The notes beneath the pieces are model-generated. The model was not told the DNA's origin. It saw nothing but the letters and a program-made list of their open reading frames with translations, and did not search any database. Source: a virus. From it: DNA of 64,000 nt. Positions within the stretch are counted from its first letter, which is position 1, and every line of letters begins with the position of its first letter. The stretch lies in the IMG/VR virus record IMGVR_UViG_3300027509_000001, positions 124,519-188,518 of that record; one strand, given 5' to 3'. This document shows, in pieces, positions 1 to 64,000 of this stretch. The position numbers and the translations under genes are program-made.

Positions 1-1434
1 ATAGAAATCAACTTCAACTCTTACATGGCCATGTTTATCTGCTTTTCCATTTCTAACAACTACATATTCTTCTCCCGCCATTTGAAATACAAACTTTGAT
101 TTAAATAAAGTCTTATGTATATTAAGTACTTCAGAAGCTTTCCATGTCCTAGAGCATTTATCAAATAGACAATATGTTAACGCATCTAACAACGTTGACT
201 TGCCAGCTGCATTTGGAGCAAACAAGCCTTGTAAACCATGCAATTCTAAATTAAATTTATTATTAGGTCCATATGAAAACATATTAGAAAATTCTAGTTG
301 TATTGGTTTCCATATAACATTTCTAACAACCTTTTTATTTGAATTTACTTCGCTGTTTGCCATTCTATTCATGTGTCGGATTTGATCAACTACCTTTTCA
401 CTTGGCAAGTCTATCTGCTTTAAATATTGCTCAATTAATGTGTTTTGGTACTCTATATCTCTTACGTCGCCTATTGTCATGTCTGCATTTGATATATTGT
501 AATCTAATGCATTTGATCTTATTGCAATGTATTCCTTAAATACGTGCTTTTGTTTCAATGTTTTAACATATGATTCTATGACTTCTTTGTCAGTTGCCTC
601 ATGCTTAATTCGCAACCTCAAATATTTTGGTAATTGCTCAATATAGCTTTTGGGTGTCATTAATTGATTTTGCTTAAATGATAGAGTTGCATATGCTATA
701 TCATTTTTTATAGGGACAAATTCATGTGTTTCATTTTCTAGATCCCAAACCACTAAGCCATGATTGTCTACTGATTCTCCGTAATTTTGTTGAATTAAAG
801 ATGAAGCGTAGCATATTCTCTTTTTTTCATCTAAATATTGAAATTTATGAATGTCTCCCAATAAAGCGTAATCATATCCTCTGAAAATACTAGATTTTAC
901 ATGATCATTTGTAATCTGATAGTTTAATTCAGTCGTGGCTCCGGTAACTGCGCCATGGTGAAATGCAATTTTTATATCGTTATTTTTGATATCTTTAGCT
1001 GGTATCCAGTCTTCTGGAGATCCAAATACTGAAAATACTGAATAACTAACGTTATCTTCTGGATGTATTTTATACACTCCTGTATCTTTCCAGTAGTATA
1101 TATTATCATGGTCCAATGCATTTATAATAGGGCTTAATGCATCTAGTCTAGAATTATTATTTAAATTAGTATCATGATTTCCAGTTATAACAATTGTTGG
1201 TAATAGATCTGCGCAAGATTTAAACAACCAACTAGTTAACTCTATCAATTCCGGAGTCATGTCGGTTTTCTGGTGAACTATATCTCCTGCCAAATAAATA
1301 ACTGAATTTTTAGTTTTTACCGATTTAATATATTTTAGCATTTTTTTGAATACTGCTCGGTATTCAGAGTGCCTTTTATAATTCCTAATATGTATATCGG
1401 CAACATGAAAAATTTTGTCTGTTTTATATTCCAT
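1..1434 (-). CDS. Fused SbcD-SbcC (gp47-gp46) recombination nuclease, partial at left edge
   Basis: An open frame runs from ATG at 1434 to the window edge (478 codons) with no stop. Residues 1-200 carry the Mre11/SbcD/gp47 metallophosphoesterase motifs: DxH (D13, H15), GD (D51), GNHD (85-88), HHG (159-161) and GDIH (193-196). After a capping-like region, a Rad50/SbcC/gp46 ATPase N-terminus begins with a P-loop (A406 to T414, K412) followed by LLDALTYCLF. In T4 these are two proteins (gp47 nuclease, gp46 ATPase) that resect DNA ends for recombination-dependent replication; here both lie in one reading frame. The first P-loop glycine is Ala (A406). The start overlaps the end of the primase gene by 11 bp, implying co-translation. 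The coiled coil and Walker B would lie outside the window. Confidence 0.85.
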   Translation of the reverse strand, partial: MEYKTDKIFHVADIHIRNYKRHSEYRAVFKKMLKYIKSVKTKNSVIYLAGDIVHQKTDMTPELIELTSWLFKSCADLLPTIVITGNHDTNLNNNSRLDALSPIINALDHDNIYYWKDTGVYKIHPEDNVSYSVFSVFGSPEDWIPAKDIKNNDIKIAFHHGAVTGATTELNYQITNDHVKSSIFRGYDYALLGDIHKFQYLDEKKRICYASSLIQQNYGESVDNHGLVVWDLENETHEFVPIKNDIAYATLSFKQNQLMTPKSYIEQLPKYLRLRIKHEATDKEVIESYVKTLKQKHVFKEYIAIRSNALDYNISNADMTIGDVRDIEYQNTLIEQYLKQIDLPSEKVVDQIRHMNRMANSEVNSNKKVVRNVIWKPIQLEFSNMFSYGPNNKFNLELHGLQGLFAPNAAGKSTLLDALTYCLFDKCSRTWKASEVLNIHKTLFKSKFVFQMAGEEYVVVRNGKADKHGHVRVEVDFY

Positions 1435-2365
1435 TTAATCCTCTTTGTATTTCTAATTCAAAAAATGAATTTTCATTCATTGGTAAAGTCGAGTTTATTA
1501 AATCCCAACTAAGTTTATATCCTAATTTATTTACATCACTATTTTCTGGGTATTTTACGTGGTATACTTTTATACCTAAACCAAGTAAATATTTAATATA
1601 TTTCATCTGTTGTTTAAGTGCATCTGGATCTAGGCATAGATATATCTCAGATACTTCATTTTCTAAAATTGCAAGTTTTAATGATTTGGACATGGTTTTA
1701 CCATACATTGGAGTCGAATTAATTCTTAATGTAATTGCATCTAATGCCGACTCGCATATTAATAATGGTAAATTCCAATTCAATTGCATTTCAAAGCCTA
1801 TTACATTTCTATCATATGGTGCATTAACGAATTTAGTGCTTGACCCATTCATAAATGATCTAGTTGTATAAAAATTTAAATTACCATTCTGATCGTAATT
1901 TGGAAAGATTAATAAATTTTTATATTGTCCAGAATCCGAATAACCAATATTATATTTTATAATATCTAGTTCTGTACATCCTCTTTGTGTTATTAAGTAT
2001 TCGTGGGCTTTGTCATAGAAAAATCCAGATTGTTTATAATAAAGAGGAATGAATGATTCAGGTAGCTCAATTTTTTGAGTTATAGATTGGCTTGTATTTT
2101 TTAATAGATATTTAGTGCGATCGTCTTTAGGATATACTTCTTTTAATTTCTCAAAATACCTAGGAGCGGCTTTCATTTTTCGAAGAAGGGAATATATAGA
2201 TTTACCTTTTACGTCGCATACCCAACAATGATAGGTTTGATTAGTTGGATGTATTTCAAGTTTACGTTTCCGATGATTACAAAACGGGCAATGAAAAGCA
2301 ATGTTAGTTTTACTTTTTTCATATCCAATACCTAAAAAAGATTCTAAGAATTCTTTAACCACCAA
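1424..2365 (-). CDS. DNA primase, gp61/DnaG type
   Basis: 313 aa. A zinc-binding module lies at the N-terminus (C26, C29, then C47, C50) and a TOPRIM domain in the C-terminal half, with the acidic glutamate E205 in CESALDAI and the metal-binding DPD at 246-248. This is the layout of phage primases that make RNA primers for lagging-strand synthesis (T4 gp61). The neighbour just downstream is the SbcD-SbcC fusion (11 bp overlap), so replication and recombination functions are coupled. The helicase partner was not seen in the window. Confidence 0.85.
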   Translation of the reverse strand: MVVKEFLESFLGIGYEKSKTNIAFHCPFCNHRKRKLEIHPTNQTYHCWVCDVKGKSIYSLLRKMKAAPRYFEKLKEVYPKDDRTKYLLKNTSQSITQKIELPESFIPLYYKQSGFFYDKAHEYLITQRGCTELDIIKYNIGYSDSGQYKNLLIFPNYDQNGNLNFYTTRSFMNGSSTKFVNAPYDRNVIGFEMQLNWNLPLLICESALDAITLRINSTPMYGKTMSKSLKLAILENEVSEIYLCLDPDALKQQMKYIKYLLGLGIKVYHVKYPENSDVNKLGYKLSWDLINSTLPMNENSFFELEIQRGLNGI

Positions 2366-2422
2366 GTTAGTTGTTTGTTGAGTTAAGCTAATATAATAAA
2401 AAAATAGCGAATATCCAAATTT

Positions 2423-3007
2423 TTACAAAGATAAAATAATATTGATGTACATCCTATTATGTCGCAATTCTACATAAAAATGATAATCATTATACGATCC
2501 AAACATTGAATTGCACATTTCTCCTATTGTTTCTAAATTATATTTCAGTGATTCGGAAATATAAATTTCTATTTGACTGGTAAGGGTTTCTTTGATTTTA
2601 TTTTTTAAAAATATATTAGCAATTTGGTATTTTAATTTAGTAGATTCTAACTGTATATCTGTATCAGTGAATAATATTTCATTATTATAGCTATAAAAAT
2701 ATGTTTTAAATTTAACTCTTCCTTTGAACATTCCATCTACATGCACTGTTCCGAGAATATTACTATTTTGTATAGAAACTTCTATTGAGTCAATTTGTAC
2801 ATAATCATCTTTAATTGCATACCTTAAATCATCAAGGGATAACGAATTGAAATAGTATGATACTATTGATTGCAATTGATTAGAGTTCAATAATACATTA
2901 AAATTTATAAAAGTTTCTTTATTATTTTGATTATTCGTGTGAATTACATTTGTGGTGGTTCTAGAACAACTTAACAAGCAAAAAATAAATATAAAGATAA
3001 ATCTCAT
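2423..3007 (-). CDS. Putative lipoprotein
   Basis: 194 aa. It starts with a short hydrophobic segment and a lipobox-like LLSC (Cys about residue 14), so it is probably exported and lipid-anchored. The rest is beta-rich without a motif I recognise. It overlaps the upstream GIY-YIG gene by 4 bp (ATGA). It could act at the host envelope (superinfection exclusion or lysis), but that is inference only. Confidence 0.6.
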   Translation of the reverse strand: MRFIFIFIFCLLSCSRTTTNVIHTNNQNNKETFINFNVLLNSNQLQSIVSYYFNSLSLDDLRYAIKDDYVQIDSIEVSIQNSNILGTVHVDGMFKGRVKFKTYFYSYNNEILFTDTDIQLESTKLKYQIANIFLKNKIKETLTSQIEIYISESLKYNLETIGEMCNSMFGSYNDYHFYVELRHNRMYINIILSL

Positions 3008-3474
3008 ATTATTACTTCCTTTAATGATTTCAAGAAAGCTTCGCTAGTTTTCACATTTCTAAATTTTCCACTTCCAACTGCATCATTATAATACTGTGTA
3101 TTTAATATTACATTTTCAGTCATTTGGAAATATTCTTCAATATAATTGCATTGTCCTTTAGTTTTTCCAAATATTAAAATCTCAAATTTGAATTTATCTT
3201 TACCACTCTTTTTAATATCCGCATTTACTTCTTTTGAGGATGATGTGTATGTTTTCCAATTTGATTCTGAGTATACAACTGTTCTTCTTTTTCTACCTGC
3301 TTTTTTTTGTGCTTTGGTTAATGCTTTTCTCCTACGTGATCCTAATTGCTTTTTCCCAATATATTTCATATCAGTTTCAATATTAGTAATCATGTACACA
3401 AACCCAAACATTCCTTTTGGTAAATCTTCAATTGAATTTATCTGCTTCCCTTTATATGTCCAATGACTAGTCAT
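3004..3474 (-). CDS. GIY-YIG endonuclease, SegE-like
   Basis: 156 aa. After an N-terminal WTYKGKxI segment comes FVYMITN...KYIGKK, a GIY-YIG core of the type common as freestanding genes in T4-like phages (SegE-like family). A basic stretch (about residues 45-70, RRRKALTKAQKK) could bind DNA. A conserved glutamate is present in the C-terminal half (IEEYFQ). Such genes are usually selfish homing endonucleases. It overlaps the lipoprotein gene by 4 bp. Confidence 0.8.
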   Translation of the reverse strand: MTSHWTYKGKQINSIEDLPKGMFGFVYMITNIETDMKYIGKKQLGSRRRKALTKAQKKAGRKRRTVVYSESNWKTYTSSSKEVNADIKKSGKDKFKFEILIFGKTKGQCNYIEEYFQMTENVILNTQYYNDAVGSGKFRNVKTSEAFLKSLKEVII

Positions 3475-3492
3475 AATTATTTCTTTTTTAGA

Positions 3493-3696
3493 TTAAGTTA
3501 ATACTGCAAAAATAAAATCGCTTACACTAATAATTGTCTTCTTTGCTAAACGATATTCTAAATCCTTTGAGTTTAATTGCGATTTAGAAAATACTCCATG
3601 CATGACATTATTTCTTGGAAACCACATTTGGGCTTTATAATCAACAATTAATCCAGACGAAGTTTCTATCCATTGACTTTTGACATTCCGTCGCAT
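3493..3696 (-). CDS. Hypothetical protein, 67 aa
   Basis: Small ORF packed in the minus-strand gene series between the GIY-YIG gene and a 40-aa gene. Several Trp and basic residues; no motif recognised. It is kept because it fits the tight tandem arrangement. Confidence 0.5.
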   Translation of the reverse strand: MRRNVKSQWIETSSGLIVDYKAQMWFPRNNVMHGVFSKSQLNSKDLEYRLAKKTIISVSDFIFAVLT

Positions 3697-3729
3697 TCCA
3701 ATTTTAAATGAAGATATGGAGATATTAGT

Positions 3730-3852
3730 TTATGTATTTGATTTTTGTTCATTCTTTTTAATAACTACCTTTGCCAGCTCACTTAATTTAAATATCTTTG
3801 CCAATTCATCCTTTTTAAGTCGAATCTTTTTCTTTCCTAATGAATCAAACAT
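3730..3852 (-). CDS. Hypothetical small basic protein, 40 aa
   Basis: ATG at 3852 directly abuts the stop of the next gene upstream (3853). Lys-rich and probably helical (MFDSLGKKKIRLKKDELAKI at its start). The abutting arrangement is typical of translationally coupled phage genes. Function unknown. Confidence 0.5.
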   Translation of the reverse strand: MFDSLGKKKIRLKKDELAKIFKLSELAKVVIKKNEQKSNT

Positions 3853-4181
3853 TTATAATCCCGTTTTTGTTTTTAAATCCCATGGACCCCAATGTCCGTA
3901 TTTTCCTATTGCCTTTGCAAATGCAATATAATCGTATTTTTTTAAATTATTAAGTTTATCTATTTTACCCAATTCATAATATTTAGATCTCCTCATGAGG
4001 ATGTTATTCCCATTCGATTTATCAATTACAATATCATTGCCAACTTCTATCCAACAATGCCCAAATGAAATTCCTGTTAAAGATCCTTGCCCATTACCTC
4101 TCCATGAACTAATTTCCAATCATTTTCGTGTTTGTCCATGAAATGCCTACCATTAGAATCGTAACAATTCCCCTTTTTCAT
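3853..4181 (-). pseudogene. Frameshifted hypothetical gene (single-base deletion near 4093)
   Basis: Two frames together make one sensible protein. From ATG at 4181 the first frame reads MKKGNCYDSNGRHFMDKHEN and continues to LVHGEV; the second frame continues GQGSLTGISFGHCWIEVG and on through a D-K-S-N-G segment to the stop at 3853. Inserting one base at about 4093-4096 (GTAATGGG to GTAACTGGG) would join them as EVTGQG. Only the second frame has a long ORF with its own ATG (4119), and that start would miss the conserved beginning. This is either a real recent inactivation or an assembly error. The family is unknown to me; FGHCWIE with a nearby Asp looks like an enzyme core but I assign no function. 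Confidence 0.6.
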
Positions 4182-4182
4182 A

Positions 4183-5838
4183 CTATGCTTCCCATTTAAT
4201 TAAAATATTAATGTTGACATCGTCTCTTGACATTACTGGTTGGGCTAATTTTGCTACAACCAATAATTCTCCTGCCTCGTTATACAATCCTATTTCAGAG
4301 ATATATGGTTTTAGACCACCATCAGTAAAGTCTGAATTTAATTGATCGGATGATTTATATATTCTCGCCGTTGGGTTCAGTGTTAGGTTGAACTCGCCTT
4401 TATTTATCCGACAAAGTACTTCGTATTCATAAATCATATGAGTCGACTTAAATCGAAGCAAATCGATGTTGTCTAAGAAAGTATCATAGTATGAAAATGG
4501 AGTTGTTATTACAATATTTCCACTTCTATAAAAAACGTTTCCAATAACATTTGTATAAAACATATTTTGAGTTTTAGATAAGTCTGTCATTAATTCTAAA
4601 ACTGTAGACGAATCATAAAAACTATTATTATAAAATCGTATTTCATCTAATCCAACATTTGTTCTTGCAGAACCTTCTAATATGCTACTTGTTCCAAATA
4701 ATAAGTCATAATCATTATAAGGAGATATTGTATTATCAGTTACTGTTTCTACTAATGAACCATTTAGAAATATTGATAATTTAGGCACATTTGAATCTGT
4801 ATATCTACATATGATTAAATCTATCCAACTTTCGCCGACAGCAGGAATAGTAATTTTAGTTAGATTCTTACCGTCAGATCTTGTAAATGTTATGACACCA
4901 GTGTCAATTGATAAATTATATGGATATATATTCGTAGCTACATGTTCATCTTCATAATAAATTTTCTTTCGAATCTTTATTCCCTTGTCAGTTACTTCTT
5001 CTATTAATCCAATCTTTTTGGTTTTCTTTACACCGTTTTTTGACAAAATTGTGCCATTATTATGGCTAGTCAATTCTATTTTCATGTGAATAAGAAAATC
5101 ATCATCTATTAAATTGAAATGGTCATTATGAGCTGTTCTAATATACCCATCGTTTGTTGATATTGCGCCTCTAGTATCTGCATCTTCATATGACTTCGAT
5201 TTAATTAAAGATATTCCTTTGAATTCTGAAGTCATTGTATCTGCATTAAATGGGAAGTCATATGCATAGTCTCCATCTTCTAACAATGGATCTGAATTCC
5301 ACCGCAATACATCCTTATATAAATCATTAAATGACCAATAAGAAACTAAATGATTATTATTCCAGATTTCAGCTAGACTAGTTGGAACCTCTCTATCAAT
5401 TAGATTACCATTACCATCATCAATAATTGAATTTAAATAATTGTAATTAATTAATTCTACAGAATTCTTTTTTAATGCTTCTCCTAAATCTAAATATGGA
5501 ATTGAAATGTGAGATAATGTAGGAGATATATACTTGTATGTTTTATATCTGTTAACATGTTCAAATGTAGCTGATGGATTATATGGGTCATTATAAAACA
5601 TATGGTTTAGTGAGGACCATATTATAGCTTGAAATGACCCGTCTGTGTTTTTTAAATCATTATCTGACTTAACGTCATTTATAGGAACTGGTATACCTGA
5701 ATGATATCCCTTTCTAACTAAATATCCCTTTTCAGATGTAATTTCGTCAAGGGGTAAATTGAATTGTTTGTTAACCGTTACCGGCCTTAATGTAAAATCT
5801 GATTTTTTGATTTGTTTTGCAATTCTTGGTATAGCCAT
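4183..5838 (-). CDS. Structural (tail-fibre/adhesin-like) protein with LamG-like domain
   Basis: 551 aa. The middle (about 160-410) looks like a concanavalin/laminin-G sandwich: it opens with LVSYWSFNDLY, has alternating beta segments and ends with an LDEIRFYNNSF strand typical of LamG domains. The last ~75 residues (YISEIGLYNEAGELLVVAKL and after) belong to a module shared with the next two genes. It sits 7 bp from its neighbour in a tail operon, so it is probably a virion surface protein binding host glycans or assembling on the baseplate. Confidence 0.6.
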   Translation of the reverse strand: MAIPRIAKQIKKSDFTLRPVTVNKQFNLPLDEITSEKGYLVRKGYHSGIPVPINDVKSDNDLKNTDGSFQAIIWSSLNHMFYNDPYNPSATFEHVNRYKTYKYISPTLSHISIPYLDLGEALKKNSVELINYNYLNSIIDDGNGNLIDREVPTSLAEIWNNNHLVSYWSFNDLYKDVLRWNSDPLLEDGDYAYDFPFNADTMTSEFKGISLIKSKSYEDADTRGAISTNDGYIRTAHNDHFNLIDDDFLIHMKIELTSHNNGTILSKNGVKKTKKIGLIEEVTDKGIKIRKKIYYEDEHVATNIYPYNLSIDTGVITFTRSDGKNLTKITIPAVGESWIDLIICRYTDSNVPKLSIFLNGSLVETVTDNTISPYNDYDLLFGTSSILEGSARTNVGLDEIRFYNNSFYDSSTVLELMTDLSKTQNMFYTNVIGNVFYRSGNIVITTPFSYYDTFLDNIDLLRFKSTHMIYEYEVLCRINKGEFNLTLNPTARIYKSSDQLNSDFTDGGLKPYISEIGLYNEAGELLVVAKLAQPVMSRDDVNINILIKWEA

Positions 5839-5845
5839 ATCATAT

Positions 5846-7738
5846 TTATTGTTCTATTTTTATTGTAATAGCGGCTTCTTCAACTGCTGATTTTAGTAAT
5901 GGCTTAGAAAATTTTCCAACCGCCAGCAATTCTTTATTGGCATTGTAAATACCAATAGATGTTATATATACTTTAGAATCGCCTACCATAGTATCTATAA
6001 CACTTCCTTCGGCATCTGTGACATATGTTGGGTTATTAGAGAAGTTAAATTGAGAGTTTTTTAATCTTACGAATGCATATCTAACATGCTTGTATTCAAT
6101 GTTTCTAGCTTTAAATCCAAAATAATCTCCAGATGCATCTTGGTTTCCTTCTTCCACCGCAAAGGAATTTGTCAAAATTGCCCTATAAAATTTGTATGGG
6201 TTTTTGCTAGACGATTGCACTTCCCTAACTACTGGGTCTCCTACTGCCATTGAAATTACTTCGGGTCTAAACACTATTATACCTTTCGATGGATACATTA
6301 TTGCAAATTCCTCTGTATCTGTTAAGCCTGATTCCAACGTACCTTCTCTCATTGCAACTGGCTTAGTATTATCGATTGATTTAGTAGATTTTACATGTTC
6401 GTCTACCAATGTTCTACCAAATCCATCAAAACCAAAATTAACAATTAAAGGATTCGTGTTTGGGTATGAATTAGTATCTTCTAATCGATTAAATGACAAT
6501 TCTACATTTCCGGCATCTAGTCCGTCCTTATATAATTTCCTGTTAAAATTTAATATATATACGGCGTCTTGTTCTGCTCCATTAATTATAAATTTATCTT
6601 GGCCTTGAGGTAATAATAAATTGGCATACTGAGTATACATTGCTTTTGTCAATGTTTCATTATCGTTACCACCTAAATCTATTGCACCTTTGCCCTCATA
6701 GTCTCCATATAATATTTTAAATAATTCAGTACGGCAATCTTCATCATCTGGTTTGTCATATACACTTACACAATAATCTATGTCTTCTGATGCATCGGTT
6801 GCTTCGGTGTATTTGTCTTCTAGATTAATAACTTGATTTGGCCATAAGGTCGATGTTTCTATTTCATAGTCACTAAATGTATCATCTACTAATGAATGTG
6901 TTTGCCCAGCACCAATTAATGGAGTATCTGGGGTAATTGGGTCGTCTACGGGTCCTGGATTAATTGGGTTATTTCCATCATTAATTGGATCTTCGTCAGT
7001 TGACTTTTCGAAAAAACATAATTGACCATTTTCACTTACGTAATAATACCCGTCGGGAGAAATGAAATTTGTAATGTCTACATTTCCAAATGTTCCTCGT
7101 TGGATTATTATTTCTTTTGGTATTTTGAATTTTGCAATGAACATGTCATATTCTGGAACTGCGTCGTATTTTGCAAATTCAATAAAACATGCTAGGTCTG
7201 CAATCTTGTGGTCCGTGCAAATTACCTTCATGCCATCAATATCAATTCTTCCATTCCAAAATGTTCTGCTTAATAATACCTCTTGGTACACATTCATTGC
7301 CTTTGAGTTTAGTGTCGAAACTTGACTTACTTCTGGCTTAGCTAGAAATGTTTTTGCTTCCTCTTTCCAAACAAATGAGTATTCTGCAAGATTGTATCCA
7401 TAATCATTAAAATTGAAACATGGATTAGTAGTAGGATTGGAATCTGTCGTTGGAGTTATGGTTACTGGGTTAGGTTGGAATAAACCAGTTATTTTATAGG
7501 ATGCATCTCCAATGTAATATATGACGCCAGTAGTTCTGGAACTAGCTATTTCTGGTTTATATTTTATTAATTCAGTTGCATTTCCAGAAAATATATGAAA
7601 ATTATTACCATCTACACCAGTGTATGTAAATGACCTTCCATGCAAACTAGTAGAAAGTACATCATATCCAATAACGGCATTGGTGATGCCAGTTGGGTTT
7701 TCTCTGAAAATATATTTGTTACCTACAATATATGACAT
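5846..7738 (-). CDS. Structural tail protein with shared C-terminal module
   Basis: 630 aa. A Pro/Gly/Asn-rich linker near residues 250-280 (NPINPGPVDDPITPDTPLIG) separates an N-terminal part from a larger C-terminal part. The C-terminus (VYITSIGIYNANKELLAVGK) matches the modules of the flanking two genes. The central part, including VINLEDKYTEATD, resembles that of the downstream-numbered neighbour (7742-9361), so the two look like paralogues. It is likely a baseplate or fibre component; no enzymatic motif was seen. Confidence 0.55.
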   Translation of the reverse strand: MSYIVGNKYIFRENPTGITNAVIGYDVLSTSLHGRSFTYTGVDGNNFHIFSGNATELIKYKPEIASSRTTGVIYYIGDASYKITGLFQPNPVTITPTTDSNPTTNPCFNFNDYGYNLAEYSFVWKEEAKTFLAKPEVSQVSTLNSKAMNVYQEVLLSRTFWNGRIDIDGMKVICTDHKIADLACFIEFAKYDAVPEYDMFIAKFKIPKEIIIQRGTFGNVDITNFISPDGYYYVSENGQLCFFEKSTDEDPINDGNNPINPGPVDDPITPDTPLIGAGQTHSLVDDTFSDYEIETSTLWPNQVINLEDKYTEATDASEDIDYCVSVYDKPDDEDCRTELFKILYGDYEGKGAIDLGGNDNETLTKAMYTQYANLLLPQGQDKFIINGAEQDAVYILNFNRKLYKDGLDAGNVELSFNRLEDTNSYPNTNPLIVNFGFDGFGRTLVDEHVKSTKSIDNTKPVAMREGTLESGLTDTEEFAIMYPSKGIIVFRPEVISMAVGDPVVREVQSSSKNPYKFYRAILTNSFAVEEGNQDASGDYFGFKARNIEYKHVRYAFVRLKNSQFNFSNNPTYVTDAEGSVIDTMVGDSKVYITSIGIYNANKELLAVGKFSKPLLKSAVEEAAITIKIEQ

Positions 7739-7741
7739 CTA

Positions 7742-9361
7742 TTAATATTCTAATTTAACTCGTACAACAGTTTCTCTAGCAAAATGCTTTTGGAATGGTT
7801 TTGATAATTTTGCCACTGCCACCAATTCCTTATTAGTATTATATAATCCAACGGTAGTTACATATACTTTTGGATCATTAATCATTGTTGGGTGGGCTAG
7901 ATCTCCATCTGAACCAGTTGTAAATGTTGGGTTATTTGAAAAATTGTATTCTGAATTCTTAAGTCTACAGAAAAAGTGCGTGCTCTTGACTACTTCGGCT
8001 GACCTAGCTTGGAATCCATATGGGTCTCCTGATCCATCAGTATATATTGCTGATCCTGACATTGACGTAAATAATTTTTGAACGTTATCTCCTTCTATTT
8101 CTCCGCCCCCGGATGAATTTTCTATTACAGTACCAAAGAATAAATTATCATCTAATTGTTCTGCGTCTAATATCATTACGCCAAGTCGCTTGTATAGCAA
8201 ACCATAAACAATTGGGTTATCAGATACTAAATGGACTCCACCATTAGTTTGATAATTTTCTAACGAACCAGACACTAATTGGTGAACTTCTCCAGCAGAT
8301 GTTAATTCTGGGTCATTTAGTTTTGAATCGTCTATAATAGTAATTACATTTTCAGCACCTTCTACTACTACGTTGGACCCAGTATATTCGTAATGGTTTC
8401 CAGTATATCCATTATTTGCCGATTTATCGTAATTCCAGCCAGTTAATGCTTGTAAATTTAATTGTAAATTCCCTTCGTCTACCCATTCTCTAAATCTGGA
8501 TCTATTAATGTTAATAACATATATACTTTCTACAGATTTTCCGCCGATCGTAAATGTCTCTTTTTCTCCATTTAAACATAATAGCCTATATTGTCCATAT
8601 ATTGCTCTAGTTGGAGTATCATCTACTTGAACACCCTGATCTTCTGACCCCGAACCATATTTATTTCCAAATGCAATAGAGAATTGGGCTTCTGGAGCAC
8701 AATCAGCAGCAGATCCAGTATTATGTATTTCTAAATAGTACTTTTTTTGTGAGTCTGTTTGATCTGGATTAATATGAAATTCAAGTAAATTACTTAAATC
8801 TCCAGTCCACATTGCCCGAGTTACAGTTTGTTGTTGATTCCTAGCTATTTCGTCAAAATTAAATTTATTGTATATTTTACCCGATCCAATTATTCCGCCA
8901 GGAGGAGTTGGTGGATTAAGAGGAATAATAGGATTAGCAGTAACTGGTCCATTATTAATTGGAGTCACTGGTAATGTTGGTGTTGGTGTAAATGGCTTTA
9001 CATCATTTCCTGAACCTGTTGGTGTAGGTGTTGGAGTTGGAGTAGTTGGTCCTACATTAGTAACAATTTGAAATATTTGTTGCCTGTCCGTTAGAACATA
9101 AATGGCACCATTTGCATCTCTAAATGCTGGAACATTTCCTATCGATGATGGCCATACGTACTGTCCTAAATTAGATAACATAGCTTCGATACTTTTCAGA
9201 TTGTCAGAAGCTATTAATTTTATAACATATCCAGCCTCTTGCAACCTTTCAATTATCGAAGAGTCAACTATAGATCTATCATTAAGAGTACCAACTCTTA
9301 CTGTATTCCCACCTTTTTCATTTGAAGTCGACTTACTGTCTCCTATTCTAATTAAACTCAT
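7742..9361 (-). CDS. Structural tail protein with Thr-Pro repeat linker
   Basis: 539 aa. A low-complexity linker of TP repeats and Pro/Asn (about residues 105-160) joins an N-terminal domain to a C-terminal part ending in the shared module (VYVTTVGLYNTNKELVAVAK). TP-rich linkers are common in fibre-like proteins of environmental phages. It is the third member of a block of paralogous virion proteins and sits 3 bp from its neighbour. Confidence 0.55.
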   Translation of the reverse strand: MSLIRIGDSKSTSNEKGGNTVRVGTLNDRSIVDSSIIERLQEAGYVIKLIASDNLKSIEAMLSNLGQYVWPSSIGNVPAFRDANGAIYVLTDRQQIFQIVTNVGPTTPTPTPTPTGSGNDVKPFTPTPTLPVTPINNGPVTANPIIPLNPPTPPGGIIGSGKIYNKFNFDEIARNQQQTVTRAMWTGDLSNLLEFHINPDQTDSQKKYYLEIHNTGSAADCAPEAQFSIAFGNKYGSGSEDQGVQVDDTPTRAIYGQYRLLCLNGEKETFTIGGKSVESIYVININRSRFREWVDEGNLQLNLQALTGWNYDKSANNGYTGNHYEYTGSNVVVEGAENVITIIDDSKLNDPELTSAGEVHQLVSGSLENYQTNGGVHLVSDNPIVYGLLYKRLGVMILDAEQLDDNLFFGTVIENSSGGGEIEGDNVQKLFTSMSGSAIYTDGSGDPYGFQARSAEVVKSTHFFCRLKNSEYNFSNNPTFTTGSDGDLAHPTMINDPKVYVTTVGLYNTNKELVAVAKLSKPFQKHFARETVVRVKLEY

Positions 9362-9372
9362 TAATTTCCTTA

Positions 9373-10035
9373 TTAAGATTGCGTTAAACCTGCATTAAAT
9401 GTAGTTGACTGTTGATTTACAGTTATGTTAATAACAGTTTGGCCACCTGTTTCGTTTCCTATAACTGTAATCGTTGTCGATTTAGGACCTGTCAATTGTG
9501 GTTTAGCAGTTACTTTAAATTTCATTCCGGACAATATTACTGATTGACTAGCTTCTAATAATGCACTGGTTGGAGCTGTATATGCTGTCGTTGATTGACT
9601 TGCTTCAGTTACTTCTAAAGTTGCAACATCACTATCTGCTATAATAGCAGTATAACCATAAGTGCTATTACCTTCTTGGTAATTTTGAGTATTTGGTATA
9701 ATCGCTTCGCTTTGCCCGGTTTCCAAAGTTATTGTAGAATGATTTACAGTTACTATTGGAATTCTTACGGTTTTCTTTGGTAAAGTAACCAATTTAAATT
9801 TCATTGATTGGCTTTCGTCTGGAAATGCTTCTGTTATTGGCATTGCTTCTATCACAGCGCCATAATGCTGAGAGCCTAGTGGATGGTCTGGATTATATAA
9901 CGTATAATCTATTTCATCATCTGCTAGAGCGAAGTGTGATATGTTGAATTGATTTTGTCCCTTAGCTAAGAGCTCTCTACCTTTCTTAGTTAATATTGCG
10001 TCGACAGTGATTTCTGTGTTATCTAAGTATCCGAT
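9373..10035 (-). CDS. Conserved structural protein, apparent ATC start
   Basis: 220 aa if it begins at ATC (10033-10035). The first in-frame ATG (9855) would delete about 60 well-formed residues, starting GYLDNTEITVDAILTKKGRE and including FALADDEIDYTLYNPDHPLG. Those resemble the N-terminus of a conserved tail/virion protein family that normally starts Met-Gly-Tyr-Leu. A GGAG Shine-Dalgarno lies 9 bp before the ATC. The C-terminal half is Thr/Ser-rich, Ig-like beta sequence. Either ATC is used or ATG was changed to ATC. It lies upstream of the adhesin block in the same operon. Confidence 0.7.
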   Translation of the reverse strand: MGYLDNTEITVDAILTKKGRELLAKGQNQFNISHFALADDEIDYTLYNPDHPLGSQHYGAVIEAMPITEAFPDESQSMKFKLVTLPKKTVRIPIVTVNHSTITLETGQSEAIIPNTQNYQEGNSTYGYTAIIADSDVATLEVTEASQSTTAYTAPTSALLEASQSVILSGMKFKVTAKPQLTGPKSTTITVIGNETGGQTVINITVNQQSTTFNAGLTQS

Positions 10036-10112
10036 GGTTTTTTTTCTCCGTTTGATTAAAGCTATTATTCTAGCTCGTATACATATAAATATATTATACG
10101 AAGTGAATTTTA

Positions 10113-13100
10113 CTATTCTACGATTAAATTACTTGAACTATTTTCATTTGAGTTAATTAATTGATTTGGATTTACTTCAGTAAATGACACTACTGGGCCT
10201 TTATCTATTGTGTCGTTGGATGGTATATTAAAGTCTGGTCCTGTTAATTTACTTCCTCTAAATCTTTTATTATTTTCGGTAGAATTTTCATTGATTTGAT
10301 ATGAATGATCATCTTCCCAATAAAAATCAACGATATTTTGAGATTTATTATATAATTTTAATAATTGTTTTTCATATGTACTAATGTATTTATAAACCTC
10401 TATTGAATACAATATAATGGTGTTGCCAGTATTCTGCAAATAAATATCTACTGTCTGATCTACTGTTGGCGTAATTCGTGTGATAGCTGGTCTGGCGTAG
10501 TTTTGATAGCGATCATTTATTATATAATCAGTTGTTGTTGTAGGGTCGGCGATTGATGGTATAGTACTCAATGTCATAGTGGTTCCTAATATAGAAGAAG
10601 CATATATTATTATTTCATATTCTTGTCCTTGTTTCATTGATATTGAGTTCGCAGATAGATCTTGTCCAGTAGTCAATTCTATAGCGAACTCGTATCTAGG
10701 ATGAACACGATACTCAGGATCATGTATAGGGGAAAATGAATTTATGCCCGAATCTACGACCACTTTATCAATAGAATTGAAATATTTTATACCACTTAAT
10801 TCTTCCATTCTAGTATATGGACTATATACTGGAGTTTTTAACTTATAAGTAGATTTTGTTTTTACTTGATCTATTGCAATTTCTAGGTCTCCTATAAATC
10901 CTTGATATTTACTATCAAATACATCTAATGATCCAGTCCTCTGAGAGGCTAAATCTAATGATCCAATCAATGTTATATCTTGAGGTATAGTAGCGTATAA
11001 TTTTAATGTATCCAGAAAAATATTTGAATTCATCTCCAAAACCGCTTTAAGATAAGATCTAATCAATTCTATTTGCTGTTTAGTTGTAAGTACTCCCTTT
11101 AATATAGAAGTCTTTACTAGGGCAAGGATATCGGGTGATACAGTTGTTTCTAAGTATAAATTTTCTGCAAATCTGTCCCATATATTTAAATCAATGTCAT
11201 CTTCTAGGATTACTGCTTCAATTGAAGGCCTTTTAGTTATAACAACTTTATTTCTTTCTAATATATGCGGTTCAATTAATATCCCCGATATCAAATTTGC
11301 TCTTGCTGGAACTAACTGTTTTATTTGATCAAAGAATGTATAATCATATACGCTTAAAATTCGTATAAATGCATTTATATCATTTTTTTGAGTGTATTTA
11401 CTAAAATAATCAGACCTTAACTTTTTAAATTTATAATATTCAGGTTCAAATTCTGACTCGGGGTCTGCTATATAATCGTCTAAATTAGAAACGCCCATAT
11501 GATTATATATGTCTCGATTTATTTGATCTGCCAATGAAAAGACAATGGCTAGCCTATTTTCATCTGGATTTGGATTTGTCTCATCTAATATAGCCGACTT
11601 GTCCGGACTTAAGGTAAAAGATAATTCCTGATCATCTATTCGTATTTTTTGAGATTGAACAGTTCTTCCGCCTATTTTAGGAACATTTATATAATAAGTT
11701 TCATTATCATTAATATAATTCTCTGTTTGATCATCTGTAAAATTATAAAGAACCAAAGGGTTTGGTGAAATGTTTCTATCTGGTTGAGATGATTCATGTG
11801 TATCGTTGCTACCCGCAGAGTCGTGTGGCCACCTCTGTAAGTCTAGCCCTAATGGAAAATATTTCCATAAAGAATATTTTGTTAATTTAAAATCATCTAC
11901 AGAATATGCAGCTGGATTTAAAACATGTTCAGTGAAAGTCTCTGAGCTATATGTTCCGAAATATTCTTTATACCCCTGAATATAACCATCGAAATCTTTA
12001 AGGGATCCGGCCCCTAGAGTAAAGTCTAAATATGGACTAACAGGTTGTCCGCCTAATTTAAATAGACTATTATTTGCAGGATCTAGGTAATATAACGCAC
12101 TGGCTGTCATAGGAAAGGTGTCGGAATGTGTCAATTTGCCATATAGACAGTTCCCAGCCGAAGCTATATCTATTATCGTATCAGTTGGTTGTGACCTGTC
12201 TAATCCAGTAAATGATATTCTTACAGTCCACATATCTTTATTGAATAGGGGTATTGATTTGCTTTGGGCGCTTTGTCCAAATTGTGGTGAAAACGGGCCT
12301 ATAACTTCTGTTGTTTCTAGGAGGTATAATTGCCCAAAAGTTTCTTCTTCGTTTGGATCATTATAGATATATAACATTAATGCCCCATTTCCATCTGTCC
12401 TTTCTATACCACCTAAATATACAGAATCTCCTTTTGCATAATCTTTATCAAATTGGAATCGAAATTCATATGTATCTGGATATCGATTATAACTAGTTAT
12501 CCTTTCTAAGCTTATGCCTCCTAGAAATGTAGATTGACTAGCAGATCCTATATCAAATTCTAATTTATCAGACTCTCCGGCGGCAAATGTATATGCAATA
12601 GTTGTTCCAGGATTATCAGTGCTAGATTCTATAACTATGTCATTATGTTTAAATGAATATGATCCACCAGAAGAACTTAAAATTGATGCGTTAAACGTAT
12701 ATTCCACATTTGGTATTAAATTAACTATTTGATAGATATTTAATGAGTCATTAATCTCAACCGCTAACCATTTTCCGCCATTCGGGTGGTTGAAATTTAA
12801 AGATGGCATGTCCCCATTTAACGTATAATGTTGAAGTCCATATTCAAAAATTGGGTTTTTAAAATCTAATTTTAAATCAGTATCACATACATCTTCTGGT
12901 GCCCATCCATTATAATCACAATCAACTAAATTTAAAGTAGTTTCAACATATTGTCCAGGATCTATTTTTAATTTATAATGATATCTATCTTCTATCATAA
13001 TGGGCTTGTCTGATTCAAGCCCTGGACCACCATATTCTTTAATAGAAACTAAAGTTTTTGGAATTCCATAAATGGACATTAAAGCTCTAATAGATCTAGA

Positions 13101-14696
13101 CGTACCCTTTGTCTTTAAAAGATAAGGCAAGTTATTGACTATCCTTTTCCAAATTTGATGAGTTTGTTCTTCATGCGATTCTTGATCTGTAGATGTTCCA
13201 TCTTCTAAAACTGCTTCTTTATATAACCACAAATCTGATAATATATTAGAATTTTGCAAATTCCAACCAAAAGATTTTGCAATATTAAAAAGCAATTCGT
13301 TTGGTGCTCCTCGTTCAGGATGTTCATCTTTAGAATGTATGTTAGTTAATGCCTTTATATATAACCATATATTATCAAAATGCTGTCCTATCATTTCTAC
13401 AAATAAGACATATTCACTGTTACCTTCATCCATTAATATATGTTCGGGTATTGACCACCACAATGATTTTGTATTTAATTTATCATATGCAATTGCCTTA
13501 TCTACTAAAGAATTATACCAAGACAATACAGACGGATCATCTATTGCTTTAAGTTGTAAAGAACCATCTTCGTCGCTAATTGTCTTTGGATATGATGTTA
13601 TAGGACCTAATAATCCATGTGTAAATATAGGATTATTGTTATCGTAGTATAACCATCTTTCGAAAGGTCCGAAAGAATTTCTAATCTTATCTATAAATTC
13701 AGTTCTTTGCTCTACATCAATATTTATAAAACTTCCCGTATTTTGTTTGGCGTCTGTAATTTCTTGATTATACTTGTCTATCATTGTTACTTTTTCAAAA
13801 AAGTTAACAATTCTTTTTTCTGCCGAACTATAAAATATATAATTTTCAAAATTTGTATAATCAACATTTAAAGTAACCGATTCATCTATGTTTAATAACT
13901 TATCGATAATATTTTGACTTGTTACTTGGTCTGTTGATAATAACTCTTCCCAACTTTTATAAATTGTCGAATTATTATCAATTTGATCTGCATCTTGATT
14001 AAATCTTGGACCTCTAATTTTATTAACAGTTGATGGCAATATGTTATGAGTAATAATTAAACTATCAATATACGGATCTGCTATTTCATGTCCTATAAAA
14101 AATTTAGACTTTAAGTCGATGACGTCAGATAAGGTCTGATAAGTTTTAAAATATATTCCATTTGCATCGTATCTAAAATTAATAATATTATATATCTGAT
14201 TTTCTCCGAAGTTAATTATCACGTTATTTAAGCTACTAGTATTCTGATAACTTAATAAGATTTCTAATATAGAAGCTATTGACACTGAATCTATATTAAT
14301 TTGAATCTCTGTACGATCTGGAGAGATGTCTGTAACTTCAAGTATTTTATTATTAATTGATCCGATTAATGGAACAAGAGTGTTAAATACTGCTTTATAT
14401 GAACCTGTTTCTATTTGGTTATCAACAAACACAGATCTAACATCGAATAATAATTCTCTGCTTTCTTCTGATATTGTAACGTTTGAATTGTAAGAACTTG
14501 CCATTATATCCCCAATAAAGGAGTATAAATGTATTTCTGAATTAATTATTGCTTCATTATTTTGCAATGACATTATATGGCAATCTTTAACAGTTATATT
14601 CATTAACGAAGATAACTCCGGATCATATAACTTCCCATATGAAGGATAATTTTTATCTAAAATTACACTTTTATTAAAATATCGATTTAAGCTCAT
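10113..14696 (-). CDS. Very large structural protein with tail-protein-I-like segment
   Basis: 1527 aa, the largest gene here. Around residues 470-560 it contains QIWKRIVNNLPYLLKTKG, then RSIRALMSIYGIP and KEYGGPG, a segment reminiscent of phage tail protein I / baseplate wedge proteins. A beta-rich, possibly sugar-binding stretch follows (about 570-900). The rest is mixed with many Asp/Asn/Ser. It lies between baseplate genes and fibre-like genes, so it is likely a baseplate-fibre connector. No enzymatic motif was seen. Confidence 0.6.
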   Translation of the reverse strand: MSLNRYFNKSVILDKNYPSYGKLYDPELSSLMNITVKDCHIMSLQNNEAIINSEIHLYSFIGDIMASSYNSNVTISEESRELLFDVRSVFVDNQIETGSYKAVFNTLVPLIGSINNKILEVTDISPDRTEIQINIDSVSIASILEILLSYQNTSSLNNVIINFGENQIYNIINFRYDANGIYFKTYQTLSDVIDLKSKFFIGHEIADPYIDSLIITHNILPSTVNKIRGPRFNQDADQIDNNSTIYKSWEELLSTDQVTSQNIIDKLLNIDESVTLNVDYTNFENYIFYSSAEKRIVNFFEKVTMIDKYNQEITDAKQNTGSFINIDVEQRTEFIDKIRNSFGPFERWLYYDNNNPIFTHGLLGPITSYPKTISDEDGSLQLKAIDDPSVLSWYNSLVDKAIAYDKLNTKSLWWSIPEHILMDEGNSEYVLFVEMIGQHFDNIWLYIKALTNIHSKDEHPERGAPNELLFNIAKSFGWNLQNSNILSDLWLYKEAVLEDGTSTDQESHEEQTHQIWKRIVNNLPYLLKTKGTSRSIRALMSIYGIPKTLVSIKEYGGPGLESDKPIMIEDRYHYKLKIDPGQYVETTLNLVDCDYNGWAPEDVCDTDLKLDFKNPIFEYGLQHYTLNGDMPSLNFNHPNGGKWLAVEINDSLNIYQIVNLIPNVEYTFNASILSSSGGSYSFKHNDIVIESSTDNPGTTIAYTFAAGESDKLEFDIGSASQSTFLGGISLERITSYNRYPDTYEFRFQFDKDYAKGDSVYLGGIERTDGNGALMLYIYNDPNEEETFGQLYLLETTEVIGPFSPQFGQSAQSKSIPLFNKDMWTVRISFTGLDRSQPTDTIIDIASAGNCLYGKLTHSDTFPMTASALYYLDPANNSLFKLGGQPVSPYLDFTLGAGSLKDFDGYIQGYKEYFGTYSSETFTEHVLNPAAYSVDDFKLTKYSLWKYFPLGLDLQRWPHDSAGSNDTHESSQPDRNISPNPLVLYNFTDDQTENYINDNETYYINVPKIGGRTVQSQKIRIDDQELSFTLSPDKSAILDETNPNPDENRLAIVFSLADQINRDIYNHMGVSNLDDYIADPESEFEPEYYKFKKLRSDYFSKYTQKNDINAFIRILSVYDYTFFDQIKQLVPARANLISGILIEPHILERNKVVITKRPSIEAVILEDDIDLNIWDRFAENLYLETTVSPDILALVKTSILKGVLTTKQQIELIRSYLKAVLEMNSNIFLDTLKLYATIPQDITLIGSLDLASQRTGSLDVFDSKYQGFIGDLEIAIDQVKTKSTYKLKTPVYSPYTRMEELSGIKYFNSIDKVVVDSGINSFSPIHDPEYRVHPRYEFAIELTTGQDLSANSISMKQGQEYEIIIYASSILGTTMTLSTIPSIADPTTTTDYIINDRYQNYARPAITRITPTVDQTVDIYLQNTGNTIILYSIEVYKYISTYEKQLLKLYNKSQNIVDFYWEDDHSYQINENSTENNKRFRGSKLTGPDFNIPSNDTIDKGPVVSFTEVNPNQLINSNENSSSNLIVE

Positions 14697-14698
14697 GG

Positions 14699-15493
14699 TT
14701 ATTCTAAATTATTTATCCGATTAGTTAATGTTATTATCTCTTCTTGTGCTGCGGTAACACTGTCGGATAATCCACTCAATGCAATAGTTTGATCATTTGT
14801 CAAATTTTCTGCTTCTGCTTCTGCTAGTTCCTTTTCAGCAATTGCGAAATCAATTGCGCCCTTTGATGCATCTTTTGCGGAATTGACAATTGTATCTGTA
14901 GAACCTGCTAATACTAATAAACTATCAAATTGCTGGCTTAATGATTTTAGTTCTAAATTAGGAGACCATTGCAAAATTAAATCGGATGATGTAGATGGGT
15001 TTATTGGAGTTGGCGATATTCCAGCAGCGTCTAGTTCTGATTTATTTTTATTACCATTATCGTATGCCAAGAGTTCATTAAAATCAACTTCCTCTATTAT
15101 TTGTATAGAATCTAATGATCTCTCTCTTTCTGCCAGAAGAACTTCTACCGATTTATAGTTTGGTATCTTTAAGAGACTTCCATTGTTTATTATATAGTAT
15201 TCGTATTCGGATGGATTTAATATGCCCTGACCTGTTGGTCTAAATATAGTTCCTTCTTGCAAAGAAAAAGCTTCGGTAGACACGTCTATAGATGGGGTAA
15301 AGAAATTGAATTCGTTATCAATTGTTTTATATACATCTACGTCAGAAACTATTAATTTTTCTAACTTAATTGGTAAAATTACAATTTCATTTTCAAAAGG
15401 TATTGGATAGACCTGCCTAAAATTTCTTTTTGACGTATTGGCATGTATTATTTCTGGCAATTCTTCAGTTACATATTGATATAATGGTGTCAT
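14699..15493 (-). CDS. Hypothetical structural protein, 264 aa
   Basis: It overlaps the next upstream gene by 4 bp and is 2 bp from the large structural gene, so it belongs to the tail operon. The N-terminal two thirds are beta-rich; the C-terminal ~60 residues (AIAEKELAEAEAENL onward) form a likely coiled coil. Probably a baseplate or fibre adaptor; family not recognised. Confidence 0.5.
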   Translation of the reverse strand: MTPLYQYVTEELPEIIHANTSKRNFRQVYPIPFENEIVILPIKLEKLIVSDVDVYKTIDNEFNFFTPSIDVSTEAFSLQEGTIFRPTGQGILNPSEYEYYIINNGSLLKIPNYKSVEVLLAERERSLDSIQIIEEVDFNELLAYDNGNKNKSELDAAGISPTPINPSTSSDLILQWSPNLELKSLSQQFDSLLVLAGSTDTIVNSAKDASKGAIDFAIAEKELAEAEAENLTNDQTIALSGLSDSVTAAQEEIITLTNRINNLE

Positions 15494-16512
15494 ACTATTT
15501 TGAAATTATAATTGTGATCTTTAATATACATATTTCCATCCGGCGAGATTAGTTTAAATTTAATTTTATAGAATCGGTTAGAATAAAAATTATCGGTTGT
15601 AAAGGACACATAATATCCTACATCTGATTTATTAATAGTGTTAACTGAATTATATGGCACTATTATTTTCCCCGTATGCGAATCTTCTATTTGATATTGA
15701 GTTGTTGGCAATGTTATATCGCTTAGTGAACTAGAAGTACTAACATATGACTTCTTATCAAATAATGCTCTAACATTTATATTAAAAATCACATGCTCTC
15801 CCCTTTCAAATTTTGATTTGAAATTTGAAATACTCAAATCAATTTTATAAGGGTCTAAATCAGTCGATGGGGAAAATTCTCCATCTGAAATTGGCATGCT
15901 TACAACTAATGTTGGATCCCAAATAGTATGAGTATTCTTACCAAAGAATTTAATGGCACTATTGTCATAATCTATTATTTCGAATGCATCATCGTATTTA
16001 ATAATAATACCATGGTTAGGGTTTAAATTCCAATATTCTACAATTTCGGAAATGTCTATAAATAAATCGTTTTCAGTTAAATTATATTCATAAGATATTT
16101 CAATTGATTCATCATACATTGGATCAGGCCATATGTCATTGGAGTTATAACTTGACCAAGAAGCCCCTCTATTGACATATGGTGCGTCATTAGTATTACC
16201 AACACCTTCTACCCAATCAATTAACAATGGGTATATTTTAATATTAATAATTTGACTTGATGCATTTTGAAGCTCTAAAGTATGCAATAACAATTGATAT
16301 AAATATGATTCATCATATGTTGTGTCTGGAAATTTCATTAATATTCTAGACGAGGTTGATGTTGGCCATGATTCCAATGGATTTATTTGAGATGGTATTA
16401 TTTGCCCCGATGCATTTTTAATCAACTCTAATATAGGATCTGCGCCAGTGTTTTTATCTGGGGCATGTTGGTATATTGTGGTATCTTTTTCTAACCTATG
16501 TATTTTAAACAT
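15490..16512 (-). CDS. Structural protein with DNRLRE-like beta domain
   Basis: 340 aa. The N-terminal ~200 residues have the pattern of DNRLRE-type carbohydrate-surface modules: a starting ...TIYQHAPDKNTGADP, a SRILMKF strand, and the WVEGVG...GASW motif near residues 110-130. The second half is an Ig-like beta region. The position after gp6/gp25-like genes suggests a baseplate-peripheral or fibre protein. Confidence 0.55.
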   Translation of the reverse strand: MFKIHRLEKDTTIYQHAPDKNTGADPILELIKNASGQIIPSQINPLESWPTSTSSRILMKFPDTTYDESYLYQLLLHTLELQNASSQIINIKIYPLLIDWVEGVGNTNDAPYVNRGASWSSYNSNDIWPDPMYDESIEISYEYNLTENDLFIDISEIVEYWNLNPNHGIIIKYDDAFEIIDYDNSAIKFFGKNTHTIWDPTLVVSMPISDGEFSPSTDLDPYKIDLSISNFKSKFERGEHVIFNINVRALFDKKSYVSTSSSLSDITLPTTQYQIEDSHTGKIIVPYNSVNTINKSDVGYYVSFTTDNFYSNRFYKIKFKLISPDGNMYIKDHNYNFKIV

Positions 16513-16524
16513 ATTTTTACCTTT

Positions 16525-18384
16525 TTATAAATCGATTACACGACCTTTTATATCTGCGTCAGGAAATTTTACTTCAAATATACTAGGATCTAAACTAGGA
16601 TATATTATTCCATTCCTTGTTGCACTTTTAATATCATACAAATTTCCAGAGTATCCACTATCAGAATCATATAAATTTTCAATAGCTATAGAAGACACTG
16701 TCTGTACTCCTTCTATTTGGTCTAACTCTGCATATAATTTCGACAATATAATTGATTTATTAATTTCCATATATTGCTGCGAGAATAATTCTTTTAATCT
16801 AGCAATACATTTTGTAATTACTTCATAACTATTTGAATTTGGACGAGTAATAATTTCAAAACTTATTCCAATATTAATAATAAACGCATCTCTAATATTA
16901 ATTGCGTCTGTCATTAATCTATATTCCATTAAATATCTACGTAAATTTTCTTTAATAGCATCATTAGCTATTATAAACGTACCATCTTCATCATATGATA
17001 ATACATGTAAATCCAATGCATATGGATTATGATTTGTATTATTAGATAATTGCTCATCTTGTTCTATATATGCCTTTGCTAATGCCCCATATTTGCTGGG
17101 CATATTATAAGCTCTTAATATATAGTCTGCTTTTGTTACTGCTCTATTTTGCGCGGCGAAATGCGATATTGCTTCTTCTCTAATTACATCTAAAGGTTTT
17201 TGATTTAATCCACCGTATGCTGGTTGTGGATTTGTTATTTTTAATCCCCTTTCGGCGTCAGTTTTTATCAAGTTTAAAATAGTTTCGTCTATACTATTAT
17301 TATTGTCAACAAATTCTATATCATCTATTATTGTTATTGAATCAGATTTTACATTATCTATTAAACCATTAGCTTTTGAATATGTCACTGTTAAAGTTGT
17401 ATCAGTTGGCGCTGTACCATATGTTTTAGTATTTAAAAAATTTTGTGGGTCAATTGACACGTCTTCAGATCTTTTAAAATAATCTATTCCAATACCAACA
17501 TTAAATGGATTAGGCAATATTTCTTCATCTGATTCTAAATTCAATCCTGCCCCAAACTGTATTTCATATTTATCGTCATTTCTAAGTCTAATAACGTATC
17601 TTCGGTCAGTTTGTGAATAGCATAATAAATATGGTACGGTAGAATTATACTGACTTAATTCGGTATCATTGAATGAAGTATTTCTAACAGATATTGGAAT
17701 TAGATCTTGACTTAGGTAATTAACTTCATACCATTTGTTTTCCTCGGAATCTATAATTTCAATAATCTCGGAAACTCCCGATTCATCTATTACTATTTTA
17801 TCATATTTTTTAGGATCGGTGAATACATATTCCGAAGTACTTATTGCCCCAGAAACTGCTTTTACCGATTTAGTTAATTGAAAATATGTTATTTCCCCGT
17901 CGTTTGCAATTTCATATATTGACACTGTTATTGGAGAAGATTTAGTATTAATATTAAAATCTACAGGTTCAATTGTTCTGAATCTAATATTTTCTTGAGT
18001 ACCAATTTGTGCGCCAGATTTAATATGCAATGCATAATCCATATTAGGCTCGTACTCGCCGCCAACTAACTTGGCTGGCACTAACTGCATAAAATCTATA
18101 TTAACTTGAGCAGGCACGATTGTATTAGGCTTATATCCATAATTTTGAGCTAAATTATATATATTCTTTTTCTCAAAAGCCATATTAATAAAAGATTCTT
18201 GCAATTGCTTGTCATTGTAAAAAGACAGTACATCTCCGATCATTGCAGACATCTCAATGAACATCATTCCTGGGCTTGATTCGTTGAAGTCACTATACGT
18301 ATCAGGAAAATAATTTTTCGCATGATTTATTAAGGCTCTTCGAAAATCACCAAAGTCTTTATTGTTATATTTTATATCAGCCAT
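16525..18384 (-). CDS. Baseplate wedge protein, gp6/J-like
   Basis: 619 aa (T4 gp6 is about 660). The N-terminus (DFRRALINHAKNYFPDTYSD, then SSPGMMFIEMSAMIGDVLSFYND) is the hallmark of gp6-type baseplate wedge proteins of contractile tails, and the C-terminal part fits a Baseplate_J-like domain (AAQNRAVTKADYILRAYNMP). It forms the inner wedge ring with gp25, whose homologue is the next gene. The stop/start gap is only 1 bp. Confidence 0.85.
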   Translation of the reverse strand: MADIKYNNKDFGDFRRALINHAKNYFPDTYSDFNESSPGMMFIEMSAMIGDVLSFYNDKQLQESFINMAFEKKNIYNLAQNYGYKPNTIVPAQVNIDFMQLVPAKLVGGEYEPNMDYALHIKSGAQIGTQENIRFRTIEPVDFNINTKSSPITVSIYEIANDGEITYFQLTKSVKAVSGAISTSEYVFTDPKKYDKIVIDESGVSEIIEIIDSEENKWYEVNYLSQDLIPISVRNTSFNDTELSQYNSTVPYLLCYSQTDRRYVIRLRNDDKYEIQFGAGLNLESDEEILPNPFNVGIGIDYFKRSEDVSIDPQNFLNTKTYGTAPTDTTLTVTYSKANGLIDNVKSDSITIIDDIEFVDNNNSIDETILNLIKTDAERGLKITNPQPAYGGLNQKPLDVIREEAISHFAAQNRAVTKADYILRAYNMPSKYGALAKAYIEQDEQLSNNTNHNPYALDLHVLSYDEDGTFIIANDAIKENLRRYLMEYRLMTDAINIRDAFIINIGISFEIITRPNSNSYEVITKCIARLKELFSQQYMEINKSIILSKLYAELDQIEGVQTVSSIAIENLYDSDSGYSGNLYDIKSATRNGIIYPSLDPSIFEVKFPDADIKGRVIDL

Positions 18385-18385
18385 C

Positions 18386-18853
18386 TTATTCTACCCTTAT
18401 GATTGGTCTACCATTTACTTTAAATATAGACATTGTTCTATTTGCGCCCGAATTATTTACTGTAAAGGATATTAATATCCCTACTCCGTGCCCGTCATTT
18501 AAATTTGCTTGAGTTGGAGTATTATCAATTATTAACTTATTAATTGTAATATATGGTAACCACATATCTGATTGCATTACAATTTCATCGTTAATTAAAT
18601 CTTGAAATTCTCTAGTATTTTGATCAAAAACGTAATCCATTAAACCAACACCAAAAAGAGGTTGCATGAATCTTTCCCCCTTTCTAGTTAAAAGCAAATT
18701 AATAAAATTGCTTATTGCTTGTTCCTCTGTATAATCTGACATATTGAACGTTGTATTGTATTCGTCATTAGGGTCTTTGTTCATTGGCAATTTAATACCA
18801 AGTTTACTAAAACCTCTTTTATAGTCAGGTGGATATAATTTAGATTTAATCAA
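18386..18853 (-). CDS. Baseplate wedge protein, gp25-like
   Basis: 155 aa (T4 gp25 is 132). It contains the GPW/gp25 core: AISNFINLLLTRKGERFMQP then FGVGLMDYVFDQ. gp25 joins the sheath to the wedge and is encoded next to gp6 in many myophages, as here. Confidence 0.85.
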   Translation of the reverse strand: MIKSKLYPPDYKRGFSKLGIKLPMNKDPNDEYNTTFNMSDYTEEQAISNFINLLLTRKGERFMQPLFGVGLMDYVFDQNTREFQDLINDEIVMQSDMWLPYITINKLIIDNTPTQANLNDGHGVGILISFTVNNSGANRTMSIFKVNGRPIIRVE

Positions 18854-18855
18854 TG

Positions 18856-19176
18856 TTAAGGCCTATTCTTTTTGTTCATTTTATCTAACATTGCCCCATA
18901 GTCTTTATACATTATATTAACCATTTTATTCGCGCTATCATTTTCTATTTGAGCCGATTCAACTACATGCGGAGTTTGGACATTTTTTATTGTTTCTGGA
19001 GATACTATCGATTGTAGTAAATTTAATGTTGGGGTGGTGTTACTTGATTCTTTTGTAGCCTCAACAATTGGCATTGATTCTTTATTTATTGATTCGACCA
19101 ATTGCTTAATTGGTTGTAATTCTTCTCGAATAACTTCTCGAATAATATCTTTAAATTTTTCTGTTGCTGTCTTCAT
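18856..19176 (-). CDS. Hypothetical protein in baseplate operon, 106 aa
   Basis: The N-terminus is a predicted amphipathic helix (FKDIIREVIREELQPIKQLV), the middle is Ser/Thr/Pro-rich and the C-terminus is helical. It sits between gp25- and gp5-like genes, where small hub chaperones or assembly factors often lie. No family recognised. Confidence 0.45.
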   Translation of the reverse strand: MKTATEKFKDIIREVIREELQPIKQLVESINKESMPIVEATKESSNTTPTLNLLQSIVSPETIKNVQTPHVVESAQIENDSANKMVNIMYKDYGAMLDKMNKKNRP

Positions 19177-19191
19177 ACTATATATAAATAT

Positions 19192-20262
19192 TTAAATTTT
19201 AAATTTTTGTGGAAATGTAGCACTTAATAATTTGGTTACATCTCCTACATTTGTAGCTATACTCGTTGGTCCCATCATAGTAGTAAAGAATTTAGAACCA
19301 GTAGTCAATTTTTGAAGTTCAGATAAATGAGATTTTATGAAATTCATTAAATCATCTAAATCAACGTAATGTTCTTTAGATTGGAAGATTACTTGATCTG
19401 CTGTTAATATTGCTTTCTTTTTACCTATTAAAATTATATTATCTTTCTTAGCGTTTAATACAACTCGTTCAGAGTCTCCTACTATTTGGGCTCCTTGATA
19501 TTTTGATATTTTACTTGCATCTTTATTCTTTTTAAATCCTGGCTTTAACTTTTCTAGTTTTTGATCTGAACATAAATATATAGATGCAGAATCTTCATTT
19601 ATATTTTCTATTTGATATGTAGGAGCAGCAGGATTTGATACGTCGCTAGTATCGACATTTCTTTTTGTTGAATTAGTTGGTTTAAATACCCTAATAATGG
19701 TTAATGGGTCTCCATTAGATGATCCTTTCCAATTTGGATTTTCATTATATACTGATAGATTTTTCTTTATTGTAGAACCAAACCTAATAGATTGTCCCAT
19801 TCTCCCTTCCATTAAAGTATCACCTTCAAATGGTTGTAAATTCCTGACTAATTTAATTTCTGAATTCTTGACAAAATTATATCCTATTTCACTCCTATCT
19901 GCCTTTATTGTTGGACTAGATCCATTATAATGCCTAGACCTTTTCCATAATTTTGGAAGTTGATTTAATGCCAAGTCATCGGTTGCATTATATGATGTCC
20001 AATACATAAATCCACTTGCTGTTCTATTAGCGGCAGAATTATCGTGAACGGGACCTTCTAGAATAAAAACATGTTCTCCTATAAATGGAATTCGTTTATT
20101 AAAGACTGCAGGCCTGGCGTAAAAATTTGCCACTTGTCCATCTAAGCTATTCGAATTTCCTCTAAGCAATATTGAACCAAGTGGCAATATTCTACCCTTG
20201 CTATCTTTTTGATTTGATTTAAAGGCTTTTTTAGTTTCTATGACTTCTGCGGTGAATATCAT
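19192..20262 (-). CDS. Baseplate hub protein, gp5 OB-fold-like
   Basis: 356 aa. The N-terminal ~120 residues read as an OB-fold hub domain (ILPLGSILLRGNS, VANFYARPA, IPFIGEHVFILEGP), as in gp5-type hubs of contractile tails. No lysozyme domain is evident, unlike T4 gp5 (575 aa). The C-terminus carries ILTADQVIFQS and DDLMNFIKSHLSEL, as in other non-lysozyme gp5 homologues. Confidence 0.65.
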   Translation of the reverse strand: MIFTAEVIETKKAFKSNQKDSKGRILPLGSILLRGNSNSLDGQVANFYARPAVFNKRIPFIGEHVFILEGPVHDNSAANRTASGFMYWTSYNATDDLALNQLPKLWKRSRHYNGSSPTIKADRSEIGYNFVKNSEIKLVRNLQPFEGDTLMEGRMGQSIRFGSTIKKNLSVYNENPNWKGSSNGDPLTIIRVFKPTNSTKRNVDTSDVSNPAAPTYQIENINEDSASIYLCSDQKLEKLKPGFKKNKDASKISKYQGAQIVGDSERVVLNAKKDNIILIGKKKAILTADQVIFQSKEHYVDLDDLMNFIKSHLSELQKLTTGSKFFTTMMGPTSIATNVGDVTKLLSATFPQKFKI

Positions 20263-20589
20263 TTAAGCAGTAAGTCCCATAGATTCTTTATAATTACCTA
20301 TTAGCTCATCTCTTTCCGATTCAGATAAACTAATTTTTTCTTCGGTCGAAACAGTAGCCTCAGTTCCTTTTTTAATGGTATTTATTAACTTTAATAATAA
20401 TTCGTCATTTTTTATATACATTCCCAAATATTGAGAAAGCAATGGAACTAAAACCGACGCGTCGGCTGAATCTTTGATTAGTGGCGCTAAAGAATCTATT
20501 AATGATTTAATCTGGTCTTTATTACCTTTATGATTATTATATAATTCTTCTTGTAACTCTTCTACTGTTTTTTCATTGAATGCTATCAT
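20263..20589 (-). CDS. Hypothetical protein, 108 aa
   Basis: Its stop abuts the start of the gp5-like gene. Mostly helical and acidic, with repeated short helices. It may be a hub assembly factor by position only. Confidence 0.45.
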   Translation of the reverse strand: MIAFNEKTVEELQEELYNNHKGNKDQIKSLIDSLAPLIKDSADASVLVPLLSQYLGMYIKNDELLLKLINTIKKGTEATVSTEEKISLSESERDELIGNYKESMGLTA

Positions 20590-20610
20590 AAATCCTTTCC
20601 TTTATTATAA

Positions 20611-21429
20611 TTATAAAGGACTAACTAATTTCCCATTTATTCTATAAGAACTAAACATTTCATAAAAATAAGCCTTTAGTTTCTTAACTACTCGTGTAAT
20701 GTGTAAAGTATTATCTATATTTGCAGATTCTCTAATGTAAATATAAATCATTTTTTTATTGAATACATCTAAATCGCCTGCCGATCTGAATATTTCTACT
20801 ATTGCATTTGCTACCCTTCTATCAATTTTACTTTTAAATAAAACCTCTAAATTAATATCAATCCATCTGCACCATTCTAAAATAAAATCCTTTAAAATTT
20901 CCTGATAATCATTTGTACTTACCTCAGTTTGTAGATTTCTTTTACTATCGACAACGTCTAGATCTGCTTTAGTTTTCATTCCCTTTACAACCATCTGACT
21001 TTTCTTTATGAAAAAATGCTTTGCTACGATTGTAAAATATGAGTAGGCTTTAGATCCAGTATCGGGATTGTATTTATGAAGTTGAGTATATAAGAATGAA
21101 ACCGCTTCTGTCTTTAAGTCAATATAATCAGTTTCATATTTATAAAACTTCCACTTATGAATGATATTTTCGCATAATTTATTTAGAGCTGGATGTATTG
21201 TATCTGTAAATACTTTTTCTCGGTCTCTTTCAGTTTTCGCTAACTTCTTTTCTAATTCCTTATATGAATTACCTAATTTCTTAGCTTCTGTTATTTCTTC
21301 TTGAATTGGTTGCAGACATCTTAAATAGTATACGATTGCTGCTTGAACTTCTTTACCAAAATATGGCTTACGCTTTTTCTTTTTTGCTGGAGCTTTCTTC
21401 TTTGGGAGTGGTTTGAATGTCGTCGTCAT
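20611..21429 (-). CDS. Late sigma factor, gp55-like
   Basis: 272 aa (T4 gp55 is 185). After a Lys/Pro-rich N-terminus (residues 1-22), the segment around residues 105-155 (YIDLKTEAVSFLYTQLHKYN, then SKAYSYFTIVAKHFFIKKSQ) matches region-2-like sequence of gp55-family sigma factors, which direct host RNA polymerase to late promoters (TATAAATA in T4). TATAAATA-containing repeats lie upstream of the nearby membrane-protein gene. The start is inside the upstream membrane-protein gene (62 bp overlap). Confidence 0.75.
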   Translation of the reverse strand: MTTTFKPLPKKKAPAKKKKRKPYFGKEVQAAIVYYLRCLQPIQEEITEAKKLGNSYKELEKKLAKTERDREKVFTDTIHPALNKLCENIIHKWKFYKYETDYIDLKTEAVSFLYTQLHKYNPDTGSKAYSYFTIVAKHFFIKKSQMVVKGMKTKADLDVVDSKRNLQTEVSTNDYQEILKDFILEWCRWIDINLEVLFKSKIDRRVANAIVEIFRSAGDLDVFNKKMIYIYIRESANIDNTLHITRVVKKLKAYFYEMFSSYRINGKLVSPL

Positions 21430-21727
21430 TAAGTTGTATGGTTTTTAATTTTTCGGCTAAACTGTTAATTATCAATAAAATAGATTTAAATGTAAATCCA
21501 ACTTCGTCGTCTGATGAGAATAAGCCCTTTCTATCTACTCTAGAAATATTCGCATATGCTCCGTTGAATAACTTTAATAAATCTTTATAAAAATTATACA
21601 TGTCATCTTCAATATATATCTTAGACTCGATATATGATTTAGTTGCTTTCAATTTCAAATATAAATTAATATTAACATATATAGAAATTAATAACAATAA
21701 TACTAGTATAATTACAAATAACGTCAT
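21368..21727 (-). CDS. Membrane-anchored protein, 119 aa
   Basis: One N-terminal transmembrane helix (residues 2-24, hydrophobic with Ile/Leu/Val), then a helical domain and a charged Lys/Glu tail. The last 62 bp overlap the sigma-factor gene in another frame. Function unknown. Confidence 0.55.
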   Translation of the reverse strand: MTLFVIILVLLLLISIYVNINLYLKLKATKSYIESKIYIEDDMYNFYKDLLKLFNGAYANISRVDRKGLFSSDDEVGFTFKSILLIINSLAEKLKTIQLNDDDIQTTPKEESSSKKEKA

Positions 21728-21733
21728 AATATT

Positions 21734-22537
21734 TTAGTTGTTAAAAATGTCATCAAATTCAGATTCCTTTGTTTTGGGAGCAGCAGTTGCGAAACCAGAA
21801 TTCATTAAATTGACTTCTGGGTTTTTATTTACGTCCCATTCTACTAGAGATTCTGTTGATATTTTTTGATTGGATTCCGAATGAGTTACAGTTTTATTCC
21901 ATCTTTCCCATTCAAATCTAGATGCCATCATATCTGCTTGATGCAATACTATTGCAATACTTGATCTTAATTTATTAGATGCAGAAAAACTAGTTAAATA
22001 TGATTTATTTCCATCGTCATACATGCCATCATGTATTTTAATAGCATGATATTCGTTCCATGACATTGCTACTCCATATTTCTGCAAAATATACAATGAT
22101 AAATCTGGAACTGTTGCGTACGGAGTACTTTCATTTGATTTATATAACCGGCCCTGATTCTTCTTGTGCCAGTCAGAGTCATTTGCTATATATCCTTCTC
22201 CATTGTCAACTGGAAAACCCATTTTACCTAAATCATGATTTAACGCTGCGAATAATAATTCTTCTAAAGTAAATGTAGTTACATCAAGTCCTAACTTTTC
22301 ATATAACTTATAAACGTATTTTGAATATTGAATTACTCTTAATACATGATCACAATATCCTCCAGGAAATGCATTGTGAAAATAATCAAATCCTGAAGCT
22401 GGTTGGAATACTAACCTTTCTTCATATGCTTCGTAAACTTTTCTTAAATTTGGACGAGATGGGAATGTTTCGTCTATTAGACTTAGTAATTTGTCGTAAT
22501 TAGACTTTAATTGATCCGGTGTTAATTGATATGCCAT
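21734..22537 (-). CDS. HD-domain phosphohydrolase
   Basis: 267 aa. HD-superfamily metal ligands are visible: H near residue 64 (CDHVLRVI), the HD pair in ALNHDLGK (about residues 94-98), then HDGMYDDG and a distal ADMMASRFEWERW. HD phosphohydrolases cleave nucleotides or phosphate esters. A TATATTTA box lies just upstream (about 22573), so it may have its own promoter. Confidence 0.7.
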   Translation of the reverse strand: MAYQLTPDQLKSNYDKLLSLIDETFPSRPNLRKVYEAYEERLVFQPASGFDYFHNAFPGGYCDHVLRVIQYSKYVYKLYEKLGLDVTTFTLEELLFAALNHDLGKMGFPVDNGEGYIANDSDWHKKNQGRLYKSNESTPYATVPDLSLYILQKYGVAMSWNEYHAIKIHDGMYDDGNKSYLTSFSASNKLRSSIAIVLHQADMMASRFEWERWNKTVTHSESNQKISTESLVEWDVNKNPEVNLMNSGFATAAPKTKESEFDDIFNN

Positions 22538-22609
22538 TGTTATTTTTGTTAAGTAGCATTAAATATAACAAATAAATCTGAGATATCCTAATTATTTGGT
22601 AATTATTTT

Positions 22610-23524
22610 TTATTTAGTCTTGTATGTACGTATTTGATTAGGTTTTTGACTTTTAAACGTTTCATCTATTAAATCGTCAAGTTCATTTTTTGGCTTAATA
22701 TTAGGAACCACAATTGGCAATGAAGTCGATAATTTTTTAGATTTCAAATTCCATATATTTATAGCTAATATTACTAGGGCAATTGCAAGTGGATCGAATA
22801 CTAGAATTATTATGCAAATAAACCAATTAATTATTTCTTCCATTGGTTTACTAGTTAATGATTGTACATATTTTAAAGGACCTAATTCTGAACTAGATTC
22901 TGAGTTAAGTTTATTATCTATTATTTGAAATTCTAATAATTCAATTGAATCACGAGTATCATTAATATTCATTTCTACTGAGGACAATCTATTGTCAAAT
23001 TTAGATAATTGAGTTTGGATTCTTTCTTGGACTTTTCCGGATGTATATGTTACTCTTTCTCCATCAGAATTAATTGTAGAATTCTGAATATTAAATCCTT
23101 TATTTAACTCTGAAATATTATTTATAATAGATTCTTTTTCTTTTATTAAATAATTATAAGTCTCTTGAAATGTTGATTTTCTAGTTTCTATTAAATCAAT
23201 TTTTTTAGTTTCAATTTTATCTTTTTCATAAGTCTCTTGAAATGCAGCAGACAAAAATCCATAAATTCCAGCTGAGGTTATAACCATGAGTATAATAATT
23301 GCAGTAATTAAATAACTCTTTAGCCAACCATTTAAATCCTTCCAATAATAATGAATGACTCCTGTAATTACAACCTTAGATATTTCTAAACTAGTTGCCA
23401 TAATCATGACATGTATTCTAGCCCCTGAGAATAAAGAACCCAATCCTAATACTGAATATAATGCAGCAGATATAGAAACTATAATCCCTAAAATTAATAC
23501 TGATATTGATATCTTCTTATTCAT
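22610..23524 (-). CDS. Multi-pass membrane protein with coiled coil
   Basis: 304 aa. Three hydrophobic helices in the first ~95 residues, a ~125-residue coiled coil (RKSTFQETYNYLIKEKESI onward), and a fourth helix near residue 235 (ICIIILVFDPLAIALVI), then a basic cytoplasmic tail. Two copies of a 53-bp repeat with a late-promoter-like TATAAATA lie directly upstream. Lysis or head-membrane functions are possible, but this is unassigned. Confidence 0.55.
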   Translation of the reverse strand: MNKKISISVLILGIIVSISAALYSVLGLGSLFSGARIHVMIMATSLEISKVVITGVIHYYWKDLNGWLKSYLITAIIILMVITSAGIYGFLSAAFQETYEKDKIETKKIDLIETRKSTFQETYNYLIKEKESIINNISELNKGFNIQNSTINSDGERVTYTSGKVQERIQTQLSKFDNRLSSVEMNINDTRDSIELLEFQIIDNKLNSESSSELGPLKYVQSLTSKPMEEIINWFICIIILVFDPLAIALVILAINIWNLKSKKLSTSLPIVVPNIKPKNELDDLIDETFKSQKPNQIRTYKTK

Positions 23525-23539
23525 TCTTTTAGTTCAGGA

Positions 23540-23592
23540 GCGGACCTCATGGATTTGCAAAGTCTTATTCTATTAATATTTATAAACTTGAA
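23540..23592 (-). repeat. 53-bp direct repeat, copy 1, with TATAAATA
   Basis: The downstream ~42 bp is identical to copy 2 at 23681-23733; the first 11 bp have a few mismatches. On the minus strand it contains TTTATAAATATTAATAG, matching the T4 late-promoter core TATAAATA. It ends 16 bp from the start of the membrane-protein gene. Likely a late promoter. Confidence 0.7.
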
Positions 23593-23680
23593 AAGATAGG
23601 ATAATTTCCAATTATTCATACTATCCCGAATATACTGTTTGTTTTTTAATATTTATTTTTTTAAAATTTCCACTATTATT

Positions 23681-23733
23681 GCGAACCTATTGGATTTGCA
23701 AAGTCTTATTCTATTAATATTTATAAACTTGAA
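23681..23733 (-). repeat. 53-bp direct repeat, copy 2, with TATAAATA
   Basis: Second copy, 141 bp upstream of copy 1. The spacer between them has no ORF. Tandem late promoters are the simplest reading; a recombination duplication is an alternative. Confidence 0.7.
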
Positions 23734-23784
23734 TGTTGAAGTTACAGAAAATTTCTGACAAATGCAAGTATTTTATATAATTTT

Positions 23785-24162
23785 TTAACACCCAAGCCTA
23801 AATTTAATTTCAATTAACCGTTTAGCCTTTTCAAAAGTTGATAATAAGTGCCTAGATTCTGATTTAGTTAGTGTCCAAGACCTTCCTTGAATTTTCCAAT
23901 GCATTTCTGATATTGGATTATTTCTATTGCTAAATCTATTATATTCAGCAGTCAATATATAGATTTCATCGCATAAATATTTATATGTGACTTTATAAGA
24001 TTTACCTCCAATAATAATAGTTCCAGCATTTAGATTGGTACTTGAATCTTTAAATTCTTCTAGTGGATAATATCTATTAGATTCAAAATCTATAGTGTGA
24101 AATAATGGACCGAATTTTTTTGTTTTAGAAGGGTCCATTGCAAATCGTAAATTTACGCTCAT
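23785..24162 (-). CDS. Hypothetical protein, 125 aa
   Basis: Overlaps the methyltransferase gene by 4 bp (ATGA), so it is co-translated with it. Contains IIIGGKSYKVTYKYLCDEIY and a basic C-terminus. No family recognised. Confidence 0.5.
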   Translation of the reverse strand: MSVNLRFAMDPSKTKKFGPLFHTIDFESNRYYPLEEFKDSSTNLNAGTIIIGGKSYKVTYKYLCDEIYILTAEYNRFSNRNNPISEMHWKIQGRSWTLTKSESRHLLSTFEKAKRLIEIKFRLGC

Positions 24163-24806
24163 GATAAGTTTTTAATAATTAGAATTTTTACTATTTCAAC
24201 ATCGAAAGATGCATCGATAGCATATTTTATACCTTTATTTAATTGTTCTGTATTTAAGTAACTTATTAAATCTCCAAGATTATATTGCAATTGAATATCA
24301 TTGTTAGTATTCGGAATTATTATAGTATATAAATCTCCGTTTAACAATAATAATTGATTTATATGGTCTATTAGGTACTTGCTAGGGTCCGACAATCCTC
24401 CGTAGTCAACGTCTAATGCTAATATAGAAACAATATTATTATACTGATGTTTAATGTTATCCGGATTAGAACTATATTCTTTTAATTGATGCGTTGATAT
24501 GTCTAAGTCCGGATATTTTTTATTTCCTATTTTGATCATTAAATCATTTTGATCAAAACCAATATATAATCTTGGCTGCATCGTTGCATAATATCCAAAA
24601 TCACCTCTTCCACACCCAACATCCAATATGGTAGCTCCAACCTTAATATCAGTAATTACTGCCTCGTATATTGTCTCTTGAATTTCTGACGACGGATATC
24701 CTACAAATTGAGGATCTCTTAACATATAATTTGAAATTTCAGGCTCAATTGCAGCCTTACTTTCAGTACTTTCCGTCTGAGAATTTGGCATGATAAATTT
24801 TTGCAT
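24159..24806 (-). CDS. SAM-dependent methyltransferase
   Basis: 215 aa. Class I Rossmann motif ILDVGCGRGDFG at about residues 60-71 (SAM-binding GxGxG), followed by an acidic residue after strand 2 (FDQNDLM) and a motif-IV-like ILALDVDYGGL. The substrate cannot be read from sequence; it could be DNA, RNA or protein. Coupled to the 125-aa gene. Confidence 0.75.
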   Translation of the reverse strand: MQKFIMPNSQTESTESKAAIEPEISNYMLRDPQFVGYPSSEIQETIYEAVITDIKVGATILDVGCGRGDFGYYATMQPRLYIGFDQNDLMIKIGNKKYPDLDISTHQLKEYSSNPDNIKHQYNNIVSILALDVDYGGLSDPSKYLIDHINQLLLLNGDLYTIIIPNTNNDIQLQYNLGDLISYLNTEQLNKGIKYAIDASFDVEIVKILIIKNLS

Positions 24807-24847
24807 GTTTGCAGTTGTTTAATTTATAATAAATATCGTTATTAGTA

Positions 24848-25834
24848 TTAATAATATAAATTTTCTAGCATAGAAATTAATTTTGGATGCGGATACACGT
24901 CACTCTTATCTTTCCTTACATTAGTATGTGAATATAATCCAGGGGCAGGATATAACATAAAACTATCTTTATATTCAAATGCATGATGTTTATCAAAGCC
25001 AATAGCCAACTCTTCTTTTATTCCACGAGTAATATCTATATTATATTTTCTCCCTAAATGTTTAATTAAACCTTCTAAGGATTTTAATTGTTTATCAGTA
25101 TACGAATGCCAATATTCATAACCTCTAAATGGTTTGTCAAGTTTAGTGACATATTTAGAAGGAACTTCATTACCAGTATACGTATAATATTTTCCGTATC
25201 GTTCTGTTAACCAACCAAAGTTGCAAATTTCTATACCCACTGATTCTTTTACCATTTTACTAGTAATACCATGCCGCTTTGCTCCTCCTAAATGATAAGC
25301 CCAATTACCTTCTGGAAAAGCTTGAACTATAACGCCATCGTGTTTTGCTTCATCAGTTTCAAAATTAATTCCACCAATTACAAATTCCGTAGCTATTCGA
25401 CCTCTGGCATCATCGTTCCACCATTTAATAGTATGATATGGATCGTTCCAACCAGCAGTATGATGTAAAAATATCATTGATTTAGGAGTATACTCATTAA
25501 CATATTCATCTGCATCTAGGTACCTTTTCTTAATATCAATGTTATTAGTGTATAAAGTTTCAAACATATCTGAAGTATAATTCATTGATTCGTTATAATC
25601 AATTTCATTTGGATTCATTTCATATGTTCCAATTGCAGTAGTGTCTGCGGTTTCAGATATATTTAATGAGGCATGGGTTTTTAATTTTTTTATAGTATTA
25701 TCATCTAATTCTCCAGTTGGTCTTAGAGATACCCTCATTTGAAAATTTTTAATTGCAGATTGTGTTGTTGAATCTAAAAAGCCTGATTCGCTAACGTGGA
25801 GGGCTCTTTGTACTGACGAAATTAACGTGCTCAT
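24848..25834 (-). CDS. Endolysin: peptidoglycan-binding plus N-acetylmuramoyl-L-alanine amidase
   Basis: 328 aa. Residues 5-53 fit a peptidoglycan-binding module (VQRALHVSESGFLDSTTQSA, then FQ...TGELDDNTIKKL). Residues ~118-300 fit an Amidase_2 domain: zinc-ligand H in FLHHTAG (124-125), GNWAYHLGG, VGIEICNFG, YTDKQLKSLEGLI, and HHAFEYKDSF near the end. It would cleave the stem peptide from MurNAc to lyse the host. No signal peptide, so a holin is presumably needed. A TATAAATA late-promoter-like box lies 14 bp upstream of the start (about 25846). Confidence 0.88.
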   Translation of the reverse strand: MSTLISSVQRALHVSESGFLDSTTQSAIKNFQMRVSLRPTGELDDNTIKKLKTHASLNISETADTTAIGTYEMNPNEIDYNESMNYTSDMFETLYTNNIDIKKRYLDADEYVNEYTPKSMIFLHHTAGWNDPYHTIKWWNDDARGRIATEFVIGGINFETDEAKHDGVIVQAFPEGNWAYHLGGAKRHGITSKMVKESVGIEICNFGWLTERYGKYYTYTGNEVPSKYVTKLDKPFRGYEYWHSYTDKQLKSLEGLIKHLGRKYNIDITRGIKEELAIGFDKHHAFEYKDSFMLYPAPGLYSHTNVRKDKSDVYPHPKLISMLENLYY

Positions 25835-25860
25835 ATGTATTACTTTTATTTATAAGTACT

Positions 25861-26355
25861 TTATGGAGTTGTTAAAAGTAGTGAACCTGACCATGGAACT
25901 GTAAATGATGGGTAAAAATTAGTATATGTTCCGGAAATAGTTAAAAGATGAGCAGCAATACATCCAATTAATATATCCATAAATATATCACCGTCCGAGT
26001 TTTGCGGAATATTAGGCCCCTGAAAATTTCCCGTATTAGTTATAACCGTTACACCAGTTATTCCTATTGCAGTTTGTCCCAACCAATAGGCATATATATA
26101 AGGAGATATTTGTTTAAAGAAGTTTATAGCACTTTTGGCAGTATAATTCAACGTTTGCATAGATTGTATACCTTGAATAAGGGTTGGTAATCCAGTTGAA
26201 ATGGTTGAAAATGTTCCGCCGCCAGAAAGTGAATCGAAATGCCTTAGTACTAGATTATTATAAGCGGTTGCAAATGCTTGGGCAAACTTATTTTTATCTT
26301 TATGTTGGACAAAGACTTTATTTTTTAACTCAGCCTTAAATAAGTTATAACTCAT
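25861..26355 (-). CDS. Putative virion protein, 164 aa
   Basis: The N-terminal ~50 residues (KNKFAQAFATAYNNLVLRHF) are helical; the rest is hydrophobic, Gly/Thr-rich and probably beta or membrane-associated. It is 4 bp from the next upstream gene and lies between the endolysin and a beta-helix protein, suggesting a minor virion component. Family not recognised. Confidence 0.45.
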   Translation of the reverse strand: MSYNLFKAELKNKVFVQHKDKNKFAQAFATAYNNLVLRHFDSLSGGGTFSTISTGLPTLIQGIQSMQTLNYTAKSAINFFKQISPYIYAYWLGQTAIGITGVTVITNTGNFQGPNIPQNSDGDIFMDILIGCIAAHLLTISGTYTNFYPSFTVPWSGSLLLTTP

Positions 26356-26359
26356 TATT

Positions 26360-27052
26360 TTATCCTATTCCTCTCTCTACAGATAAATTTGGATCTGCAC
26401 TTATCGTCTTATCTCGAGAGTTTATATTGACTAGCGAGGCTCTTTCATTTAAAGTTACGTTATTAACCATAGAATTTCCGCCTGCCATACTATAATCGTT
26501 TAAAATAGAATTAGTTACATTTGCATTTCCATTGACATATGAACCTCCCGTCATTAACGTACTTGTCACCTTTGCATTTTCATATACCATTGAATAATTT
26601 AATATCTTTGATTTTGTAACAATGGCATTATTTTTAACAGTTGTCATATTGGCAATCCAAGAATCTGTCACTTGAGTGGCGTTATATATTTTTGCATATT
26701 CACCAACATATGAATTATCTACAACTGCATCCTGAAAAATTAAGGCTTTATTAGCCACATATGTAAAATTCTTAATTATAGCATTGTCAAAGACCTTTGC
26801 GTCATTGTCAATCCAAACTGGATTTGTGACATCTATATTTTTTAAACTTTGAACATAACCTCCAACTGCATATCTATCGATGTCTGCGGGTTCTGTTAAC
26901 ATTGGAATAGAAGTTTTGTTCGATTCCCCTTGAATAGGAATGTTTATTCTAAATGACTTATTAGAAATAATCCTGTATAACTTTACTTCTTTTTGAGTTA
27001 AGGGATGTTTAATTTTAATAAAATCGTGATTCAATAATTCAATATAACTCAT
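26360..27052 (-). CDS. Left-handed beta-helix-like structural protein
   Basis: 230 aa. Residues ~65-200 consist of short repeats with hydrophobic residues every six positions (for example VWIDNDAKVFDNAIIKNFTY and similar), the hexapeptide/left-handed beta-helix pattern. This fits a needle, fibre or shield-like virion part. No acyltransferase active-site loop is evident. Confidence 0.5.
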   Translation of the reverse strand: MSYIELLNHDFIKIKHPLTQKEVKLYRIISNKSFRINIPIQGESNKTSIPMLTEPADIDRYAVGGYVQSLKNIDVTNPVWIDNDAKVFDNAIIKNFTYVANKALIFQDAVVDNSYVGEYAKIYNATQVTDSWIANMTTVKNNAIVTKSKILNYSMVYENAKVTSTLMTGGSYVNGNANVTNSILNDYSMAGGNSMVNNVTLNERASLVNINSRDKTISADPNLSVERGIG

Positions 27053-27097
27053 AATTTTCTTTATTATAAATATCGAAGTTAATTGAATTTTATAAAG

Positions 27098-27556
27098 TTA
27101 ATGCCTAATAATATGATCAGCTGCCTTTGTTGCTATAAGTTCTTCTGGTTTAGATGCCACCTCAAAATTCATACCTCTGACGTATCCAGTTCCAGCATTT
27201 AATACCATATTGGATCCAGCTGTTTTGTCTTTATTATAGTCTAGCTCAATTCGATTAATAGGAATATAATTATCTCGTAAAAATATTGCAGCGTCTACTG
27301 AATATTCAGCCTCTTTCCATAATCTAGTAAATCTGTCTTTAATTTTAGGAAACGTTCTTTTAACGTAAATTATATGGACGCCTTTTTTATTAAATTGAAA
27401 TGCTATAACGGTCGCATACAAAGTTTTCTTGCGGGTATTTTGACTATCAGTGCCAACGTGAATTTTGCCATCAGGATTTTCTTTTAAAAAATCTTTGGCA
27501 TATTGTACAATATTGGTAATTTTAGTCCCTTGAATATTTCGATATATTCTTCTCAT
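27098..27556 (-). CDS. RNase H-fold protein (DUF458-like)
   Basis: 152 aa. Starts at ATG 27556; contains KIHVGTDSQNTRKKTLYATV (first strands and catalytic-like Asp), IELDYNKDK in the centre and ATKAADHIIRH at the end, as in the DUF458 RNase H-like family. It could process RNA-DNA hybrids; activity is inferred from the fold pattern only. It is the last ordinary gene before the tRNA array. Confidence 0.6.
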   Translation of the reverse strand: MRRIYRNIQGTKITNIVQYAKDFLKENPDGKIHVGTDSQNTRKKTLYATVIAFQFNKKGVHIIYVKRTFPKIKDRFTRLWKEAEYSVDAAIFLRDNYIPINRIELDYNKDKTAGSNMVLNAGTGYVRGMNFEVASKPEELIATKAADHIIRH

Positions 27557-27571
27557 AACTTTGATTTTTGT

Positions 27572-27641
27572 ACTCCTACCAGAATTCGAATCCGGACTAA
27601 AGGCTTAGAAGGCCCATGTGCTGCCATTACACCATAGGAGC
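27572..27641 (-). tRNA. tRNA-Arg(TCT)
   Basis: Cloverleaf with acceptor GCTCCTA/TAGGAGT, anticodon loop CTTCTAA (TCT, reads AGA) and T-loop TTCGAAT. CCA is not encoded. Its 5' half is overlapped by the end of the DUF4031-like gene. Confidence 0.92.
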
Positions 27642-27832
27642 AGATTTAATAATATTACTATGTTTCTGCTAGATACCAATTGGCACCTTTTGGCAATTTC
27701 TTTAATTCTTCTTTTAGGTATGAGATGAAACCAACATCTCTTGATATTTAATATACCTGCCATGATATGCAAGTTTTCAATTGAATATGGTTTACATACC
27801 AAATGTCTTGCGTTATCACAATAAAATTTCAT
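27605..27832 (-). CDS. DUF4031-like protein, end overlaps tRNA-Arg
   Basis: 75 aa. MKFYCDNARHLVCKPYSIEN, then LHIMAGILNI...WFH and a final ...AKRCQLVSSRNIV resemble the small DUF4031 family. The last ~12 codons lie within the tRNA-Arg sequence, so the original C-terminus may have been replaced when the tRNA arrived. Function unknown. Confidence 0.55.
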   Translation of the reverse strand: MKFYCDNARHLVCKPYSIENLHIMAGILNIKRCWFHLIPKRRIKEIAKRCQLVSSRNIVILLNLLLWCNGSTWAF

Positions 27833-27834
27833 GT

Positions 27835-27907
27835 ACTCAATATAGGATTCGAACCTATGACCCCCTCGGTGTAAGCGAGGTGCTCTGAACCACTGAGCTA
27901 ATCGAGT
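27835..27907 (-). tRNA. tRNA-Val(TAC)
   Basis: Acceptor ACTCGAT/ATTGAGT, D-arm GCTCAGTGGTTCAGAGC, anticodon loop CTTACAC (TAC), T-loop TTCGAAT. Begins three bases after the upstream gene start. Confidence 0.93.
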
Positions 27908-27981
27908 ATTATAATACTTGAATATTAATAGTTATAGATAAAATTTACTCTTTACGCTTTAATCTTAACGTATTAATTTGA

Positions 27982-28053
27982 AAGCGAGAGTGGAATCGAA
28001 CCACTGTAATGAGGATTGCAATCTCATGCCTAAAGCCACTCGGCCACTCGCTC
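27982..28053 (-). tRNA. tRNA-Cys(GCA)
   Basis: Acceptor GAGCGAG/CTCGCTT, anticodon loop TTGCAAT (GCA) with one A/C mismatch at the stem end, T-loop TTCGATT. Short variable loop, so Cys rather than Leu/Ser despite the D-arm. Confidence 0.88.
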
Positions 28054-28058
28054 AAATT

Positions 28059-28298
28059 TTATCCGTCGTAATCTGTAAATATTAATTTATTTCCTATAAC
28101 TTTAATATCTGATAATTTAGTATGGTAAATATCATCATCTACAGTAAAATAAACTTTGTTATTTTCCACGTAATCAACTTCGGAATGAAATTGTTGACTA
28201 CCACTTGTAACAGTGAATAATGCACCTGGTTTTAATTTTTTTAGAAGCGCATCGTTAGATGATTCATTTAAAGCTTCGTTCCATATTTTCTTGTTCAT
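28059..28298 (-). CDS. Small protein with MNKKIWNEA N-terminal tag
   Basis: 79 aa from ATG 28298, chosen because AAAGGAA lies 8 bp upstream and because three other genes here begin with the same motif; a longer frame from 28376 is less likely. The N-terminus MNKKIWNEALNES is followed by a beta-rich domain (ALFTVTSGSQQFHSEVDYVE). The shared leader contains an LxE, as in prohead-protease targeting peptides; the body may be a packaged internal protein. Confidence 0.6.
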   Translation of the reverse strand: MNKKIWNEALNESSNDALLKKLKPGALFTVTSGSQQFHSEVDYVENNKVYFTVDDDIYHTKLSDIKVIGNKLIFTDYDG

Positions 28299-28312
28299 AT
28301 TAGATTTCCTTT

Positions 28313-28789
28313 TTAATATATATCTTTTCTTTTCAATAAACGTTTTATATACTTTGAATGTTCTAAATTCCTCCAATTGACTAATCCAACGGTAAAGTGT
28401 GGTTTGAAATATGGTTCTCTAGATAATCCAAGTTCTGACCTAATATCATACAGAATTTCTGGATATTTATCTATAGTAAGCCACCAATGTTCATTATCAC
28501 TCTTTAATATGCTGCTAATATCAACACTAACCTTCTTATTTTTATATTTAAGCGACGTTTCTTTCCACTTAATGTCATTAGTGTATCTATCATTAATAAA
28601 CGTTGTATGGGCTTTTCTTAAAGGTTGTTGAGTTATTAATTTGAATCGTTTATAAAGATACCAACGCCACATAGCATCTAGCTCAGTATTAGAAAACAAT
28701 ACCATAGCAGTTTTTTTCCAAGTTCCTTGTCTAGAATGTTTTTTAGTAACATTCTTTGGATCGAATATTATTTTGCCAGTTAATAACAT
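28313..28789 (-). CDS. Putative 2H phosphoesterase
   Basis: 158 aa. Two HxT motifs 70 residues apart (H61-T63 in KAHTTFIND, H131-T133 in KPHFTVGL) are the catalytic signature of 2H phosphoesterases, which open cyclic phosphates or act on RNA 2'-5' ends. This would fit the RNA-repair genes further along. A consensus promoter ends only 5 bp before the ATG, so the mRNA may be leaderless. Confidence 0.6.
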   Translation of the reverse strand: MLLTGKIIFDPKNVTKKHSRQGTWKKTAMVLFSNTELDAMWRWYLYKRFKLITQQPLRKAHTTFINDRYTNDIKWKETSLKYKNKKVSVDISSILKSDNEHWWLTIDKYPEILYDIRSELGLSREPYFKPHFTVGLVNWRNLEHSKYIKRLLKRKDIY

Positions 28790-28793
28790 AATG

Positions 28794-28825
28794 CAAATAT
28801 AATAAATACAAATGACAATTACAAA
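28794..28825 (-). promoter_or_regulatory. Bacteroidota-type promoter
   Basis: Minus strand: TTTG (28825-28822), 20-bp spacer, TATATTTG (28801-28794). Drives the 2H phosphoesterase gene; the expected start point falls at or next to its ATG (28789). Confidence 0.7.
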
Positions 28826-28845
28826 AATAAATAACTTTATAAAGC

Positions 28846-28936
28846 AGAAGATAAGGGATTCGAACCCTTAGACCCATTTTTCAATAGATCGCTTGTTTAG
28901 CAAACAAGTGCCGCGCACCATCTCGACCGATCTTCT
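28846..28936 (-). tRNA. tRNA-Ser(GCT)
   Basis: Acceptor AGAAGAT/ATCTTCT, anticodon loop TTGCTAA (GCT), long class II variable arm, T-loop TTCGAAT. CCA not encoded. Its first two bases overlap the stop of the membrane-protein gene. Confidence 0.92.
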
Positions 28937-29360
28937 ATATAGTTATATCTTTATCAATTCTGCCTTGTAAATCTTTTTCTAATTCTAAAATAGATTGCAA
29001 TGCATGTGATTCCTTCATATACCTAACGAAGAAATGTGTTACAATAAATAAAATCCCAAGTATTAGCACTCTGATTTTATATGCCTGCACAAATAAAGCT
29101 AAAATGCCGTAACCATAACCAGCAATTGCACATAAGATGAACACGAAATTAAAATATAATAAATATTTCTTTGTAGGACTGTTATTATATTTTTTAGCAG
29201 TCTGATAGGTATGCCATGAAACTCTAGTATATTGAATAATCACACCAATTAATAATATGACCATTATAGCTATAAGAGAAAAATCTTCATTTGCACAATG
29301 GAAAAGTGTTTGGTAAGGTTCTCCATTAGAATCAGTATATAACCATTTAATTAAATTCAT
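28935..29360 (-). CDS. Membrane protein, 141 aa
   Basis: Three or four transmembrane helices (about residues 28-47, 66-90, 95-118) and a short charged C-terminus. Lies between tRNA genes, its stop touching tRNA-Ser. No family recognised. Confidence 0.6.
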   Translation of the reverse strand: MNLIKWLYTDSNGEPYQTLFHCANEDFSLIAIMVILLIGVIIQYTRVSWHTYQTAKKYNNSPTKKYLLYFNFVFILCAIAGYGYGILALFVQAYKIRVLILGILFIVTHFFVRYMKESHALQSILELEKDLQGRIDKDITI

Positions 29361-29401
29361 TAAAAATCTTTTTTAATATATAGCTTCTATACTTTAAAAG
29401 T

Positions 29402-29484
29402 ACTCCCGGCGAGACTCGAACTCGCACCCCCAATTACGGAGAACAGGGCTTAAACCTGTCGTGTCTGCATTCCACCACGGAAGT
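29402..29484 (-). tRNA. tRNA-Leu(TAA)
   Basis: Acceptor ACTTCCG/CGGGAGT, anticodon loop TTTAAGC (TAA), long variable arm, T-loop TTCGAGT. Confidence 0.92.
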
Positions 29485-29485
29485 A

Positions 29486-29650
29486 TTATTTCCATTTAGT
29501 TTTTCTAAATCTCTTCCAACTTCTAATTATCTCTTTAGCAGAATAATTGCATCCAGAATGTGGTCCACATAAAAGGCAACCACGCCTTTCGGATTTTCTT
29601 TTAAGCAACTTATAATTTCTAGAGTTAGTTGTTTTAAATGTCTCTTTCAT
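29486..29650 (-). CDS. Small Cys-containing basic protein, 54 aa
   Basis: ATG at 29650. Contains GCLLCGPHSGC (three Cys plus His), a possible zinc knuckle, in a very basic sequence (RRSWKRFRKTKWK-like tail). It ends one base before tRNA-Leu(TAA). Function unknown; nucleic-acid binding is possible. Confidence 0.55.
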   Translation of the reverse strand: MKETFKTTNSRNYKLLKRKSERRGCLLCGPHSGCNYSAKEIIRSWKRFRKTKWK

Positions 29651-29728
29651 AATACTTTATTTTTAAGTTAATAAACCTAATATAAAGTACCTGTTTTCAT
29701 TTTTATAAATTTTATTTTTTAAAAAAGA

Positions 29729-29798
29729 ACCGAATGTAAGATTCGAACTTACACCAAAGGTTTCGAAGACCCTTACGCTGCCATTACGCCAATTCGGT
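29729..29798 (-). tRNA. tRNA-Arg(TCG)
   Basis: Acceptor ACCGAAT/ATTCGGT, anticodon loop CTTCGAA (TCG, reads CGA), T-loop TTCGAAT. An ATT-initiated gene ends inside its D-arm. Confidence 0.9.
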
Positions 29799-30002
29799 AT
29801 CTATATTTGGACTAACTTCAACTCCAGCAGTAACTTGAGTAAATGAAACATTCTTTGTCCACCTTTCCCATTCATCATATGTAATTAAAATTTTAACCAA
29901 ATCTGTATCTTTTTTATCCAAAGGTAAAACAGTCCAAAATACATCTGGAGATTTAAGGTTAACTACATTTTCAACTTGGTCTTGGGCAATATATACTCTA
30001 AT
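29784..30002 (-). CDS. Hypothetical protein with apparent ATT start, 72 aa
   Basis: A frame with good coding character (IRVYIAQDQVENVVNLKSPD, later YDEWERWTKN and TQVTAGVEVSP) has no ATG, GTG or TTG at a plausible place; the likely start is ATT at 30002, with AAAAAG 6 bp upstream. The frame stops inside tRNA-Arg(TCG). It is either an ATT-initiated gene or a gene that lost both ends between two tRNAs. Confidence 0.5.
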   Translation of the reverse strand: MRVYIAQDQVENVVNLKSPDVFWTVLPLDKKDTDLVKILITYDEWERWTKNVSFTQVTAGVEVSPNIDTELA

Positions 30003-30029
30003 TAAAGACTTTTTAAATTCCTTTTTAGT

Positions 30030-30102
30030 ACCGCAGGTAGGGTTCGAACCTACAAATTTCAGGGTCTAAGCCTGTTGCCTATTCCAATTCGGCTACTGTG
30101 GC
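30030..30102 (-). tRNA. tRNA-Leu(TAG)
   Basis: Anticodon loop CTTAGAC gives TAG (reads CUA). Acceptor GCCACAG/CTGCGGT has one A/C mismatch. The D-arm is Leu-like, but the variable loop is only ~5 nt, unusual for a leucine tRNA. T-loop TTCGAAC. Confidence 0.75.
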
Positions 30103-30111
30103 AAATAAGAA

Positions 30112-30180
30112 GTCCCATGCAGAATCGAACTGCAACCTTCGGGATCAAAACCCGACGTACTAGCCGTTGTACCATGAGAC
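30112..30180 (-). tRNA. tRNA-Gln(TTG)
   Basis: Acceptor GTCTCAT/ATGGGAC, anticodon loop TTTTGAT (TTG), T-loop TTCGATT. Confidence 0.85.
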
Positions 30181-30182
30181 AA

Positions 30183-30231
30183 TGATGAGTGGCTGTTCCC
30201 ACCGCGTAACTAGAAAGTCGTGCCGCCACTC
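30183..30231 (-). other. 49-nt stem-loop between two tRNAs
   Basis: Perfect 9-bp outer stem (ATGAGTGGC with GCCACTCAT) around a 31-nt loop that contains ACTTTCTAGT. It is about the size of a tRNA spacer element but lacks T-loop and anticodon features. Could be a processing signal or a degenerate tRNA. Confidence 0.5.
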
Positions 30232-30251
30232 ATAGGCTTTATCTTTTAAGT

Positions 30252-30321
30252 TGATTTATTAGGACTCGAACCCAAACCCTGAGAGCCAACATCTCAGATG
30301 CTACCATTACACCATAAATCA
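30252..30321 (-). tRNA. tRNA-Gln(TTG), second copy, G at position 33
   Basis: Acceptor TGATTTA/TAAATCA with U1-A72, a Gln identity feature, and D-arm GTGTAATGGTAGCAT. The best 5-bp anticodon stem gives loop TGTTGGC, anticodon TTG but with G instead of the near-universal U33. Its 5' end overlaps the stop codon of the cupin gene. Confidence 0.65.
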
Positions 30322-30747
30322 ATTTGTTTTAGTGAAAGTTACATTTATTATTGTCATTTGATTACTAGCATTTGAAACTAAATGCGGAATATCAACTGGA
30401 TATACTACAGATTCACCGATAGTATATATGACATTATTAATATCATCGTACAGTTCACCTTGAATAATTGTTATCTTTTCGTCGCAATCAGGATGAACAT
30501 GTTTACCAAATTTCGTATGTGGATAAAGTATGGTAATAAAGTTAATAATATTTGGATCTGTCGTTGGAGTTTTCCAGCCAACTATTCCAGTATGAAAGGA
30601 CATTATATTATTATCGCTAACACCTAACAGATCTGAAAACTTTACCACGCTGATATCGTCAATATGAAATTCATTATTACTGAATTCATTAATTAATGCT
30701 TCTGCTTTTTCTTGTGCTTTTACTAATCTATTTTTCAATCTATCCAT
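30319..30747 (-). CDS. Cupin-domain protein
   Basis: 142 aa. The C-terminal half has cupin motifs: HVHPDCDEKITIIQGE (metal-binding His/Asp/Glu) and IGESVVYPVDIPHLVSN. Cupins bind small molecules or metals; the role is unknown. The TGA stop overlaps the first base of a tRNA-Gln. Confidence 0.7.
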   Translation of the reverse strand: MDRLKNRLVKAQEKAEALINEFSNNEFHIDDISVVKFSDLLGVSDNNIMSFHTGIVGWKTPTTDPNIINFITILYPHTKFGKHVHPDCDEKITIIQGELYDDINNVIYTIGESVVYPVDIPHLVSNASNQMTIINVTFTKTN

Positions 30748-30792
30748 TGATCTCTTTATTTAACAATAAATATACGATTGAATTAATAAAAG

Positions 30793-30881
30793 GGTGCTAA
30801 ACGGGAATTGAACCCGCAAATTAATTTCTTAATACCCGAGTCACAATCGGGCACGACTAACCAATATTCGTATCTAGCACC
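30793..30881 (-). tRNA. tRNA-His(GTG) with long variable arm
   Basis: Anticodon loop TTGTGAC (GTG). The extra G-1 pairs with C73, the histidine identity element, and acceptor GTGCTAG pairs with TTAGCAC. The variable region is 17 nt and forms ATTAA-GAAA-TTAAT, a perfect stem with a GAAA tetraloop; normal His tRNAs have 4-5 nt here. Confidence 0.85.
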
Positions 30882-30907
30882 ATGTAAACGCTGTTTCATC
30901 TTCTGCT

Positions 30908-31255
30908 TTAATAATCTCGTCCCGAAGTTTCTGTCTCAAATTGTCCTTGCTCTTTACCAGCGTGATTAGAACAATACAACTTTTTAGTTTTAGTATCTAC
31001 AAAAATTACATGCTTCCAAGAATTGTATAACGAATGCACTGATAAGGCAGTTCCTTTTCTCAATGTTTGAGTCTTGCCAAACACATCAATTGCCTTAAAA
31101 TCATTATCAACGTAATACATAGATTCACTTCTACCGTAAAATAATTTGTCAGCTTCTGATTGAGTTTTCACTGGCAATACATTTTTGGTATTATCATTTG
31201 GATACCTACTTTCTTTTAATTCATTAATTGCTTCATTCCAAATTTTCTTATTCAT
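30908..31255 (-). CDS. Small protein with MNKKIWNEA N-terminal tag
   Basis: 115 aa. Begins MNKKIWNEAINELKES, matching three other genes in this window; INE or LKE would fit a prohead-protease cleavage site. The body has a beta-rich pattern (ESMYYVDNDFKAIDVFGKTQ). Probably an internal head or packaged protein by analogy with T4 internal proteins; unproven. Confidence 0.6.
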   Translation of the reverse strand: MNKKIWNEAINELKESRYPNDNTKNVLPVKTQSEADKLFYGRSESMYYVDNDFKAIDVFGKTQTLRKGTALSVHSLYNSWKHVIFVDTKTKKLYCSNHAGKEQGQFETETSGRDY

Positions 31256-31277
31256 ATTCCCAATCCTAATTATTTGC

Positions 31278-31348
31278 GATCATGGAGAATTACGATATCC
31301 CGACCCGCGATTTAACAAACCGCCGCTCTGCCTCTGAGCTACATGATC
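31278..31348 (-). tRNA. tRNA-Asn(GTT), unusual T-loop
   Basis: Acceptor GATCATG/CATGATC (perfect), D-arm GCTCAGAGGCAGAGC, anticodon loop TTGTTAA (GTT). T-loop is ATCGTAA rather than TTCRANY: A54 and T58 in place of T54 and A58. Confidence 0.85.
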
Positions 31349-31362
31349 TTTTGAATTATTTT

Positions 31363-31590
31363 TTAAAATGATATTTTATTTTGTTTAACTAAGTTTGAAA
31401 TAGTACCATTGACGTGTATACTATTATCATTACTAGAAGCAGTAATATAATTGGTTTTTTTATCAAGTTTAGTAATTTTTCCTGACACATAAATGCCTCC
31501 ATGTTTATGAATTTTAACCAATTGTCCAACTTTTAAATTCTGTTCGGTTAACCTTTCCTGAATTACTTCGTTCCAAATTCTATTGTTCAT
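31363..31590 (-). CDS. Small protein with MNNRIWNEV N-terminal tag
   Basis: 75 aa. MNNRIWNEVIQERLTE is followed by a SH3/KOW-like body (KVGQLVKIHKHGGIYVSGKI). Same leader family as the genes at 28059, 30908 and 33695; IQE or LTE could be cut by a prohead protease. Confidence 0.6.
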   Translation of the reverse strand: MNNRIWNEVIQERLTEQNLKVGQLVKIHKHGGIYVSGKITKLDKKTNYITASSNDNSIHVNGTISNLVKQNKISF

Positions 31591-31686
31591 TTTAATTTCC
31601 GTTTCTTTTAAATTTCAATTATATTAATGTTAACGAGGTTGACCCTTACTGTTAAAAAACACATTCATATAATATAATCTATCATC

Positions 31687-31729
31687 TAATATTCACGACT
31701 TGTGGTAGTCGCAACCATAAAGAATATTA
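31687..31729 (-). other. 43-nt double stem-loop in tRNA spacer
   Basis: Outer TAATATTC/GAATATTA (8 bp) encloses an inner GCGACT/AGTCGT hairpin. The 160-bp gap between the tagged gene and tRNA-Phe otherwise has no gene I can support. Confidence 0.4.
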
Positions 31730-31748
31730 AATTGTCTTTAAATATTTT

Positions 31749-31822
31749 TGGTGGTACCTCGGGACTCGAACCCTGACCTTTCGGGCTTCAACCGAACGCT
31801 CTGCCAATTAAGCTAAGGCACC
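31749..31822 (-). tRNA. tRNA-Phe(GAA)
   Basis: Acceptor GGTGCCT/AGGTACC, anticodon loop TTGAAGC (GAA), T-loop TTCGAGT. It is the only tRNA here with a clearly encoded CCA (ends ACCA). Confidence 0.92.
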
Positions 31823-31824
31823 AT

Positions 31825-31938
31825 TTAATATGTCCATTTGTTATTTGTACGATATGATTTCTTTAAAGCATCTAATACTAATTGTATTTCATATAAGCAT
31901 TCATTTCTTCCACCACCAACTAATGTAAGGTTGTAAAT
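31825..31938 (-). CDS. Small conserved protein with apparent ATT start, 37 aa
   Basis: The frame reads LTLVGGGRNECLYEIQLVLD and ends YRTNNKWTY, which resembles a short phage family of the type M..(V/I)TLxGGGxNECLxEI. No ATG/GTG/TTG is in frame; a stop (TGA) directly precedes the ATT at 31938. It ends three bases from tRNA-Phe. Confidence 0.5.
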   Translation of the reverse strand: MYNLTLVGGGRNECLYEIQLVLDALKKSYRTNNKWTY

Positions 31939-32050
31939 TCACTCTGTATCGCTTCTTAAAAATCATCTGAAACTTTTGATTTAATTAAATCTCCCTCGCC
32001 CATTTGCCTAGAATCATTAATATCCAATTCATAGTTATTTGCTTTTTAGT

Positions 32051-32122
32051 GGTACCGATCGGTAACGATCCGATTACTTCCTGTTCTTCAAGCAGGCACT
32101 CTACCATTTGAGCTACGGTACC
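32051..32122 (-). tRNA. tRNA-Phe(GAA), second copy, unusual T-loop
   Basis: Acceptor GGTACCG/CGGTACC perfect, anticodon loop TTGAAGA (GAA) with a C/A mismatch at the stem end. T-stem ATCGG/CCGAT perfect, but the loop is ATCGTTA (A54, T58). Confidence 0.8.
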
Positions 32123-32128
32123 ATTTTG

Positions 32129-32200
32129 CACTTTCAATAGGACTCGAACCCATACCTGCGGGTTTGGAAGCCGCGGTGCTGCCAATTACACCATGAAAGC
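32129..32200 (-). tRNA. tRNA-Trp(CCA)
   Basis: Acceptor GCTTTCA/TGAAAGT, discriminator G73 (Trp identity), anticodon loop TTCCAAA (CCA). A Gly(TCC) reading would shift the loop by one and break the stem pairing. Confidence 0.75.
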
Positions 32201-32228
32201 ATTTTAAAAGTACGAAAAACAACGTCGT

Positions 32229-32301
32229 ACCCCCGGTTGGACTCGAACCAACTACCCCACCGTTAAAAGCGGCGTGCTCCATCCCGTCAAGCTGCGGAGG
32301 C
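32229..32301 (-). tRNA. tRNA-Lys(TTT)
   Basis: Acceptor GCCTCCG/CGGGGGT, anticodon loop CTTTTAA (TTT), T-loop TTCGAGT. Confidence 0.9.
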
Positions 32302-32313
32302 GTTTTATTTTAG

Positions 32314-32399
32314 CGGTCATAACGGGACTCGAACCCGCATACAATTTTTCAACTGATGCCACCGTGACAGGGTGGTCGCTTTCCATTCGCTTCATGACC
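32314..32399 (-). tRNA. tRNA-Asp(GTC) with long variable arm
   Basis: Acceptor GGTCATG/TATGACC, discriminator G, anticodon arm CCACC-CTGTCAC-GGTGG (GTC). The variable region is ~20 nt and forms CAGTT-GAAA-AATTG, the same GAAA-capped arm design as tRNA-His here; Asp tRNAs are normally class I. Confidence 0.85.
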
Positions 32400-32410
32400 T
32401 AAATTAAAAG

Positions 32411-32489
32411 TACTACTGGAGGGATTTGAACCCACATTTTCAACCCAGTTACCTTACTCCTGTGTATCAGACAGGGTGGATACAGTAGT
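32411..32489 (-). tRNA. tRNA-like, anticodon GAT (Ile), no normal D-arm
   Basis: Acceptor ACTACTG/CAGTAGT is perfect and the anticodon arm CCTGT-CTGATAC-ACAGG is textbook (GAT). Only ~8 nt lie between acceptor and anticodon arm, too short for a D-arm, while the variable region is ~22 nt. The T-loop is TTCAAAT. It may be a damaged or rearranged tRNA. Confidence 0.6.
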
Positions 32490-32503
32490 ATGTTAATATA
32501 TAG

Positions 32504-32592
32504 CGGAAGAAGAGGGATTCCAACCCCCACTACAAGACTAGTTGTAGGCTACGGTTTTCAAGACCGACACAATAGCGTTCTGTCATTCTTCC
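32504..32592 (-). tRNA. tRNA-Ser(TGA)
   Basis: Acceptor GGAAGAA/TTCTTCC, discriminator G, anticodon loop CTTGAAA (TGA), class II variable arm with CTACAA/TTGTAG. The T-loop is TTGGAAT (C56 changed to G). It interrupts the end of a GIY-YIG gene. Confidence 0.85.
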
Positions 32593-32821
32593 AAAAATTA
32601 AGTGACTCTTCCTTTAGTTCATCTCTAGAATTTTTAAATTCTAATATTTCACGAGTGTGATTTTCGTTGCCATACTTATTAAGTGAATATCTAAGTCTTC
32701 TACCTGAACCTAAATAACCATCGTCTAAATTATTAGTAGAATGCATTCCAATATAATACTTTCCATTTAAATTGTTCGTCGTTTTATATATGAAGTGATA
32801 TTTCTTTGCTTTTCTTGCCAT
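32558..32821 (-). pseudogene. Truncated GIY-YIG endonuclease
   Basis: 87 aa from ATG 32821. Contains YHFIYKTTNNLNGKYYIGMH (GIY-YIG core) and SGRRLRYSLNKYG, but the family's C-terminal helical and DNA-binding part is missing: the frame runs into tRNA-Ser and stops. A longer frame to 33064 reads through two tRNAs and is not the real start. Probably a decaying homing endonuclease in the tRNA array. Confidence 0.65.
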
Positions 32822-32891
32822 ATTAATAATATATAGTTTGAAAAGTACATAAAACAACGAAAGAAATAAAGGAATCGAACATTTCCAATTG

Positions 32892-32965
32892 TCGGGGTGA
32901 TTGGAATCGAACCAACTAACCCATGGCTCCAGACCACGTGCGCTTAAAACCTTAGTCACACCCCG
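32892..32965 (-). tRNA. tRNA-Pro(TGG)
   Basis: Acceptor CGGGGTG/CACCCCG, typical of Pro. Anticodon stem CGTGG/CCATG gives loop TCTGGAG (TGG), with C at position 33. T-loop TTCGATT. Confidence 0.85.
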
Positions 32966-32972
32966 ATTTTTG

Positions 32973-33045
32973 GCAACATGTCGGGATCGAACCGACTCTA
33001 TTCCTGGTTGGAAGCCAGGTGCACCACCATTTATGCGTATGTTGC
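32973..33045 (-). tRNA. tRNA-Gly(TCC)
   Basis: Acceptor GCAACAT/ATGTTGC perfect, anticodon arm CCTGG-CTTCCAA-CCAGG (TCC), T-loop TTCGATC. Confidence 0.9.
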
Positions 33046-33077
33046 AAAATACCCGCCTTGTCAAAGAGCTTTCATGT

Positions 33078-33141
33078 ATGAATTATAATACATTAAATAT
33101 TTTATTAAGCCGAAACTTGAAAATAATGTATTATAATTCAT
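33078..33141 (-). repeat. 17-bp inverted repeat between tRNA-Gly and tRNA-Ala
   Basis: 33078-33094 and 33125-33141 are perfect inverted copies (ATGAATTATAATACATT and its complement) with a 30-nt loop. No T-run follows, so a tRNA-processing hairpin is more likely than a terminator. Confidence 0.7.
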
Positions 33142-33150
33142 GCATTTTTG

Positions 33151-33223
33151 TGGAGCCACCGATGAACGATATCGGATCTGCTGGGTGCAAGCCAACTATT
33201 TTAGCCAATTAAACTATGGCCCC
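33151..33223 (-). tRNA. tRNA-Ala(TGC), unusual T-loop
   Basis: Acceptor GGGGCCA/TGGCTCC, anticodon arm GTTGG-CTTGCAC-CCAGC (TGC). T-stem CCGAT/ATCGG with loop ATCGTTC (A54, T58). Confidence 0.88.
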
Positions 33224-33226
33224 GTA

Positions 33227-33279
33227 AGTAAAATATTTAGGAAACTACTAATAACCAGTATTAATCTAAATATTTTACT
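33227..33279 (-). repeat. 13-bp inverted repeat between tRNA-Ala and tRNA-Tyr
   Basis: AGTAAAATATTTA (33227-33239) and its perfect complement at 33267-33279, loop 27 nt, no T-run. Same placement as the hairpin at 33078, directly between tRNAs. Confidence 0.65.
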
Positions 33280-33285
33280 AAATAG

Positions 33286-33369
33286 TGGAAATAGATGGAA
33301 TTGAACCAACTCAGCCGTTAGGCAGATGTTTTACAGACACCTCCGGCTCTCCAACTCCGGCGTATTTCC
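33286..33369 (-). tRNA. tRNA-Tyr(GTA)
   Basis: Acceptor GGAAATA/TATTTCC perfect, anticodon loop CTGTAAA (GTA), class II variable arm, T-loop TTCAATT. First tRNA transcribed in the array. Confidence 0.9.
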
Positions 33370-33401
33370 ATTTTTCAAAATTTAGCTTATCTTTTTAAAC
33401 T

Positions 33402-33437
33402 AAAAAAGCCCCTTAAAAATTAAATTAAGAGGCTTTA
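33402..33437 (-). terminator. Intrinsic terminator
   Basis: 12-bp stem (AAAGCCTCTTAA with TTAAGGGGCTTT, two G-T pairs) followed by a T-run on the minus strand. It lies between a 34-aa gene and the tRNA array. Confidence 0.8.
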
Positions 33438-33460
33438 AATAAATTCTTTTAAAATTTACA

Positions 33461-33565
33461 TTAAACCTCTATTTGATCCGACGCTTTATAACCAAAGATT
33501 ACAGGAGACCAACTTAACGGTTGCAGATTACGCCCATGTCTTTGATTGTTATGTAAATTTTTCAT
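33461..33565 (-). CDS. Hypothetical small protein, 34 aa
   Basis: MKNLHNNQRHGRNLQPLSWS onward, with its own consensus promoter upstream and a strong terminator downstream, forming a single-gene unit. Polar and basic. If not translated, the unit could be a small RNA. Confidence 0.45.
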   Translation of the reverse strand: MKNLHNNQRHGRNLQPLSWSPVIFGYKASDQIEV

Positions 33566-33626
33566 ATTGTTTTGTTTAAATCTAAGTACAAACTAATAAT
33601 ATATAGTATTAGTTATTTAATTTATA

Positions 33627-33658
33627 CAAATATAAGTAAAGTTTTTCACTTGTGCAAA
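33627..33658 (-). promoter_or_regulatory. Bacteroidota-type promoter
   Basis: Minus strand: TTTG (33658-33655), 20-bp spacer, TATATTTG (33634-33627). Full match to the -33/-7 consensus of Bacteroidota primary sigma factors. Drives the 34-aa gene and, by readthrough, possibly the tRNA array. Confidence 0.75.
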
Positions 33659-33694
33659 TATTTTGATAAATTTATTTTAAAATATTTATCCAAT

Positions 33695-33952
33695 TCATTT
33701 TATTATTTTATTAATATACCAATATTTTATTTTATTTTTCAATTGTTCAAGTTGCGATGCTGTTTTACGCATAACGTCAGACGCTTTCTTGATAATCTTG
33801 GAATTATCGTTTTCGCTGCCTTCATCCGCCTCTAACAACTTTTCCATTGCAATTCTTACGTCTTCGTAACGTTTTGACAATGAATATGTAATTTTAGAAT
33901 CTGTTGATTCTTTTAATTTGACTTTTGCTTCTTTCCAAATTTGCTTATTCAT
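33695..33952 (-). CDS. Small protein with MNKQIWKEA N-terminal tag
   Basis: 85 aa. MNKQIWKEAKVKLKES followed by a helical, Lys/Glu-rich body (RYEDVRIAMEKLLEADEGSE). Fourth member of the shared-leader family; LKE is a possible prohead-protease site. Its ATG overlaps the stop of the next gene by one base. Confidence 0.6.
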   Translation of the reverse strand: MNKQIWKEAKVKLKESTDSKITYSLSKRYEDVRIAMEKLLEADEGSENDNSKIIKKASDVMRKTASQLEQLKNKIKYWYINKIIK

Positions 33953-34161
33953 TATTCTGATTTAGTTTTTATTTGAGATTCTACATATTGAGTATATTTT
34001 GCTTTAATCCAATCCCAATTTCTTGTCATGAATACACCAAGTGCAAACGTTGAAATAAAAGACTTGCCTAGTATAAATGCTACAACGAATATTGCACCCC
34101 ATGTAAAAGCCGCTAGTCCAGTACTAGTAAAAATTGATTTGATTTTGTTAAACCATTCCAT
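33952..34161 (-). CDS. Small membrane protein, 69 aa
   Basis: Two likely transmembrane helices (about residues 14-32 and 35-46), a basic N-terminus and a charged C-terminus. Could be holin-like but no specific evidence. Confidence 0.5.
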   Translation of the reverse strand: MEWFNKIKSIFTSTGLAAFTWGAIFVVAFILGKSFISTFALGVFMTRNWDWIKAKYTQYVESQIKTKSE

Positions 34162-34165
34162 AATA

Positions 34166-34273
34166 TTAATTTCCTTTTTTGATTTTTTGATACCGCCTAT
34201 TATTGTTTATAATATATAATCCCATCAATGCAATTATTTTCATTTGAATTCCAATAATAAAAAGTAAATCCAT
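34166..34273 (-). CDS. Small membrane protein, 35 aa
   Basis: MDLLFIIGIQMKIIALMGLY then a basic tail; one transmembrane helix. AAAGGAAAT for the next gene lies at its end, as expected in a tight operon. Confidence 0.4.
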   Translation of the reverse strand: MDLLFIIGIQMKIIALMGLYIINNNRRYQKIKKGN

Positions 34274-34301
34274 AGTTACTATTAAATAGTCAATAAATTA
34301 A

Positions 34302-34619
34302 TTAAACCGATATAAAGTCAGCGGATTTAATTGCATCCTCTAACCATTCTTCTTTATCTGATATATCTTCATTAGTACCAAAATATATCATAATATCTTT
34401 TAAATGATCCCAATCTAAAGATTTTAAAATCGCCATTGCCATCTCTTTGTCTTTCATTACTATGTCAATTTCGTCATACCAATCAGATGATCCTATTTCT
34501 ATTTCATTTCTAGAACATATTAATTCTGCTCTAATTTCTGCTAAAGACCTTAATGGTATATGGTATATCGTTCCGTCATTTGGAAATTCAATCTGTATTG
34601 TATTTGTATTTATCGTCAT
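34302..34619 (-). CDS. Hypothetical acidic protein, 105 aa
   Basis: Start taken at ATG 34619 (MTINTNTIQIEFPNDGTIYH); an upstream ATG at 34661 would overlap the macro-domain gene by 32 bp. Acidic helices in the second half. No family recognised. Confidence 0.5.
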   Translation of the reverse strand: MTINTNTIQIEFPNDGTIYHIPLRSLAEIRAELICSRNEIEIGSSDWYDEIDIVMKDKEMAMAILKSLDWDHLKDIMIYFGTNEDISDKEEWLEDAIKSADFISV

Positions 34620-34629
34620 AATGTCATCT

Positions 34630-35160
34630 CTATTTATTATAATTAACAACAGTGACGTCAATTAAGTGGAATTCTTCTGAAATAATTTGCTTGAGTATTT
34701 CTTTGTCTCCGCCTGCTAGTCCACATCCTATCCATGGCATAATTAATTTTGTATTAGGATGTAATTTTTCAATTTTCCTAAAGCAAAGTCTAATAGCCTC
34801 ATAATCTACTGGTATATTATATGGGTAAGTAGATAATGTATTATCGTTAACTTTCTTCCTAGGAAATAATTGCGTATAACAGTTATAGACCTTTATTGTC
34901 GGATTATCTAATGTAAATGGTAAGTTTGTAAGCGAATGATTCCAAATCCCGTTAGATCGCATGAAATGCCTTCCATCGATAGTACCTAATTTATTTATAT
35001 CTGACTTTCGTTCGAAGGGAAATTGGTTAGTTTGAAATAATTTGACAAATTGAAGAGCAATTCCCTTCTTTTGTTTACAAACACAATTACACCCCTGAAT
35101 AATAATGTCATATTCATGGATTAAAATTTCATTAAATATATCTCCTTCAATGATTTTCAT
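34630..35160 (-). CDS. Macro-domain protein
   Basis: 176 aa. MKIIEGDIFNE at the start, QGCNCVCKQKKGIALQF (ligand loop with Asn/Cys), then LIMPWIGCGLAGGD near residue 140 match the Macro/ADP-ribose-1''-phosphate family. It may remove ADP-ribose or process the by-product of tRNA-type RNA repair, fitting its neighbours. It could also counter an ADP-ribosylating defence. Confidence 0.75.
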   Translation of the reverse strand: MKIIEGDIFNEILIHEYDIIIQGCNCVCKQKKGIALQFVKLFQTNQFPFERKSDINKLGTIDGRHFMRSNGIWNHSLTNLPFTLDNPTIKVYNCYTQLFPRKKVNDNTLSTYPYNIPVDYEAIRLCFRKIEKLHPNTKLIMPWIGCGLAGGDKEILKQIISEEFHLIDVTVVNYNK

Positions 35161-35163
35161 TTT

Positions 35164-35550
35164 TTAATTGTATTTCATTACTTTCAATTGATCTTCGCTT
35201 GGACTCCAATTCCCTAATAAATAATCTATAAGCCAATCATGTAAATTGTCGTAAGGTGGCATATTAACATTCATGCCAATAAAATTATTAGTTCTAAACG
35301 ATATTCCTAAATGCCGAAAATTAACAGACCATATTTCATTTGTTCTGGAGTCATAACTTGAATCTGTATATTTTATACTATAACCATGGGCAAGAACAGA
35401 TTCGTTAATATTAGGGTATTGTAATTTTAATGATCTTTGTGCATTCTCTCCTCTCCAGGCTGCAAATTTGTGAATCCTTTTAACCATTAATAATATGTTA
35501 GAATGTTGGAGTGAACTTAGTCCCTTAATAGTTTTATTTTCATTTCGCAT
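35164..35550 (-). CDS. Hypothetical protein, 128 aa
   Basis: Overlaps the end of the HAD gene by 11 bp. Contains FAAWRGENAQRSLKLQ and an aromatic-rich middle (NFRHLGISFRTNNFIGMNV). The real start may be the internal Met at about residue 22. No family recognised. Confidence 0.45.
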   Translation of the reverse strand: MRNENKTIKGLSSLQHSNILLMVKRIHKFAAWRGENAQRSLKLQYPNINESVLAHGYSIKYTDSSYDSRTNEIWSVNFRHLGISFRTNNFIGMNVNMPPYDNLHDWLIDYLLGNWSPSEDQLKVMKYN

Positions 35551-36030
35551 TTAAAAAATTGATTATCCGATAGGCATAATTCCTTCCCAAGCCAAATTGC
35601 CAATCAGTGTTAAAAAAATTATTCCTTTGACTAAAAAGCATATCAGAATCGTCATCTATAATTACATATGATCTGAATTTATGAGGTTCATAATTATTGT
35701 CTTTTAACCATTTATATATTTCAAGGCCTCTTGGTGTTTTAACGTTGGGAACGTAAATAGATTCGGTTTTTCCTATTACTTCTCCGGTAATGTTAACTCG
35801 CTTAAATAAATCTATTAATTCAGATATACTTCTAGTCTTTCTCCATGATGAACTTATAACAATTTTAGCCTCAGTCTTATCGGTAATTTTATTTAAATTA
35901 GTAACTAATTCTGGGTCGAATTGTGCTTCTTCATATTCTTCAACTGATTCCGATCTCATTCTTTCGACTTTATTGGACTTGTATTTAACACTCCATCTAT
36001 GTCTAGAAATATTAACTTGTTATTCTCCAT
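35540..36030 (-). pseudogene. HAD-superfamily phosphatase, split by a frameshift near 35960
   Basis: ATG at 36030 begins MENNKLIFLDIDGVLNTSP, carrying the HAD nucleophile motif (D10, D12), then stops after 24 codons. A second frame begins at an overlapping ATG and continues with KIVISSSWRKTRSISELIDL and YVIIDDDSD, the later HAD motifs. Adding one A to the run in TCGAAAGAATG gives S-K-R-M-R-S and a continuous protein of about 163 aa, like the HAD domain of RNA-repair proteins. Deletion in an A-run may be an assembly error, decay, or recoding. Starts inside the downstream-numbered RNA ligase end. Confidence 0.7.
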
Positions 36031-37099
36031 ATATAGATTTTTGAATTAAATCGAAAAACCCAATCCTAGCCTCAGAACCTATTCTAGATTTAACATCTTC
36101 CCAATCTAAAGATAATTCACTTAATAAACCAGATTCTTCATCAAATACATCTTTTTGTACCCATTGTATTACATCTCTAGTCTTTTCTTTACCAGGAACT
36201 ACATTCTCAAATAATTGATGAATAGCTTGATCTACTCGATTGATAATGTCTATAGAAGAAACGAACTGATTAATATTAGCCAACTTTACGGGACCTAGTT
36301 TGACATCTTTTTTAGGTCCTTTATTTTTAGATACCTTTTTATGCTTTTCTCCTTTGGTTTTAAAGCTAATTCGATTTCTTTCTCCTTTATAGTTGGTTAT
36401 AAAACAATTCCAAACAATTCCTTCTCCCAAACCAATAATGCCAAAATGTTCGGCGACGGGGCATTTATCTTCAACCTTTGCAATTATCTTATTAAAATAC
36501 TCCCTAGCCTCAATTGGATTGTTGAGATCACATTTAAATTTAAAAGTTTTAAATTGGTAAATATTCCATATTCTTTCATTATCAATTGAAATATATTTCC
36601 AGACTTCAGGATCTATCCAATATGCAGCCCCTTCTTCCGGGGTTACTTTTATTCCAAATATAAAAAACATTTTATGGGGCAATTGAGATATTGCCACTTT
36701 TTTCTGTACGCCATTTCCACACCATTCTCCATATATTGAATATGTTGCGTTTGCATCAAACATTTCATTGGATTCAACAGCCACTTCAAATAAAAACCGA
36801 GTCATTGCCTGCTTAGATTCGGGAATATTCATAAATGCATGAAATCCAAAATGACCTGTTATTGTACCCTCTTTTGAAGCAGTTGTTCTCTTCTGTGTCC
36901 AATATTCATCGCCTTTAAAGCAAACTGCCGCATGTGTACCATGAAGCTTGACAGTACCTTCTACGTCTAAAGTAGGTAATGGTGTCAATTCAAATATTGG
37001 GTTATTATCTTTATCTAAGCCCTTAAACTCTTTTTTCTGTTTAAAGTCCTTATAAAAATTATCAAATGATTTAATTTTTGGAAATGCTATAAATTTCAT
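36020..37099 (-). CDS. RNA ligase, Rnl2-like family
   Basis: 359 aa. Nucleotidyl motif I KLHGTH with the likely AMP-accepting K51, and SIYGEWCGNG with E125 around motif IIIa; later motifs include EGIVWNC and ISFKTKGEK (motif V lysines). It belongs to the RNA_ligase family of covalent nucleotidyltransferases that seal RNA nicks. It overlaps the HAD phosphatase gene by 11 bp. Together with the PNK and Rnl1 genes it makes an RNA-repair set. Confidence 0.8.
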   Translation of the reverse strand: MKFIAFPKIKSFDNFYKDFKQKKEFKGLDKDNNPIFELTPLPTLDVEGTVKLHGTHAAVCFKGDEYWTQKRTTASKEGTITGHFGFHAFMNIPESKQAMTRFLFEVAVESNEMFDANATYSIYGEWCGNGVQKKVAISQLPHKMFFIFGIKVTPEEGAAYWIDPEVWKYISIDNERIWNIYQFKTFKFKCDLNNPIEAREYFNKIIAKVEDKCPVAEHFGIIGLGEGIVWNCFITNYKGERNRISFKTKGEKHKKVSKNKGPKKDVKLGPVKLANINQFVSSIDIINRVDQAIHQLFENVVPGKEKTRDVIQWVQKDVFDEESGLLSELSLDWEDVKSRIGSEARIGFFDLIQKSIYGE

Positions 37100-37113
37100 A
37101 TGAAGTTGTTTTT

Positions 37114-37671
37114 TTATAATTTAATTAATTCATTTAATTTTCCCCACATATATGTTTCAAATGGATGTGGATTTTTAACAGTTAAATTATTCTTAAAACC
37201 TAAAAATTCCTTTTTGTATTTATTAAACATGGAACCTCCTTCCATACGAGAGTGGGCCATATTTGCATATCTGTCTATTAATTTTGCAATTCGACTTAAT
37301 GTGTTAGATTTAATTCTTTCATAATTTTTCCTTTCATCTCTATTCTTGCCAGGATCATCTGAAATACAAAATACGCCATCGGCTACAATTTCTCCAAAAA
37401 ATTTCCTAATGTCATTATAAGACATTCTACCATCTTCCAATGCATCATGTAAAATTATTACACATCTTAGTTCTTCTAGTCCCGCTCGTTCTTTTGGAAA
37501 AATATACTCAATTGTTTGTATTTCATCGAAAAAATAATCAACCATTTGTTCATATATTGCGTCGCAATCTTTCAGATGTTTGATATACGTAAATGGGCCA
37601 TAATACTGACCAACATGTTGTTTCTCAGCCATTAGCCAAGCCATTTCTACTTTATTTGTCAATTTTAGCAT
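37114..37671 (-). CDS. SpoT/MESH1-like HD phosphohydrolase
   Basis: 185 aa. H19 in KQHVGQYYGPFTYIKHL, the HD pair in IILHDALEDGRM (about residues 73-75), and KLIDRYANM with the distal Asp resemble the HD hydrolase domain of RelA/SpoT and MESH1. It would hydrolyse (p)ppGpp or a related alarmone. No synthetase domain. Overlaps the exonuclease gene by 20 bp. Confidence 0.7.
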   Translation of the reverse strand: MLKLTNKVEMAWLMAEKQHVGQYYGPFTYIKHLKDCDAIYEQMVDYFFDEIQTIEYIFPKERAGLEELRCVIILHDALEDGRMSYNDIRKFFGEIVADGVFCISDDPGKNRDERKNYERIKSNTLSRIAKLIDRYANMAHSRMEGGSMFNKYKKEFLGFKNNLTVKNPHPFETYMWGKLNELIKL

Positions 37672-38257
37672 CTTTAAGTTTTTTTAGACGTTTAACTTCA
37701 GCAGCAGATCTGAATAATAATTCGTTTAAATATTCTGCTTGATATCTACAATCATCAATAGCTATATGTTTAGTTCCTTTGAATTCAACTGTTGGCTCAC
37801 CTTTTAATTGTTTCAATGTTCTAATGTCGCTAGCTAAACGATAATGATATGGCATTTTATAACCAAGCTGATGAGTAATATTTCTTAAAATTGGGTCGTC
37901 AAATGATCCATGCTGCCATATGGCACGTATTTTATAATCTTTCCTAAGTTCAGTTAGCCACAATTCAAATTCAGTAATTACATCTGCTAAATTCTTACTG
38001 TTTTTTTGATTAAATGCATCATCTCTGGCTTCTTGAGCGCATTCTTTTGATAACCACCATAATATTGTTGAATATGTTGGTTTAAAATCATAACGTTGTA
38101 AATCTTTTACATTAATGTTCAGCGTAAAATCGTCTACAATTTGGAATTCTTTTTTTGCCAACCATGCAACCGCAGCAATTTGAACTGGAGGAGCTTGAGT
38201 GGTATTTCCTAAAGTCTCGAAATCAAATGTTACGTAAATATCTTTTTTCTTTTTCAT
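37652..38257 (-). CDS. DEDD-family 3'-5' exonuclease (DexA-like)
   Basis: 201 aa. DFETLG (D12, E14) is exonuclease motif I, WQHGSFDDPILRN about residues 114-126 is motif II-like, and HIAIDDCRYQAEY near 168-180 is motif III with H and D. This is the DEDDh RNase T/DexA group that trims single-stranded DNA or RNA 3' ends. Confidence 0.75.
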   Translation of the reverse strand: MKKKKDIYVTFDFETLGNTTQAPPVQIAAVAWLAKKEFQIVDDFTLNINVKDLQRYDFKPTYSTILWWLSKECAQEARDDAFNQKNSKNLADVITEFELWLTELRKDYKIRAIWQHGSFDDPILRNITHQLGYKMPYHYRLASDIRTLKQLKGEPTVEFKGTKHIAIDDCRYQAEYLNELLFRSAAEVKRLKKLKDAKIDK

Positions 38258-38259
38258 AT

Positions 38260-38994
38260 TTAACTTGTTTGTGCATCATGATGATCTGACATTAACAACC
38301 TTTCTTTTCTAAGCAACATCATCTTTTTTATTTCATCAACATGAAACATTGAATATTCACCAAATAATCTAAATTTATTATCGACACCCACATCAGTAGT
38401 TCGGTGTAAATTATAAAATTTGTTAACAGGATGCAATCCCCCTTCGTTAATATTTTCTAAACCATTATGACTGTGTCCATGTAATTGAATGGCGCCATGA
38501 TGACTTTTGTTCCAGATCCTTTCTGCATAATGAGATAACGTAGAACGAATTCCGCCAATTCTAAAAAACTGTTTTAAGGTAACTTCGGTAAATAAATCTT
38601 GCAAATAAATAGCATTTGGAAATCTAACATGTACATCTTCAATTAAGTCCAATGGAATTGGTCTATTTTTCATGATTAGTTCGTCATGATTTCCTAGGCT
38701 TAATATAATATTATTACAATTGATTCTTAATCTGGACTTTATGATATTTTCTATTCCGCCAAACGACCAGTCTCCGCCATGGCGTATTAAATCATTTTGT
38801 TTGGCTTGAGAATTAATATTTGCTATTAATTCGTCGGTCATAATATACTGATTTAAATAATCCCGGCCGCGAAATGATTTTCCGAGATCCCTTCGATCCT
38901 TTGGGTCATGTTCATGGCCTCCGGGCCATCTAGATGATCCTTTGCAAATATTTTTATGATAAAAATGTGTATCGCTTGTTACCCAAGTATTCAT
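38260..38994 (-). CDS. Calcineurin-like metallophosphoesterase
   Basis: 244 aa. SDTHF (D8, H10), GGDWSFG, LGNHDE and LHGHSHNG are the metal ligands of the family. Likely a phosphodiesterase or nucleotide phosphatase; substrate unknown. A consensus promoter lies 21 bp upstream. Confidence 0.8.
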   Translation of the reverse strand: MNTWVTSDTHFYHKNICKGSSRWPGGHEHDPKDRRDLGKSFRGRDYLNQYIMTDELIANINSQAKQNDLIRHGGDWSFGGIENIIKSRLRINCNNIILSLGNHDELIMKNRPIPLDLIEDVHVRFPNAIYLQDLFTEVTLKQFFRIGGIRSTLSHYAERIWNKSHHGAIQLHGHSHNGLENINEGGLHPVNKFYNLHRTTDVGVDNKFRLFGEYSMFHVDEIKKMMLLRKERLLMSDHHDAQTS

Positions 38995-39014
38995 TGCTTT
39001 AATTTTAATTAAAA

Positions 39015-39046
39015 CAAATATATAACTAAATTATCACAATATCAAA
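39015..39046 (-). promoter_or_regulatory. Bacteroidota-type promoter
   Basis: Minus strand: TTTG (39046-39043), 20-bp spacer, TATATTTG (39022-39015), just after the stop of the previous gene and 21 bp before the metallophosphoesterase start. Confidence 0.75.
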
Positions 39047-39048
39047 TA

Positions 39049-39564
39049 TTACACACTTAATTTCTGAATAGATTTATGATTTTTTAATGCGTCGTCAATA
39101 TATTGTGGTTCAATCTCAATAGATTTATTTCTTAACGACTCGACATATTCAGCGCCTTTTAATGTACATAAATTATATAATGTTCCAGCTGGAATTAAAT
39201 ATATGTGATTATGTTCGAACTCTTGTTGACTGGTTATATTCATTAAATCCCCACGTAATACGGTAATATATGTATCATAATCATTCATAGTTAATAAGTT
39301 ACTAGAATATTTCGATTCAATGGAAATTCTATGATATATAAGTTCTTCTTCTGATGGAAGATACATCCTTGTAACCGTTTTATTTCCTATTTTAAATGAT
39401 GAATTATAAGGTTGTAAATTAAAATCTCTAAATTTATTAACAATTACTTTGTCCCTAGAATTGGGATCAAGGTTATACATAGCTATTTCTGAGTCTGCCC
39501 AAGTTGCATATGTTTTAAAAAAATTGTGTTTAAGGTCTTTTAGTAATTGATCATTTAGTGTCAT
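39049..39564 (-). CDS. Cupin-like protein, 171 aa
   Basis: Segments YITVLRGDLMNITSQQEFEH then HIYLIPAGTLYNL read as cupin strands with possible metal-binding His residues. Function unknown. Overlaps the coiled-coil membrane gene by 14 bp. Confidence 0.45.
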   Translation of the reverse strand: MTLNDQLLKDLKHNFFKTYATWADSEIAMYNLDPNSRDKVIVNKFRDFNLQPYNSSFKIGNKTVTRMYLPSEEELIYHRISIESKYSSNLLTMNDYDTYITVLRGDLMNITSQQEFEHNHIYLIPAGTLYNLCTLKGAEYVESLRNKSIEIEPQYIDDALKNHKSIQKLSV

Positions 39565-39958
39565 TAGATGTGTCTTTAGATAACTGTGAATTAATAGTGC
39601 CTTCCAACGAATTAATTCGAACTTGTAATTCAGAATTCCTTGTCGTTAATATTAAATTCTTCTTATTAGATTCTTCTAATTTAATTGACAAATCTCCAAA
39701 TTTTTGAGAAAACTCTTTACGTTGAGATATTAGCTTTTCGCTAAGCTCTTCGAATGATTTATTTAACCTTTCAATAGTTTCTATGGAACTATGGCTAATA
39801 CGTTTAACCGTATCATGTTCTGTTCCTGTTACAACTACTTCTTCTTTTCTTTTTCTAAGTTTGTTAAAGGCAAATGTGGACATTCCTGTTACAATAGTAG
39901 TCACTAACGTTGTTACCAACGGGTAATTTTTCATTAACCATATTAGACTTTCCATCAT
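39551..39958 (-). CDS. Membrane-anchored coiled-coil protein, 135 aa
   Basis: One N-terminal transmembrane helix (about residues 14-31, LVTTLVTTIVTGMSTFAF) then a long coiled coil (residues ~55-125). The layout resembles i-spanins, but there is no matching o-spanin next to it. Confidence 0.5.
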   Translation of the reverse strand: MMESLIWLMKNYPLVTTLVTTIVTGMSTFAFNKLRKRKEEVVVTGTEHDTVKRISHSSIETIERLNKSFEELSEKLISQRKEFSQKFGDLSIKLEESNKKNLILTTRNSELQVRINSLEGTINSQLSKDTSNDTK

Positions 39959-40019
39959 TGAGAATTATTCCATTATCATGTTTATGTATATACATAGCTA
40001 CGTCGTCTAGAAACCAAAT

Positions 40020-41018
40020 TTAAAATGACCCATAATAAACCTGGAAACAATCCAGTCCCATATTCCTCCAATGATCAATCATCATGTCACGGTCATCAAG
40101 AACAAAGCCTACTCTATATTGGTCTTTAATATGCCTATCAAACATTTCCTGTTTTACAATTGTATCTTTCCTAGTGTCTCCAGGTTTCCTCATTGAAAGT
40201 AAGTGGTAATCAATGTGATTGTCACCGAGCCATTTCTTTGTAGCTTCCAAGCCCCCATTATCAGAGTTTCTTCCAGAAAATAAAAATATTTTATGATCTT
40301 GTAATTCACTATAGGCAGCTAAGACACTTGCTACAGATTCATTGACTTTATCAGTTCCACAAGCTGCTCCATCGTATGGACTTCTTCCATCCATTAAAGA
40401 TAATGTACCATCTAAGTCACATATTATGCACCATGGTAAATCCGACTTTCCTGTATTATACCTATTGTTTTTAATTGTTCGTGGATCAATATTATTATTT
40501 GGTTGGTTGTAAATCTTAGGATTCTCTGGCCACCATGATAATGAATTAAACCCCATGTATCTTCCAGACTTATATCCATTTTGTCTAAGTCCGTTTGGTA
40601 AATTTTTATACTCTGCAAATTGTTTTTCTATAAGTTCTTTGCCAACTGATCTGGTTCTTTGTTGATCTCTCTGTATACAAGTCTTCTTATCCGTGTCGAA
40701 TAATAATACTTTTATTGGAAGGTTATATACTTTCCATTTATTAATATGTGATGCCCTTAGATTAGTGTTGTCGACAATTACAGATTCGCCTGAATTTATA
40801 GCAGTAGACATAATCTTATCAAATATAACAGTAATCTCCTTCTCAGTTTGATATATGTTGCCAGTATAATATTTATGAACCGTTTCTTCTGTGTAACCAA
40901 AATACATACATCTAAGAGAATCCCTTGAAATAATTCTTGCAGTTGGTAATTTTGATATGTAAGTAGATTTACCAGAACCGCTTGGTCCGGACAAAACTAT
41001 TATTTCTTGTTGTTTCAT
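40020..41018 (-). CDS. pseT: Polynucleotide 5'-kinase / 3'-phosphatase (T4 PseT-like)
   Basis: 332 aa (T4 Pnk 301). The N-terminal kinase has P-loop GPSGSGKST (11-19), and the C-terminal phosphatase has the DLDGT nucleophile (D201, D203) with LDDRD late in the domain. It heals broken RNA ends to 5'-phosphate/3'-OH for sealing. The gene overlaps RNA ligase 1 by 4 bp (coupled translation), as a healing-and-sealing pair. In T4 this pair repairs tRNA cut by the PrrC anticodon nuclease. Confidence 0.93.
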   Translation of the reverse strand: MKQQEIIVLSGPSGSGKSTYISKLPTARIISRDSLRCMYFGYTEETVHKYYTGNIYQTEKEITVIFDKIMSTAINSGESVIVDNTNLRASHINKWKVYNLPIKVLLFDTDKKTCIQRDQQRTRSVGKELIEKQFAEYKNLPNGLRQNGYKSGRYMGFNSLSWWPENPKIYNQPNNNIDPRTIKNNRYNTGKSDLPWCIICDLDGTLSLMDGRSPYDGAACGTDKVNESVASVLAAYSELQDHKIFLFSGRNSDNGGLEATKKWLGDNHIDYHLLSMRKPGDTRKDTIVKQEMFDRHIKDQYRVGFVLDDRDMMIDHWRNMGLDCFQVYYGSF

Positions 41019-42160
41019 AATATATTTATTCTTTCTGGTTTAATATTTTTTATTGCAAGTTGCCTAATATCTTCTGGGACTTGAGCTCCTGCCCCTTTAA
41101 AGTCTCTTAGTTTATATAATACGCCTGCGCTGATATTTGCTTTTCCTGATAATAAAGAGTTAACTCTTAATGCATATTGTTTATTAAAATCAGACGCATT
41201 GGAATCTAAATTCCAAATAATTTCATCTCGATGTCTAATATGCTTCATTATAAAGTCTTTATATGACTTCTTTAAGATGTTTAGATAATCTGTTATTTTA
41301 TTATAGCATTCATCTGGAACCGCTTCTAGAAAATCATTAATAGTGTTGTCTTTATAACATTCCCAAATTTTACAAGAATTAATATCAGATAATAGCCAAT
41401 GCAATTTGATATAATTTTCAAATTTAATTTTAACACGTTTACCATCTGGCCAGCAAATTACATACCCTTCTTCATTTTGAATGTCTTTCGATTTTAAGTC
41501 TAAAAGAAATTCATTTAGGTCTTTGAATTCCTTGTCAACGAGCAATGGCAATGGCTTAACTACATGTTCAAATGAATCTGTTAACTTAGTTGATTTTAAG
41601 GCTATATCCCTACCTGTTTGATTATTGGTAATGCCAAGTAGTACTGCCTTAGATTCTCCTTTGTAATCTAATACTATCCGATTTTCCTTGAAAATTAATT
41701 CAAATAAATAAGTATAATTTGGAGTTCTAGGAATTTTATTAAAATTGAAATTATCATTTGCATATTCTTTAAACCAAATAGCTTGTTCTGATCTAAACGA
41801 TCCTCTAGATGCAAATACCCATTCGTTGTTATACATGAACATAATTCCTAGGCTACCATCTTCTTTGGTGTAAATGTCTAATTCATTGTGATGGACTTTC
41901 CAATTAATTGGTTGTACTTTCTGAATTAATGGATCAGTATATTCTTCCCAATTAAAAAATTTAGGAAATGATTTAGCAATAATATTACCACTGTCGTCTG
42001 TTACTAAACCTCTACAATTAATTGTAATGTCATCCCAAGATTTATCGTATGCAGTTAACCTACTATAATTCCATATAGTTAATGGTAAAGAATCGTGTCG
42101 GCTTGAAATTAATTTCTTATCGATTTCATATTGACGTAATAAATTTATATCTAGTTTCAT
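41015..42160 (-). CDS. rnlA: RNA ligase 1 (T4 Rnl1-like)
   Basis: 381 aa (T4 Rnl1 374). Motif I is YTKEDGSLG with the adenylated lysine K99; FELIFKENRIV fits motif IIIa, EGYVICWPDG motif IV, and KIKFENYIKL motif V. Seals RNA breaks, classically in tRNA anticodon loops. It directly precedes the kinase-phosphatase gene in transcription order. Confidence 0.92.
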   Translation of the reverse strand: MKLDINLLRQYEIDKKLISSRHDSLPLTIWNYSRLTAYDKSWDDITINCRGLVTDDSGNIIAKSFPKFFNWEEYTDPLIQKVQPINWKVHHNELDIYTKEDGSLGIMFMYNNEWVFASRGSFRSEQAIWFKEYANDNFNFNKIPRTPNYTYLFELIFKENRIVLDYKGESKAVLLGITNNQTGRDIALKSTKLTDSFEHVVKPLPLLVDKEFKDLNEFLLDLKSKDIQNEEGYVICWPDGKRVKIKFENYIKLHWLLSDINSCKIWECYKDNTINDFLEAVPDECYNKITDYLNILKKSYKDFIMKHIRHRDEIIWNLDSNASDFNKQYALRVNSLLSGKANISAGVLYKLRDFKGAGAQVPEDIRQLAIKNIKPERINIL

Positions 42161-42174
42161 ATTTTAATCAATTT

Positions 42175-42429
42175 TTAAAATATTTGATTGTTTATTGAAT
42201 TCTGCCACCACTCGTTAAATGGAATTATTTCGTAAGTAAATTCATCACTGCCAGCTGGTAAGGTTAATCCCTTATAAGTTATTTCCCATTGACCATCTTC
42301 CATATTTTCAATAATTAATTCTAAGAAATACGCCCACTCGTCAATATCGTTGGTTTCAATTGGTTGAGAATGATAATCATGATAAGTACATCCATCTCCG
42401 TCTCCCCAAAATAAAATATATTTTTTCAT
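42175..42429 (-). CDS. Hypothetical acidic protein, 84 aa
   Basis: Trp/Tyr/Asp-rich (FWGDGDGCTYHDYHSQPIET near the start). Its start overlaps the CCA-enzyme stop by 4 bp. Lies between two RNA-processing genes; no family recognised. Confidence 0.5.
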   Translation of the reverse strand: MKKYILFWGDGDGCTYHDYHSQPIETNDIDEWAYFLELIIENMEDGQWEITYKGLTLPAGSDEFTYEIIPFNEWWQNSINNQIF

Positions 42430-43172
42430 TTCTTTTTATCTGTTAACGTAATCCACAATCCAGTTTCATCAAAAATATAAGACATTAATGAAAATCCAAA
42501 ATCATTTTCCATCATAAACAACCATTTCATCGTTAATTTTGAATCAAATGCAAAACATTTATTAATTTCATCTCGAATTCGATCTTTTGAAACAACTTCA
42601 ATTCCAGTCAATCCAATCATTCGAATTGCATCTATCATTTCGCTGTCCATTGTAAATCCCTTTGTAATACAAAATCGAATAGCGCGAATAATACGCAATG
42701 GATCATCAGTAAAAGACTTTTTTGTTTCTCCCGGTGTTCGCAACAATTTTGAATTCAAATTATCCAATCCACCAAACATGTCAATTATTTTTCCATCTTC
42801 TCCTTTAGTCAAAGCATTAACAGTAAAATCTCGACGAAACAAATCGTCTTCCAAAGTTCCAATTTCTGTAATGGGAATTCGAGTTCCATCAATATATCCA
42901 ATTTCTTTTCGAGCGATAACGAAATCTGCGTCTCCACTATATGCATGATCGTCTGGAAATTTAGCTTTAACAGTCAAGCGATCTGGATATTTAATTCGTA
43001 TTTTAAATCCATCTATTTCCAATGCTGATACAAATGCATCAAATGCTTCTTTTTCTGGCAAGTTATTTTCTGGCAAAGTAACTGCATAATCTACGTCATT
43101 ACTTTTCAATCCCAACAATTCATCTCGAATCTTGCCACCTACTTCATACAAATTATATTTAATCTTTTTCAT
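42426..43172 (-). CDS. tRNA CCA-adding enzyme / poly(A) polymerase family
   Basis: 248 aa. The class II nucleotidyltransferase head is clear: VGGKIRDELLG (GG 12-13), catalytic D26 and D28 (NDVDYAV), RDFTVNAL, and DDPLRIIRAIRF. It is shorter than bacterial enzymes (about 400 aa), lacking most of the body and tail. All but one of the tRNAs here, and the tmRNA acceptor, lack an encoded CCA, which gives this enzyme an obvious job. Confidence 0.88.
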   Translation of the reverse strand: MKKIKYNLYEVGGKIRDELLGLKSNDVDYAVTLPENNLPEKEAFDAFVSALEIDGFKIRIKYPDRLTVKAKFPDDHAYSGDADFVIARKEIGYIDGTRIPITEIGTLEDDLFRRDFTVNALTKGEDGKIIDMFGGLDNLNSKLLRTPGETKKSFTDDPLRIIRAIRFCITKGFTMDSEMIDAIRMIGLTGIEVVSKDRIRDEINKCFAFDSKLTMKWLFMMENDFGFSLMSYIFDETGLWITLTDKKK

Positions 43173-43194
43173 ATCTAACTTTTTAATTACAATG

Positions 43195-43225
43195 TAAATA
43201 TAATGGAAATTAATGAAAGTATCAA
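43195..43225 (-). promoter_or_regulatory. Promoter of CCA-enzyme gene
   Basis: TATATTTA (43202-43195) with TTG about 20 bp upstream. The 24-bp stretch AAATATAATGGAAATTAATG plus GAAA is repeated at 43435-43458, so the two promoters are duplicates. Confidence 0.55.
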
Positions 43226-43232
43226 GTTTTAG

Positions 43233-43409
43233 CTATGCTAATTTAAAATTCGAAAGCCATTTTCTTAGTTTGGCATTGTTCATTCCACCTAAAGATTCAA
43301 TCCATTTAGGAGTAACTTCTTGAACAAATATATGATCATCCTCAGAATTTTTAAACCAGTCATTAAAATCATAATTTTGTCTCTTCTGCAATCCTTTGTC
43401 TATATTCCA
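43233..43409 (-). CDS. Small gene with apparent ATA start, 58 aa
   Basis: A coding-like frame reads IWNIDKGLQKRQNYDFNDWF and later VQEVTPKWIESLGGMNNAKL, ending at TAG 43233. There is no usual start; ATA at about 43409 follows an AAAGG Shine-Dalgarno by 5 bp. Promoter at 43433-43463. Similar non-ATG starts occur at four other genes here. Confidence 0.5.
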   Translation of the reverse strand, partial: WNIDKGLQKRQNYDFNDWFKNSEDDHIFVQEVTPKWIESLGGMNNAKLRKWLSNFKLA

Positions 43410-43432
43410 TATGTTAACCTTTACCCATACTA

Positions 43433-43463
43433 CAAATATAATGGAAATTAATGAAAGATCAAA
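43433..43463 (-). promoter_or_regulatory. Bacteroidota-type promoter
   Basis: Minus strand: TTTG (43463-43460), 19-bp spacer, TATATTTG (43440-43433). Drives the ATA-start gene and the CCA-adding enzyme. It begins inside the T-run of the terminator upstream. Confidence 0.75.
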
Positions 43464-43492
43464 AAAAAACTCACGTATTTCTACATGAGTTT
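43461..43492 (-). terminator. Terminator after tmRNA coding half
   Basis: 11-bp stem (AAACTCATGTA with TACGTGAGTTT) capped by GAAA, followed by at least six T. It closes the tmRNA transcription unit. Confidence 0.85.
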
Positions 43493-43498
43493 AAAAAT

Positions 43499-43645
43499 GG
43501 TAAGTGTGTCGTTACTTACCCAAACGTGCTATGCCGCCAGTCTAACTGATTGGTTAGCAAAAATTGAAAAGTTGTCAGTTATTTTAGACATTAACAATTC
43601 CTCTACATAAGTTACATCATCACCTGTCGATTCTAGTTTACCCCC
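43499..43645 (-). ncRNA. ssrA: Permuted tmRNA, coding (tag) half
   Basis: From 43645 the minus strand reads GGGGGTAAACTAGAATCGAC then AGG, matching the conserved tmRNA 5' end (GGGG...TCGAC). After a hairpin/pseudoknot-like region the tag ORF is GCT AAC CAA TCA GTT AGA CTG GCG GCA TAG (43558-43529), encoding ANQSVRLAA, a proper degradation-tag ending. It is followed by a 7-bp hairpin (43520-43499). The 5' strand GGGGGTA pairs with TACCTCC of the other half at 44445-44439. tmRNA rescues stalled ribosomes and tags their products. Confidence 0.85.
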
Positions 43646-44372
43646 AGTATCGATTGCCAATTTTAATAATCTGATCAGTATTATTATATACTAGATCAAC
43701 AATTTGTTGGCAATTTATAAATTTGTCTTCATCAATCCTTATTAAACGATAATTATTTTCTATGCACCATTCTTCCAGGCAACGATCTTTAAATTGCTTA
43801 GATTTTAATTGCATGTGAATATCTTTGAAATGCCATATACCATCGTATTCAAAACAAATTTTTAATTTATTAGAATACATATCTCTGGATAACCTCGTAC
43901 CTTTATAATTTAAAAGTCCTCCTGATGTCCAATTGTCGTTTGGAAAATTGTCCTTGAAATAACGAATGATTTTTCTTTCATTTTTACTAGTAAAATATTT
44001 CTTTGGAAAAATTCCGTGCTGCTTTTTCAATTGATCTCCAAACGAATTCTGTGGGTCTGCATAATATTTCTTTAAAATATTTTTATGCTTATCCGTTGGA
44101 ATTCTTGTATTTGCGCATGATCTAGAACAAAAATATTTCTTTTTCTTTTTGTTTGGTCTGTAAGATATTGAAACTATACTTGAACAACCTTTTGGGTTAT
44201 TGCAATGTACTTCTTCATGAAGATGCTTTCCCAATTCTCTATCATATCTTTCATATGCTCTTTTACTAATTAGTTGATTAGAATTCGAATTGTCTTTGTG
44301 CCGCCACCTTACATGATTTGCTTTTAATTGAAAAGTTTCAAAGGTACTTTCACACCTATCACATTTATACAT
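43638..44372 (-). CDS. Homing-endonuclease-like protein inside the tmRNA intervening segment
   Basis: 244 aa. N-terminal C2H2 finger (C4, C7, H20, H25) and a second Cys cluster (C58, C64, C83, C87), then a Vsr/EDxHD-like nuclease region with ICFEYDGIWHF (about residues 167-177) and YRLIRIDEDKF. The stop codon TAA lies within the GGGGGTAA that begins the tmRNA coding half, and the start is 65 nt after the acceptor half ends, so the gene occupies the whole spacer of the permuted tmRNA. Such nucleases usually move their own genes into conserved sites. Confidence 0.75.
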   Translation of the reverse strand: MYKCDRCESTFETFQLKANHVRWRHKDNSNSNQLISKRAYERYDRELGKHLHEEVHCNNPKGCSSIVSISYRPNKKKKKYFCSRSCANTRIPTDKHKNILKKYYADPQNSFGDQLKKQHGIFPKKYFTSKNERKIIRYFKDNFPNDNWTSGGLLNYKGTRLSRDMYSNKLKICFEYDGIWHFKDIHMQLKSKQFKDRCLEEWCIENNYRLIRIDEDKFINCQQIVDLVYNNTDQIIKIGNRYWG

Positions 44373-44436
44373 ACTTATAAATAGTATGGAGTTACCAATA
44401 ATCGCAGTTAATAAACATTAATGTCAAACAACTTTT

Positions 44437-44534
44437 GTGGAGGTAGGCGGCTCTGCCCCGCCGTCCAGCGTAATTTCAATCGTATGTGTCAACGAAATTA
44501 TATTTCTTTAAAAGGCTTCTTTTTAAGCCTAAGT
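44437..44534 (-). ncRNA. ssrA: Permuted tmRNA, acceptor half
   Basis: The minus strand contains GGAC, then a T-arm GGCGG-GGCAGAG-CCGCC (44462-44446), then TACCTCC, discriminator A (44438) and C. The order and spacing match the tmRNA 3' end (GGAC, T-arm, acceptor strand). The 7-nt acceptor strand pairs with the other half. The T-loop is GGCAGAG rather than TTCRANY, and CCA is not encoded. A stem AGGCTT/AAGCCT lies near 44510-44530. The 5' boundary is a guess. Confidence 0.75.
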
Positions 44535-44590
44535 TTCTTTTAACTAAGTATAAGTAGTCAATTATATCATTTAAGCGCATTACAGTTGAT

Positions 44591-44827
44591 TTAAATGGAC
44601 TCATTCCTTAATTTTTTTATAGCAATTTCAAGCTGGTTAATATTTCCTTTGACAAAGTCATTAGGTCTATTCCTATGAATCCATTTCAGTTTTCGATTAT
44701 GTTTCTCTAAATGCGATATTGCATAATCTAAAGATTCTTTTTTGGGCTTGCCGTAAAACAGAAGCATGAAAAGAATGAACAAGAAAAATAATAACAAACC
44801 GAATGCAAATATAAATTGAATAGTCAT
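44591..44827 (-). CDS. Small membrane protein, 78 aa
   Basis: One strongly hydrophobic N-terminal helix (residues 3-26) then a basic helical tail (YAISHLEKHNRKLKWIHRNR). Upstream of the tmRNA; function unknown. Confidence 0.5.
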   Translation of the reverse strand: MTIQFIFAFGLLLFFLFILFMLLFYGKPKKESLDYAISHLEKHNRKLKWIHRNRPNDFVKGNINQLEIAIKKLRNESI

Positions 44828-44884
44828 TTTAAAATTAATTTTGAAGGAATGGGAAATTTTCCAACTTCCCCATTCTTTATTTTT

Positions 44885-45595
44885 TTAGAAGTTATAGCCA
44901 ACTCCAACTCTAATATCGTTTTCAGTATCTACTCCAACTGATAAATGAACATCTCCTATTACTTTATATTGGACGTCAATACCATATGATGGATCTTCAA
45001 ATTCTCCATTATATTTAGTAAATGTACCAAGGGCAGTAATTATAAATCTACTCGATACTTGTTGGCCCAGACCTACCCTAAATGCAATATCAGCATCGTC
45101 ATTAAATATATATGATGCTGCTACTAAAGATCTGCCAATAAAAATTCTGGCAGTTACATCAATATATTCAGTTGTATAATATCCAACTCCAATTCCTCCA
45201 GTATAATTTCTAGGAGATGTCTCTGATAATATTTCAGTGATTTCCTTCATTCCTTCTAGGACATTAGTATACTGATCTTGAACTACGGACATTTCTTCAT
45301 TACATGCAATGTTATTACTTTGTGATACTTCTAATAGATGTTGGGTTTCATTTAACTGATTCCGAACACCAAGAAGTTCACTTAATAATGCTTCCTCCTT
45401 AGGCCTTACAGTGGCAAACGAAGCACTTACTTCTACCAATGTATCTATATCTTGCGAAGTAGGTAATGTGTCTGTTTCAGAGTAGCCAATAGTTGATCCA
45501 GTAATTGGAGATTTAATTGGAACTCTTTGGGCTGATGAAGCAATTGTCATTAATAATAACATTGCTATCATTGAAAATTTAAAAATGTTTTTCAT
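44885..45595 (-). CDS. Outer-membrane beta-barrel protein with coiled coil
   Basis: 236 aa. Signal peptide of ~22 residues ending SSAQ, the Ala-Gln boundary usual in Bacteroidota; a coiled coil near residues 70-120; then about eight amphipathic beta strands (YTGGIGVGYYTTEYIDVTAR onward) ending GVGYNF, a barrel-closing C-terminus. Phage-encoded outer-membrane proteins can mask receptors; that role is inferred. Confidence 0.7.
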   Translation of the reverse strand: MKNIFKFSMIAMLLLMTIASSAQRVPIKSPITGSTIGYSETDTLPTSQDIDTLVEVSASFATVRPKEEALLSELLGVRNQLNETQHLLEVSQSNNIACNEEMSVVQDQYTNVLEGMKEITEILSETSPRNYTGGIGVGYYTTEYIDVTARIFIGRSLVAASYIFNDDADIAFRVGLGQQVSSRFIITALGTFTKYNGEFEDPSYGIDVQYKVIGDVHLSVGVDTENDIRVGVGYNF

Positions 45596-45624
45596 TTTAA
45601 AATGGTTTAGTTTATTTAATATTT

Positions 45625-46188
45625 TTAATCGAAATCTTCGAAATCTTCGTAGTAGTATTCTTCTTCAGAAACATCAATGTCTGCATCTTCATCCATCATG
45701 ACTGCCTTGATTGGTATAGAGTTAGTCTCCATTAATTTCAAGTAAAATGAAACAAATACAGCTTTTTCATGCTCTTGTAATTCAGCGAAATTAACTTGTT
45801 CTCCATTTATTTTAACGTCAAATTCAACAGATATCTTGGGCGCTTTTTCATCCTCAACAAAATCCTCATTTTCATCTGGAACTTCTTCTTGAATTTCATG
45901 TTCCCATAATACTGATTCGAACATTGCTTCTTTATCATACAATTCATCGCTCCACATATTAACATCATTGTTAGACATTGCATCCGTTGGATCAATTAAT
46001 AATACAATATCATTTCCTACAGAATCTTTGTGCTGTAATTCTGGATTCCAATTTGATGAATGTAAAAATTCTCCATTTTCAAACATCAAATGGTATTTTT
46101 TAGAACCCTGATAAACCACAGTAAACTTTCGTCCTGATTCAGTTAATCCAATTAATCCAGATTTCAATAATGTTTTTAATTTTTTCAT
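45625..46188 (-). CDS. Hypothetical acidic protein, 187 aa
   Basis: N-terminal beta region (SGRKFTVVYQGSKKYHLMFE), then a strongly acidic second half ending YYYEDFEDFD. DNA-mimic or decoy functions are possible for such acidic proteins, but nothing specific is seen. Confidence 0.5.
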   Translation of the reverse strand: MKKLKTLLKSGLIGLTESGRKFTVVYQGSKKYHLMFENGEFLHSSNWNPELQHKDSVGNDIVLLIDPTDAMSNNDVNMWSDELYDKEAMFESVLWEHEIQEEVPDENEDFVEDEKAPKISVEFDVKINGEQVNFAELQEHEKAVFVSFYLKLMETNSIPIKAVMMDEDADIDVSEEEYYYEDFEDFD

Positions 46189-46228
46189 TTGCTTTATTTA
46201 AATAGTTATTAAAATGTTATTTTGTAAT

Positions 46229-46510
46229 TTATTTATTATTTATATCGCCTTGTAATTCATCTTTGGCATATAAGTTGCCAGCGGCATTTTCTAGGCTTAT
46301 ATCTAATTCTTTTTTATTCTTAGTTAAGACTTTCAACTCTTCCTTTATCATATCTGCGGCTTCGTAATCTTTTTGTTCCTTATGCTCAGTATACAATTTT
46401 GCCATTCTTTTCATTTCCTTCTGCACTTTAACTATATCTCTTTGAATTTTATTGACTGTTCTTGCTGTAACTTTCATTAATTGTTTTTTATAAAAGGTGG
46501 ACAAAACCAC
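46229..46510 (-). CDS. Small UVR-motif-like helical protein, 93 aa
   Basis: Contains KMEKLYTEHKEQKDYEAADMI-like helices (about 45-70): the pattern of a UvrB/UvrC (UVR) motif, with EAADMIKEEL. A second gene with a similar motif is at 62501. Probably mediates protein-protein contacts. Confidence 0.5.
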   Translation of the reverse strand: MVLSTFYKKQLMKVTARTVNKIQRDIVKVQKEMKRMAKLYTEHKEQKDYEAADMIKEELKVLTKNKKELDISLENAAGNLYAKDELQGDINNK

Positions 46511-46538
46511 TTGTCCACCTAAGTTGTAATTAAAAATG

Positions 46539-47708
46539 TTATTCTTTTATTTCATTAAATATGCTATCAAATCCGTCTGTTCCAATTTCTTCAATTAAAT
46601 TTTCGCCGCTACCATTTTGAAGCGCCTCTAATATATCTAATTCAATTCGATGCCTGTCAGTGTCATATTTTATTCCGTCTCCATCAGTAAATCCGTAGTA
46701 TAATTTTACTTTTTCTTTTCCCTTTCTATTTTTTTCAAACACCATGTATCTTTTTCCTTTTTCTGCCCCGTCCCATAACAACTGTAAGAACGCCGTAGTC
46801 ATGTGTTCTAATCTTTTGGAACCTACATACTGTCCCGACTTGTTTTTCTGTTGTATGCTTAAGGTAGCCGTGTAAGAATTAGTTTGGTTATATCCTTTAT
46901 TGTGTCCTCTCATAAACTTCAACATCCAAGCTTCTCCTTTTTTAGCTGACAATCCCAATTCTTCTTGTATTATTGTTTGCACTTCAATTAAGCTATCAAA
47001 CACAACAACATCATATCCTTTAGCTAAGAAACCCGATAAAACTTGCCAAACTGGAATCCCATCGTCCTCATACATGTAATCTGCTAAAAACAAAAATGGA
47101 ACTTCATCTAAGCCAGGATAAAACTGTAAAAATTCTTGTAAATCTTCTGGCTCCATTTCCGCGGAAACATATGCAACTTTAATTTCTGGATTTTCGTCCT
47201 TTAACTTAGTTAAGATTTCCATCATGTTACTAGACTTACCAATACCAGGATCTCCAGTTATCATTGTATTTGTCCCTGGTAAGATGCCACCTTTTCTAGA
47301 CCAATATTTGTCCAAGTATGTTCCAGTTTCCCATGGTTTAAATAATTTTGGGTCCCATTTAATATCCTTTAAAAGAGTTGGAACAATATCCACTTTATTT
47401 GGATCAAATGCTTCAACTAATTCAGAAGCAGAAACTGACTTTGTCAAATCTGCAATTTTGTCTGGGTAAATTTTTCTTACTCTAGTACTTTTGGATGGAT
47501 CAATTTTTATATACTGTCCATTTTCGTTCGCTGCATCAATATGCCCTTTCCATATTTTAATGGTGGGTAAATTATCAATTGTTAAATTAATGTGACTGTC
47601 ATCTAACTGCTCTATTTTTATTTCAGCATTTAGTTGATTCATATTAATGTCAAACAAATCGTTTGCACTAATTTCGAAATTTTGTTGTGGTTTTAAAATC
47701 GCTAACAT
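46539..47708 (-). CDS. RecA/RadA-family ATPase
   Basis: 389 aa. P-loop TGDPGIGKSS (151-160), KVAYVSAEMEPEDLQEF after it, Walker B VVVFDSLIE near residue 230, and SKRLEHMTTAFLQL as a later loop are typical of RecA/RadA or Sms-like ATPases. It may be the recombinase or a DnaB-like partner; UvsX-type function is possible but the long N-terminal ~140 residues are atypical. Own promoter with a TTAACA pair upstream. Confidence 0.7.
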   Translation of the reverse strand: MLAILKPQQNFEISANDLFDINMNQLNAEIKIEQLDDSHINLTIDNLPTIKIWKGHIDAANENGQYIKIDPSKSTRVRKIYPDKIADLTKSVSASELVEAFDPNKVDIVPTLLKDIKWDPKLFKPWETGTYLDKYWSRKGGILPGTNTMITGDPGIGKSSNMMEILTKLKDENPEIKVAYVSAEMEPEDLQEFLQFYPGLDEVPFLFLADYMYEDDGIPVWQVLSGFLAKGYDVVVFDSLIEVQTIIQEELGLSAKKGEAWMLKFMRGHNKGYNQTNSYTATLSIQQKNKSGQYVGSKRLEHMTTAFLQLLWDGAEKGKRYMVFEKNRKGKEKVKLYYGFTDGDGIKYDTDRHRIELDILEALQNGSGENLIEEIGTDGFDSIFNEIKE

Positions 47709-47754
47709 TTTTAAGTTTTAAAGTTTTTAAATTTGTTACTTATTAATTACATTG

Positions 47755-47811
47755 TAAATATACAACCATTTTATCAGTATTCCAATAGTCGAAATGTTAA
47801 AGAAATGTTAA
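47755..47811 (-). promoter_or_regulatory. TTAACA-pair promoter of RecA-like gene
   Basis: Minus strand: TTAACA at 47811 and 47800 (11 bp apart), TATATTTA at 47762-47755; 38 bp from second box to the -7 box, i.e. 11 bp more than the usual 27. Confidence 0.55.
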
Positions 47812-47840
47812 AAATAGAGCGAGGAACAACCTCGCTCTAT
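47810..47840 (-). terminator. Intrinsic terminator after DUF932-like gene
   Basis: 11-bp perfect stem (ATAGAGCGAGG and its complement) with a 5-nt loop, followed by T5 on the minus strand, immediately ahead of the next promoter. Confidence 0.85.
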
Positions 47841-47868
47841 TTGTGTAATTATAACAATTTAAAAGCAA

Positions 47869-48960
47869 TTAAAATTTTCCCGGTTTGCTTCTTCCGAATT
47901 TCGGTGTATTTTGTATCATTCTATCTTCGTCCGCTGTCTTTCTTAAGAACTGTCCAGCTAATTTTTGGGTGGCAACTTTTGTTCCCTTGCCCACTTTGGA
48001 ATTGTAGTCATGTGACGCTAAATCCGTTAACAAGTTTATTCCATCCCATTTATTTACTGGAGTTGGACAATTTTTCAATTGTTCAACATTTAACTTTTCA
48101 AGTTCAATACCTTTTGCCTTGTAATCATCTTTCCATCTTTCGTCTCCCAAATATCTCATTACCTTTGGGGCATCATCTTTCCAAATCGCTGCATGAGCTT
48201 TCACCTTATTGTATTCTGCAACCGACATATTTGTCTGCATTGCATTAAACACATTTTTTTCGTACTCTTTCAATATTGTTATATCCGGATTACTTAATGA
48301 TTTAATTAATGTGTTATACCAATCTCCTGGCGAACTGCCTGCTGTCAGTCTTTGTGTCCCCGTAGTTGTAAATCCAGTCATCCCATTAGTACAAACTAAT
48401 CTTTCTACTAAATCTCGAACTACGACGTCTCCAAACATGTCCCATTCTATTTCCTTTCCATACGAAATATCTTCGCCTTTCATTGCTAGTGGAATTGGTC
48501 TGTCCCATTTTAAGCTAGTAATCACCTTTGTTCCGCCTGCTTCTACTGATTGCGACAGCATTGATACATTCTTATTTGCCTGTAAGTATTCAAGCAAATT
48601 GGAAAACGTTTTGGCTGGAACTGCTTTACCAATTGAATCTCCGGCTAATGCAATACGTACGATTTTGTTTTCACTTATATCGATTAAGACTTTAACTTTC
48701 ATGCCTTGCTTTTCACCAAGGGCTTTTACTAAATGATTAACTAATCCAAGTCCAGCTTTTTCTCCAAGAGTTTCGTTCATGTGAACTAACATCTTTTTTG
48801 TAACCCCTGAGATTTTCAGGATGTCTTTAAATGCCTGCGAAGCAATTGGAATCCTATTTCCTTCTACTTTAAAGGATCTTTCCGATTCCGGTTTAATTTT
48901 AGAAACTGGCACGATGTATGCTTTTGTTGTTTCTAAATGCTTTTCAATATTCATTTCCAT
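47869..48960 (-). CDS. DUF932-like phage protein
   Basis: 363 aa. The centre contains VERLVCTNGMTGFTTTG, like the LVC(S/T)NGM motif of DUF932/phage-plasmid-like proteins, which often occur near replication or plasmid maintenance genes. Function unknown. It forms its own transcription unit with a terminator downstream. Confidence 0.55.
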   Translation of the reverse strand: MEMNIEKHLETTKAYIVPVSKIKPESERSFKVEGNRIPIASQAFKDILKISGVTKKMLVHMNETLGEKAGLGLVNHLVKALGEKQGMKVKVLIDISENKIVRIALAGDSIGKAVPAKTFSNLLEYLQANKNVSMLSQSVEAGGTKVITSLKWDRPIPLAMKGEDISYGKEIEWDMFGDVVVRDLVERLVCTNGMTGFTTTGTQRLTAGSSPGDWYNTLIKSLSNPDITILKEYEKNVFNAMQTNMSVAEYNKVKAHAAIWKDDAPKVMRYLGDERWKDDYKAKGIELEKLNVEQLKNCPTPVNKWDGINLLTDLASHDYNSKVGKGTKVATQKLAGQFLRKTADEDRMIQNTPKFGRSKPGKF

Positions 48961-48997
48961 TCTTAATGCTTTAAAATGTTAATAACTAATTACAATG

Positions 48998-49049
48998 TAA
49001 ATATAAAACTTTTAAAATCATTATTCAACTCTTTAACATTTCTTTAACA
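48998..49049 (-). promoter_or_regulatory. Promoter with inverted TTAACA pair
   Basis: TATATTTA at 49005-48998; the TTAACA pair (49033 and 49044, 11 bp apart) is on the plus strand here, opposite to most copies, and lies inside the end of the glycosylase gene. Confidence 0.45.
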
Positions 49050-49807
49050 TTTGACTCCCATTTAGGATTATACCAAAATGTTCGTTTTCCTTTATCCTCA
49101 ATTGAATTTCCTTTCTTATAGAATTTTAGATATGGTTCTTTGTTATTATAATTAAGTCCCATTTGCTTTTTATAATTTAGGGTTTTTGCAATAAATGTAG
49201 AAGTAACTTTTATTAATTCTGGTTCATTTTTTGCTATATAATCTCTAGCACTAACGAACGGGTTCGAATCAATCCTTCCTAAAATTTCCGCTCTAAGGTA
49301 ATTACCAATCCCATTAAAATAACGTTGGTCCATCATGACTTCATATATTGGCTTATTAAATAGTTTTTTGTTAATATTAGTTTTAATTTTGTTCCACCAA
49401 TCAACACCTTCTCTTAGAATATCGGGACTTCTGTCTTCTTTCCAAGTTCCTAATTTCCAGAAAGCAAAGTTCCGCCTATCAACAAGATATAAGTTGGTGT
49501 TATTTGCACCCGAACCATATATTGTTACTCTAGCGTTCTTTGGATGTGGGTCATCTGCGGGCCCATAAGCAAATCCACCTGACATTCCCATTCCAAACAT
49601 ATAAGAAATGGTTTGGTTAGTATTCACGTCCTTAAATGTTATTTTCAGCTCCTTACCTCTAGATTCGGCTTCAAGTGTAAACTCGTCTAATGGAACTTGT
49701 ATGTCACCAGATCTATGACCGGGATGGTTCCTTACAAATTTGTATTTCTTACCTTTGGATTTATTAATCCTGTCGGCTTCCATTCTTATTTCTACGTATT
49801 CAGGCAT
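49025..49807 (-). CDS. Formamidopyrimidine-DNA glycosylase / Nei-like
   Basis: 260 aa. MPEYVE gives the catalytic Pro2 and Glu3; the helix-two-turn-helix is at about 150-190 (YEVMMDQRYFNGIGNYLRAE). The C-terminal finger has no Cys pairs but KGNSIEDKGKRTFWYNP, like the zincless finger of NEIL1-type enzymes. It excises oxidised bases and nicks DNA. The gene ends in a TTAACA-containing promoter. Confidence 0.8.
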   Translation of the reverse strand: MPEYVEIRMEADRINKSKGKKYKFVRNHPGHRSGDIQVPLDEFTLEAESRGKELKITFKDVNTNQTISYMFGMGMSGGFAYGPADDPHPKNARVTIYGSGANNTNLYLVDRRNFAFWKLGTWKEDRSPDILREGVDWWNKIKTNINKKLFNKPIYEVMMDQRYFNGIGNYLRAEILGRIDSNPFVSARDYIAKNEPELIKVTSTFIAKTLNYKKQMGLNYNNKEPYLKFYKKGNSIEDKGKRTFWYNPKWESNVKEMLKS

Positions 49808-49817
49808 TTTATTGTTT

Positions 49818-50174
49818 TTATAAATAAATTAATTCAACTTGGTATTTAGGTATATACTTTCCATCTTTAAAGAAAGTTACTTTGTTCCAGGCAGTGGTAT
49901 GAACATATTGAAGTTCCAAATAAGTATAGGGTTCTCTTTCTTCGGGGCATCCTGGATTAAGTAATGTTAAATCAAAGTATATGTGACGACATTGATCAAT
50001 ACCTCTAGCAGCATCTGGTAATCTTTTTGCCAATTGGCAAAATGGGTTTTTAATTGGCGTCTGATTATCTATCTTAGTACAAAATATCCCATAACTTAAT
50101 ATTATATTGCCTAGCGATTTCATTTTCAGAAAATATTCTGACCTAAATATGCCAAGTTGTATTGCAAAATTCAT
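49818..50174 (-). CDS. Hypothetical protein, 118 aa
   Basis: Four Cys residues and an aromatic-rich end; contains GCPEEREPYTYLELQ. No family recognised. Confidence 0.45.
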   Translation of the reverse strand: MNFAIQLGIFRSEYFLKMKSLGNIILSYGIFCTKIDNQTPIKNPFCQLAKRLPDAARGIDQCRHIYFDLTLLNPGCPEEREPYTYLELQYVHTTAWNKVTFFKDGKYIPKYQVELIYL

Positions 50175-50218
50175 ATTTATTAATTAATTATTCAACTTCT
50201 TTTAAATTTGTTTCCAAT

Positions 50219-50440
50219 TTAAAATTCATTATTTCTGCAACTAGTTTCATTGGTCAAGTTCTTAAATTGGTCATTTAATTGATCTCTTAACGAAGTTGGG
50301 ACTGTTCCATTCATAATAAAATGCATTCCATCATAATATATGTCAGAACCAACATGCTCTATTTCTATAGATGTAGTTGGAGAACTAAATAACAAGCTAA
50401 TTCCTTGTTCATCAAAAACTACTAGTTTATATCCAATCAT
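50219..50440 (-). CDS. Hypothetical protein, 73 aa
   Basis: Beta-rich start (MIGYKLVVFDEQGISLLFSS) with a helical C-terminus (LRDQLNDQFKNL). No family recognised. First gene after the promoter at 50465. Confidence 0.45.
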   Translation of the reverse strand: MIGYKLVVFDEQGISLLFSSPTTSIEIEHVGSDIYYDGMHFIMNGTVPTSLRDQLNDQFKNLTNETSCRNNEF

Positions 50441-50464
50441 AATTTTTAATTTTTAATTATGCTG

Positions 50465-50510
50465 TAAATATAAGAAATTATATTGTAATATTATGTTAAT
50501 GAAATGTTAA
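50465..50510 (-). promoter_or_regulatory. TTAACA-pair promoter
   Basis: Minus strand: TTAACA at 50510 and 50499, TATATTTA at 50472-50465; exact 11-bp and 27-bp spacings. Confidence 0.65.
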
Positions 50511-51401
50511 TTATTGAGGTTCTTCGTATTTTTCAAATACTTCGTCAATTAAATCACTAATCATTTTAGAAGATATCGACGAAGAGTCTTCATTCCTTAG
50601 TACTGCAATCAATGTACTGAAGTAGGCAACGTCAACTCCAATAAGTTGTTCTTCTAGGACATTAATATCGGTTAGATCTAACTCAGATACTTGAAACAAT
50701 ATTTTCAATATTTCACCAGCTGTAATTTTCCATTGACGTGAAATGAATTTCTTCATTCTAATTATAGATGTAAGTGGATACAAACTACCTTGGTATTTCA
50801 ATTGTTTTGTAATCAATGATTCCATGGCTGTTAAGTTAGTAATCAGCCCATCTTTCATTGTGAAGTAATTCGTTGCATGAATGTAATCGTAATTCAAGTG
50901 AATTTCTTCTGGGCTACCATTGAACCTCAATACAATTTGCACGTCATCAGATAACGATATTGCATTCTGCGATAAAAATATTGGAAGATACTCTCCTTCT
51001 TTTGGTGCATCGTCTCCAATGTATTCTATCAACGTACCTCGCGATGGTATATTAAGTTTAATTTGATCTGACTTTAAGTTAAACACTCTAATATATCTTT
51101 CAGACATATAGTCACTGTCGTTCCAATTAATTATATTGAATTGCTTCAAATGAAATTTTCTTTTTCTTCCATCTAAAACTTTTCCTTTGCAATAATATTC
51201 GGCTAGATCTTTTAAGACGTCCATATCTTGCAAGTAGACATCGTAATCGTTAACATCTTCTTTTAGAAACATAGATGCAATACATCCTCCAGATACTAAT
51301 AGGTTTTCAGATACTCTTTTACGTAGAGCCTTGTCAGTTATTGTTTCTAACCACGCGGTCATCTTATTTTTGACAACCAATTGAATTGTTTTCTTTTGCA
51401 T
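50511..51401 (-). CDS. Nucleotidyltransferase-fold protein
   Basis: 296 aa. SGGCIASMF (GG 38-39) and NDYDVYL (D52, D54) form the pol-beta-type nucleotidyltransferase signature. The C-terminal half is helical. It could add a nucleotide to RNA or protein, or be an inactive relative; the third acidic residue is not certain. Confidence 0.6.
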   Translation of the reverse strand: MQKKTIQLVVKNKMTAWLETITDKALRKRVSENLLVSGGCIASMFLKEDVNDYDVYLQDMDVLKDLAEYYCKGKVLDGRKRKFHLKQFNIINWNDSDYMSERYIRVFNLKSDQIKLNIPSRGTLIEYIGDDAPKEGEYLPIFLSQNAISLSDDVQIVLRFNGSPEEIHLNYDYIHATNYFTMKDGLITNLTAMESLITKQLKYQGSLYPLTSIIRMKKFISRQWKITAGEILKILFQVSELDLTDINVLEEQLIGVDVAYFSTLIAVLRNEDSSSISSKMISDLIDEVFEKYEEPQ

Positions 51402-51421
51402 TTGTTTTTATTTGTTTTTAT

Positions 51422-51613
51422 TTATCCCATTCTAAATTTAGGTGGTTTATAACTGTCATATACTTTTGCCATTTTATTTTCTTCTAATTTTCGTTGGATG
51501 GCTGGATCGTTTGATAAGTGAAACATAATGTCAGTGTCATTAGAAGTCATTGCTTCGTGAGGTATTTTTAACAATCTTAAATATAATTCTATCTTTAGTT
51601 CTTCAATTGTCAT
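51422..51613 (-). CDS. Hypothetical protein, 63 aa
   Basis: Helical, with MTIEELKIELYLRLLKIP at the start. Overlaps the next gene by 11 bp. No family recognised. Confidence 0.4.
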   Translation of the reverse strand: MTIEELKIELYLRLLKIPHEAMTSNDTDIMFHLSNDPAIQRKLEENKMAKVYDSYKPPKFRMG

Positions 51614-52034
51614 CTTCCAATATTATGTTAAAGACACAATGGCCTACAGCTTCTGACATTAAGTTTTCTAACCATGTTTCCTGTTCTTCAATTGATGTGT
51701 GAATTTGAGTCAAGCCGATATTGTCACTGTAAAAAAGTTGAGTATAAGGTCTTTTCATGACCTTATGTGGTATCAATTCAGTTTTGACAATTGCATACTT
51801 CTCAGGTAATTCGGATTCATCTATCTTAATCCAATTTTGTCCAATTTTACTTCCGTCGTCTTTATAAAGTCCCTCTTCAGTTATTTTAGTTTCGCCGCAA
51901 AATCTATCCCACCAACTTGGATTATTGGGATATTTGTATTCATACCTCGTAACACCAAGCCACCATTTAGGTTTAACAAATTTGGTAGTCATTTCTATTT
52001 TAATAAGTGCCTTTAAATTATATAATGTTTTCAT
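51603..52034 (-). CDS. Hypothetical protein, 143 aa
   Basis: Trp-rich (KPKWWLGVTRYEYKYPNNPS) in the first half; overlaps the upstream gene by 4 bp. The true start may be an internal Met (residue 15). No family recognised. Confidence 0.45.
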   Translation of the reverse strand: MKTLYNLKALIKIEMTTKFVKPKWWLGVTRYEYKYPNNPSWWDRFCGETKITEEGLYKDDGSKIGQNWIKIDESELPEKYAIVKTELIPHKVMKRPYTQLFYSDNIGLTQIHTSIEEQETWLENLMSEAVGHCVFNIILEDDN

Positions 52035-52369
52035 GCTAATTTTTGAAGTAATTCTCTAGATTGTTTAACTGATTCTTTTACAATACGATGTTCTATAGTT
52101 CCTATATGTGGAGCTTGTGGATGGGTTATTCTTTTCTTATTATAATGGAAAAAATGATTCACGGCTTCTGTAATTAGGTTTAATTCATCATCTTTCATGA
52201 CTAATATATTATTACCTTTCCCTAATTCAGAAACTCTTCTTAATTTTCCCGCCCATTTTATAGCTTGATCCGAAGCTGGAATTTCTTCTGTGTTACTAAA
52301 CCCTTTGATTTCACCTCTTCGGTCATTTTCGGTGTTATCAACTACTATTTTATAAAAGATTTTATCCAT
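52031..52369 (-). CDS. Hypothetical protein, 112 aa
   Basis: Helical; overlaps both neighbours. Contains NHFFHYNKKRITHPQAPHIG. No family recognised. Confidence 0.45.
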   Translation of the reverse strand: MDKIFYKIVVDNTENDRRGEIKGFSNTEEIPASDQAIKWAGKLRRVSELGKGNNILVMKDDELNLITEAVNHFFHYNKKRITHPQAPHIGTIEHRIVKESVKQSRELLQKLA

Positions 52370-52596
52370 AATAAAAATTTATTTTGTTTATTTTTAGATC
52401 CATTAAATTTCACGCAATTTCCATATCTATTTTTAACAATTGTGGTATTCCCTTGATCGTCAATGTACAATACAAGCTCCTGAGTCAGGCATTTAGCCCA
52501 TATATCTCCAGAAAAATTCTTCCAACTAATTGGGTTGGATTTTGTTTGTTTATTTAAATCGCTTTCAAATAAAATTAATGCTTCTGCGTTTATCAT
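52345..52596 (-). CDS. Hypothetical protein, 83 aa
   Basis: Basic, with KFNGSKNKQNKFLLWIKSFI at the end. Overlaps the next gene by 25 bp. No family recognised. Confidence 0.4.
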   Translation of the reverse strand: MINAEALILFESDLNKQTKSNPISWKNFSGDIWAKCLTQELVLYIDDQGNTTIVKNRYGNCVKFNGSKNKQNKFLLWIKSFIK

Positions 52597-52607
52597 TGTG
52601 TATATTT

Positions 52608-53009
52608 TTAATGCCTAATTAATTTTTCTTGGTGAAATCCCGTATGTACATTTCTGTGCATTTCTACTATATGAGATATTGAAAATGCGTGCTCTGGTAT
52701 TGGGTCAGCGTTTATTGTTGCTCTTGATAAATGGATAGCATACAAAACATCGTTTTCAAATTTGTAATTCATTTGATTGTCTATACACTGCTTAATCAAT
52801 TCAATGTCATAATCTAGGTCCAAGGCGTCGTTAACGACAGCAGCTAATTTTAATTCGTAGTCATCTGTGTCAGGGTTATAATCTTCGTGTTGGTAGTAGT
52901 TGACTATTATCATTTTTTTGTTTTTTTTTATTCTTCTTCTTAATTCGTTAATCAAATCGGTGTCAGTTCCGTGATCCAATAATCTAACGCCTATTAATCC
53001 TAAAACCAA
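52608..53009 (-). CDS. Hypothetical protein, start uncertain (101 or 133 aa)
   Basis: The frame begins at 53009, but the internal ATG at about 52913 (MIIVNYYQHEDYNPDTDDYE) is a likely real start because the first ~30 residues are basic and unlike the acidic body. No family recognised. Confidence 0.45.
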   Translation of the reverse strand: MVLGLIGVRLLDHGTDTDLINELRRRIKKNKKMIIVNYYQHEDYNPDTDDYELKLAAVVNDALDLDYDIELIKQCIDNQMNYKFENDVLYAIHLSRATINADPIPEHAFSISHIVEMHRNVHTGFHQEKLIRH

Positions 53010-53151
53010 AGATTTTAGAGATTCGATATCCGATATCCGATTTCCTAACTGGATCAGTTTCCTCTATATTTAATTTTTCTAGCAAATGGCCTTGTCGATG
53101 TCTAAGATCTCTTATTTGAGATTGTATTTTTATAAGTTCTTCCATTTTCAT
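52984..53151 (-). CDS. Small coiled-coil protein, 55 aa
   Basis: MKMEELIKIQSQIRDLRHRQ then LLEKLN; a helical, charged protein. Its ATG overlaps the previous gene's stop region; its end overlaps the next frame. Confidence 0.45.
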   Translation of the reverse strand: MKMEELIKIQSQIRDLRHRQGHLLEKLNIEETDPVRKSDIGYRISKIFGFRINRR

Positions 53152-53153
53152 TT

Positions 53154-53324
53154 TTAAAAAGTTTCATAATTTTTTATGACAATAAAAGAAATCATTGTCA
53201 ATGTTAACGAGAAAAATGAAGCAATCATTAGGTAGAAATTGTTTGTAGCTACCGACTCTCCAATTAAGGATACAGATGTTACTAACAATGTCATGAACAC
53301 TCCGATTAATTCAGTTTTAGACAT
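53154..53324 (-). CDS. Small membrane protein, 56 aa
   Basis: Two hydrophobic helices (about 5-22 and 31-50) and a Lys-containing tail. Could be holin-like; no specific evidence. Confidence 0.45.
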   Translation of the reverse strand: MSKTELIGVFMTLLVTSVSLIGESVATNNFYLMIASFFSLTLTMISFIVIKNYETF

Positions 53325-53336
53325 AAGATTTATTTT

Positions 53337-53465
53337 TTAACAAGTCCAGAAAATTCTAAGCCCAGTAGGCAATTTAGCTGTAAAGCTAGTTTCGGTTGAT
53401 AATTTATGGGCTTCGTTTTCAGGATCCTTTCCTGCGTCGTACATAAATTGGGGGACAGTAAAATC
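53337..53465 (-). CDS. Hypothetical small protein, 42 aa
   Basis: Start taken at ATG 53465 (MDFTVPQFMYDAGKDPENEA). A hairpin (GGGGGA...TCCCCC, about 53451-53478) spans its start just after the barrel gene, which may attenuate it. Weakly supported. Confidence 0.3.
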   Translation of the reverse strand, partial: DFTVPQFMYDAGKDPENEAHKLSTETSFTAKLPTGLRIFWTC

Positions 53466-53487
53466 CATCCCCCAAACTAATGTGAAA

Positions 53488-53916
53488 TTATAGGCGTACG
53501 CCAAAGCTAATGTTGAATCCAAATGTATCTACATTTCCAAAATTATAAGATACGGTAGGTTCGACAAAAAATGTATTGCCAATAAAACTAGTAAGCCCAG
53601 TTGATAATTCGACTGAAGAATCTTCTTCTGTTCGAGTTGAAAAACCCCCTTGGACAAATACTTTGCCTTTAGTAGTTTCAACAAAATATGCCCTAGCAAA
53701 TAAATCTAGGTCAACAGTACTATCGATTCCAGTGAATCCCATTCCAACAAATACATTATCAGTTACACCAAAAGCCATATTTGGCTGCAAGGATAAATCA
53801 GACAATTCAGTGGAAGATAAATTAGATGTTACTCCTAATAAGAGGTCACCTTTTTCTTGAGAAAATGCTGTAAAGCATAAACTCAAACATAATAGACTAA
53901 AAATAAACTTTTTCAT
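53488..53916 (-). CDS. Outer-membrane beta-barrel protein
   Basis: 142 aa. Signal peptide MKKFIFSLLCLSLCFTAFSQ with cleavage just before Gln (Bacteroidota style), then alternating amphipathic strands and an aromatic-containing end (FGFNISFGVRL) fitting a small eight-strand barrel. Second such protein in the window (other at 44885). May alter the host surface; unproven. Confidence 0.65.
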   Translation of the reverse strand: MKKFIFSLLCLSLCFTAFSQEKGDLLLGVTSNLSSTELSDLSLQPNMAFGVTDNVFVGMGFTGIDSTVDLDLFARAYFVETTKGKVFVQGGFSTRTEEDSSVELSTGLTSFIGNTFFVEPTVSYNFGNVDTFGFNISFGVRL

Positions 53917-53939
53917 AGTTATTAAAGTTTTAATTATAT

Positions 53940-53953
53940 CCTGAATATTCAGG
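53940..53953. promoter_or_regulatory. 14-bp perfect palindrome CCTGAATATTCAGG
   Basis: Lies 24 bp upstream of the beta-barrel start. Perfect dyad suggests a dimeric regulator site or operator. Confidence 0.35.
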
Positions 53954-53981
53954 CTGGTTTATTATAAATATCAAATTCTTT

Positions 53982-54269
53982 TCAATTCAATTGTTTATTA
54001 TAAAAATCTTTTAATACATGCAATACCTCTATTCCTTCGCCTGATTCAAACATTAACATGTATTGGGCTTCAAATATCCATAAGTCCGTTAAGATCTCAT
54101 CATTAGTAGCCACAGCTGACACTACCACTCTTTCAGTAGCAGTAAAAAATTCAAACGTTATTTGCCTAGGTCCTTTAATTGAAACCAAATACTTTGCTGG
54201 ACATATTATGCCAAATAGATCAGAAAATAAATAATCGTAAAGGGAATTGTAGACTTCTAAATCGTTCAT
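53982..54269 (-). CDS. Hypothetical protein, 95 aa
   Basis: Hydrophobic/acidic mix with YLVSIKGPRQITFEFFTATE. No family recognised. Confidence 0.45.
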   Translation of the reverse strand: MNDLEVYNSLYDYLFSDLFGIICPAKYLVSIKGPRQITFEFFTATERVVVSAVATNDEILTDLWIFEAQYMLMFESGEGIEVLHVLKDFYNKQLN

Positions 54270-54271
54270 TT

Positions 54272-54343
54272 TTATTGTGCGGCGAAGCCTTTTGCTTCAT
54301 TAAATGATTCAAAATATACGGCGATGGTTTCTTTTGATTTCAT
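54272..54343 (-). CDS. Very short ORF, 23 aa
   Basis: MKSKETIAVYFESFNEAKGF and three more residues, in the tight gene series; could be a truncated longer gene. Confidence 0.25.
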   Translation of the reverse strand: MKSKETIAVYFESFNEAKGFAAQ

Positions 54344-54355
54344 TTTGACTTTCTG

Positions 54356-54712
54356 TTAACATGTTATAAATGATTTTATGTGTTCAATTGCCTCTAATCC
54401 TCTAGGAGTAAGACCCTGATCAGTCCAATTGGAATCTGTATCGTGCAATCTTTGAATTGCCGATATAAATTTAAATCCCATATCTGTTAACCTAGTAGGT
54501 AATTCGTGAAATGTATGCGATAATGCAATTCCTTCAATTTTATTTGCCAATTCGTCCGAAATTTCATGTCCTATTGCGCACTTTTTTCCATTATCGTCTC
54601 GATATTTGCAGACAAATCCCCCCGTAGAACTAATATATCCAGCCCTATCTTTTGCAGTTTTAAATCTAAGCAATGTATTGTCTAATAATTCCTGTTTAGT
54701 ATTTGATATCAT
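54356..54712 (-). CDS. Conserved phage protein, 118 aa
   Basis: Contains CKYRDDNGKKCAIGHEI, a C-Y-R...KCA(I/V)G pattern seen in a common small phage protein family of unknown role. Its start overlaps the next gene's stop (ATGA). Confidence 0.5.
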   Translation of the reverse strand: MISNTKQELLDNTLLRFKTAKDRAGYISSTGGFVCKYRDDNGKKCAIGHEISDELANKIEGIALSHTFHELPTRLTDMGFKFISAIQRLHDTDSNWTDQGLTPRGLEAIEHIKSFITC

Positions 54713-54876
54713 TTATATATCTTTTGAATTTTATATAATGTTCCTGATCGCCTATTATAATTGTTCAGGGCTGTTAATGCTTCTTCTTCAGAATTAAATT
54801 TGAATGGACTTAAATGCCGAACCATTATCCATTCCTTTGTCATATCATAATATTCAATAACCCAAAATATTTTCAT
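54709..54876 (-). CDS. Hypothetical small protein, 55 aa
   Basis: MKIFWVIEYYDMTKEWIMVR start; overlaps neighbours at both ends by 4 bp, typical of coupled genes. Confidence 0.5.
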   Translation of the reverse strand: MKIFWVIEYYDMTKEWIMVRHLSPFKFNSEEEALTALNNYNRRSGTLYKIQKIYK

Positions 54877-55313
54877 ACCCAATTATAATTTACATTATCT
54901 TCCTGCGGAAGTCTATTCTTATTCTCTTTAACTGCCTTTACCCAATTTGTAGCGAATTTAAATATTGCTTTAAGCATGGCCTTTTCGTTTTTTTGAGGTT
55001 TTCTAAAAGGCAATCTTACACCTTTAAGGGCATTGCGACTATTATCTTCTGGTAATATCCTAAAATATATTATTCTGCCGCCATTTCCTCCAAAGTTTTG
55101 AGGAGACAAGGTTAAGTCTGCTTTATAAACGCCTAAAGACACAACTAATGGAAATTGTCCTCTTACCCCGTTAACCCGATAATTACTAGCAGCCCATCTA
55201 ATTTGCAAAAATGCAGAATTATAATGATCGACTACGATTGTATCATGTACTTCATTTGGAAGAATCTTTTTTAAACCTTCCAATGTATTTTTAATTAAAC
55301 TGTCAAAATCCAT
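54873..55313 (-). CDS. Hypothetical protein, 146 aa
   Basis: Contains FLQIRWAASNYRVNGVRGQF and LTLSPQNFGGNGGRIIYFRI; helical C-terminus. First gene after the promoter at 55348. No family recognised. Confidence 0.5.
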   Translation of the reverse strand: MDFDSLIKNTLEGLKKILPNEVHDTIVVDHYNSAFLQIRWAASNYRVNGVRGQFPLVVSLGVYKADLTLSPQNFGGNGGRIIYFRILPEDNSRNALKGVRLPFRKPQKNEKAMLKAIFKFATNWVKAVKENKNRLPQEDNVNYNWV

Positions 55314-55347
55314 ATTTAATATTTTTAATTGTTAAATAATTACATAA

Positions 55348-55393
55348 CAAATATACAAAATATTATTCAATTAAAATGTTAAGGAAATGTTAA
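55348..55393 (-). promoter_or_regulatory. TTAACA-pair promoter
   Basis: Minus strand: TTAACA at 55393 and 55382, TATATTTG at 55355-55348; spacings 11 and 27 bp. The best -7 match of this class. Confidence 0.7.
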
Positions 55394-55397
55394 TAAA

Positions 55398-55673
55398 TTA
55401 TTTTCCAAAATTAGTTAATATATCCATTAACTTCTTGTTCATAACCTTTTTCTTTTTAATTTTCTTTGCTTTGGCTTTATCTTTACCTTTTAATTGATTA
55501 GCTTTAAAGTAACATGTCTTCTTTCTTCGGTTTATTGTTATTTGGACTTCGTATACTTGAGTACCTTTTTCGTGACGCTTATAATACGCTATAATCTTTC
55601 CCTTTTTATTTTTAAAAGTACCATGACGTATGAGCACAAATTGGTCTGGTTTATATTTGGGTTTCCACGCCAT
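55398..55673 (-). CDS. KOW/SH3-like basic protein, 91 aa
   Basis: DQFVLIRHGTFKNKKGKIIA is a KOW-like SH3 segment, and the Lys-rich end (KGKDKAKAKKIKKKK) suggests nucleic-acid binding. Could bind ribosome or RNA polymerase by analogy with KOW proteins. Confidence 0.55.
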   Translation of the reverse strand: MAWKPKYKPDQFVLIRHGTFKNKKGKIIAYYKRHEKGTQVYEVQITINRRKKTCYFKANQLKGKDKAKAKKIKKKKVMNKKLMDILTNFGK

Positions 55674-55897
55674 TAATCTTTAATATCAGTTAATTTGAAA
55701 TTTTGCATTAATGGAGGACCATCACCTAGCCATATAGGACTATGAGGTTTAAGCCATTTTCTAATAACTTCTGCATCGTCATTTATTGCCACTTTTCCAA
55801 AATTAATTATCACTTCTTTCCAATTAGCCACTAATTCTATTTCCTTTGGTTTCAAGTCTAATACTTTAGAATCTATTAATATGTGTATTTGTGCCAT
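55673..55897 (-). CDS. Hypothetical protein, 74 aa
   Basis: Contains LELKPKEIELVANWKEV-like helices. One-base overlap with the KOW gene. No family recognised. Confidence 0.45.
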   Translation of the reverse strand: MAQIHILIDSKVLDLKPKEIELVANWKEVIINFGKVAINDDAEVIRKWLKPHSPIWLGDGPPLMQNFKLTDIKD

Positions 55898-55898
55898 T

Positions 55899-56093
55899 TT
55901 ATAAATTTTTAAATTCAGTTCTTAAGACCCTGATACATTTATCAGTATTTTCCTTTGCAATGCTCAGTATTTTGTCCAGATCTGCATTCCGTTCACTGTT
56001 ATTATAATACATAGATACGAAGTCAGAATATTCCTCAAGTTCTCTTATTTCTCGTTTTATATTAGTAGCTCTTTTAAATTTTTCGTCTGTCAT
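55899..56093 (-). CDS. Hypothetical helical protein, 64 aa
   Basis: Start taken at ATG 56093 (MTDEKFKRATNIKREIRELE); the longer frame to 56144 overlaps the next gene more. Charged helical protein. Confidence 0.45.
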   Translation of the reverse strand: MTDEKFKRATNIKREIRELEEYSDFVSMYYNNSERNADLDKILSIAKENTDKCIRVLRTEFKNL

Positions 56094-56910
56094 GCTTTTT
56101 AATTTCATTTTCAGTAAAATAATCATTAATTTGATGTGGGTCATTTAAATGAGTAACTAAATAAACTTGAATTTTATCATTTATATGCGATTCAGTATAT
56201 AAAATATCAGAATCTATCGGAAATTCATCCACTCGAGAAGCGATGGCATCGTCTTCGTTTAAATGATCCATGCCAGTTCGCGAAGGCTCACTGTGATTGA
56301 TAATATATCCTGATTTCCAAATTGGAATGCGCAATCTTTCATCATCTCGTTTAACCCTGTATACTCCGCGAGGCAGCCTAGGCAGCAGATCAATGGTATT
56401 TTGACTATAATGACTTATTATATAGATAAAATCGTTGTCTGGGGCTTCTATATAACCGTAGCTAGTTTTTTTATAATATGCGCTAGGTAACTTAATTAAA
56501 TTAGCTGACGGTAGATTATTTCCAAATCTCATATTGACGGAAATTTTAGTATAGCATTTAGCCGAGCAGCAGTGATGTTTATATATGGAACTTTCTTTGC
56601 CATAAATTCTAGCAATTTCGGATTTATCATGTACTTTGCCACAAAATAGACATGTCAATTCTTTAAATTTTATAATCCAAATATTAGAATTGAATTTGTT
56701 AGAAACTTTCTTAAGTATGGTACTAATTCCTTTATTATTTAAATATTTTAACAGGGCTTTAGTTGGTTTCTTGGTAGAATCCGCCATAGTATACACTTCT
56801 TTGGAAGATCCAAAATAACCTATTACATTTTTCCCCCACGAAGGGTGATTACGATGGACATTACAAGCCCATCCCCTTTCACTTAATTCTGTTGCTAATT
56901 GATCTTGCAT
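56074..56910 (-). CDS. Zinc-finger-like protein, 278 aa
   Basis: Cys cluster: LTCLFCGKVHDK (about 86-97), HHCCSAKC (about 119-126). Possibly a treble-clef nuclease-like fold or a DNA-binding protein; the C-terminal half has YGYIEAPDNDFIYIISHYSQ. Unassigned. Confidence 0.5.
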   Translation of the reverse strand: MQDQLATELSERGWACNVHRNHPSWGKNVIGYFGSSKEVYTMADSTKKPTKALLKYLNNKGISTILKKVSNKFNSNIWIIKFKELTCLFCGKVHDKSEIARIYGKESSIYKHHCCSAKCYTKISVNMRFGNNLPSANLIKLPSAYYKKTSYGYIEAPDNDFIYIISHYSQNTIDLLPRLPRGVYRVKRDDERLRIPIWKSGYIINHSEPSRTGMDHLNEDDAIASRVDEFPIDSDILYTESHINDKIQVYLVTHLNDPHQINDYFTENEIKKHDRRKI

Positions 56911-56913
56911 ATT

Positions 56914-57171
56914 TTATAATGAATTTGATTTTATTGGTTTTAGACAGTAAAAGGGAACACACCAATCTCTATTTTTTATTGGGTCATGTACTAGTACATT
57001 ATTATCTCCAAATTCCTTAAGGAATACTTCGCTTCCAATTAAATAATTCATTTGTTCATCGGACCAATACACATAATCGGATTCGCACTTAAACATAACA
57101 ATAACCTTATCATTAGGAACTAAGGAATGGGATTCTTGCCAAGCATTTTGATATGTTTTGTAGTTCTTCAT
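56914..57171 (-). CDS. Hypothetical protein, 85 aa
   Basis: Contains VPNDKVIVMFKCESDYVYWS. Its ATG overlaps the next gene's stop. No family recognised. Confidence 0.45.
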   Translation of the reverse strand: MKNYKTYQNAWQESHSLVPNDKVIVMFKCESDYVYWSDEQMNYLIGSEVFLKEFGDNNVLVHDPIKNRDWCVPFYCLKPIKSNSL

Positions 57172-57335
57172 GATAAATAATCTATTAGATCTGATTTTGT
57201 AATATAGAAAGTGTTTGAACTTTTTGAAGGTTTGGTAGTATATAGGTACTTCCCGTCCATAGATATCCAGCCTTCAATTAAATGATGCGTATGCATCTCT
57301 TCTAATCTTTTTTGTAAATATTTTTTTGGTGGCAT
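57168..57335 (-). CDS. Hypothetical small protein, 55 aa
   Basis: MPPKKYLQKRLEEMHTHHLI start; overlaps neighbours by 4 and ~34 bp. Confidence 0.45.
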   Translation of the reverse strand: MPPKKYLQKRLEEMHTHHLIEGWISMDGKYLYTTKPSKSSNTFYITKSDLIDYLS

Positions 57336-57502
57336 TTTATTAGATCGTTTTTAACTTCTTCATATGTTCTATTTACAATGCATACACCTCCATGAATCGT
57401 AAAGATCGTGCTGGTGATGGAATGCCTTTCAAAATAGACTATGTTGTCAATATTAATGCAAATGTTTTTTCCTCCTACTTCGTATTCTATAAATTTGTAC
57501 AT
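57302..57502 (-). CDS. Hypothetical small protein, 66 aa
   Basis: MYKFIEYEVGGKNICINIDN start; beta-rich. First gene after the promoter at 57524. Confidence 0.45.
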   Translation of the reverse strand: MYKFIEYEVGGKNICINIDNIVYFERHSITSTIFTIHGGVCIVNRTYEEVKNDLIKCHQKNIYKKD

Positions 57503-57523
57503 AAATTATTTTTAAATTTAGTG

Positions 57524-57569
57524 TAAATATACAAATTATTTTTGACACTAAATGCTAACAAATTGTTAA
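57524..57569 (-). promoter_or_regulatory. TTAACA-pair promoter
   Basis: Minus strand: TTAACA at 57569 and a one-mismatch TTAGCA at 57558, TATATTTA at 57531-57524; spacings 11 and 27 bp. Confidence 0.65.
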
Positions 57570-57802
57570 AGGGATTTAACCTTACCTGATTTTAATCTTT
57601 CTTGCGAATATTCAACATGTAAATCTGGCATAACTTTTTTGGTATACTCTTTAGCTTTTAAAAATGATTCTGCGGGAATTTGCATGTATCCAGATGCCGA
57701 CTTGTAAAAATAGTATCCTTCGTCAGTTTCTATCACTTCTATTAATGGCCTAGAAGGATAACTTTGTACGGTAAAAATTAAATGAGTATTAATTATTTTC
57801 AT
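57566..57802 (-). CDS. Hypothetical protein, 78 aa
   Basis: Contains VIETDEGYYFYKSASGYMQI and a basic helical C-terminus. No family recognised. Confidence 0.45.
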   Translation of the reverse strand: MKIINTHLIFTVQSYPSRPLIEVIETDEGYYFYKSASGYMQIPAESFLKAKEYTKKVMPDLHVEYSQERLKSGKVKSL

Positions 57803-57933
57803 TCTTCTTCTTTTTGAACTGCATCAATCTTATCAATTAAATAATCGGCATAATAAGCTAATGACGAAGCTCCAATGATAATGCCAACAATTAGGCCTAC
57901 GGCCAATCCTAAGTGAAATAAAGTTAGTGTCAT
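57799..57933 (-). CDS. Small membrane protein, 44 aa
   Basis: MTLTLFHLGLAVGLIVGIII start, one glycine-rich transmembrane helix, acidic tail. Overlaps the next gene start by 4 bp. Confidence 0.45.
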   Translation of the reverse strand: MTLTLFHLGLAVGLIVGIIIGASSLAYYADYLIDKIDAVQKEEE

Positions 57934-57939
57934 ATTTAG

Positions 57940-58329
57940 TTATTTTATTTTATTAATTACGGGATATTGCTTCATTAAATTATATTTTAAGCAAATTAAA
58001 TATTCATAACCATTATTACTAGCATTCCTAGAACCCCAGATGTTACCCAGGGAAATTCTCGAATCGATATCAAAATCTATTTGGTCTTCATATGCTACGT
58101 ACCTTTTTAGATCGGTATTATCTTGATAATAAATTGTAGCTAGAATTACATTATAAGATTCGTTCCACTCTTCAAATTGAGATTCTATTATTCTATGCTT
58201 TTCTGCTTTTTTGTCATGATGACAATCTTTGAGATTAATAGAATACCACGTAGTACAAATACAGAATAAGAGTGCAATTATTATTAAATAATATAATTTA
58301 AATTTTAAATTGATTAAGATATTTTCCAT
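57940..58329 (-). CDS. Membrane-anchored protein, 129 aa
   Basis: One N-terminal transmembrane helix (about 11-31), then a soluble part with YNVILATIYYQDNTDLKRYV. Its start abuts the next gene's stop. Confidence 0.5.
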   Translation of the reverse strand: MENILINLKFKLYYLIIIALLFCICTTWYSINLKDCHHDKKAEKHRIIESQFEEWNESYNVILATIYYQDNTDLKRYVAYEDQIDFDIDSRISLGNIWGSRNASNNGYEYLICLKYNLMKQYPVINKIK

Positions 58330-58617
58330 TTATTTATGATTTTCGTAATATGAAATGAGATTTAAAATATATTCAATGCGAACATTCCGATCTTCTTTTG
58401 CCCACCAATATGGTGTCCAATATCTAGTAATCGGTTTATGTTTTTTTAAAATAGGCATTATATTTAATTCAACTTGAGAATATACTTTTAAGTAGTTAAT
58501 GATACTGCATAATCCATATGATGTATTAAGATTATATAGATTAGCTTTATATAGGAAAACTAACAATGTCTTCAATTCTAGAATAATCTGTCTTGTCGTT
58601 GTTTTCATTTTTACCAA
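58330..58617 (-). CDS. Hypothetical protein, 95 aa
   Basis: Helical, basic, Tyr-rich C-terminus (TRYWTPYWWAKEDRNVRIEY). No family recognised. Confidence 0.45.
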   Translation of the reverse strand: MVKMKTTTRQIILELKTLLVFLYKANLYNLNTSYGLCSIINYLKVYSQVELNIMPILKKHKPITRYWTPYWWAKEDRNVRIEYILNLISYYENHK

Positions 58618-58778
58618 GTTAAATCTGATTCTGGTTTTAATTGAACTATGGCACCCGACTGATCAAGTTCTATTTTAGCGTCAATTGTGCTCTTTCCTTT
58701 GGCGATTAAGTCTTTAAATATTAATGCATGAATATCCTTTGCACTATAAATTATTTTTGTAGATGTTATTATTTCCAT
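58611..58778 (-). CDS. Hypothetical small protein, 55 aa
   Basis: MEIITSTKIIYSAKDIHALI start; overlaps the previous gene start by 7 bp. Confidence 0.5.
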   Translation of the reverse strand: MEIITSTKIIYSAKDIHALIFKDLIAKGKSTIDAKIELDQSGAIVQLKPESDLTW

Positions 58779-58788
58779 TTTTCTTTTT

Positions 58789-58974
58789 TTAATTCATGTG
58801 ACGTATAATGGTCGATTTACCATCATCATGATAAATAACGGACCGCAATATAGTCCCTAAGGGAAAATTTTTGAGATTGACATGATCGAACTTAACGTCT
58901 TCAAATGGCAAATCTTTATACTTTTCAATTAAGTATGTTTTATCAATGTGAGTTATTTTTGACATATTATTCAT
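58789..58974 (-). CDS. Hypothetical small protein, 61 aa
   Basis: Contains DLPFEDVKFDHVNLKNFPLG. Overlaps the next gene by 8 bp. Confidence 0.45.
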   Translation of the reverse strand: MNNMSKITHIDKTYLIEKYKDLPFEDVKFDHVNLKNFPLGTILRSVIYHDDGKSTIIRHMN

Positions 58975-59431
58975 TCATATGTATATAATCATTAGCTAAA
59001 TCAATTCCTTTCTCCAAGGCTTCTTCCTTAGTGTCATATTTTGCTTTACGTTCTAATGAGTGTGCCCAATAACCAGTTTCGTTTGGCTGATATGCCGTAA
59101 TCTCTATTCCCGATTCCTTCTTTATTGCATCTATTTTTTGCTGTATAACGTCAGCTTCATAGGCACAGTCAGTGTCAAATGTACGTTTAAGATCCAATAA
59201 CATATATTTATCATTTACATACTGCATTAATACCAAGCGACACATATTATAATCCGCAGTGACTCCAATTGTTTTCCCACTTGATTTATCCCAAGGCAAA
59301 ACTTGATACTTGACCATTATAGCGTCGAAGGCGGCGAAAATTTCCTTAAACGTAGTTTCTTCAGTAATTCCAATTGAGTATATGTCTTTGTATATACTCG
59401 CCATATGTTTGTTTGCTGCTGATTGTATCAT
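58967..59431 (-). CDS. Hypothetical protein, 154 aa
   Basis: Alpha/beta mix with IGITEETTFKEIFAAFDAIM and a helical end (TKEEALEKGIDLANDYI). No family recognised. Confidence 0.5.
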   Translation of the reverse strand: MIQSAANKHMASIYKDIYSIGITEETTFKEIFAAFDAIMVKYQVLPWDKSSGKTIGVTADYNMCRLVLMQYVNDKYMLLDLKRTFDTDCAYEADVIQQKIDAIKKESGIEITAYQPNETGYWAHSLERKAKYDTKEEALEKGIDLANDYIHMNE

Positions 59432-59434
59432 AAG

Positions 59435-59740
59435 TTATGGTTTTAAAGTAAATGAATATCCTACCCAAGGCAAATTAACTATAAAGGTAGTACCCGGCGG
59501 GAATTTCCATTTTTTAGTAATTAATCTTTTAGCTGCCTTTAAGGAATAGACATCAGGCCTTCCATGGGACGTCATACTATAATATGAAGTAGTAAGTCCA
59601 GCATAATTTTCGGGGTTTTTAATCCATTCTAGTGTTTCGGAATTAAACCAAAAACCCCCTTGAACAGGCTCTATCCACAAAGGCCTTATTTTACTCTTAA
59701 ATATCCTTTGTTTTTTTGGTTTACTTGATGTGATCTTCAT
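59435..59740 (-). CDS. Hypothetical basic protein, 101 aa
   Basis: Start taken at ATG 59740 (MKITSSKPKKQRIFKSKIRP) because the frame's earlier part overlaps the Cys-rich gene. Trp/Tyr-rich body (GGFWFNSETLEWIKNPENYA). Confidence 0.45.
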   Translation of the reverse strand: MKITSSKPKKQRIFKSKIRPLWIEPVQGGFWFNSETLEWIKNPENYAGLTTSYYSMTSHGRPDVYSLKAAKRLITKKWKFPPGTTFIVNLPWVGYSFTLKP

Positions 59741-59936
59741 ATTTAAGAATTTGGGTTTTATTGAATTCGGTGTCGGCGGCGTAGGTATCAATATTACCAC
59801 AACATGTACACGACTCAAACTCCAATTCGATAGTGTCATAGTCTTTTTCGTAAGTGCATACGCAATTCATATCAACTATCTCTAGACTATGGCAAGCGGC
59901 GCAGACTTTATGTTTAGTAAGTTCTTTCATTTTCAA
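59721..59936 (-). CDS. Cys-rich zinc-ribbon-like protein, 71 aa
   Basis: Cys pairs CAAC (about 12-15), CVC (25-27) and CTCC (43-46) form a possible zinc ribbon. Might bind nucleic acid or a polymerase. Overlaps the next gene by 20 bp. Confidence 0.5.
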   Translation of the reverse strand: MKMKELTKHKVCAACHSLEIVDMNCVCTYEKDYDTIELEFESCTCCGNIDTYAADTEFNKTQILKYEDHIK

Positions 59937-60162
59937 TTTTATCGATTGTAGATTTAATTTTAAATTCGATTAAATCGTCTATTTCAATCCATACTTTAGA
60001 CAATTTAAACCATTGCAATGCTAGAGTACCAGCAAGATCTTTCATGCCGCGACCTTTACATTCCTTTATAGCTATATCTAATTCATTCATCTTGTCATGA
60101 AATCTCTCTATTTGTTCAATATGAATATTTTTTGGTAACATCTTTTTTTTTGGTGGCGCCAA
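59914..60162 (-). CDS. Hypothetical protein, 82 aa
   Basis: Lys/Pro-rich start (MAPPKKKMLPKNI) then helical. Immediately downstream of the repeat-dense region at 60163-60306. Confidence 0.45.
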   Translation of the reverse strand: MAPPKKKMLPKNIHIEQIERFHDKMNELDIAIKECKGRGMKDLAGTLALQWFKLSKVWIEIDDLIEFKIKSTIDKIENERTY

Positions 60163-60306
60163 TTTTTTTTCGTGGCTCCGATAAAGAACAGCCTATAGAT
60201 ACCCGGAAAACCGGAAAAAGTCTCTATGTCATGACGTAATAGTGACGTACCCCTCTCTAACATTTCCTTAACAAAGCTTTAACAAAACATTAACACCACG
60301 TTAAAA
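60163..60306. repeat. Repeat-dense intergenic segment, possible origin/regulatory region
   Basis: Contains CCGGAAAA in tandem (60203-60218), TGACGTA twice 11 bp apart (60232, 60243), and four TTAACA-type boxes each exactly 11 bp apart (CTAACA 60257, TTAACA 60268, 60279, 60290). No ORF. More GC-rich than its surroundings. Iteron-like or a strong activator-binding region. Confidence 0.5.
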
Positions 60307-60648
60307 TTATGTTAAAATCTTACGAATCTCATTAACCATCTCAATTGCAATTTCTTCGTGAATAGGTTCGTTTACTAAATCAGTTAAATCTGCTTTTCTC
60401 GAGCTCAAGGTCTTCTGATATAATTCATCGATCGTATCATCGTTAATCAGATCGTTTAATTCTCTAATTGCGTCTCTTATTGGCATTCCTTCAGTTACTA
60501 AATCTTGTAATTCTTTGAAAGAACCTTTTATATCTTCAACTACCTCTAGAGTTACCTTTTCGCGAATTAACTCAATTAGCTTATTTTCCTCTTTTTCTAC
60601 TAATCCGGGATTATCTCGTTTTCTTTGATCTATCGTCGGTTTATCCAT
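60307..60648 (-). CDS. Hypothetical helical protein, 113 aa
   Basis: Charged helices throughout (KEENKLIELIREKVTLEVVE). First gene after the promoter at 60673. No family recognised. Confidence 0.45.
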   Translation of the reverse strand: MDKPTIDQRKRDNPGLVEKEENKLIELIREKVTLEVVEDIKGSFKELQDLVTEGMPIRDAIRELNDLINDDTIDELYQKTLSSRKADLTDLVNEPIHEEIAIEMVNEIRKILT

Positions 60649-60672
60649 AAGTATTGCTTTTTTAATTATACT

Positions 60673-60718
60673 GCAATATACGTATAATATCTGACTTAGT
60701 ATGTTAAGGAACTGTTAA
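60673..60718 (-). promoter_or_regulatory. TTAACA-pair promoter
   Basis: Minus strand: TTAACA at 60718 and 60707, -7 box TATATTGC at 60680-60673 (degenerate); spacings 11 and 27 bp. Confidence 0.6.
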
Positions 60719-60723
60719 AAAAT

Positions 60724-60950
60724 TTACAATGTATTAAAGAATGATGCGGCAGTTATTATATTGTTACTACCGAATTTTTTATTTGTTTTCATAAAGTCTT
60801 TAAAATCATGACGTTTATTGTTATGCCTTGGTTGCCCATTGCTTCTATGAACTCATTTCGACATGAAAAACATATATATCCGACGTCATCAATATACTTT
60901 TGGCACATTATGTGATCACATCCTTTTCTACTGCATGGCATTACTCCCAT
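60724..60950 (-). pseudogene. Frameshifted Cys-rich conserved protein
   Basis: From ATG 60950: MGVMPCSRKGCDHIMCQKYI, then CFSC and EFIEAMGNQG, after which the frame is lost. A second frame continues KRHDFKDFMKTNKKFGSNNI to a stop at 60724. One extra base near 60818 restores a continuous ~76-aa zinc-binding protein. Likely an inactivated or misassembled gene. Confidence 0.5.
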
Positions 60951-60951
60951 A

Positions 60952-61080
60952 TTATTCTATTAATTCACTTAGTCTAATAATTAATCTGGCCAATGGTTGG
61001 ACTTTACTATAATCCCCATTTGTTATTGCAATTCGCAATTCAGATCTTTTCTGTTCTAACTTGATTTGCTCTGCTGTCAT
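60952..61080 (-). CDS. Small helical protein, 42 aa
   Basis: MTAEQIKLEQKRSELRIAIT and an LARLIIRLSELIE end. Sits between the ATA-start gene and the frameshifted gene. Confidence 0.45.
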   Translation of the reverse strand: MTAEQIKLEQKRSELRIAITNGDYSKVQPLARLIIRLSELIE

Positions 61081-61082
61081 AG

Positions 61083-61340
61083 TTAAAGAATCTTTATCAT
61101 TTGGCTTGTTAAAAACATTATTGCCTGCTGGCGTATCCCGAATTCTCTAGTTAATACGTTTACTGGAAATTTCTGAAAGTTCCTACATCCATATGCCATT
61201 TTACTAGCATCAAACACCCTAGTCCTACCAGCAATAGTACCATTAGAATTTGCGAATGATTCAATGACCGTGGCTAGCTCTTCTAGCGTTGTGGTCTTAT
61301 TAACTGCATCATATTTTTCTTCTCTAGTTATATTATTTAT
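61083..61340 (-). CDS. Conserved small protein with apparent ATA start, 85 aa
   Basis: ATA AAT AAT at 61340 begins NNITREEKYDAVNKTTTLEE and continues IESFANSNGTIAGRTRVFDA and LTREFGIRQQAIMF, a well-conserved-looking small phage protein. No ATG/GTG/TTG precedes it. The start overlaps the upstream stop as ATAA, exactly where an ATGA overlap would be expected. Confidence 0.6.
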   Translation of the reverse strand: MNNITREEKYDAVNKTTTLEELATVIESFANSNGTIAGRTRVFDASKMAYGCRNFQKFPVNVLTREFGIRQQAIMFLTSQMIKIL

Positions 61341-61522
61341 TTTTCTCTTTCAACGAATTTATATTCTTCACCAATCTTATCTTCAAAAACAGAAGCTTCA
61401 CAAACAATAATCATATTGCCTTCATCAGCGAATTCTAAAATTTGATCCATCTCATCTTCTTTTTCTGACTCGTCTAATTCAACTGCATACCATTTACTTC
61501 CAAAGTTTGCAAATCTTAACAT
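61337..61522 (-). CDS. Hypothetical acidic protein, 61 aa
   Basis: MLRFANFGSKWYAVELDESE start, acidic helix, ends in FVEREK. First gene after the promoter at 61558; overlaps the ATA-start gene. Confidence 0.5.
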   Translation of the reverse strand: MLRFANFGSKWYAVELDESEKEDEMDQILEFADEGNMIIVCEASVFEDKIGEEYKFVEREK

Positions 61523-61557
61523 AATTCTTAATTGTATTTATAAATTTAATTGCAATG

Positions 61558-61603
61558 TAAATATAAGCATTTTATCTGATAACAACTGTTAAGGATATGT
61601 TAA
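61558..61603 (-). promoter_or_regulatory. TTAACA-pair promoter
   Basis: Minus strand: TTAACA at 61603 and 61592, TATATTTA at 61565-61558; spacings 11 and 27 bp. Confidence 0.65.
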
Positions 61604-61959
61604 AGGTCTAACAACCTATCGATAATTAATTTGTGTTTGTACCAAGGCAAGTCTACTCTAAGTTGTCCATTCAGTACATATGTAAATGAGTGAGTGGTGT
61701 CTAATAATGTAAAATTCTTTATTCGATTTATCTTTTTTGCTTTTTTAGGCTCTAATGGCTCTGGTAATGTTTCTTCGAGAACACATAATATACTGTCTAA
61801 TCTATGCAGTTCCTTATCCCACTCGGCTAGAAGTTTAGCGTTATGGCTTATTTTAGGATCCTGTAGAACTGGTTCTTTGACAAATATAGATTTGATTGCA
61901 GAGTAATGTATAATGATCAGCAATATTGCTATCGAGAAAATAACTAATTTATTCTTCAT
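61600..61959 (-). CDS. Membrane-anchored protein, 119 aa
   Basis: One N-terminal transmembrane helix (residues 4-22), helical middle, beta end (LNGQLRVDLPWYKHKLIID). Follows a terminator. Function unknown. Confidence 0.5.
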   Translation of the reverse strand: MKNKLVIFSIAILLIIIHYSAIKSIFVKEPVLQDPKISHNAKLLAEWDKELHRLDSILCVLEETLPEPLEPKKAKKINRIKNFTLLDTTHSFTYVLNGQLRVDLPWYKHKLIIDRLLDL

Positions 61960-61981
61960 ATCTTTTAAATTTTTAAGTTAT

Positions 61982-62011
61982 AAAAAAGGGTTAAGCGACG
62001 AAACTTAACCC
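61982..62011 (-). terminator. Intrinsic terminator of noncoding unit
   Basis: 8-bp stem GGGTTAAG/CTTAACCC, 8-nt loop, followed by T6 on the minus strand. Confidence 0.8.
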
Positions 62012-62254
62012 AATTTACCATAAACACGAAAACACTCTATATCTGATAGACAGCAGAAGATTCGCACTTCTTAACGGTTACTTCTAAACAATGTAAGCAA
62101 CTGCCTATATATCTTTAAACTACTTTTTAAAATAGTATTTTGTGCCGACTCCAAACACAAATAACAGTATTTAATCGCATTTTTCTTTATCTGGAGGTTG
62201 CGAACTTCAATTGCTCTGTGAATACTATTTCTTTTCGTAGTAGTAATATCTTTT
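62012..62254 (-). ncRNA. Possible noncoding RNA region without ORF
   Basis: About 240 nt between two terminators with no ORF I can support on either strand. Contains a hairpin GTTGCTT/AAGTAAC and AGAAG-TGCGAAT-CTTCT, a T-arm-like hairpin. No own promoter was found, so readthrough of the upstream terminator would be needed. Confidence 0.35.
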
Positions 62255-62286
62255 TAAAAAATAGAGGGCTAACTACTTCCCTCTAT
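62255..62286 (-). terminator. Intrinsic terminator of short noncoding unit
   Basis: 8-bp stem ATAGAGGG/CCCTCTAT with 10-nt loop, followed by T6 on the minus strand. Confidence 0.8.
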
Positions 62287-62350
62287 TATATTCTCAACAA
62301 AAATAACTTAACGTTTTAACGTCAGTAAGTATCTAACTTTTTAAATACAA
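62256..62350 (-). ncRNA. Small RNA between promoter and terminator
   Basis: From the TATATTTA box (62360-62353) to a strong terminator is ~90 nt without a start-stop ORF of note; it holds the palindrome ACGTTTTAACGT. Best explained as a small RNA. Confidence 0.5.
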
Positions 62351-62352
62351 TG

Positions 62353-62414
62353 TAAATATAATGCCATTATTGTCACACTTCAAGTATTATTACCTATTTA
62401 ACATTTTCTTAACA
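62353..62414 (-). promoter_or_regulatory. Promoter of small RNA, TTAACA pair nearby
   Basis: TATATTTA at 62360-62353; a TTAACA pair 11 bp apart (62398, 62409) lies further upstream on the opposite strand orientation. Confidence 0.45.
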
Positions 62415-62422
62415 TTCGAGAT

Positions 62423-62458
62423 AAAAAATGGGCAATGAAACTGTTAAGCCATTGCCCA
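62423..62458 (-). terminator. Intrinsic terminator of UVR-motif gene
   Basis: 9-bp stem TGGGCAATG/CATTGCCCA, 12-nt loop, followed by T6 on the minus strand. Confidence 0.85.
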
Positions 62459-62500
62459 GAAGGTAGTTATAGTTGTTGAGTTGTTACTTTAAACTATATC

Positions 62501-62923
62501 TTACCTGTACGTATCCAGATCTGGATAATACGTAGATGATGATTGATCGTCTTTTGTTGTGGTCATTGCATTATAAACGCTCTCAGCGTCTGTTATATCT
62601 ATTCTTAGCTGCTTTATCTTGTCTTTGAGTATAACTGCTCCCTCATAGTCTTCTTTAGCTGCCAGGGCCTTTAAATCACGTTCCATATTCTCTTGCTTTA
62701 TTTGCATGTTGAGAATATTTTCTTGAATTCTATTAATGTCATTGCTAGCTGGTGAGGTTTGAATCGTTGGTTGAAACCGTTGTGTTACTCGAGTATACCC
62801 ATTACCTGATTCAGTCGTTACTATTACATATCCTCCAGTGACATCAAACTTTTCCTGAACTGCATCGGTAATTCTAGGTGGTATAATAAAAGCATCGAAA
62901 AATGCCTTAGTAAATTTGTTCAT
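62501..62923 (-). CDS. UVR-motif protein, 140 aa
   Basis: The segment MERDLKALAAKEDYEGAVIL, continuing KDKIKQL (about residues 80-108), is a clear UvrB/UvrC (UVR)-type motif that usually mediates contact between UvrB and UvrC or McsA-like proteins. The N-terminus is hydrophobic/aromatic and the C-terminus Asp/Tyr-rich. Own promoter and terminator. Confidence 0.55.
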   Translation of the reverse strand: MNKFTKAFFDAFIIPPRITDAVQEKFDVTGGYVIVTTESGNGYTRVTQRFQPTIQTSPASNDINRIQENILNMQIKQENMERDLKALAAKEDYEGAVILKDKIKQLRIDITDAESVYNAMTTTKDDQSSSTYYPDLDTYR

Positions 62924-62962
62924 AAATCCTATCCTTTGTATTAAGTGTTTTAAATAATTAAT

Positions 62963-62994
62963 TAAATATAGTAAAAAGTTATCACTTATCCAAA
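62963..62994 (-). promoter_or_regulatory. Bacteroidota-type promoter
   Basis: Minus strand: TTTG (62994-62991), 20-bp spacer, TATATTTA (62970-62963). Drives the UVR-motif gene. Confidence 0.7.
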
Positions 62995-63092
62995 TTAAAA
63001 GCGAAGTGAATTGTTTTTAGATTTTTGTATCGGTTGAAGATTTAATTATTCTTTTTAATAAAATATCAGAAATATCTGAGAACTTATAGATT

Positions 63093-63138
63093 TTAACAAT
63101 TTCTTAACAGCATCTGAGTTAAATAATGCTTATATTTA
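63093..63138 (+). promoter_or_regulatory. TTAACA-pair promoter on plus strand
   Basis: TTAACA at 63093 and 63104 (11 bp), TATATTTA at 63131-63138 (27 bp from the second box). The same module as on the minus strand, turned with the genes it serves, which is strong support for its being a promoter. Confidence 0.7.
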
Positions 63139-63160
63139 TAATGTAATAAAAAGCAATTTA

Positions 63161-63475
63161 ATGAAAATATATACAGTAAAAGAACAAGTGCCAGCTCCAT
63201 CAATAACTAGCAATGATTATGATGCTGCAATGGACAAGTATAAAAGGGATGTTGAATCCTTAATTCGCAAAAACTTCAAACCAAATAAGTATACGGGCAA
63301 GATAGTTAAGTTTGCAGTCGCAGATGGAACCGCTGACTATATGATGATAAGTACCACGAAACTTATCCATATGGAGTATATGGATGCCTACAATTATCCA
63401 ATGATCGAGAGAATGACGAGCAGCGAATTACTAATTCATTTGAAATATCAAGAAAAATTTACCATTAAATCATAA
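63161..63475 (+). CDS. Hypothetical protein, 104 aa
   Basis: First plus-strand gene. Contains FKPNKYTGKIVKFAVADGTA, a beta-rich pattern, with charged helices at both ends. No family recognised. Confidence 0.55.
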   Translation: MKIYTVKEQVPAPSITSNDYDAAMDKYKRDVESLIRKNFKPNKYTGKIVKFAVADGTADYMMISTTKLIHMEYMDAYNYPMIERMTSSELLIHLKYQEKFTIKS

Positions 63476-63478
63476 AAC

Positions 63479-63814
63479 ATGCATTATTCAAAATACACTC
63501 ATGACCATATTCTTAATATGATAGAGTTAGGACATGTAGCTTCAGTTCCATCAAAGATACCCAATGCCGTAGTTGTTATTGACACTAAGACAAATAACAC
63601 GTTGTCATTAGAAACTCGCAATGGTACTAATGTAATAGCCTTTAAATCTAATATTAAGCCTGCTTCCTATACTGTAAATGCAGCGAAGCGTCTGATGTCT
63701 GGGCAAAAGGGTTTAAGAGCCATTCCTTTGAAAGAATACTATAAAGCAAAGATTAATAAGATGCAATCTGAATTAAGAATGTTGCTAGAAGTAGATGCAG
63801 TAATTCCTTATTAA
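63479..63814 (+). CDS. Hypothetical protein, 111 aa
   Basis: ATG three bases after the previous stop, so co-transcribed. Contains VASVPSKIPNAVVVIDTKTN and a helical C-terminus. No family recognised. Confidence 0.55.
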   Translation: MHYSKYTHDHILNMIELGHVASVPSKIPNAVVVIDTKTNNTLSLETRNGTNVIAFKSNIKPASYTVNAAKRLMSGQKGLRAIPLKEYYKAKINKMQSELRMLLEVDAVIPY

Positions 63815-63824
63815 AAAAAGAAAT

Positions 63825-63992
63825 ATGTATAGTTGGAAACTTAACCCGTTAAATTTATCAGAAGGATTAATATCAGACAAGGATTTGAACATTGTAGCAA
63901 GGGTATTTGAAACTGATTATGTACACCATTCCAATCCAAAGAAAGCAATGGAAAGAGAAGCTGAATTTATTACGTTTAAATTGAATCGATAA
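63825..63992 (+). CDS. Hypothetical small protein, 55 aa
   Basis: MYSWKLNPLNLSEGLISDKD start, ends FITFKLNR. AAAAAAAGAAA precedes the ATG. Third gene of the plus-strand unit; complete within the window. Confidence 0.5.
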   Translation: MYSWKLNPLNLSEGLISDKDLNIVARVFETDYVHHSNPKKAMEREAEFITFKLNR

Positions 63993-64000
63993 AATAAAAA

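Follow-up and report, generated by a model that had tools for sequence, protein, structure and literature searches.

A one-chain Mre11-Rad50 fusion enzyme encoded beside a primase in a large environmental phage, and its apparently re-split relatives

The window analysed here, a stretch of 64,000 bases (G000:C1:124519-188518) that makes up the right part of a virus record of 188,518 bases, begins within a gene for a protein of 1052 aa, in which a Mre11-type nuclease and a Rad50-type ATPase are joined in one frame. As judged from its sequence, this single protein combines the nuclease motifs, the capping and helix-loop-helix (HLH) regions, the ATPase motifs, the coiled coil and the zinc hook. 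A large tailed phage very probably makes this full-length fusion as an enzyme that would act as a homodimer in the processing of DNA ends for recombination-dependent replication, and the pairing of its gene with a primase gene would reflect co-expression. The sequence-only reading that drew attention to the gene had implied that the fusion was novel. This was mistaken, since Mre11/Rad50 fusions, a phage one among them, were published in 2011 (PMC3175470), and the protein belongs to the fusion type known since then. That earlier work had used short metagenomic scaffolds; the present data confirm it and take it much further, as large environmental phages commonly encode a one-chain Mre11-Rad50 protein, stably kept and tied to a primase. 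The family is far larger and more regular than published, and its main points are the constant pairing with the primase and a re-split of the gene at a displaced position.

Domain organisation of the fusion protein

Within the window, the gene appears as an open frame of 478 codons on the minus strand (window 1-1434), which exits the left edge (Table 1). Followed through the whole record, it extends from an ATG at window position 1434 to a stop codon at G000:C1:122794. Pfam searches of the complete protein gave Metallophos (PF00149) at residues 7-197 (E 1.2e-10) and AAA_23 at residues 380-593 (E 1e-14), and a match to PHROG 77 (SbcC) spans residues 237-1049; with the complete gene at hand, these matches confirmed the original suggestion of a nuclease and an ATPase sharing one frame. 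Extension to the left, which had been proposed as a check, recovered all the remaining Rad50 elements: the coiled coil region with the zinc hook CKYC at residues 723-726 (C723/C726), the signature SGMEKF at 961-966 (S961-F966), Walker B and D-loop at 988-998 (IDEGFGVLD at 990-998) and the H-loop (H1024).

Table 1. Coordinates of the fusion gene, its parts and the adjacent primase gene in the window
Feature	Position	Strand	Evidence or remark
DnaG-type (CHC2 zinc finger) primase, 313 aa, directly upstream of the fusion	1424..2365	-	phrog_47, E 1e-35; PF01807
Mre11-Rad50 fusion gene, visible 478 codons	1..1434	-	other 574 codons and stop at G000:C1:122794-124518
Mre11/SbcD phosphoesterase, residues 1-262, including first capping-domain strand	649..1434	-	PF00149; SbcD structural match; AlphaFold model
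Motif I, D13-I-H15	1390..1398	-	D and H invariant, 78/78
Motif II, G50-D51-I-V-H54	1273..1287	-	G, D and H invariant, 78/78
Motif III, G85-N86-H87-D88	1171..1182	-	N86 78/78, H87 77/78
Motif IV, H160-G161	952..957	-	invariant, 78/78
Motif V, G193-D194-I-H196	847..858	-	invariant, 78/78
Remainder of Mre11: capping domain (second half) and HLH Rad50-binding segment, residues 263-363	346..648	-	profile match; model
Inter-domain linker, residues 364-374 (approx. 11 residues)	313..345	-	model pLDDT < 50 at 364-373
Rad50/SbcC ATPase N-lobe, from residue 375, continuing left of the window	1..312	-	AAA_23 380-593; structural match
Walker A/P-loop, A406-P-N-A-A-G-K-S413	196..219	-	N, G, K and S invariant in 78

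When the family profile was compared with solved structures, the ATPase half matched E. coli SbcC and archaeal Rad50, and the nuclease half matched T. maritima Mre11 together with the Rad50-binding segment at its C-terminus, with residues 263-363 corresponding to 203-371 of chain C in 3qg5. An AlphaFold model places two helices, at residues 327-341 and 346-363, in this binding segment. The full-length model of one relative (L011) was matched by SbcD structures with Z up to 24.6 over 271 residues and by Rad50 structures at Z 20.5; it comprises the SbcD fold, the Rad50 head and an extended antiparallel coil that bears the hook close to its tip, the model's pTM of 0.40 denoting a low global confidence at which the overall placement of domains is not reliable. 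No second Rad50-type gene was detected in the 188.5-kb record, which leaves the fusion as the sole one, and a search of the same genome for a separate gp46/gp47 pair found none, the fusion being the only SbcD-type gene detected. The only other Metallophos gene of the record encodes a phosphatase-like protein of 236 aa.

The two are separate genes in E. coli as well as in T4, the cyanophages and other phages, and the frame might on this ground be thought an artefact, a gp47-like gene having been run together with a gp46-like one by mis-sequencing or mis-assembly around codons 300-400. However, no stop codon lies between the two halves either in the window gene or in 77 relatives, which come from other contigs and keep a single frame of similar length (approx. 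1000-1090 aa), and each incomplete relative has its own explanation, either in the contig ending there or in an insertion. A missed stop, for which a look at reads across ~300-400 had been recommended and for which the relatives here take the place of re-sequencing, or an assembly error is therefore excluded in practice.

Relatives and conserved residues

The fusion family is very common and abundant among the environmental phages of IMG/VR: a profile scan gave at least 599 pattern matches and at least 555 stretches encoding a relative, the best 80 of which were kept, a choice that favours full-length matches. Seventy-six of these 80 hold the whole gene in one frame, and the other four are cut by a contig end. 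Thus, the same fusion, sought in related phages, was found in the 76 uncut IMG/VR relatives and in Microcystis phage Mel-JY01; with the window gene, they make up the 78 fused sequences compared below. A scan of viral contigs with a single sequence returned no matches, and an alignment query was needed to find the relatives. Plasmid matches were weak, none of them spanning 80% of the protein, and a cellular or plasmid origin was rejected. The genome_contigs matches closest to the family are mostly short MAG contigs, which are probably stray phage DNA.

Invariant in all 78 sequences are D13, H15, G50, D51, H54, G85, N86, H160, G193, D194 and H196 on the Mre11 side, and N408, G411, K412, S413, C723, C726, S961-E964 and D991-E992 on the Rad50 side. 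The Mre11 motif set had been described as complete; the motifs are indeed present, but the fifth (G-D-I-H) is not quite canonical, as Asp194 occupies the place of the first His of GHxH, which is present where SbcD is a protein of its own, as in T4 and E. coli. Motif II likewise has a His in place of the textbook third acidic residue. Both substitutions have been published for Mimivirus R555, in which the third Asp of motif II (GDxxD) is replaced by His and the first His of motif V by Asp (PMC3175470). The Ala noted at the first P-loop position, normally Gly, was read correctly (A406); with Ala in 74 sequences, Ser in 3 and Gly in 1, it is the norm and a trait of the family, not damage.

It may be asked whether the Mre11 half is still a nuclease, as Asp194 stands for a canonical Mre11 metal ligand in 78/78 sequences and the same change has been published for R555 (PMC3175470); together with the P-loop Ala, it could mark a family that tethers ends without cutting them. 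We consider this distinctly improbable. D13, H15, D51, N86, H160 and H196 are kept in 78/78 sequences, and H87 in 77/78, over deep divergence, a dead enzyme would have no need of these residues, and Asp is also able to bind metal. The conservation of Asp194 and Ala406 argues, as far as an alignment can, for function.

In the 484-kb phage LR756508, the fusion gene is interrupted by approx. 1 kb (L004, ~4570-5650) just after the GDIHKRQ motif. The insert holds a 305-aa zinc-ribbon/endonuclease-like ORF; a group I intron was considered and rejected, no credible Rfam match being obtained.

Relation to known fusions and separate SbcCD pairs

Yoshida, Claverie and Ogata described Mre11/Rad50 fusions in 2011 from Mimivirus (R555), Bacillus phage 0305phi8-36, bacteria, plasmids and eukaryotes, and found relatives of R555 to be abundant in aquatic viral metagenomes, some on GOS scaffolds with phage primases (PMC3175470). 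The window protein resembles R555 in its N-terminal Mre11 and C-terminal Rad50, the capping/HLH region, the short linker and both motif changes (PMC3175470), whereas R555, the protein of a giant virus of amoebae, is longer (1351 aa), as is its coiled coil. The window family likely falls into the clade of R555, a placement based on comparison of the published residue changes only.

Among isolated phages, Mel-JY01 encodes a full-length fusion (WWT39521.1), which is 38% identical overall to the window protein and is annotated as 'AAA domain containing protein', its Mre11 half having been missed. The order of GIY-YIG gene, primase and fusion is shared with the window, except that in Mel-JY01 169 bases and a small extra ORF separate the primase from the fusion. 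One-chain Mre11-Rad50 fusions are also encoded by Tenacibaculum phages PTm1 (annotated 'DNA repair exonuclease') and pT24 ('DNA repair') and by the 735-kb phage LR756501. These group in the same clade as the window protein, as opposed to separately encoded SbcCD (100/99 support), but are longer (1202-1318 aa) and 19-24% identical over the alignment, and the stretches that were read showed no matching primase next to them. T4 gp46/gp47 and E. coli SbcCD represent the same two enzymes, with the same domain set and presumably the same job as the fusion; they differ in being encoded by separate genes, in lying outside the clade of fused and split forms, and in having GHxH in motif V and Gly at the first P-loop position. 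In a survey of jumbo phages, SbcC and SbcD are treated as near-universal core recombination proteins (PMC7824862).

Phylogeny and apparently re-split relatives

Trees of the Mre11 half and the Rad50 half agree, with no conflicting splits at 0.95 support, and the two halves have therefore been inherited together. In a tree that included separate SbcCD pairs from T4, cyanophage S-ShM2, E. coli, Moorella, and Bacillus and Stenotrophomonas phages, all fused and re-split forms made up one clade of three branches (100/99), and all separately encoded pairs fell outside it. In an AU test, the fused forms as a single clade gave p = 0.34, a value that neither establishes nor rules out a single origin of the fusions.

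The re-split forms (L118-L127, L109-L117, L098) came to light on IMG/VR contigs and by way of a MAG contig from Bacteroidales. Their nuclease is a free gene of approx. 277 aa, which matches the fusion up to residue ~262 and ends there. The Rad50 gene, which encodes 807-818 aa where complete, lies in the IMG/VR contigs on the opposite strand from the nuclease and, in most of these contigs, downstream of a primase gene. The first ~120 residues of this Rad50 resemble the capping/HLH segment of Mre11 in the fusion; the match reaches E 4e-5 to 2e-4 with hmmsearch for the best members and is weak or absent in several, and the profile-profile comparison gave E ~1e-6 at a probability of ~90%. The two pieces meet without overlap, as fission of a fused gene would leave them. 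On balance, we favour a scenario in which the fusion is old and stable, and one phage lineage, probably from Bacteroidales of the rumen or gut, has broken it again at a new place, setting the nuclease free and leaving the second half of the capping domain and the HLH on Rad50; the rumen or gut origin is suggested by the Bacteroidales source. Independent fusions at different joints would be a less simple alternative. It should be noted that the re-split group was picked after it had been seen, and it is offered as a lead only. No report of the displaced split was found in the open-licence literature, in searches not aimed specifically at re-split forms. If the fission scenario holds, the re-split enzyme must rebuild its capping domain from two chains, and would reveal which Mre11-Rad50 contact must stay in cis; as such, the displaced re-split would serve as a natural experiment to show which of the contacts joining the halves are important.

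Genomic context and proposed function

The last 11 bases of the primase gene overlap the start of the fusion, and the two genes may be translationally coupled; AGAGG, which resembles a ribosome-binding site, stands just ahead of the ATG of the fusion. The pairing is constant: a homologue of this primase was present in the stretches of 77/77 relatives, in 76 of which it precedes the fusion in the same orientation at a distance within 400 bases, and the two genes overlap or touch in 73 of the 77.

Of the isolated phages, Mel-JY01 is closest in its terminase (51% identical), followed by the Flavobacterium immuto phages (49%). In immuto, the position directly after the homologous primase, which the fusion holds here, is taken by a 260-aa PD-(D/E)XK exonuclease (L092 6899-7681), as read in one genome, of which close relatives exist, and with a Pfam match just under the cut-off. 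No Rad50 was detected in the genome of Flavobacterium phage immuto, and no immuto-type PD-(D/E)XK exonuclease was detected in the genome of the window or the fused relatives tested. Judging from these gene contents, it looks as though one end-resection enzyme has given way to another that is not homologous to it; if the job of this slot is end resection, a PD-(D/E)XK exonuclease is what would be expected there.

The separate-subunit Mre11-Rad50/SbcCD complex contains two Mre11 and two Rad50 subunits. Two copies of the fusion would make contact at the dimer face of Mre11, at the Rad50 heads with ATP sandwiched between them and at the zinc hook, and a homodimer of the single chain would yield the usual 2:2 complex. 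The idea that fusion fixes the ratio of nuclease to ATPase consequently carries little weight, as a homodimer leaves the ratio of the separate-subunit enzyme unchanged; what fusion would do is make co-assembly obligatory. The enzyme would bind the ends of phage DNA and resect or open them in an ATP-gated manner, and the resulting 3' single strand would pass to the phage's own RecA/UvsX for recombination-dependent replication and repair. The model for such end processing in recombination-dependent replication is T4 gp46/gp47 (PMC3016280). The pairing with the primase would reflect co-expression with the replication machinery. A single-chain enzyme of approx. 1050 residues would also be handy for structural work on ATP gating of the nuclease.

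The protein might instead serve mainly as a nuclease for host attack or counter-defence (degradation of host DNA, or action against SMC-type defence), with replication as a lesser role. PADLOC gave a match of the Rad50 half to the defence ATPase LmuB (E 1e-21), and T4 gp46/gp47 are annotated as needed both in recombination and in the breakdown of host DNA. In Lamassu defence (LmuACB), LmuB is encoded together with the effector LmuA and the partner LmuC. The LmuB match is, however, limited to the shared SMC-type ATPase, the neighbours seen are the primase and structural genes, the constant partner is the primase, and the phage has its own RecA, all of which makes a main role outside replication unlikely.

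The RecA/UvsX homologue is encoded on the minus strand at G000:C1 80.7-82.0 kb (L090 544-2184), and the record also encodes T4-type portal and terminase proteins. The match to RecA breaks off at model position 198 and is taken up again after approx. 150 aa; the intervening stretch resembles a small intein (GDKYC...RLNHN), to which the Pfam intein model gave no score. To the left of the window, the T4-type portal gene (L002 3-2783) carries an intein (PF14890, E 9e-14) at residues 369-744, with an HNH-like stretch. In the same region (L002 5686-8514), a frame of 942 aa starts like a nicotinamide mononucleotide adenylyltransferase, and a gene of comparable length, annotated NadR, is situated close to the primase of immuto.

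Follow-up and report, generated by a model that had tools for sequence, protein, structure and literature searches.

Mobile DNA favours tmRNA genes, which encode a conserved ribosome-rescue RNA, as landing sites. The locus described here raises the question of whether a tmRNA gene split around a nuclease gene is genuine and how the nuclease gene came to lie there. It belongs to a viral stretch of 64,000 nucleotides (64 kb), the whole of which we call the window. A preliminary description had proposed a circularly permuted two-piece tmRNA with seven-position acceptor pairing including one G-U, a tag ANQSVRLAA followed by a hairpin and a terminator, and a nuclease gene in the spacer whose stop codon overlaps the coding half. 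All these elements are present in the minus-strand sequence:

44471..44500, minus strand: hairpin 5' of the acceptor half, TAATTTCGT..ACGATTGAAATTA, seen by cofolding and taken to be part of the acceptor piece
44438..44466, minus strand: tmRNA acceptor half, with GGAC (44466-44463), T-stem GGCGG/CCGCC, T-loop GGCAGAG, acceptor strand TACCTCC and discriminator A (44438)
43646..44437, minus strand: spacer (intervening sequence) of 792 nt, containing the nuclease gene
43638..44372, minus strand: nuclease gene, 244 aa, with a zinc-cysteine N-terminal domain and a predicted Vsr-like catalytic domain
43638..43645, minus strand: overlap of the nuclease 3' end (GG GGG TAA) with the acceptor strand GGGGGTA
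43529..43645, minus strand: tmRNA coding half, opening with GGGGGTA (43645-43639), then AAC, D-loop TAG and AATCGACAGG, with AACTAGAATCGACAGG ahead of the tag, and ending with the tag stop codon
43529..43558, minus strand: tag reading frame ANQSVRLAA*, GCT..GCA TAG
43499..43520, minus strand: hairpin GGTAAGTaacgacacACTTACC
43467..43492, minus strand: intrinsic terminator, stem-loop and T run

On the minus strand the acceptor half is followed by the 244-aa ORF, the coding half, the hairpin and the terminator; an acceptor half placed before its coding half on one strand is the order of permuted tmRNA (RF04321). The acceptor strands pair at 7/7 positions, the one G-U being the alanine G3-U70, and the T-stem at 5/5, i.e. 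the 7-bp acceptor stem and 5-bp T-arm of the RF04321 type, which covary in relatives. The D-loop and TCGAC motif of that type are found with a proper T-loop partner (TAG..AATCGAC with GGCAGAG). By reading, the tag ends in a degradation-type signal. The nuclease frame (44372-43638) ends TAC TGG GGG TAA, its last codons overlapping the tmRNA acceptor strand. CCA is not encoded after the acceptor half, where ACAAAA stands instead.

The two halves were scored with profiles made from a GGCAG-loop set of phage tmRNAs, pattern-collected from IMG/VR, with 12 shuffled windows as control. The acceptor half reaches 50.9 bits; no other place on either strand of the 64 kb exceeds -6.1, and no shuffle exceeds -0.6. 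The coding half reaches 31.8 bits, with 11.9 for the runner-up on either strand and 12.1 for the best shuffle. The search pattern for acceptor halves had been shaped after the window itself and one relative (L009), so this test draws its weight from the coding half, which is independent, and from the matching coding half found for 108 of the 119 acceptor-pattern matches. A descriptor requiring full pairing gives one genuine two-half match in the window, the second listed match being two tRNA genes. Cofolding of both RNA pieces recovers the acceptor stem and T-arm without constraint; the P2 helix joining the pieces is not fixed by it.

The preliminary description had named a tmRNA covariance model and a covarying acceptor stem in relatives as checks. 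The first gave no match in the window: neither Rfam nor ARAGORN calls a tmRNA there, and RF04321 stays silent at a cut-off as loose as E 10. That model was not designed for a spacer of 792 nt, and this length is the likely cause of the miss, since shorter-spacer relatives that share the T-loop reach 52-94 bits with it. The second check is strongly positive: in 27 diverse tRNA domains, a set pre-filtered for partial pairing, pairing is 100%, with 71 double changes vs 17 in shuffles. The covariance-model miss is thus not decisive. These results confirm that a permuted tmRNA gene is present on the minus strand and, judging from its sequence, the two-piece tmRNA is probably functional.

The T-loop GGCAGAG had been called atypical. 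It is instead of a known alphaproteobacterial type, coupled to a change in the D-loop: the Rfam alpha_tmRNA (RF01849) consensus has the T-loop GGCgGUA and the D-loop uAGGAUCGACG. Since the same kind of T-loop and D-loop occurs there, the loop of the window is not degenerate but an alphaproteobacterial elbow, and an origin of the GGCAG loop as decay, nuclease escape or an undescribed tmRNA class was dropped. In a sample of 141 phage tmRNAs whose T-loop and D-loop position 18 were left free, G at 55 goes with A at 18 in 116/116 and T at 55 with G at 18 in 20/20 (seven-nt loops), while positions 54/58 are T/A or G/G only. The window follows the coupling with G55/A18 (GGC/TAG) and has G54/G58. In themselves, the 55/18 coupling and the 54/58 restriction let the tmRNA elbow be tested cleanly by natural covariation. 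Pelagibacter phage HTVC008M (KC465899.1, ~145182-145470; L260:1500-1790) carries a permuted tmRNA, unannotated in its GenBank record, with T-loop TGCAATA and D-loop TAG. L176, L193 and L263:3739-3849 (minus strand) are short tmRNA-like genes of ~75-110 nt with no room for a tag frame; they keep the acceptor stem, D-loop and T-arm and resemble the CDS-less tmRNA of phage DS6A.

The window is the sole case found with a nuclease gene inside a tmRNA spacer, and its spacer is ~2.8x the next longest found (281 nt). An empty counterpart, L174, reads TACCTCC-A-CTACAT-GGGGGTA, with a spacer of a few nt. Other permuted phage tmRNAs (L144, L141, L140 and similar loci) have spacers of ~110-280 nt. Apparent 745-nt spacers in L093 and L036 proved spurious, through chance and tandem duplication; L036 has the same permuted acceptor/coding region twice, at 5635 and 6375, ~740 nt apart on one contig. 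An INPHARED DNA search for the locus returned nothing useful, the exact T-arm pattern had no match in IMG/VR, and neither ARAGORN nor the pairing descriptor finds a tmRNA in Microcystis phage Mel-JY01, which is distantly related (47% in the baseplate protein).

The preliminary description had read the ORF as a Vsr/EDxHD-like nuclease. In agreement with it, the AlphaFold model (pLDDT 84.7) has Vsr 1cw0 as its top PDB match in Foldseek (probability 1.00, E 3.5e-3, TM-score to target 0.51), which supports a Vsr-like fold. The candidate catalytic residues E132, D164, E175, D177 and H181 are invariant in 16 homologues, and the family conserves N19, R22, C57, C63, C82, C86, S129, E132, D164, E175-YDG, W180 and H181. 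PHROG gives a weak 'HNH endonuclease' match (E 1.1e-7), and for the L003 homologue additionally 'homing endonuclease'. Pfam has no match to the nuclease above cut-off and solved structures no sequence match; a second copy of the nuclease was looked for and not found.

Homologues were drawn from IMG/VR, a 735-kb phage genome and MAG contigs. A tmRNA is directly adjacent in 23 of ~29 distinct homologue loci by Rfam or ARAGORN, a count in which the window enters through its profile scores and L003, L005, L009 and L011, below the Rfam cut-off, were checked by eye. The nuclease lies 3' of a one-piece tmRNA (e.g. L006, L008, L016, L017, L272, L290), 5' of a one-piece tmRNA (L275, L277), 5' of a permuted tmRNA (L002, L013, L261, L264, L268), or beside a tmRNA with a T-loop group I intron (L003, L266, and by eye, outside the 23, L273 and L291). 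It is not tied to the GGCAG T-loop, most of its loci having canonical loops. By these sequence comparisons the nuclease is a member of a tmRNA-associated family and not an isolated oddity. The T-loop introns at L003:3640-3871 and L266:2743-2955 directly adjoin the nuclease gene, pointing to collaborative homing between the intron and the free-standing enzyme. In the variants L010 and L012 the N-terminal domain is shared, the catalytic domain is different and the gene comes after tRNA-Ala; at L010:3974-4771 and L012:3989-4810 the C-terminal domain looks HNH-like, and the gene, directly 3' of tRNA-Ala, has the same upstream box.

This box precedes the nuclease gene in the window as well:

44387..44407, minus strand: box CTGCGATT-attggtaa-CTCCA, putative operator, mimicking the tmRNA T-loop (53-60) and acceptor end (69-73)
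44373..44380, minus strand: TTATAAGT, late-promoter-like by eye, between box and start codon

Its consensus, GTTCRANT-N8-CTCCA, stands ~20-60 nt before the nuclease start at native tmRNA spacing, U70 included. At spacing 8 the box scores at least 10/12 in 16/24 loci vs 0-6 at the other 20 spacings, and at least 11/12 in 11/22 loci (two whose match is a real T-arm being omitted) vs 0/413 upstreams of other genes; these counts use a consensus derived from the very loci that were scored, with spacing and half-motifs taken from tmRNA and thresholds of our choice, and the relatives are not fully independent. In the window the box has TGCGATT, a common phage T-loop, and the resident tmRNA has GGCAGAG. 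In I-TevI the operator is similar to the site at which the enzyme homes and coincides in part with a late promoter (PMC2988022), and by analogy we infer that the box is an operator for self-repression of the nuclease. The box could also descend from an earlier tmRNA whose 3' end was displaced when a nuclease-carrying element replaced the 3' part of the gene in the manner of an integrative island. That would account for T-loop and acceptor-end bases at native spacing, and many islands do use tmRNA 3' ends (PMC11915505). But this seems unlikely because the box precedes the nuclease start even when the tmRNA lies downstream of the nuclease (L002, L261, L268), is on the opposite strand in L267 and L291, and has usually lost the T-stem complement while keeping both half-motifs; a protein-binding site fits this better than a displaced gene end.

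The explanation that we consider probable is that a homing-endonuclease gene invaded the spacer of a permuted phage tmRNA with an alphaproteobacterial elbow, and that its product targets tmRNA genes. The nuclease would recognise the T-loop (53-60) and acceptor end (69-73) of tmRNA genes and cut those of co-infecting phages, its own gene spreading with the tmRNA region by repair into alleles without it. The copy of the site before the gene would act as an operator, giving self-repression as in I-TevI. The resident tmRNA may escape cutting, since its GGCAGAG differs from the box TGCGATT; in the relatives L006, L016 and L017 the resident T-loop is canonical and near the presumed target, so immunity must differ there and self-immunity is not explained by the T-loop. 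RNase P and 3'-end trimming would free both tmRNA pieces from a long precursor, with CCA added by the phage's own enzyme, whose gene lies just downstream; the nuclease would be translated from the unprocessed transcript or through its own promoter within the spacer. Being discarded in maturation, a permuted spacer may be a harmless place for insertion.

The downstream region holds the following genes:

42426..43172, minus strand: CCA-adding enzyme (tRNA nucleotidyltransferase), phrog_24229, E 6.7e-82
41015-42160 and 36020-37099: two RNA ligases
40020-41018: polynucleotide kinase-phosphatase

The CCA-adding enzyme could supply the CCA missing from the acceptor half; a search with it for close relatives in IMG/VR found none. 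Together, 36020-43172 forms an RNA-repair neighbourhood that includes this enzyme. About 20 tRNA genes are arrayed at 27570-33369, two of them (31277-31348 and 32892-32965) found by Rfam and missed by ARAGORN. SmpB was looked for on the contig and not found. A Bacteroidota host is plausible.

If the nuclease insertion had split and killed the tmRNA, leaving a relic beside a nuclease gene that alone is functional, the length of the spacer, the silence of Rfam and ARAGORN at the locus, the missing CCA and the single instance would all be expected. We regard this as quite unlikely given what has been retained: the acceptor stem (7/7) and T-stem (5/5) still pair, G3-U70 and the matching A18/G55 are in place, the tag ORF is unbroken up to its final LAA, and the terminator is present. 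Permuted genes, moreover, already tolerate a spacer that is processed out.

Invasion of a working permuted gene leaves one peculiarity to consider. Since the nuclease frame runs across the RNase P site, its message would lose the stop codon on processing. In a regulatory form of nesting, a cut before 43645 would yield a non-stop nuclease mRNA as a substrate for trans-translation, next to cutting of T-loop/acceptor sites in rival tmRNA genes and self-repression through the T-loop-mimic operator. This idea is speculative and we give it little credence; if it holds, the mobile element would limit itself by exploiting the function of its host RNA.

It is very improbable that the nuclease acts on the tmRNA transcript, or aids its maturation, instead of cutting DNA. 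Its physical linkage to tmRNA, and to tRNA-Ala for L010 and L012, would suit such a role, but the Vsr-like fold and the PHROG homing and HNH endonuclease matches indicate DNA cleavage, L010 and L012 swap the catalytic domain for another nuclease type with the N-terminal domain unchanged, and the nuclease is absent beside most phage tmRNAs. Chance tmRNA-like flanks of an ordinary nuclease gene, or an assembly join, might be imagined for a metagenomic contig on which standard tools are silent, but this is refuted in practice by profile scores far beyond the shuffles and by the covariation, the halves moreover sharing the less common TACCTCC/GGGGGTA stem and obeying the 18/55 coupling, and 22 other loci having a homologous nuclease beside a tmRNA.

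Insertion of a homing-endonuclease gene into the tmRNA spacer remains the reading that we prefer. Taken together, the tmRNA-linked nuclease family and the copy of the 3' end would define a precise target, T-loop 53-60 plus acceptor 69-73. Such a family would help to explain the clustering of T-loop introns and unusual layouts at phage tmRNA genes. The locus also indicates that permuted genes can carry a protein gene in the portion discarded during RNA maturation, and that such genes are missed by current annotation tools.

As to known systems, the preliminary description had held phage-encoded tmRNAs to be rare. This has to be abandoned: two-piece tmRNAs are common in phages, with 53/133 unique phage tmRNAs, that of Methylophilales phage Melnitz for example (PMC9004378), and dozens in IMG/VR. 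With permuted tmRNA (RF04321) the window shares the acceptor-spacer-coding order, the G3-U70 stem, the TCGAC motif and a tag ending AA, and with alpha_tmRNA (RF01849) a GGC-type T-loop and the D-loop AG. Unlike known permuted tmRNAs, its spacer is 792 nt long and filled by a protein gene; of the unusual permuted spacers on record, one contains a repetitive element (1152-bp gene) and another a tRNA-Ala (PMC11915505). The tmRNA T-loop is also known to harbour group I introns, of which some carry LAGLIDADG homing endonucleases (PMC11915505). Like these introns, the nuclease of the window would be a mobile element aimed at the tmRNA T-loop, but it has no intron and is free-standing, Vsr-like by prediction and placed within the spacer. 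It resembles I-TevI in what appears from sequence to be a homing-site-like operator before its own gene, and differs from it in a predicted fold that is Vsr-like and not GIY-YIG and in its presumed target, the tmRNA gene. SegB, a free-standing homing endonuclease of T4, targets a tRNA gene region. As in I-Bth0305I (EDxHD) and Vsr (PMC3943268; PDB 1cw0), a Vsr-like catalytic domain seems to be coupled to a DNA-binding region; unlike them, the window nuclease has its own N-terminal cysteine/zinc domain. In the open literature that our search covered, we found neither a protein gene in a permuted tmRNA spacer nor a free-standing nuclease family tied to tmRNA genes. Already known, then, are permuted tmRNA, phage two-piece tmRNA, T-loop introns with LAGLIDADG, tRNA and repeat spacers and the alpha-type elbow; what appears to be new is a previously unnoticed family of nucleases adjoining tmRNA genes.
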